Positions 1-19,067 of a stretch of DNA of 19,067 nucleotides are shown here, piece by piece; within the stretch, counting starts at the first letter, position 1; each line of letters begins with the position of its first letter. Under the pieces are notes generated by a model. That model worked only from the letters and a program-made list of their open reading frames with translations. It was not told where the DNA came from and ran no database searches. The stretch covers positions 1-19,067 of the forward strand of contig DAOVYP010000005.1 of NCBI GenBank assembly GCA_030635565.1, written 5' to 3'. A program made the translations under genes and the position numbers. The stretch is from Spirochaeta sp. (lineage in GTDB: Bacteria; Spirochaetota; Spirochaetia; DSM-2461).

Positions 1-1227
1 ATCGCCGCCATGAGGCAGGCTTTTCTGGATAACGCCCGGATTATAGCCGAAAAAGCCGTCGCCGAAACCGGAATGGGAAACGTCGACGACAAGACGATTA
101 AAAACACCCTGGCCGCCTCTAAAACCCCGGGTGTGGAGGATGTGGAGCCTTCGGTTTTCACCGACGAACACGGACTTACCCTGGTGGAACGGGCCCCCTA
201 CGGGGTAATCGGTGCCATTATCCCCAGTACGAATCCCACTGCTACGGTGATATCCAACGGCATCGGTATGGTGGCGGCGGGAAACACCGTCGTCTTCAAT
301 CCCCATCCGGCGGCCCGTGAATGCTCATGTCTGGCCGTGTCCCTCATCAATGAGGCTGTGGCAAAGATCGGGGGACCGGCTCATCTGCTCACCGCCGTGG
401 CCGAACCGACTATACAAACGGCCGAGCAGTTGATGACGCACAAAGACATCGCCCTCCTGGTGGTAACCGGCGGCCCCGGTGTGGTTCGGGCGGCCATGCG
501 GAGCGAAAAGAAGGTAATCGCCGCGGGACCCGGGAATCCTCCCTGTGTGGTGGATGAAACAGCGGACATTGTTAAAGCGGGCCGTGACATCGTAGCCGGT
601 GCCGGATTCGACTGCAATATCATCTGTATATGTGAAAAAGAGGTGATCGTCGTCGAGTCGGTTGCAGACGCTCTGAAGGAAGCCATGCGCTCCTCCGGGG
701 CTTATGAACTCACCGGAGACGAAATCAGCAAGGTGACTGAACTCATCATCCAGGACCCCGGCGGTCCCGGAAATGAGGGGGCCGTCAACAAGAAATATGT
801 CGGGAAATCTCCTATGGTAATCGCGTCACACATCGGTGTGTATATACCCGATGGAACGAAGATACTGCTCTGCGAAGTGGACAAGGATCATCCCCTGCTC
901 TGGACTGAGCAGTTGATGCCTGTCCTTCCTCTGGTGAGGGTGAAGGATGTTGATACGGCCATCAGCCTGGGTTTCGAAATGGAACATGGATACAGACATA
1001 CGGCCATCATGCATTCCCGGAACATCGATAAGCTCTCGGATATGGCAAAGCTGATGAACTGCTCCCTGTTTGTGAAAAACGGACCCAGCTACGCCGGTCT
1101 GGGAAACGGCGGTGCGGGATTTACATCATTTACAATCGCCAGTCCCACCGGAGAGGGTCTCACCCGGGCCCGTACTTTCACCAGGGAGCGGCGCTGCACC
1201 CTGGTTGACCGTTTCAGGATCGTCTAG
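1..1227 (+). CDS. CoA-acylating aldehyde dehydrogenase of a microcompartment (EutE/PduP type), 5' partial
   Basis: The reading frame is open from the first base, so the gene starts upstream; the visible Met at base 10 is internal. The visible 408 codons match all but the N-terminal 50-80 residues of EutE/PduP enzymes (usually about 460-480 residues). Family landmarks, numbered from the Met at base 10, are AETGMG near 19, KTPGVED near 39, the NAD-binding stretch IPSTNPT near 71, GPGNPPCVVD near 173 and the catalytic-cysteine segment FDCNIICICEKE, with Cys206 the likely nucleophile. The enzyme converts an aldehyde plus CoA and NAD+ to acyl-CoA and NADH inside a BMC. With DeoC in the same operon the likely substrate is acetaldehyde. 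The stop abuts the next start, a shell gene. Any N-terminal encapsulation peptide is outside the window. The exact aldehyde is inferred from context. Confidence 0.93.
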   Translation: MAAMRQAFLDNARIIAEKAVAETGMGNVDDKTIKNTLAASKTPGVEDVEPSVFTDEHGLTLVERAPYGVIGAIIPSTNPTATVISNGIGMVAAGNTVVFNPHPAARECSCLAVSLINEAVAKIGGPAHLLTAVAEPTIQTAEQLMTHKDIALLVVTGGPGVVRAAMRSEKKVIAAGPGNPPCVVDETADIVKAGRDIVAGAGFDCNIICICEKEVIVVESVADALKEAMRSSGAYELTGDEISKVTELIIQDPGGPGNEGAVNKKYVGKSPMVIASHIGVYIPDGTKILLCEVDKDHPLLWTEQLMPVLPLVRVKDVDTAISLGFEMEHGYRHTAIMHSRNIDKLSDMAKLMNCSLFVKNGPSYAGLGNGGAGFTSFTIASPTGEGLTRARTFTRERRCTLVDRFRIV

Positions 1228-1503
1228 ATGAAGATCGGGGAAGTGATCGGCCGAGTGGTCAGCGAAAAGAAAATCGAGAGCTTCAACGGGCTCACACTGC
1301 TGCTGGTACAGCCTCTGGACGAGATGAGGAAACCCGTCGGGAACCCCCTGGTGGCCATTGACACGGTTCGGGCGGGAGAAGGTGATCTGGTGATGTATGA
1401 AGGTGGCAAGGAGGCCGCCATGAGTCTGCCGAACTGGTTCAACCCCGGTGACGCGGCGATTATCGGCATCATTGACGCGCTGTATACGGAGGAAGGAGCA
1501 TGA
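1228..1503 (+). CDS. BMC vertex shell protein, EutN/CcmL family (BMC-P), first copy
   Basis: A 91-residue protein, the normal size for the pentamers that close the vertices of microcompartment shells. It opens MKIGEVIGRVV, followed by the family pattern of a substrate-loop region (LTLLLVQPLDE), the core motif VAIDTVRAGEGDLVMY and a C-terminal AAIIGIIDAL strand. The start ATG follows the dehydrogenase stop with no gap, so the two genes are almost certainly co-translated. It overlaps the second vertex gene by 4 bases (ATGA). Two adjacent, divergent BMC-P paralogues are common in sugar-phosphate and PVM-type loci, where vertices may be mixed. The exact partner hexamers are not in this window. 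Confidence 0.95.
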   Translation: MKIGEVIGRVVSEKKIESFNGLTLLLVQPLDEMRKPVGNPLVAIDTVRAGEGDLVMYEGGKEAAMSLPNWFNPGDAAIIGIIDALYTEEGA

Positions 1504-1775
1504 TTCCGGCCCGTATCATCGGTCAGGCGATCTGTTCCGTCAAAGACGGTATGTACGAAGGTGAAAAGCTCCTTCTGGTCCGTCCGGAGAATCCCGACGG
1601 TTCGTCAGCCGGGGGATCATTCCTGGCGGTGGATGCCGTTCAGGCAGGTCTTGGAGACCTGGTGCTGGTAATCGACGAAGGCGGATCGGCCAGGCAGATT
1701 CTGGACAAATCATCCATGGGTACCATTCGGACGGTAATCGCCGCCGTTATCGATAATATCTCGCTTGGAGAGTGA
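1500..1775 (+). CDS. BMC vertex shell protein, EutN/CcmL family (BMC-P), second copy
   Basis: Also 91 residues and clearly paralogous to the preceding gene: MIPARIIGQAICSVK, LLLVRPENPDG, then VDAVQAGLGDLVLVI and a closing IAAVIDNI strand. The start ATG overlaps the previous stop (ATGA) and sits behind a strong purine-rich ribosome site (GGAGGAAGGAGC). Sequence divergence from the first copy is high outside the core motif, so this is an old duplication and not a recent repeat. The glycine-serine-rich loop (GSSAGGSF) differs from the first copy and would alter the vertex surface. It is followed closely by the isomerase gene. Confidence 0.94.
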   Translation: MIPARIIGQAICSVKDGMYEGEKLLLVRPENPDGSSAGGSFLAVDAVQAGLGDLVLVIDEGGSARQILDKSSMGTIRTVIAAVIDNISLGE

Positions 1776-1777
1776 AC

Positions 1778-2254
1778 ATGAGTGTCAATGAACAGGACAA
1801 TGTGAAACGTGTCTCTCTGGGCTGCGACCACGGGGCTGTTGATGAGAAATTAACCATCAAACGCTACCTGGAAACCCTCGGGTATGTCGTAAAAGATGTG
1901 GGCTGTCAATCAGGAGAACGGGTGGACTATCCGGATATCGCCGCGGCGGTCTGCAGAAAAGTCACATCCGGAGATTGTGAGAGGGGCATCATGCTGGACG
2001 GTGCCGGAATCGGTTCGTCTATGGCCTGCAACAAGGTTCGGGGGATACGGGCGGCACTCTGTTATAACCTGCGGACTGTCATCAACAGCCGGGAGCATAA
2101 TAATGCCAACGTTTTAACCCTGGGCGGTCCTTTGCACGACGCGGGTGAACTCTGTGAAATGGTCAGGGTGTGGCTGCAGACCCGGTTTCCCGGGGGACGG
2201 CACCTGGCAAGGGTCAACAAAATAATGGCCCTGGAGAGGGGAGGAGATTACTAA
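1778..2254 (+). CDS. RpiB/LacA/LacB-family sugar-phosphate isomerase, BMC-associated, with Cys-to-Asp change at the catalytic position
   Basis: The start chosen is ATG 1778, seven bases after GGAG at 1767-1770. An in-frame GTG at 1772 overlaps the previous stop but is only one base from that site. The 158-residue product has the RpiB/LacAB fold pattern: GCDHGA at 16-21 (substrate-binding Asp and His), GAGIGSSMACNKVRGIRAAL near 75-95, and EHNNANVLTLGG near 106-117 (His107 matches the ring-opening His region). Family members isomerise aldose and ketose phosphates such as ribose 5-phosphate/ribulose 5-phosphate. The usual catalytic Cys in the C-G-T-G-I-G loop is Asp74 here (MLDGAGIG), so activity or substrate may differ from classical RpiB. 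RpiB homologues are a recurring part of SPU-type BMC loci, and this placement supports a metabolic role linked to the compartment. The specific substrate is unknown. Confidence 0.88.
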   Translation: MSVNEQDNVKRVSLGCDHGAVDEKLTIKRYLETLGYVVKDVGCQSGERVDYPDIAAAVCRKVTSGDCERGIMLDGAGIGSSMACNKVRGIRAALCYNLRTVINSREHNNANVLTLGGPLHDAGELCEMVRVWLQTRFPGGRHLARVNKIMALERGGDY

Positions 2255-2314
2255 ATGGACCAGAACGCATTGATTGAAAAAATCGCCGAAGAAGTGATGA
2301 AAAGGCTACAGGGC
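2255..2314 (+). other. Probable BMC encapsulation peptide at the DeoC N-terminus
   Basis: The first 20 residues of DeoC (MDQNALIEKIAEEVMKRLQG) form a short amphipathic helix with Ile/Leu/Val/Met on one face and Glu/Lys/Arg on the other. About 20 Pro/Gly/Ser/Asp-rich residues follow, then the barrel domain. This helix-plus-linker layout is the established signature of peptides that target cargo enzymes to BMC shells; ordinary cytosolic DeoC lacks it. The targeting function itself is inferred. Confidence 0.8.
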
Positions 2315-3031
2315 ACCGTCGTCTCATCTCCCCGCCCGGACGGACCCGATGGAACCATTTCCCATGCCGAAATGGCCCGGTACATCGACCATACGCTGCT
2401 GAAACCTGAGTCCACCAATGAGCAGTTCGACCAGATTGTCAAGGAATGTCTTCAGTACAATTTCAAGTCTGTTTGCGTCAATTCGAATTGGGTGGAATAC
2501 GTGGCTCGTCAGCTCCAGGGCTCGGATGCCGAGATCTGTTCGGTGGTAGGTTTTCCCCTTGGTGCCATGACGTCCCGCAGTAAAGCCTTCGAGGCCAGGG
2601 AAGCCCTTGCCGACGGGGCCACGGAAATCGATATGGTTATCAATATCGGTGCCCTGCGCTCGGGGAAATACGATCTGGTGGAAGAGGACATACGTGCCGT
2701 CCGCCGGGCTACCAGGGCCGGTACGGTTCTGAAGGTGATACTCGAAACATGTATGCTCTCCCAGGAGGAAAAGGTGATCGGTTGTGAGCTGTCAAAGAAG
2801 GCCGGGGCGGACTTCGTGAAAACCAGCACCGGTTTCAGCAGCGGCGGTGCCACCGTGGAAGATATCCGGCTGATGCGTCGTACCGTCGGGCCTGATATGG
2901 GTGTAAAAGCCTCGGGCGGTATCCGTACCTGGGATACCGCGGTGGAGCTGATCCGGGCCGGCGCCAACCGGCTGGGTATAGGATCGAGCATCAAGGTGAT
3001 GACCGGCGGGGTCGCCGAAGGCAATTACTGA
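2255..3031 (+). CDS. deoC: Deoxyribose-phosphate aldolase with N-terminal encapsulation-type extension
   Basis: A class I aldolase that cleaves 2-deoxy-D-ribose 5-phosphate to acetaldehyde and glyceraldehyde 3-phosphate. The 258-residue protein has about 40 extra N-terminal residues before the TIM barrel begins at ARYIDHTLLKP (41-51). Visible active-site elements are EIDMVINIG (Asp126), LKVILETC (Lys160), VKTSTGFSSGGAT (Schiff-base Lys189) and VKASGGIRT (Lys218), with a phosphate-binding GSS near 243-245. All the expected catalytic residues are present. The ATG follows a GAGGAG ribosome site and directly abuts the isomerase stop. Together with the CoA-dependent aldehyde dehydrogenase it provides the two steps that produce and consume acetaldehyde in a sugar-phosphate-utilizing BMC. 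It is the last gene of the visible operon; no clear terminator follows. Confidence 0.95.
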   Translation: MDQNALIEKIAEEVMKRLQGTVVSSPRPDGPDGTISHAEMARYIDHTLLKPESTNEQFDQIVKECLQYNFKSVCVNSNWVEYVARQLQGSDAEICSVVGFPLGAMTSRSKAFEAREALADGATEIDMVINIGALRSGKYDLVEEDIRAVRRATRAGTVLKVILETCMLSQEEKVIGCELSKKAGADFVKTSTGFSSGGATVEDIRLMRRTVGPDMGVKASGGIRTWDTAVELIRAGANRLGIGSSIKVMTGGVAEGNY

Positions 3032-3076
3032 TTTCCGGGGATTGCCTTAGCGCCTCGATAATCCTAGTCTTTTACC

Positions 3077-3856
3077 ATGGATTCACTTTATTCCCGGCTC
3101 GCGGATCAATGGGATTTCCTCTTCCCTCCGGATTCAGAACGGATTTCGTTCCTGACTGAAATTTTGGATAATCTGACCTCTGGCGCCCGAATTATCGAGG
3201 TGGGCTGCGGGACTGGGGCTACCGCCATCAGCCTGGCAACCCTCGATTATGCCGTTGCGGCCTCAGATCTCGACACCGACATGACAAAGATAGCGCAGCG
3301 GTCGGCCGGGGAAAGGGCCTCATCAGGCTCGGAGGATTATTACCCTCAGGCCGGTCAGGTTCGCTTCACCGCAGACGATATGATCGGTGCTCTTGAAAAA
3401 GCGCCGGCTCATTCGGCTCATGCCGTTCTGTGTCTCGGCAACACCCTGCCCCACCTGACCGCTGCCGGAGAAATGAGGCGCTTCTTCCCTGCGGCCGGAA
3501 CCGCACTGGTCACCGGGGGTAAACTGGTGATTCAGATTCTCAACTATCCCCGGATTCTCCGCCTGGGGAGCCTGGAATTGCCGGATCTTGAAGGAGACGG
3601 ACTCCTGTTTCGGCGAAGGCAGACCTTTGATGCCGATTCGGGTCTCGTCATCTTCGACACTGAGGTGGAGTCCGGCGGCCGGACAGAACACCGGAGTCAC
3701 AGTCTGCTGCCTGTAGATGTGAAAGACCTGAAGAATCCTGCGCTGGAAGCGGGACTTGCACCCTCCGGGATTTTCCGGGATTGGGAGGGCACTGAGTTTG
3801 ACGGCAGCGCTCCCTGGCTGGTTTCAACATACACAAGTACCGGGGAGAGCTCATGA
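3077..3856 (+). CDS. Class I SAM-dependent methyltransferase
   Basis: A 259-residue protein with the Rossmann-type SAM-binding motif I at IIEVGCGTGATAISLA (39-54), an acidic end of strand 2 at ASDLD and a post-motif strand AVLCLGNTLPHL. This matches small-molecule methyltransferases of the Methyltransf_11/25 type; the substrate cannot be read from the sequence. No good Shine-Dalgarno sequence precedes the ATG. A GATAAT at 3057-3062 is a possible -10 element, but no matching -35 was found, so it is not listed separately. The gap of 45 bases after deoC and the change of theme suggest it is not part of the BMC operon. It overlaps the following oxidoreductase by 4 bases (ATGA), so these two are translationally coupled. 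Confidence 0.82.
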   Translation: MDSLYSRLADQWDFLFPPDSERISFLTEILDNLTSGARIIEVGCGTGATAISLATLDYAVAASDLDTDMTKIAQRSAGERASSGSEDYYPQAGQVRFTADDMIGALEKAPAHSAHAVLCLGNTLPHLTAAGEMRRFFPAAGTALVTGGKLVIQILNYPRILRLGSLELPDLEGDGLLFRRRQTFDADSGLVIFDTEVESGGRTEHRSHSLLPVDVKDLKNPALEAGLAPSGIFRDWEGTEFDGSAPWLVSTYTSTGESS

Positions 3857-5070
3857 AACACTGTAACTTCGTTATTGTCGGTGCCGGAAGTGCCGGCAGA
3901 ACCGCCGCTGAAACTCTTGCAGAAAAAGCCCCGGATGAGTCGATTCTTATTATCGATGCCGAGGATAATCTGCCCTACAAGCGGACCAGGGTGAGCAAAA
4001 ACGTGAAAGCGGGATACGAACCGGATGATTTCGCGGTTCACGAAATGGACTGGTATCAGGATAACGGGGTGGAACTCATGAAGGGACAAGCGGTTATCCG
4101 AATGGATCCCGATGCCCATACCCTGACACTGGAATCAGGATCACTTTCATACTCATCTCTGCTTCTGGCGACAGGCGCACGCCCCCGTATCCCCTTCACA
4201 ATGCCTCCCGGGAATTGGTCCACGTTGTGGACGGTCCGGGACGGACTGGCTCTCCATGAGAAATTCACCGATTTGAAGAAAATCGCCGTTGTGGGTATCG
4301 GAGTACTCGGCGTGGAGGTGGCCTGGCAAACTTCGCTGGCGGGGCTTGAAACGGTACTGGTGGGACGAAATACCCGGCCCATGATGAAATATCTGGATCA
4401 GGTCACCGCTGATCCCCTGGAGAAGGCCATTCGTGAATCAGGTATAACCCTGTACCTTGAACGAACTGTGTTGGATATTGCAGGGCATCCGGAAGGCGAA
4501 GGTATTGTCCTCGAGACCGATAAAGGGCCTCTCGAGGCCGATTTTGCCATTCTCACTGTCGGTGCGAAGCCTGAATTATCATTGGCTCTTTCCTCCGGTA
4601 TCCGGGTCGGGACGGGCATCCTGGTGGATTCTTCCTTGAAAACCTCGGCACCGGATGTCTGGGCGGCGGGAGACTGTGCCGAACATCCCGGCGGTCTGGT
4701 GACGGGCCTGTGGCATTCGGCGGAGCATCAGGGACAGCTGGCGGCTCTCGGCATGCTCGGCCGGTATACAAAAAATGACAATCCGCCGTACCGGTTGAAA
4801 TGCGAGGTATTCGGCGGGTTCTGGTTTTCCGCCGGCCCCGTGAATGCCCCGGTGGGTACAGAATGTCTCGGTCCGGCTGAAACCCGGGGGTCGAAAAGTA
4901 TCATCTGGAGTCTCCGTTTTCGAAATGGAAAAATAGCCGCTATGGCAGCCGCCGCTCCCTCGGGAATGGAGAAATCTGATGCCAAAACGGCACAGAAGCT
5001 CCTGTTGGACGGTGCCGGCCGGGATGAGGTACATTCGGTACTGTTTGACCGTTCCCCGGCTCTCCGCTAA
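3853..5070 (+). CDS. FAD-dependent NAD(P)H oxidoreductase (rubredoxin/ferredoxin reductase-like)
   Basis: A 405-residue two-dinucleotide-fold flavoprotein (Pyr_redox_2). The FAD site is VIVGAGSAGRTAAE (residues 7-20), followed by ATGARP (106-111). The NAD(P)H fold is VVGIGVLGVEVA (146-157), and the second FAD motif is VWAAGDCAEH (269-278). There is no CxxC redox-active disulfide, so it is not a disulfide reductase or thioredoxin reductase. The layout fits rubredoxin-NAD reductase, NADH oxidase or nitrite-reductase-like enzymes; the electron acceptor is unknown. It overlaps the methyltransferase gene (ATGA). Its last 12 codons lie inside the direct repeat that borders the downstream island, and a second copy of this 3' end is found about 8.66 kb further on. 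The gene itself is intact. Confidence 0.88.
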   Translation: MKHCNFVIVGAGSAGRTAAETLAEKAPDESILIIDAEDNLPYKRTRVSKNVKAGYEPDDFAVHEMDWYQDNGVELMKGQAVIRMDPDAHTLTLESGSLSYSSLLLATGARPRIPFTMPPGNWSTLWTVRDGLALHEKFTDLKKIAVVGIGVLGVEVAWQTSLAGLETVLVGRNTRPMMKYLDQVTADPLEKAIRESGITLYLERTVLDIAGHPEGEGIVLETDKGPLEADFAILTVGAKPELSLALSSGIRVGTGILVDSSLKTSAPDVWAAGDCAEHPGGLVTGLWHSAEHQGQLAALGMLGRYTKNDNPPYRLKCEVFGGFWFSAGPVNAPVGTECLGPAETRGSKSIIWSLRFRNGKIAAMAAAAPSGMEKSDAKTAQKLLLDGAGRDEVHSVLFDRSPALR

Positions 5071-5096
5071 GGTGAAGTCATGAAACGAACGCTGCT
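5034..5096 (+). repeat. Island-flanking direct repeat, left copy (63 bp)
   Basis: This stretch matches 13690-13753 base for base except for one missing G in the intergenic part (GGTGAAGTC here, GGTGGAAGTC there). It contains the last 12 codons of the oxidoreductase gene, the short spacer and the first 16 bases of the outer-membrane-protein gene. The sequences diverge at once on both sides (A/T at 5033/13689 and T/G at 5097/13754). The two copies bracket the LacI/ABC/phosphoesterase block. Confidence 0.95.
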
Positions 5097-5107
5097 TTCC
5101 GCGTAAC
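5081..5107 (+). pseudogene. Stub of the outer-membrane-protein gene left at the insertion point
   Basis: ATG plus the next codons (MKRTLL) are identical to the start of the beta-barrel protein at 13737, including the ribosome site in front. The sequence changes after base 5096 and a TAA follows at 5105-5107, giving the eight-residue peptide MKRTLLSA. It is the orphaned 5' end created when the island was inserted, and shows that the outer-membrane-protein gene originally followed the oxidoreductase gene by about 10 bases. Confidence 0.85.
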
Positions 5108-5138
5108 TGCTACCAAAGAATCACCACAAGATTGGGAC

Positions 5139-5300
5139 TCACCGCGTCTTTGAACAGCGGTACAACAGTCTTGCTTCCGCCCGATTGGGCAGTGCAACAA
5201 ATTCCGAAAGAATGTGAGATTTGTCCCTTTTCCCGACTCTACGGTACCTCCTACTGACTTCTCTGGTTAATTCCTTTCGTGATTTCATAGACAGCCTCAT
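5139..5300 (-). pseudogene. Truncated transposase/integrase gene (N-terminal fragment)
   Basis: On the minus strand an ATG at 5298-5300 follows a strong GGAGG ribosome site (5310-5314). It opens a 53-codon frame with segments KSRKELTREVSRRYRRVGKR and SHILSEFVA. This resembles the N-terminus of a group of integrase-core (rve/DDE) transposases, in which a basic K-E-L-T-x-x-V-x-x-R-Y segment precedes a helix-turn-helix ending L-x-E-F-V-A-x-T-G-Y. The likeness stops after about residue 36 (near base 5192), and a stop comes at 5139. The catalytic core is missing, so the gene is dead. Assignment rests on recognising a short N-terminal pattern, so the family is uncertain; the strong ribosome site and the basic N-terminus support a real gene start. 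Confidence 0.6.
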
Positions 5301-5346
5301 AGCCCCGAACCTCCTTTTTCAAAGGTCGTTCGAGTAGATTTTAGTT

Positions 5347-5389
5347 ATGAGGCAACCACTATGTTTGGAATAGATTATTCATGAGGCAA
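5347..5389 (-). repeat. Paired TTGCCTCAT direct repeats upstream of the transposase remnant
   Basis: The 9-mer TTGCCTCAT (plus-strand ATGAGGCAA) occurs at 5347-5355 and again at 5381-5389, 34 bases apart, just upstream of the minus-strand transposase start. Short repeats at this distance from the gene fit transposase-binding sites in an IS terminus. The corresponding other end of the element was not found. Confidence 0.45.
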
Positions 5390-5398
5390 TTCGGCCTG

Positions 5399-5427
5399 TT
5401 GACAGCGCTGACGACCTGTAGTACAAT
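5399..5427 (+). promoter_or_regulatory. Sigma-70 promoter of the island operon
   Basis: A consensus -35 box TTGACA (5399-5404), a 17-base spacer and a -10 box TACAAT (5422-5427; five of six consensus bases). Transcription would start near 5434. It points at the LacI-family gene and the five transport/phosphoesterase genes behind it. Confidence 0.85.
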
Positions 5428-5438
5428 TCAACCATGAG

Positions 5439-5454
5439 GTCGAAACGTTTCGAC
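5439..5454. promoter_or_regulatory. LacI-family operator, perfect 16-bp palindrome
   Basis: GTCGAAACGTTTCGAC is its own reverse complement and has the central C-G with flanking A/T tracts typical of LacI/PurR/CcpA-type operators (core GAAACGTTTC). It lies about 5-20 bases after the predicted transcription start, where bound repressor blocks polymerase. The next gene encodes a LacI-family regulator, so negative autoregulation of the whole operon is the likely arrangement. I saw no second copy of this palindrome elsewhere in the window. Confidence 0.87.
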
Positions 5455-5537
5455 AAAATTGAGAAACAAAGGGTGCTTATTCATGGGACTTCGGAGAGCG
5501 GTCTTTGCTCCCGTCGCAGACGTAAGGTTATGGCGGC

Positions 5538-6566
5538 ATGAGTAGACTGAAGAAGAAAAGAGCAACGATCACTGACATAGCGAGAGAGGCCGGCACCTCG
5601 ATCTCCACGGTCTCATACGTGCTGAATGATGGCCCGAAACCGGTGTCTAAAGAAAACCGAAAAAAAATCCTTGATGTAGTTCACCGCCTCTCTTATACCC
5701 CGGACATGGTTGCCAGAGGTCTGAAGCGCAGAAGGACCATGTCGCTTGGTGTCATTTTCCCCGACATGACCAACACCTATTTTCCGGAGATTTTGAGGGG
5801 CATTCTGGAAATCACCCAACATGAAAAATACAACATCATGCTCAGGAATGCGTCCCAAAGTGTCGCTGCTCAGAATGACTGTATCCGGGATCTGTTATCA
5901 CAGCGAGTGGATGGTTTTATCATCAGGCCGATAGCAGGGAGCCAGGTACCTGCTATACTTTGTGACTCGGGAATTCCCTTTGTGGTTGTGGACCGCTCTG
6001 AACGTGGATGGAAACGGTACGACTCTGTATCATTGAACAACCGGAAAGCAATCAGTACAGCGGTCGAAATGCTGGTTCGTGAAGGACACGAGAGCATTGC
6101 CCTGATCACTGGACCTAGGGAAACGGGCACCAGCATCGAAAGAGTGAATGGATTCATGGATGCCTCAGATCTCCATCGGCTTCGTGAGGATAAATGTCGT
6201 GTCCTGTACGGGAAGTACTCTGTTGAAACGGGTCGTGATTCCGTACACACGATCCTCAATGAGAACCCCGGTATCTCGGCAGTGGTTACGGCAAGCACAG
6301 CAATCACTTTTGGGGCGATCCAGGAACTCAGACGACAAGAGATGAGAATCTCTGTTGAAATGTCTTTGGTGGCATATGGCTACTCGAAATGGCTGACACT
6401 TCTCTTCCCTCCTGTCACAACAATCGAACAGCCGGTGGTCGAGATGGGTAGAAGGGCGGTGCACATTCTCCTCCAGTGCATCGAAAAAGAAGATAGCGGG
6501 AGTCGAGTGCGGGAAATCATTGATCCGGTAATTATTGATGGGGTATCCCATCAATCGAATTTCTAA
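5538..6566 (+). CDS. LacI-family transcriptional regulator
   Basis: A 342-residue protein of normal family length. The N-terminal helix-turn-helix is ATITDIAREAGTSISTVSYVLN (residues 9-30), followed by the hinge region VSKENRKKILDVVHRLSYTP and VARGLK. A type I periplasmic-binding-protein-like effector domain then runs from about residue 68 (MSLGVIFPDMTNTYFPEILRG) to the end. ATG 5538 is preceded by TAAGG at 5523-5527. It is the first gene of the island operon, 17 bases before the binding-protein gene, and sits just downstream of its probable operator. It likely represses the operon until a ligand related to the transported compound binds. The ligand is unknown. A 20-codon frame starting at 5483 overlaps its start. 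Confidence 0.93.
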   Translation: MSRLKKKRATITDIAREAGTSISTVSYVLNDGPKPVSKENRKKILDVVHRLSYTPDMVARGLKRRRTMSLGVIFPDMTNTYFPEILRGILEITQHEKYNIMLRNASQSVAAQNDCIRDLLSQRVDGFIIRPIAGSQVPAILCDSGIPFVVVDRSERGWKRYDSVSLNNRKAISTAVEMLVREGHESIALITGPRETGTSIERVNGFMDASDLHRLREDKCRVLYGKYSVETGRDSVHTILNENPGISAVVTASTAITFGAIQELRRQEMRISVEMSLVAYGYSKWLTLLFPPVTTIEQPVVEMGRRAVHILLQCIEKEDSGSRVREIIDPVIIDGVSHQSNF

Positions 6567-6583
6567 GTGCAAGGAGATGCATC

Positions 6584-7591
6584 ATGAAAAGGCTAGTGAT
6601 TCTAGTAGTAGTTCTATCTATGTTTGGCGGTTATTGCATGGCGGAGGCGCAGGGAGAGGTGCCTGCAACGGAAGGGGAGCTCTCCGGATCCGTAACAATC
6701 TATACGTCAATGCGGAGGGCGGTCATCGAGAAATTGAAGGCGGACTTCGAAGCAGGGTACCCCGGCACAACGATCGACGTGTACAGGTCCGGCACCAGCG
6801 AAGTTCTGGCCAAATTTCAGGCGGAGGAGTCCGCAGGTGCTGTTCAGGCGGACATACTGTCGGTCGCCGACATGTCCGTGTTCAGAGACCTCTATGCCAA
6901 CGGAATGATCTCGGGTTATAGCCCAGAGAATCTGGACCAGATCAACGAAATGTTCAAGCACGAGAACGGTGACTACAACGAGTACCGGTGGTCGGGTGTT
7001 AGCATTATCTACAATACCAACATGGTTGAGACTTCTCCAACTAGCTGGGCCGATCTACTCGCGCCCGAATACGAGGGCAAGATTGTCATGGCAGACCCTC
7101 AGTATTCTGGAACCGTTGTGGCCACGATTGGCACGCTGGTCAACACCCCCGGTCTCGGTTGGGAGTTCTTCGAGGAGTTCGCAGCCAACGGTGGAACGGT
7201 TGTCAAGAGCAATGGAGAGGTAGGCAAGACTGTAGCCGGGGGCGAGTTTGCCGTTGGTATCATCGTTGATGGCAACGCCTACAATCTGAAGGTCGATGGG
7301 TCTCCGGTTGACTATGTGTACCCCGATGAGGGTTCGGTGCTTCTGGTTCAGCCGATAGCGATCCTGGACAATTGCACAAACATGACGCTCGCCAGAGCGT
7401 TCCTGGACTATATGTACAGCGAGGAGGCCATGCGCGGCATGACGGAAAATGGCTACGTGCCGGTTCTTCCCGGAACCTCAGTGATAGACTTGGATTTCGA
7501 CGCGGTCAAGCTGCTCGAAACAGATTGGGGCTATATCTCTGAGAATCGAGGCGAGATGGTGGAACGCTTCTTGTCCTTATTCAACCAATAG
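6584..7591 (+). CDS. ABC transporter periplasmic substrate-binding protein, AfuA/FbpA type
   Basis: A 335-residue exported binding protein with a hydrophobic signal segment at residues 1-22. AEA followed by Q at 21-24 is a plausible signal-peptidase I site; Cys18 has Tyr before it and is not a convincing lipobox. The mature domain begins LSGSVTIYTSMRRAVIEKLKADFEAGYPG, a hallmark of the extracellular binding-protein family that includes iron (FbpA/FutA), sugar-phosphate (AfuA) and 2-aminoethylphosphonate binders. Also visible are GVSIIYNTNMV, SWADLL and ILDNCTNMTLARAFLDYMYS. FbpA ferric binders normally show paired Tyr ligands near the C-terminal half; I do not see a YY pair, so ferric iron is less likely than an organic phosphate. 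A strong AAGGAGAT ribosome site lies at 6571-6578. The substrate is inferred from neighbouring phosphoesterases. Confidence 0.88.
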   Translation: MKRLVILVVVLSMFGGYCMAEAQGEVPATEGELSGSVTIYTSMRRAVIEKLKADFEAGYPGTTIDVYRSGTSEVLAKFQAEESAGAVQADILSVADMSVFRDLYANGMISGYSPENLDQINEMFKHENGDYNEYRWSGVSIIYNTNMVETSPTSWADLLAPEYEGKIVMADPQYSGTVVATIGTLVNTPGLGWEFFEEFAANGGTVVKSNGEVGKTVAGGEFAVGIIVDGNAYNLKVDGSPVDYVYPDEGSVLLVQPIAILDNCTNMTLARAFLDYMYSEEAMRGMTENGYVPVLPGTSVIDLDFDAVKLLETDWGYISENRGEMVERFLSLFNQ

Positions 7592-7614
7592 CACCCGGAA
7601 TCAGGAGCGCCCAC

Positions 7615-9345
7615 TTGATCACATCCAATACCCATACCTGGCAACGAAGAGAGCGTGTCCTGGAAAGAAAGTCCGGCCTGTCACCCGGTTGGTGGTGGGT
7701 CGGGTTGCTGGTGGTGATGATTGTAACGGGATACCCTCTTCTGCAATTGCTCCTGAAGATACTTCAATTCGACGGGAGGCTATCGCTTGAAAGTTTGCAT
7801 GTTGCATTCACGGGAAAGAAATACCTCACCTCATTCCTGAACACCCTGTATGTCGGCTTGCTCACGACCACCTTCTCGTTACTGATCGGTGTACCGCTTG
7901 CCCTGGTCGTCGGTCGGATAAGGATTCCGGGCGGCAAGTTGTTGAGGGTGATACTGATGATCCCCTACCTGATCCCAGGATTTGTCTTCGCTTTCGCGTG
8001 GAGAGAGTTGCTCGGGCCGGTCGGCTACCTCAACAAGTTCTATATGTTGATCAGCGGCGCATCAGAACCCCTCTTCAGCATCTACGGGCCGGTCGGTGTC
8101 GTTCTGATCCTCGTGTTGCGGGGATATCCGATAGTATTCATCACGGTCATTCGAAGTCTGCGAAACATGAATGCAGGGTACGAGGAGGCGGCGGAAGTCT
8201 TCGGAGCCGGGAGTCTCCAAACTATGCGGACCATTACCCTGCCATTGATGCTGCCGTCTATCTCCGGGGCGGCAATCCTGGTCTTCTCCAGCTCAATAGC
8301 AAACTTTGGAGTCCCGGCAATTCTTGGCAGCCCGGAAGGATTCTATGTCCTCACCACCCAGATCTACTCAACGATCCTTTCCTACGGGCTGGACAACAAT
8401 CTCAACATCGCCGCTTCTCTTTCTCTATACTTGATCGCAGCCGGGCTGTTGTTCCTGGGGCTTCAATCGAGGATCATTTCACGGCGCAGTTATGTAGTTG
8501 TAACGGGCAAAGGAGGCAGAACCGACCTCGCACCACCGGGGCCAGAAGGCTGGGTCTATACACTCGTTCTGAGTTTGATGGGATTTGCTCTCGTAATTCT
8601 TCCCCTCGTTGCGATAGGCCTTTCATCCATCACGCGAGCCTATGGACTAATGCCTAGATTTGAGAACTTCACATTAAAACACTTTACCTCGCTTCTGACA
8701 GATACATTTACGACAACGGCCCTTAGGAACTCGTTTTTTCTTGCATTTCTTTCAGCTACGCTGTGCACGATCATCGGATTCTTGATTGCCGTTGTGACCG
8801 AGAGATCAAAGATTCTGGGCCGAAAGATTCTGGATTTTGTCGCAACGACGCCACGTTCAATCCCGGGGACAATCATTGCCCTCGCCTTCATTCTGGCCTG
8901 GATCCGGCCTATACCTCTGCTCGGGATTTCGCTGTACAACACCTTCTGGATTATTCTACTGGCCTATCTTTCGCGTTTTCTCGGTTATACGGTGCGGACT
9001 ATTAGCGCAACCCTCAAACAGATCTCGCCGTCTTTGGAAGAAGCGTGCCTGATTTCCGGGGGCAAGAACTGGCAGCGGATCGCCCACATTCTGACGCCTC
9101 TGAGCGTGGAGGGTCTTGCAGGCGGATGGCTCCTGGTCTTTATTCCTTCTCTGAATGAATTGACGATGTCGATCTTACTATATTCTTCCGGCAAGGAGAC
9201 AATAGGAGTAGCGGTCTTCTCGCTACTCCAGGAAGGTAAGATCGGGCGTGCTGCCGCATTCTCCATCGTAATAATCGTGATCGTTCTCCTAGGAGACAGG
9301 CTTCTCCACAGGGTCACAAAAGGCAAGAGGAGCCTTCTGGGATGA
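7615..9345 (+). CDS. ABC transporter fused double permease (FbpB/AfuB type)
   Basis: A 576-residue membrane protein consisting of two tandem BPD_transp_1 permease domains, about twelve transmembrane helices in all. The first helix is near residues 26-50. EAA loops, which contact the ATPase, occur in both halves: YEEAAEVFGAGSLQTMRTIT near 194-213 and LEEACLISGGKNWQRIAHIL near 474-493. Fused permeases of this layout accompany AfuA/FbpA-type binding proteins. The start is a TTG at 7615, supported by AGGAG at 7603-7607 and by the absence of a better ATG. The gap from the binding-protein gene is 23 bases, so one transcript is expected. Confidence 0.9.
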   Translation: MITSNTHTWQRRERVLERKSGLSPGWWWVGLLVVMIVTGYPLLQLLLKILQFDGRLSLESLHVAFTGKKYLTSFLNTLYVGLLTTTFSLLIGVPLALVVGRIRIPGGKLLRVILMIPYLIPGFVFAFAWRELLGPVGYLNKFYMLISGASEPLFSIYGPVGVVLILVLRGYPIVFITVIRSLRNMNAGYEEAAEVFGAGSLQTMRTITLPLMLPSISGAAILVFSSSIANFGVPAILGSPEGFYVLTTQIYSTILSYGLDNNLNIAASLSLYLIAAGLLFLGLQSRIISRRSYVVVTGKGGRTDLAPPGPEGWVYTLVLSLMGFALVILPLVAIGLSSITRAYGLMPRFENFTLKHFTSLLTDTFTTTALRNSFFLAFLSATLCTIIGFLIAVVTERSKILGRKILDFVATTPRSIPGTIIALAFILAWIRPIPLLGISLYNTFWIILLAYLSRFLGYTVRTISATLKQISPSLEEACLISGGKNWQRIAHILTPLSVEGLAGGWLLVFIPSLNELTMSILLYSSGKETIGVAVFSLLQEGKIGRAAAFSIVIIVIVLLGDRLLHRVTKGKRSLLG

Positions 9346-9453
9346 CCAAGGTATTTGAACGAAGGGTATGGAGCGATACCACCGAAGCATTTGAATATTG
9401 CATACAAGACCGATGCGTTCGATGTCAGAACTGTTTTAAAGGATGGAAAAGCG

Positions 9454-10527
9454 ATGGCTGATGTTCAATTTAACAAGATAACAAAGAGGTTTGGCGACAT
9501 AACTGCCGTCTCGGATTTCAGCCTCTCCATCGAAGAGGGCGAATTCATTACACTCCTGGGTCCATCCGGGTGTGGCAAGACAACCACATTACGTCTTTTA
9601 GCCGGTTTCTATCCGCCAAGTTCCGGCAGTATAAAAATAGGTGGGGAACCGGCCAGCGATCTTGAGCGAAACGTTTTCCTGCCCCCGGGACGACGTAGGC
9701 TCGGGATGGTTTTTCAAGACTATGCCCTTTGGCCCCACATGACTGTCTCTGACAATGTCAGATACCCTCTCAAGATAGCAGGCAGACCGCGGACCGAGCA
9801 GAATGCAAAGGTTGATGAGATCCTGGCGATCGTTGAGATGTCGGGTTGCGAACAGAGGTTCCCCCATGAGCTTTCCGGAGGCCAACAACAGCGTATCGCC
9901 CTGGCGCGGGCACTTATTTCAGACCCGAGAGTCCTTCTCCTTGATGAGCCGCTCTCAAATCTCGATGCGTCTTTAAGAGAGAACATGAGGGTGGAGATCA
10001 AGAACATCCACAGGCGACTGGGTGTTTCGATTCTCCTCGTCACTCACGACCAGGCAGAAGCCATGTCAATGTCAGACAGGATTGTGGTGATGGACCATGG
10101 GTGCATTCATCAGATCGGAACGCCCGAAGAACTCTACGACTCGCCTGTAGACGAATTCGTTGCCTCTTTTGTAGGGAAGGCAAATTTTTTCAAGGTCAGA
10201 CAAGTTGGCACGATGCTCTATCTCTGTGGCGACAGCAGGAGTGACGGTGCTTTCGCTGACGAAGAATTTCTTCAGCCACTTGAGTCCGCTCACATTCAAG
10301 GAAGTCCCGTCAGGGGTTTGGGGTGCGCCAAACCAACAGACTTTCAAATTTCAAGAGACGCTCCGACGGGGGCCCATGGTATCATCGAGAGCTCTCTCTT
10401 TATTGGTGACTCGGTTGTCTACTATGTTAGGGTCGGTTCGATACAGTTTCAGGTGAAGACTGAGGACCGGAGTTTTGAAATTGGCACCGATGTTTCGGTT
10501 TCCTTCAAGAAGGTTATCCTCTTCTAG
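9454..10527 (+). CDS. ABC transporter ATP-binding protein with TOBE-type C-terminal domain
   Basis: The ATPase subunit of the importer, 357 residues from ATG 9454. The frame is open back to a TTG at 9355, but ATG 9454 has an AAGGATGGA ribosome site and gives the normal family start. Walker A is GPSGCGKT (36-43), Q-loop Gln88, signature LSGGQQQR (140-147), Walker B VLLLDEP (160-166) and H-loop His198 (LVTHDQAEAMSMSDR). The C-terminal 120 residues form the regulatory OB/TOBE-like domain seen in PotA, FbpC and UgpC. The 108 bases between the permease stop and this start are unusually long for the operon and contain no separate gene. The stop TAG shares its G with the GTG start of the next gene. 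Confidence 0.92.
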   Translation: MADVQFNKITKRFGDITAVSDFSLSIEEGEFITLLGPSGCGKTTTLRLLAGFYPPSSGSIKIGGEPASDLERNVFLPPGRRRLGMVFQDYALWPHMTVSDNVRYPLKIAGRPRTEQNAKVDEILAIVEMSGCEQRFPHELSGGQQQRIALARALISDPRVLLLDEPLSNLDASLRENMRVEIKNIHRRLGVSILLVTHDQAEAMSMSDRIVVMDHGCIHQIGTPEELYDSPVDEFVASFVGKANFFKVRQVGTMLYLCGDSRSDGAFADEEFLQPLESAHIQGSPVRGLGCAKPTDFQISRDAPTGAHGIIESSLFIGDSVVYYVRVGSIQFQVKTEDRSFEIGTDVSVSFKKVILF

Positions 10528-11729
10528 TGGAGTACACATTCATCAATCCCAACACCTATTTCATCACCGAAAACGTCAGTCCATCGTCCGTCCTGTTCTC
10601 TTTTGCTGCTCCTCGGGCTTCGATCTTTCACATCAGGACAACATCTGCGAGTGGCCGGATCAGCAATGCATCAACGAAGGAACTCAATATTGTTGGAAGG
10701 CTTGAGATCGGAGATCTTGAAGAGGGGCTTATGCATACGGCTGAATGTACTATTGAAACGCCGAGCACACATTCTACTGAGGTACCGACCACGCTTGCCC
10801 ACTCAGGGGGGGATCAGCATCGTCCACCACAGGAGTGTTTTTCTGTAGGGCCCTATTCTGTCACTTTCAAAACTCTTGACCGACCGACAGGTCGACCAAT
10901 GATCCACCTTGCGGTAGTCGGAGACCCTCACATATCCGTTAACAGGACGAACCGGAGGGGCAGGCTTTTCGTGGAGTCCAAGCTGCTCCTTCAGGACATT
11001 GCAGAGAAGCTGGAGTCCGAACAATGCGATGTCCTTCTCATACCCGGGGATCTTACTGACCGCGGATCCTCCGACGAATTGAAAGAGGCTATGAAATCTC
11101 TGTCCGGTTTTTCGGGCCGGAAATATGTGATCCCCGGCGACCACGACTGCGGTGACAAACAAAGCAAGAAGCCCGGGAGCTTCCGTTTGTCCGAACTTGC
11201 CCCCGAGGGACTCCCGTTCTTCGCATCGCTGGGACCCTTTGGTGTTCTTGGTCTGGACACTTCGTCCGGTAGGTTGGAAAGAGGGCAAATGCAGGAACTG
11301 GCGCGCAGACTGGCAGAGGAGAATTTCCTTCTTATTCTCAGCCATTACAATCTCATAGAGAATCCCGAAATCATAGATGAAGACGCCTGTATCGAAAATC
11401 ACAAAGAGACTCAAGATCTTTTAGGCCGGTCCCGTGCCAGATGGATCATCTACTCGGGCCATAAGAACATCCCGGTTCGTCTCAACCTACCGCGAGGGTG
11501 CCAGGTCAATGCAAGCCAGCCAAATCAGTACCCGGCCGGATATATTACTATCCAGGTGTACGAAGACACAGTTGTCCACCAGTTCGTTCCTATTCGGAGC
11601 GAAGCTCTGAGAAACTACTCCATGCGAATGCTGGCGGAGGATAAGTCTCCCTCCTTTCACCCGATATACCGTTACGGCAAACTCTACGCCCGAAGCTTCA
11701 GTTATAGTTGGAAAGACGGTGGCAGCTAG
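10527..11729 (+). CDS. Calcineurin-like metallophosphoesterase with variant metal-site motifs
   Basis: A 400-residue protein without a signal peptide, starting at GTG 10527 in the overlap TAGTG. The first 120 or so residues form a domain I do not recognise, predicted to be beta-rich. The metallophosphoesterase domain follows: GDPH (Asp133, His135), PGDLTDRG (Asp175), PGDHD (204-207) and LSHY (His273), ending in SGHKN (His312). In typical members the third motif is GNH[DE] and the last is GHxH. Here Asp205 replaces the metal-binding Asn and Asn314 replaces the final His. Both substitutes can ligate metal, so it may be active with altered metal or substrate preference, or it may be impaired. 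Its place between the importer and a second phosphoesterase points to cytoplasmic hydrolysis of an imported phosphoester. The substrate is unknown. Confidence 0.85.
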   Translation: MEYTFINPNTYFITENVSPSSVLFSFAAPRASIFHIRTTSASGRISNASTKELNIVGRLEIGDLEEGLMHTAECTIETPSTHSTEVPTTLAHSGGDQHRPPQECFSVGPYSVTFKTLDRPTGRPMIHLAVVGDPHISVNRTNRRGRLFVESKLLLQDIAEKLESEQCDVLLIPGDLTDRGSSDELKEAMKSLSGFSGRKYVIPGDHDCGDKQSKKPGSFRLSELAPEGLPFFASLGPFGVLGLDTSSGRLERGQMQELARRLAEENFLLILSHYNLIENPEIIDEDACIENHKETQDLLGRSRARWIIYSGHKNIPVRLNLPRGCQVNASQPNQYPAGYITIQVYEDTVVHQFVPIRSEALRNYSMRMLAEDKSPSFHPIYRYGKLYARSFSYSWKDGGS

Positions 11730-13663
11730 TGATTCCCTTTAATCCAGGCGACGTTGTTGGAGCAAATCTCAGTGCGTTGTGGCGGAAATATGTCAAGGAG
11801 GCCGAAGCGGTTTCCCGGAAGACGAGCGGGATCAGCACGACGATGCAGATCAGTCCGTCGCAGGTGATCTGTGGGCGTAAGGTGTCCCTGAAGCTGACTT
11901 TCGAAACCGAGAGCCCCCTTCAATCCGGTGGCTTCATCGTATTCGATTTGCCCCAAGGATGGGGAGGATGGAAGAGTGAGCAGGACACCAGTCTTCTCCA
12001 AAAGTCGGGAGGAACTCGGGCCTATCTGAAGGGGACGAAAGAGAGCCTCGTAACCCGTGTCATCTCCCGAGGAAGCCGGTTGTCCATCATCGAAGTTCTA
12101 CTACCGGAATCAGGCAATGATCTCGCTTCCGGGGTAGTTGTGCAACTTCCACCGCTTCTCCCCTGCGACCGGCCGGGACGCTACGGTTTTCATGCTTTTT
12201 GGGGCGGATCAGAGTGGGGGTTCGAGCAGATCGCTTCGGAAGAGCTCACAGTTGTCGCCGGGTCTTTCAACGGTTTCGATCTCCTCTATCCTTCCTCAGT
12301 CGACCCAGGACAGGAGATAATAGTGCGGCTACGGGCCCGCGCAGGAGCCGAGAGTAGCTATTTCAGCTGCTGTGAGTCGGGAACAGACGTTGAGTTTCTG
12401 TGGTCAGGAATAGACGATGCACAATTTGTTGCTGTATCTTTGCCGGTTGAAGAAGACCTTTCAGAAGCGGATGCCGGCCTTCGGGAAGGAACCGAGTCAC
12501 CGGAAGAAACTGGTGACTCGGTTCCGATCAGGGGCTTGTATCTGAAAGAGAAGGTTGGAACAGTACAGATCCGATTCGAATCCGGGAACGGCAGCCGGCA
12601 ACATCAAAGAGGACATCCTGTGGTCTCCTCCCAATTATTAGACGGGATGAAGGTCTTTTTCGGCGACCTCCATGTTCATACCGAAAAATCAGACGGCATC
12701 GGCTCTGCTGCGGAGGCCTATTGTTGGGCGTTGGAAGGAGCCGGGCTCGACTTCCTGGCGCTGAATGATCATGTGGAGGACCGGCTTACATACCAAACCC
12801 CATGGAACGAATCAGCTTGGTCGGAACTTTTGAATGAAGCTTGGAGTCACTCCCACCCCGGTCGTTTCGTTGCTATCCCTGGAGTAGAGATCTGTGGCGC
12901 GGTCAACCTGTATTTCAACGACTACGACTTTCCCTTCTTTCCTCTGCACACCCTGGATGGAGACGTGGATGGAACGGGACGATTTCTCCAGAAGGTTTCG
13001 GAAGATTCGAGGGTCTTGTTCGGCTACCACAAGCTCTCTCAACTGGGGGAGCACTATCTGGACTATCCCGTTCCCCGGTTGCTGGAGATTATACAGCACA
13101 AGAGAGAACCCGAATTAGGCGTTGAAAGGTTCCTTCCTGGATGCGACAGTCCTCCCTCGTTTCTGGGTGCGACGGACTCCCACTGTGGCTTGGCCGCTTC
13201 CCCCCCGATGGGGTTCACGCGAGATGAAGCTCAATATGGCTTAACAGGAGTCGTGGCGGAGGCGCTCACTATGGAGGCACTCTTCACTTCCTTGGCCGCG
13301 GGGAGAACCTTTGCCACTTCGGGTCAGAAGAGCATCGCGCTGCTTAAGGTTAATGGCGTTCCAATGGGCGGGACAGTTCAGATTGCTCATCGGCAGACAG
13401 AACTTGAGGTAGCTATCCAAGTGTGGGCATGTAGCCGAATCGAGAAGCTGGAGCTGATGTGCAATGGGCGACTGGTCAAGGAAAAGGAAGTGTCCGGGAA
13501 TAGGTTTGGCGGTGGACTCAAGATTCCTTGGACCCCGCTGCGGGAATCCTTTGGGAATAATCACATCCCATTCTGTCGGTGTCACATCTACCTCAGAGTC
13601 ACCGAAGAAACGGGAATGAGGATCTGGAGTTCTCCCGTACTCGTACTGGGAGAACAAATATAA
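11729..13663 (+). CDS. DUF3604/PHP-domain metal-dependent phosphoesterase with long N-terminal beta domain
   Basis: GTG 11729 is preferred because it repeats the TAGTG stop-start overlap of the previous junction; a TTG at 11708 would add seven residues. The product has 644 residues and no signal peptide. Residues 40 to about 290 look like beta-sandwich material, with an acidic low-complexity stretch near 241-265. The C-terminal part is a PHP/DUF3604 domain with a full set of candidate metal ligands: GDLHVHTEKSDG (His315, His317, Asp322), NDH (His348), PGVE (Glu387), YHK (His434) and TDSH (Asp483, His485). The family pattern GLTGVVAEALTMEALFTSLA plus RTFATSG is typical of DUF3604. PHP enzymes hydrolyse phosphoesters with a trinuclear metal centre. 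It is the last island gene; the hairpin after it is too weak to call a terminator. Confidence 0.87.
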   Translation: MIPFNPGDVVGANLSALWRKYVKEAEAVSRKTSGISTTMQISPSQVICGRKVSLKLTFETESPLQSGGFIVFDLPQGWGGWKSEQDTSLLQKSGGTRAYLKGTKESLVTRVISRGSRLSIIEVLLPESGNDLASGVVVQLPPLLPCDRPGRYGFHAFWGGSEWGFEQIASEELTVVAGSFNGFDLLYPSSVDPGQEIIVRLRARAGAESSYFSCCESGTDVEFLWSGIDDAQFVAVSLPVEEDLSEADAGLREGTESPEETGDSVPIRGLYLKEKVGTVQIRFESGNGSRQHQRGHPVVSSQLLDGMKVFFGDLHVHTEKSDGIGSAAEAYCWALEGAGLDFLALNDHVEDRLTYQTPWNESAWSELLNEAWSHSHPGRFVAIPGVEICGAVNLYFNDYDFPFFPLHTLDGDVDGTGRFLQKVSEDSRVLFGYHKLSQLGEHYLDYPVPRLLEIIQHKREPELGVERFLPGCDSPPSFLGATDSHCGLAASPPMGFTRDEAQYGLTGVVAEALTMEALFTSLAAGRTFATSGQKSIALLKVNGVPMGGTVQIAHRQTELEVAIQVWACSRIEKLELMCNGRLVKEKEVSGNRFGGGLKIPWTPLRESFGNNHIPFCRCHIYLRVTEETGMRIWSSPVLVLGEQI

Positions 13664-13689
13664 CTGTGAGATAAACACAGCCGTTGTCT

Positions 13690-13753
13690 TTCGGTACTGT
13701 TTGACCGTTCCCCGGCTCTCCGCTAAGGTGGAAGTCATGAAACGAACGCTGCT
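13690..13753 (+). repeat. Island-flanking direct repeat, right copy (64 bp)
   Basis: Second copy of 5034-5096, with one extra G. It begins with the orphaned 3' end of the oxidoreductase gene (through the TAA at 13724-13726) and continues through the ribosome site into the first 17 bases of the outer-membrane-protein gene. The duplicated 3' end has no upstream coding sequence here, so the right copy is the scar of the insertion. Confidence 0.95.
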
Positions 13754-14351
13754 GATAATTCTTATCTCAATTACCCCGGCATTTCTTTTCGCCCAGGAGA
13801 GTGATGTCCTGCGCCTCGGGTTGAAAGTCGGTCCTAATTTCTTCTTCGGCAGCGGAACACCATCCCACCCTGAGGTAACCGGCACACGACTGACCGTCGG
13901 ATTTATCGGCGGAGGTTTCATCGAGTTCGTTCCTATTGATAACCTCTCCGTCGAACTTGATGTACTCCTCACCTGGTTCAACTACGGAGTGAATACGAGT
14001 CTTCCGTCGGAAACTCTGACGCTGCAGTACACCGCCATGGAATTTCCCCTCATCATCAAGGGGCGCCTGCCTCTGGGGCCGGGAACGGCCTTTCTCGGCA
14101 TAGGCCCGGATTTCATAATTCTGATGGGTAAAGTAAATATCAAAACTGGAACCAGCACCATCACTAAGAATGCGGATCAGATTTTCCATACGGCGCTGAT
14201 TTTTTCCGGCGGTTATGACTGGGCTATAAACGGTGATTCCAATCTGACGTTGGAATTGCGCTATCTCCGGAGTTTTTCTTCACCGGCGGACAGCGCCGAT
14301 ATCAACGCCAACCGGTTTGATTTGCTCATCGGGTGGTCGGTAAACTTCTAG
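13737..14351 (+). CDS. Outer-membrane beta-barrel protein
   Basis: The start is ATG 13737, behind AAGGTGG; an in-frame TTG at 13701 lies in the duplicated oxidoreductase tail and is artificial. The 204-residue product has a signal peptide (MKRTLLIILISITPAFLFAQ, cleavage near AQ/E). Alternating beta-strand sequence follows (LRLGLKVGPNFFFG, GFIGGGFIEFVP, LSVELDVLLTWF), ending in Phe (LIGWSVNF), the usual C-terminal signal for BAM-mediated insertion. It fits the generic outer-membrane beta-barrel family (OMP_b-brl type, eight to ten strands). Its role is unknown. Before the island inserted it would have been the third gene after the methyltransferase and oxidoreductase. It has now lost that upstream promoter and probably depends on read-through from the island or a promoter I cannot see. 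Confidence 0.85.
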   Translation: MKRTLLIILISITPAFLFAQESDVLRLGLKVGPNFFFGSGTPSHPEVTGTRLTVGFIGGGFIEFVPIDNLSVELDVLLTWFNYGVNTSLPSETLTLQYTAMEFPLIIKGRLPLGPGTAFLGIGPDFIILMGKVNIKTGTSTITKNADQIFHTALIFSGGYDWAINGDSNLTLELRYLRSFSSPADSADINANRFDLLIGWSVNF

Positions 14352-14371
14352 ATTCAGGCAATCCGGGGTTT

Positions 14372-14848
14372 CTATTCCGGAAGTATCTCCGGGTAGAGAA
14401 TATCCAACCCCGCGAAATCCTCGTTCTGAGTGAAACGACCCCTGGCATATTCCAGATCCAGGTATGTCAGTGGTTTCACTTCAATTTTTGATTTGCTTAT
14501 AATCTGAATTTTATAGGGGACGAGACTGATTTTTCCCGCGGGTGCATTGATTTCGAAGCTCTCTACCCCCGATATGGTGAGTCCTTTGGCAACTGTCCAG
14601 CCGGTGGCATTAAGAACGTCTGCCGGGATCGTGCGGACAACGGCGGCCGGGGCTTTCAATACAAGCCTGAGAGGTTTCTCCAACCCGGCAATATGAAGAT
14701 TCGCGCTGGGCTTGATGATGGGTTTGTGGAATTCCTCAACATAAAAAAACAAAATACTTTCGTCAGACTCGGGTTGGTAATTCACGGACGAACATGAAAA
14801 AAGGGCTATACTTGATAAAACGGCAATGATAAGGATTGTTCTGCTCAT
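14372..14848 (-). CDS. Hypothetical lipoprotein
   Basis: A 158-residue protein on the minus strand, convergent with the outer-membrane-protein gene (20 bases between stops). The N-terminus is a lipoprotein signal ending SIALFSC, with Cys19 as the lipidation site. The mature part is mixed and has no motif I recognise; the region IEVKPLTYLDLEYARGRFT is its most distinctive stretch. No clear Shine-Dalgarno sequence precedes the ATG. The location suggests a cell-envelope function, but nothing more can be said. Confidence 0.75.
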   Translation of the reverse strand: MSRTILIIAVLSSIALFSCSSVNYQPESDESILFFYVEEFHKPIIKPSANLHIAGLEKPLRLVLKAPAAVVRTIPADVLNATGWTVAKGLTISGVESFEINAPAGKISLVPYKIQIISKSKIEVKPLTYLDLEYARGRFTQNEDFAGLDILYPEILPE

Positions 14849-14957
14849 TTTTTAAAGTATGGGTGAGTTATCATTAAAGATCCAGAAACTGATAAAAATA
14901 CTGGTTTTTCAATGAACTGAGTACGATTATTGAATCGGAAGAAATAAAGGATGGATT

Positions 14958-15395
14958 ATGAAAAATAAAAAATTATGGGTTCTCATTCTGCTCTCGGCCC
15001 TGTTCTGGGCCTCTTGTGCAACCCCTCCTCCGGAAGAGGTTGAGGAGCCGGTCATCGAAGCCGTGGATGATAAAGCCCCTATGGAAGAAGCGAAAGCTGC
15101 TGCCGGCAGCGCCAGGGAATCTGCCGTTGAAGTCAAAGCCCCCAAGGCGGCAGCTGATGAATTTGATTCAGCCCAGTCTCTCTTTGAACAGGCCGCAGAG
15201 GCTGAAGCGCAGGGCGATTACTCTGAAGCAACGGCCCTTTATGATCGGTCGGCTGAGGGATTCAAGGCCTCAGCAGATGCGGCTGTAAAGGCGCGGGAAG
15301 CGGCCGAGGCCGCCATGGCTGCCGCCGATCAGGCCATTGCCGATTCCGAAGCGGCAGCTGATAAAGCCCTTCTTTCGGCTGCGGAGGATCAATGA
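14958..15395 (+). CDS. Alanine-rich helical lipoprotein
   Basis: A 145-residue protein with a lipoprotein-type signal (LLSALFWASC, Cys20; Trp at -3 is unusual but fits the relaxed spirochaete lipobox). A Pro/Glu linker (TPPPEEVEEPV) leads into a long Ala/Glu/Asp-rich helical region with coiled-coil character and a TPR-like piece, FEQAAEAEAQGDYSEATALYDRSAEGF (residues 76-102). It resembles the small Ala-rich DUF4398-like lipoproteins often found beside LysM proteins. The stop overlaps the next gene's ATG (AATGATG), so the two are translationally coupled and probably act together at the cell wall. The ribosome site is AAAGG near 14946-14950. Confidence 0.78.
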   Translation: MKNKKLWVLILLSALFWASCATPPPEEVEEPVIEAVDDKAPMEEAKAAAGSARESAVEVKAPKAAADEFDSAQSLFEQAAEAEAQGDYSEATALYDRSAEGFKASADAAVKAREAAEAAMAAADQAIADSEAAADKALLSAAEDQ

Positions 15396-16084
15396 TGAAA
15401 AAGCTTATATTATCAGCCCTTGCTTTGTTGTTGATATCCGGAGCCGCCTGGTCTCAGTCCCTTGAGGATAATGAGTATTTCCAGAAAATGCTTGAGCTCA
15501 GACGTCAGAGTGAACAATCCTTTGAGGAAGGCGATTACGCGGAGGCTAAACGCCTGGCGGTTGAAGCCCAAAGCTACAGCGAGCAATCAAAACGCTGGAT
15601 CGAATCACAGCTTGCAGCATACCGCGCCCGGTCTGCCCTGACTCGTCTCAAGGACCGCCTGGCCCAGGTTTCAAAATGGAACGCTCAGACGAATTTCCCT
15701 GATGAATATTCCGAAGGTACAGCTCTCTACAACCAGTCTTTCGGAGAGTTCCATGATGACGGGAAATACGTTGCCAGTCTGGCGACATCGAATAAGGCCC
15801 TGGGGATTCTTTCGGTCATAGAGTACATTCCGGTTAAATCAGAACTACCGGCGTATTATGTCGTTCGTCTGCTGCCGGGAAACACCGATTGCCTGTGGAA
15901 CATCGCCGGATATGATTTTATTTATGATGATCCCTGGAGTTGGCGAACAATCTACAATGCCAATAAAAACATCATGCCGGAAAGGGATAATCCGGATCTG
16001 ATTCATCCGGGAATGATACTGTCGATACCTCCACTGGACGGCGAATTGCGTTCAGGGACCTGGGAGGACGGAGTTATTAAATAA
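15392..16084 (+). CDS. Periplasmic LysM-domain protein
   Basis: A 230-residue protein with a signal peptide (MMKKLILSALALLLISGAAW, cleavage near SQ). A helical TPR-like section (EQSFEEGDYAEAKRLAVEA, residues 41-59) is followed by a C-terminal LysM peptidoglycan-binding domain at about 155-213. That domain is recognised from YYVVRLLPGNTDCLWNIAGY, the WRTIYNANK motif and IHPGMILSIP. It presumably anchors at peptidoglycan, while the coupled lipoprotein upstream anchors in a membrane; this pairing suggests a structural or scaffold role. An ATG at 15395 is an equally possible start. A palindromic hairpin follows the stop. Confidence 0.87.
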   Translation: MMKKLILSALALLLISGAAWSQSLEDNEYFQKMLELRRQSEQSFEEGDYAEAKRLAVEAQSYSEQSKRWIESQLAAYRARSALTRLKDRLAQVSKWNAQTNFPDEYSEGTALYNQSFGEFHDDGKYVASLATSNKALGILSVIEYIPVKSELPAYYVVRLLPGNTDCLWNIAGYDFIYDDPWSWRTIYNANKNIMPERDNPDLIHPGMILSIPPLDGELRSGTWEDGVIK

Positions 16085-16091
16085 CCGGTCA

Positions 16092-16113
16092 GCCGTCCCC
16101 GATCGGGGACGGC
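16092..16113 (+). terminator. Perfect palindromic hairpin after the LysM gene
   Basis: GCCGTCCCC and GGGGACGGC form a nine-base G/C-rich stem around GATC; the whole 22 bases are self-complementary. It lies 8 bases after the LysM stop and would end the lipoprotein/LysM transcript. No immediate T-run follows (the first run of Ts is about 20 bases later), so it is a weak intrinsic terminator at best and could instead stabilise the mRNA 3' end. Confidence 0.6.
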
Positions 16114-16177
16114 ACTTCCTCAGTCGGCAGAGATTTTTTCACCACACTGGAGATATGCACTCTGAAAATAATGATTC

Positions 16178-16208
16178 TTGATCACATGTATTAATTTATC
16201 TGTATAAT
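16178..16208 (+). promoter_or_regulatory. Promoter with -10 immediately before a start codon
   Basis: A perfect -10 box TATAAT at 16203-16208 is preceded by TTGATC at 16178-16183, with a somewhat long 19-base spacer. Initiation about six to seven bases after the -10 falls on the ATG at 16214, so the mRNA would have no leader. Confidence 0.6.
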
Positions 16209-16213
16209 ATCGT

Positions 16214-16669
16214 ATGGATCTCAAGGAACAGGACCTTGCAGGCTGGCGTATCAGTGCAATTGCCGACAATGTGATATTTCTTGTCGGTTTCGGTAACTGG
16301 GGTGAAAGTGAAGCTCGTAATTTCTGTGCGGAGTACATGCAGATTGTCGAGAGCTTCGGAAACAGGCCATGGGCCGTGATGGGTGATGCCACAGACTGGA
16401 TTCTCGAAGACCCGATGGTACAGGGTCTCATCATGGAACAGAACCGTTGGATTGTTGACCACGGATGCCGGGCCGGTTGTTTCTATACGGGCCCGGGGGC
16501 CTTGAACCGGCTTCTGCTCTACAGGCTGGCCATACCGGATTCCGGGACATATCGCTTCCGTGTCTATCCTCATCGCGGCAGGGCTGTGGAAGCCCTTGGA
16601 GCAAGCGGTTTTGCCATCACTGACAAGCAGCTCAACAGTTTCTTCAGGGGTGAGGGCAAGCGCGCCTGA
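16214..16669 (+). CDS. Conserved-looking cytoplasmic protein of unknown function
   Basis: A 151-residue protein with no signal peptide or membrane segment. The pattern VIFLVGFGNWGESEARNFCAEY, then NRPWAVMGDATDWILEDP and a C-terminal RFRVYPHRGRAVEALGASG, is reminiscent of small STAS/SpoIIAA-like alpha-beta proteins. That resemblance is weak and gives no function. The ATG has no Shine-Dalgarno sequence and coincides with the predicted transcription start. It is followed by the secreted EEP-family gene with a one-base stop/start overlap (TGATG), so the two are co-expressed. Confidence 0.7.
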   Translation: MDLKEQDLAGWRISAIADNVIFLVGFGNWGESEARNFCAEYMQIVESFGNRPWAVMGDATDWILEDPMVQGLIMEQNRWIVDHGCRAGCFYTGPGALNRLLLYRLAIPDSGTYRFRVYPHRGRAVEALGASGFAITDKQLNSFFRGEGKRA

Positions 16670-17511
16670 TGCCCGGCTGTTCCGGATTCCAAATACGTAA
16701 CATATTACTGTTAATCCTGATTCTGGCCATTTCCGCGGCATTCGGCTTTACCGAAGAATACCTGGTAATGACCTGGAACCTCATGGATATGGACCTATTC
16801 GACGGAAGGGGAACAGAACGTGTTTCCTGGCAGCTGGAGGCTGAGGAAGAGATTGCCGGGACTCTCAGGAGGGTCGGACCGGATATCGTGCTTATCGTCG
16901 AAGCTCCATCGTTTACCGAGCTGGAAGGTTTTGTCGAACGGAACAGACTGGACTACAGTATCGTTCATGTCCGGCAGCAATCGGGACGCCGTGATTTCGC
17001 CGATTCGATGGCTCTGCTCACCAGGGAGAAGGTAGCCTGGGCGGTATTGGAAACACCGCCTGTCCCCGGCAGCGTACGAAAATCTGAAACGGCTTATCTC
17101 GATTGGAGCTACAGGGGTTTGCTTGTCGTCGAATACGGCAGTCTGACAATCATCGGAGTACATCTGAAGAGCCCATGGGACGGTAAACGACGCTCTTACG
17201 AAATCCGGGATGCCCAGGCCCGAGGCCTGCTGAATTATCTGCATACCATAAACGGCTCTCTGATCGTTCTCGGAGATTTCAATGATTCTCCGGGTCTCGA
17301 TGAAAAAGAGAGGGTTTTTGGAGTACCGGATACCATCGGCATCATCGAAGGAGAACTTCTCCGCTCACCCGGGGACGAGGTCACCCAGGAAAAGGGATTC
17401 AATCCGGACCATATTTTCATACGCGGCGGCCGGGTCGGGTTCCGCAGGACTGAGGAAACCGATTGGAATCTGAGTGATCACCGGCCTGTATGGACCAGGG
17501 TGGAGTTCTAA
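16669..17511 (+). CDS. Exported endonuclease/exonuclease/phosphatase-family protein
   Basis: A 280-residue protein whose N-terminus (residues 10-27) is a hydrophobic signal or anchor segment, so it probably acts in the periplasm or at the membrane. The EEP fold motifs are present in order: TWN (35-37), IVEA (Glu78, metal ligand), GVHLKSPWD (163-171), LGDFNDSP (201-208), DHIFI (247-251) and SDHRPVW (269-275). This family includes nucleases, sphingomyelinases and inositol-phosphate phosphatases, and the substrate cannot be told apart here. All expected metal and catalytic residues appear intact. The start overlaps the stop of the upstream gene (TGATG). It converges with the EamA gene, with only 3 bases between stops. 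Confidence 0.86.
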   Translation: MPGCSGFQIRNILLLILILAISAAFGFTEEYLVMTWNLMDMDLFDGRGTERVSWQLEAEEEIAGTLRRVGPDIVLIVEAPSFTELEGFVERNRLDYSIVHVRQQSGRRDFADSMALLTREKVAWAVLETPPVPGSVRKSETAYLDWSYRGLLVVEYGSLTIIGVHLKSPWDGKRRSYEIRDAQARGLLNYLHTINGSLIVLGDFNDSPGLDEKERVFGVPDTIGIIEGELLRSPGDEVTQEKGFNPDHIFIRGGRVGFRRTEETDWNLSDHRPVWTRVEF

Positions 17512-17514
17512 CCC

Positions 17515-18348
17515 CTATCCCAGACCGATAAGAGCAATCCCCGCCAATGCCAGTACCAGCCCGGCTATCCGCAAAGTACCGAGTTTTTCCTTGAATACCA
17601 TTCGCTGAAGAACGACTGTCGGAGCCGGATACAGAGCGGTGATAACCACCGCGGTGATGAGCATTCCCGATCGGGATGCCAGAAGGTAGAAAATATTGGC
17701 CACCATGTCGAGAATCCCGGCTCCCAGAGTAGCCCCTCTGCTGCCCTTTACCAGTGTCAGAGGTTTCCGGCGGATGAGGGAAAAGGCGAGCAGCAGGGGG
17801 ACGCTGGCTGAACGTGCCGCAACCAGAGGCCAGATTCCTGAATCAGCACCGGTTCTGGAGAGCAGAATGAAAAATCCGCCGAATCCGAATCCCGCAATCA
17901 ATCCGGTACGAAGAGAACTCAGAACGGCTCCCTTTCCGTCACCCCTCTCCATGGAAAGGAGCAGAATCGCAGGCAGAGCTATCGCCACCCCGATCCAGGT
18001 GATTGTCTCGGGTCTTTCACCCAGGAGGACACCGAAGAAGACCGGAATAGCCGCTCCGGTAAGTGCGGCGGTGGGAGAAACAACCGCAGCCAGTCCTGTC
18101 GCCAGCCCCTGATACAGGAATCCCAGACCGGCCGCCCCTGCAATTCCGGCGGCCGCCCCCCACAGCAAAGCTTCTATTGAAGGTGTGGAAGCTCCGAATA
18201 GAGGGATAGTGATGAGGGCTACGATTATACCTACGGCCTGAGACCAGGCTACGACGGCGGAAACGGAACTCTTCCTTGAGGCCAGACCACCTGTGAAATC
18301 CGCACTTCCATAAGCAAGTGCCGACAGGGCTGCGAACAGGGTTACCAT
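17515..18348 (-). CDS. EamA/DMT-superfamily transporter
   Basis: The start is ATG at 18346-18348, giving 277 residues, close to the family's usual 280-300. The frame continues upstream to 18564, but the extra 72 residues are charged, overlap the divergent DinB-like gene and do not belong to the family. The protein is almost entirely hydrophobic, with about ten transmembrane helices in two EamA repeats. The N-terminal start is MVTLFAALSALAYGSADFTGG, and ALYPAPTVVLQRMVFKEKLG near the end is the conserved repeat-end motif. Such proteins export or import small metabolites such as amino acids; the substrate is unknown. GGTGGA lies about ten bases upstream as a possible ribosome site. Confidence 0.86.
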   Translation of the reverse strand: MVTLFAALSALAYGSADFTGGLASRKSSVSAVVAWSQAVGIIVALITIPLFGASTPSIEALLWGAAAGIAGAAGLGFLYQGLATGLAAVVSPTAALTGAAIPVFFGVLLGERPETITWIGVAIALPAILLLSMERGDGKGAVLSSLRTGLIAGFGFGGFFILLSRTGADSGIWPLVAARSASVPLLLAFSLIRRKPLTLVKGSRGATLGAGILDMVANIFYLLASRSGMLITAVVITALYPAPTVVLQRMVFKEKLGTLRIAGLVLALAGIALIGLG

Positions 18349-18388
18349 ATCGTACAATTCCACCCTGAATAGACCGGTAGAGGCAATA

Positions 18389-18415
18389 CCCGGCAAGTTT
18401 GACAGAATTGCCGGG
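18389..18415. promoter_or_regulatory. Inverted repeat around the -35 box of the DinB-like gene, possible operator
   Basis: CCCGGCAA (18389-18396) and TTGCCGGG (18408-18415) are perfect inverted half-sites separated by 11 bases that contain the TTGACA -35 box. It lies in the divergent region between the EamA and DinB-like genes. A dimeric regulator bound here could block transcription, but no regulator gene is adjacent, so the role is inferred. Confidence 0.45.
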
Positions 18416-18427
18416 GATTCGTATTTT
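18399..18427 (+). promoter_or_regulatory. Sigma-70 promoter of the DinB-like gene
   Basis: TTGACA (18399-18404), a 17-base spacer and TATTTT (18422-18427). Transcription would begin at about 18434, the first base of the start codon, implying a leaderless mRNA. Confidence 0.7.
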
Positions 18428-18433
18428 TGTATC

Positions 18434-18910
18434 ATGAGCAAACGTGCACGGGATCTGGCTTCAATGCTGGAAGTTTTCAACATGCGTCTCATAAATTTTC
18501 TTCGTGAACTTAATGAAAAACAATCGGACCGAATCCTGGCCTGGGAAGGGTTTTCCATATCCACGGTGGCCGGACATATCAGCGGGCCTCGACATTACGG
18601 TTTACGGAATCTGGCAAAACTGATGATAGACGGAGAACCGATACCTCTGGTTACCAAAGAGATGCTGACTGATATCGCCAATCAGGATTTCGATTTTCAT
18701 AAAGACTGGACCCGGGATGAGGCGATCCGGAGTCTGGAGGAAAACGGGCAGGAAACCGTCCGTTTCATCGCATCCTTAACCGATGATAACTTGAAAGTCG
18801 AAGGATATCTGGAAGCCTTCGGAGGGAACCTCACTGTGGATCAGTTGATTAAATGGATTATCATTGGTACCAGTGTCGAACATTTGGAGAATATGAAGCG
18901 GGCGGTTTAA
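18434..18910 (+). CDS. DinB-like four-helix-bundle protein
   Basis: A 158-residue, all-helical protein that fits the DinB/YfiT superfamily. The first helix carries MLEVFNMRLINFLREL, the first metal-ligand region is ISTVAGHISGPRHYGLRN (His48, His54), and the C-terminal helix has IIIGTSVEHLENMKRA (His150). These match the superfamily's usual three-histidine arrangement of one His in helix 2 and one or two in the last helix. Family members are metal-dependent thiol-transferases or uncharacterised stress proteins; no specific reaction can be assigned. There is no Shine-Dalgarno sequence before the ATG, in keeping with the leaderless promoter. It is transcribed divergently from the EamA gene. Confidence 0.78.
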   Translation: MSKRARDLASMLEVFNMRLINFLRELNEKQSDRILAWEGFSISTVAGHISGPRHYGLRNLAKLMIDGEPIPLVTKEMLTDIANQDFDFHKDWTRDEAIRSLEENGQETVRFIASLTDDNLKVEGYLEAFGGNLTVDQLIKWIIIGTSVEHLENMKRAV

Positions 18911-18995
18911 AAGCGGGAATAGTAAAACGCTGACGACCCTGTTAACATGTCCTTACTGCAGAGCCTCTGTAAATAATTCCTAATAAGGTTTGCTC

Positions 18996-19067
18996 GTGCC
19001 CATATCAGAATCGATTGCCCAAATAATGAAAAATTCCTCGTTCATCCGCAAGATGTTCGAAGAAGGC
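18996..19067 (+). CDS. Probable PLP-dependent aminotransferase (class I/II), 3' partial
   Basis: A GTG at 18996, preceded by AAGG at 18985-18988, opens a frame that runs off the window after 24 codons. The segment NSSFIRKMFEEG closely resembles the N-terminus of a group of bacterial PLP-dependent aminotransferases in which a S-S-x-I-R-K-M-F-E-E-G motif precedes the catalytic fold. The evidence is only this short match. The other plausible reading, no gene here, is less likely given the ribosome site and motif. Confidence 0.6.
   Translation, partial: MPISESIAQIMKNSSFIRKMFEEG

Follow-up and report, generated by a model that had tools for sequence, protein, structure and literature searches.

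Tyrosine recombinases, according to a review (PMC5704250), act mostly between direct repeats of 8–60 bp, and a frequent target is the 3′ end of protein genes, which are left unbroken. The same review defines cis-mobilizable elements (CIMEs) as elements that have lost their integration and transfer genes and kept attL and attR. A second point of comparison is provided by the ssrA islands of Dehalococcoides, for which PMC3146451 reports a tmRNA target, a 20-bp repeat and related islands that bear an integrase.

Many acquired operons carry no trace of integration genes, and their route of entry is usually no longer readable. Here we analyse a 19,067-nucleotide stretch of Spirochaeta sp. DNA (the window), which is contig C584 of a 2.97-Mb draft assembly comprising 589 contigs and rated 77.75% complete. 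Comparison with a same-genus genome makes it very probable that an operon was recently inserted here, at the junction of an oxidoreductase gene and an outer-membrane protein (OMP) gene, leaving 63 bp of junction at each end and both genes whole. The block belongs to a known general type of genomic island, and its insertion is young, with both joints intact and the empty site visible in a sister species. A literature search on titles and abstract openings returned no report that we recognised as this island.

Results

The upstream host gene encodes an intact pyridine nucleotide-disulphide oxidoreductase (3853..5070, + strand; Pfam PF07992) and the downstream gene an intact outer-membrane beta-barrel-like protein, the OMP (13737..14351, +; PF13568 at 26.7 bits against a cut-off of 27). 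Between them lies a block of 8,593 bp (5097..13689, +), bordered on both sides by the junction sequence. The left copy (5034..5096, 63 bp, +) holds the last 11 codons and stop of the oxidoreductase coding sequence, a short spacer and 17 nt from the start of the OMP coding sequence; the right copy (13690..13753, 64 bp, +) has the same content and then continues into the entire OMP coding sequence. Stretches of 41 bp and 23 bp are identical in the two copies, and between these stretches the right copy has an additional G. This bears out the 63/64-bp direct repeat described in an earlier note on this DNA. That note had also placed the repeat away from any tRNA, and the window indeed contains no tRNA.

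With up to 3 mismatches allowed, the 41-bp part of the repeat occurs at only 2 places in the window (shuffle mean 0, n = 200), and searching the draft assembly at the DNA level returned the same two places with no third at E <= 0.001, some short contigs that read as N being perhaps unsearchable. As a control we counted direct repeats with a minimum of 30 bp and 95% identity that lie more than 500 bp apart. The window holds one, the junction pair. The same genome gave none in 208,455 bases (40 contigs drawn, 31 of them readable), and neither did a one-contig genome of the same family, sampled as 20 pieces of 20 kb (400 kb). A looser cut (at least 25 bp and at least 90%, first 20 contigs) added one further direct pair, 152 bp at 90% (L078).

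Might the arrangement be an effect of assembly? A free circle with one copy of the junction, coexisting with an empty chromosome, could be spelled as one linear contig; the draft is broken into 589 contigs, and a circle sharing the junction would make a loop in the assembly graph. Against this, the longest exact word common to the copies is only 41 bp, which makes a simple k-mer artefact unlikely, and there is the one-base difference between them, which the earlier note had fairly set against a trivial assembly duplicate. Both junction-to-block joints would, moreover, still need to be real, and Pfam recognised a replication protein in none of the six block products. We regard this explanation as very unlikely.

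The oxidoreductase was searched for in 98 genomes, the window's own included, and an orthologue was found in a genome of the same genus, G008, at 63% identity, the next best rows reaching at most 39%. DNA of G008 contig C45 aligns to window positions 3032-5027, 5042-5088 (47 bp, 81%), 14270-16084 and 16322-16656. There the methyltransferase, the oxidoreductase, the junction, the end of the OMP gene, a reverse-strand ORF and the genes beyond are contiguous. The junction is present once, the block is absent and synteny holds on either side, and from this we conclude that the 8,593-bp block is an insertion. G008 is the sole empty site found; it supplies the block-free, single-copy junction that the earlier note had proposed looking for in relatives, and agrees with its view that the two genes side by side are the ancestral state. 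The right flank can be read in G008 only from the OMP end onward, because the middle of that gene is mostly lost.

The OMP gene of G008 is itself an internal-deletion remnant (L046, G008:C45, about 5613-5707): only 5-9 codons precede an out-of-frame jump to the final 29, and the deletion begins within a few codons of the point where the window repeat ends. Farther left, a deoC-like gene beside the methyltransferase has opposite orientations in the two genomes (window 2754-2971, L046 2966-3183). Window positions 10-3031 encode an aldehyde dehydrogenase, two EutN/CcmL shell proteins, RpiB and DeoC and resemble the end of a locus for a bacterial microcompartment, of the sugar-phosphate type.

When 61 genomes, counting that of the window, were searched at the DNA level with the junction, E fell below 0.01 only in the window's own genome, G008 (5.7e-6) and G040 (1.0e-4). 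The last of these covers 27 bp at 93% on the start-codon side of the repeat (L129, G040:C344:4542-4568), in a genome of another family, and may be merely a similar gene start.

The repeat copies also bear on the age of the event. They show substitutions at 0 of 63 positions, which puts a 95% upper bound of about 4.6% on their divergence, whereas the G008 flanks align with the window at about 65-66%; the insertion must therefore have taken place long after the two lineages split. We infer that constraint should not mask change, one copy lying, at each position, outside its intact gene of origin. In G008 the ribosome site is spaced as in the left copy of the window, and the additional G on the right therefore looks derived.

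To judge from its predicted products, the block is a complete six-gene co-directional operon for uptake and hydrolysis with its own regulator inside. The genes, all on the + strand, encode a LacI-family regulator (5538..6566; Pfam PF00356, PF00532), an ABC transporter substrate-binding protein (6584..7591; PF13343 and other Pfam families), a double-domain ABC permease (7615..9345; PF00528 in two stretches), an ABC transporter ATPase (9355..10527; PF00005, PF08402), a calcineurin-like metallophosphoesterase (10527..11729; PF00149) and a weakly classified PHP/CehA-like hydrolase (11708..13663; PF12228 at 20.2 vs 20.4 bits, NF038032 at 59.5 vs 80). The best curated matches of the binding protein, permease and ATPase are PhnS2, PhnU2 and PhnT2 (NCBIfam), a putative 2-aminoethylphosphonate transporter, but all three fall below the cut-offs (140.9 vs 392.75, 198.2 vs 593.25 and 334.2 vs 457.7 bits). 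These scores do not support identification with that transporter, the equivalog cut-offs being missed by every one of the three proteins; since the best models score so far below cut-off, an organophosphorus substrate is only a guess. Unlike PhnS2/PhnU2/PhnT2, the block adds a phosphoesterase and a second hydrolase after the transporter genes. Identical copies of block proteins P0001, P0015 and P0025 stand on records whose longest contigs are 4,815, 3,220 and 5,246 bases, not 19,067, and which are perhaps other assemblies of the same population.

Upstream of the regulator, a consensus scan found a promoter-like TTGACA-17-TACAAT (5399..5427, +; 11/12), followed by a perfect palindrome, TCGAAACGTTTCGA (5440..5453, +), a possible LacI-family operator. 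Promoter-like sites number 8 in the region against 6.8 in shuffles, and the palindrome finds at least one match with up to 2 mismatches in 16 of 200 shuffles; because shuffles yield similar sites, promoter and operator roles are putative. The leader (5097-5537) matches nothing in the genome besides itself, and Rfam gave no match at gathering score. The only hairpin between the last cargo gene and the OMP gene is a weak one of 5 pairs (13664-13680), so the OMP gene may now be co-transcribed with the new operon.

The named close relatives of the block proteins are Spirochaetales or Spirochaetia records, the closest full-length relative of the binding protein being 71% identical. Relatives of the hydrolase genes are scattered. 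Of 97 other relatives, 8 match the PHP-like protein, each of them weakly and partially (lowest E 1.2e-9); of 96 others, 18 match the phosphoesterase alignment, again weakly throughout (lowest E 1.4e-12, where the window gives 3.4e-175). A strong phosphoesterase homologue (E <= 1e-40) occurs in 1 of 393 other sampled genomes of the class, G202, and none of the 97 relatives of G202 has one at E <= 1e-30. A scan of genome contigs found a PHP relative encoded at three loci. At the first (L047, JAFGQJ010000100.1) it is 47% identical and the ATPase-phosphoesterase-PHP order is kept, with other genes adjoining; at the second (L048, DRHE01000155.1) it is a shortened remnant; at the third (L049) the match is weak, 28%. 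Within L048 (8442-9942, a Spirochaetales contig) the ATPase frame runs into the PHP-like piece with no phosphoesterase ORF between, and this relative of the operon looks decayed.

Because the relatives of the cargo are so patchy, with a strong phosphoesterase in only 1 of 393 genomes, a horizontal gain of the block appears likely, draft incompleteness weakening each single absence. Its composition does not mark it as foreign: GC is 0.520 (left flank 0.565, right 0.513) and the tetranucleotide correlation with the genome sample is 0.604 (left 0.539, right 0.694; 5 of the 20 sampled contigs being N). A phage origin was rejected, there being no viral-contig relative by PHP alignment or by exact 22-mer of the repeat, as was a plasmid origin, for which the PHP protein gave one weak plasmid match at 23.5% identity.

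The earlier note had seen no integrase inside the block, and a Pfam scan of the six block proteins likewise recognised neither integrase nor transposase. Of the smaller ORFs the scan covered one, a 36-codon piece at the left block edge and a candidate truncated donor gene, which has no Pfam match. The whole genome has three PF00589 matches, none on the window contig. Two are on C188 among hslVU- and fts-like genes and, to judge from those neighbours, we take them to be XerC and XerD. The third, a 405-aa integrase, adjoins tRNA-Met on C198 (L067, G000:C198, 2234-3617), probably an ordinary tRNA island, and its surroundings share not one 9-mer with the repeat.

Several classes of element were considered and set aside. 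An autonomous integrative element (ICE, IME or prophage) would need an integrase gene, and none was recognised among the block proteins; an integrated plasmid of the Campbell type would need homology shared with its circle and a replication protein, and none of the latter was recognised in the six proteins scanned. Usual transposition target duplications are far shorter than 63 bp. A DDE transposon was rejected on the 63-bp duplication, the lack of a recognised transposase and the lack of an inverted repeat of at least 20 bp joining the block ends. Nor does the repeat resemble an Xer/dif-type site, matching 12 of 28 positions of a dif consensus, against 17 for the best place in the window. Its dyad symmetry is not beyond chance (48 of 60 shuffles as good). 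No second element with the junction site was found in the draft genome, in viral contigs (exact 22-mer) or in the 61-genome DNA search.

Discussion

The earlier note offered two mechanisms for the arrangement, single-crossover integration of a circle or the action of an unusual recombinase. The insertion common to both is supported by G008. An unusual recombinase is not required, since tyrosine recombinases, according to PMC5704250, commonly use such repeats and sites. Single-crossover homologous integration is possible, and would need a circle that already bore the junction sequence: a short homology of 63 bp with one difference could suffice, and a donor allele could account for the extra G. 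The presence of a host junction on a foreign circle is left unexplained by this route, and there is no other copy of the junction in the draft genome or, by exact 22-mer, in viral contigs. We judge it distinctly unlikely.

Entry may also have needed no integrase at all, a route absent from the earlier note. In a template-switch capture, synthesis would exit after the junction, make one lap of an 8.6-kb circle and re-enter 63 bp upstream. That no recombinase was recognised among the block proteins and no dyad in the repeat is in keeping with such a route, and the circle joint would share 2 bp with the point of exit and 3 bp with that of re-entry. Microhomology summing to at least 5 bp arose in 0.54% of draws (200,000, made at random from the sampled contigs; P about 0.005), a post hoc test, however, of a feature noticed beforehand, and one that exists only if the block was a circle. 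A literature search at listing level found no bacterial precedent. On balance we consider template switching possible but rather unlikely, and we give slightly less credence to its full form, in which a foreign circle of ~8.6 kb was copied in without a recombinase at 2-3 bp of microhomology and the junction was duplicated by re-entry 63 bp upstream. If true, it would amount to additive operon gain without homology arms or integrase, with the neighbouring genes intact.

Among these near-equal routes, att recombination in trans is the most likely. The horizontally acquired 8.6-kb operon would probably have come in as a circle; an integrase supplied from elsewhere, in trans, would have recombined the junction of the chromosome, in a site-specific manner, with a similar sequence on that circle; and the repeats would be attL and attR of an integrase-less, CIME-like island. 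The repeat spans the 3′ end of a protein gene, its length is at the top of the range usual for tyrosine-recombinase sites (PMC5704250), and integrase-less islands with direct repeats have been reported from Dehalococcoides (PMC3146451). Several observations pull the other way. Neither an integrase nor a remnant of one was recognised in the block despite the recency of the event, the repeat has no dyad above shuffles and runs on past the end of the gene into the following ORF, a second element with the site was not found, and the lone island-type integrase of the genome has no 9-mer in common with the repeat. We therefore put forward the whole account, a recent horizontal insertion as a circle via att recombination with an integrase acting in trans, only as a tentative preference.

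The island differs from CIMEs, as PMC5704250 presents them, in having no trace of former mobility genes and no neighbouring same-site element that we could find, and the att role of its repeats is putative. Like a CIME, it has a direct repeat on either side, lies at the 3′ end of a protein gene, leaves the target gene whole and contains no recognised integrase: the repeat-flanked block is missing from the orthologous site of G008, and Pfam recognised no integration or transfer genes in the six block proteins. Unlike the Dehalococcoides ssrA islands (PMC3146451), it occupies a protein-gene junction, has a repeat of 63 bp and has no related island among those found. It shares with them the placement of metabolic genes between direct repeats, some of those islands likewise being without integration genes. 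Young and with its empty site visible in a relative, the insertion provides a concrete case in which att recombination in trans can be weighed against integrase-free capture.
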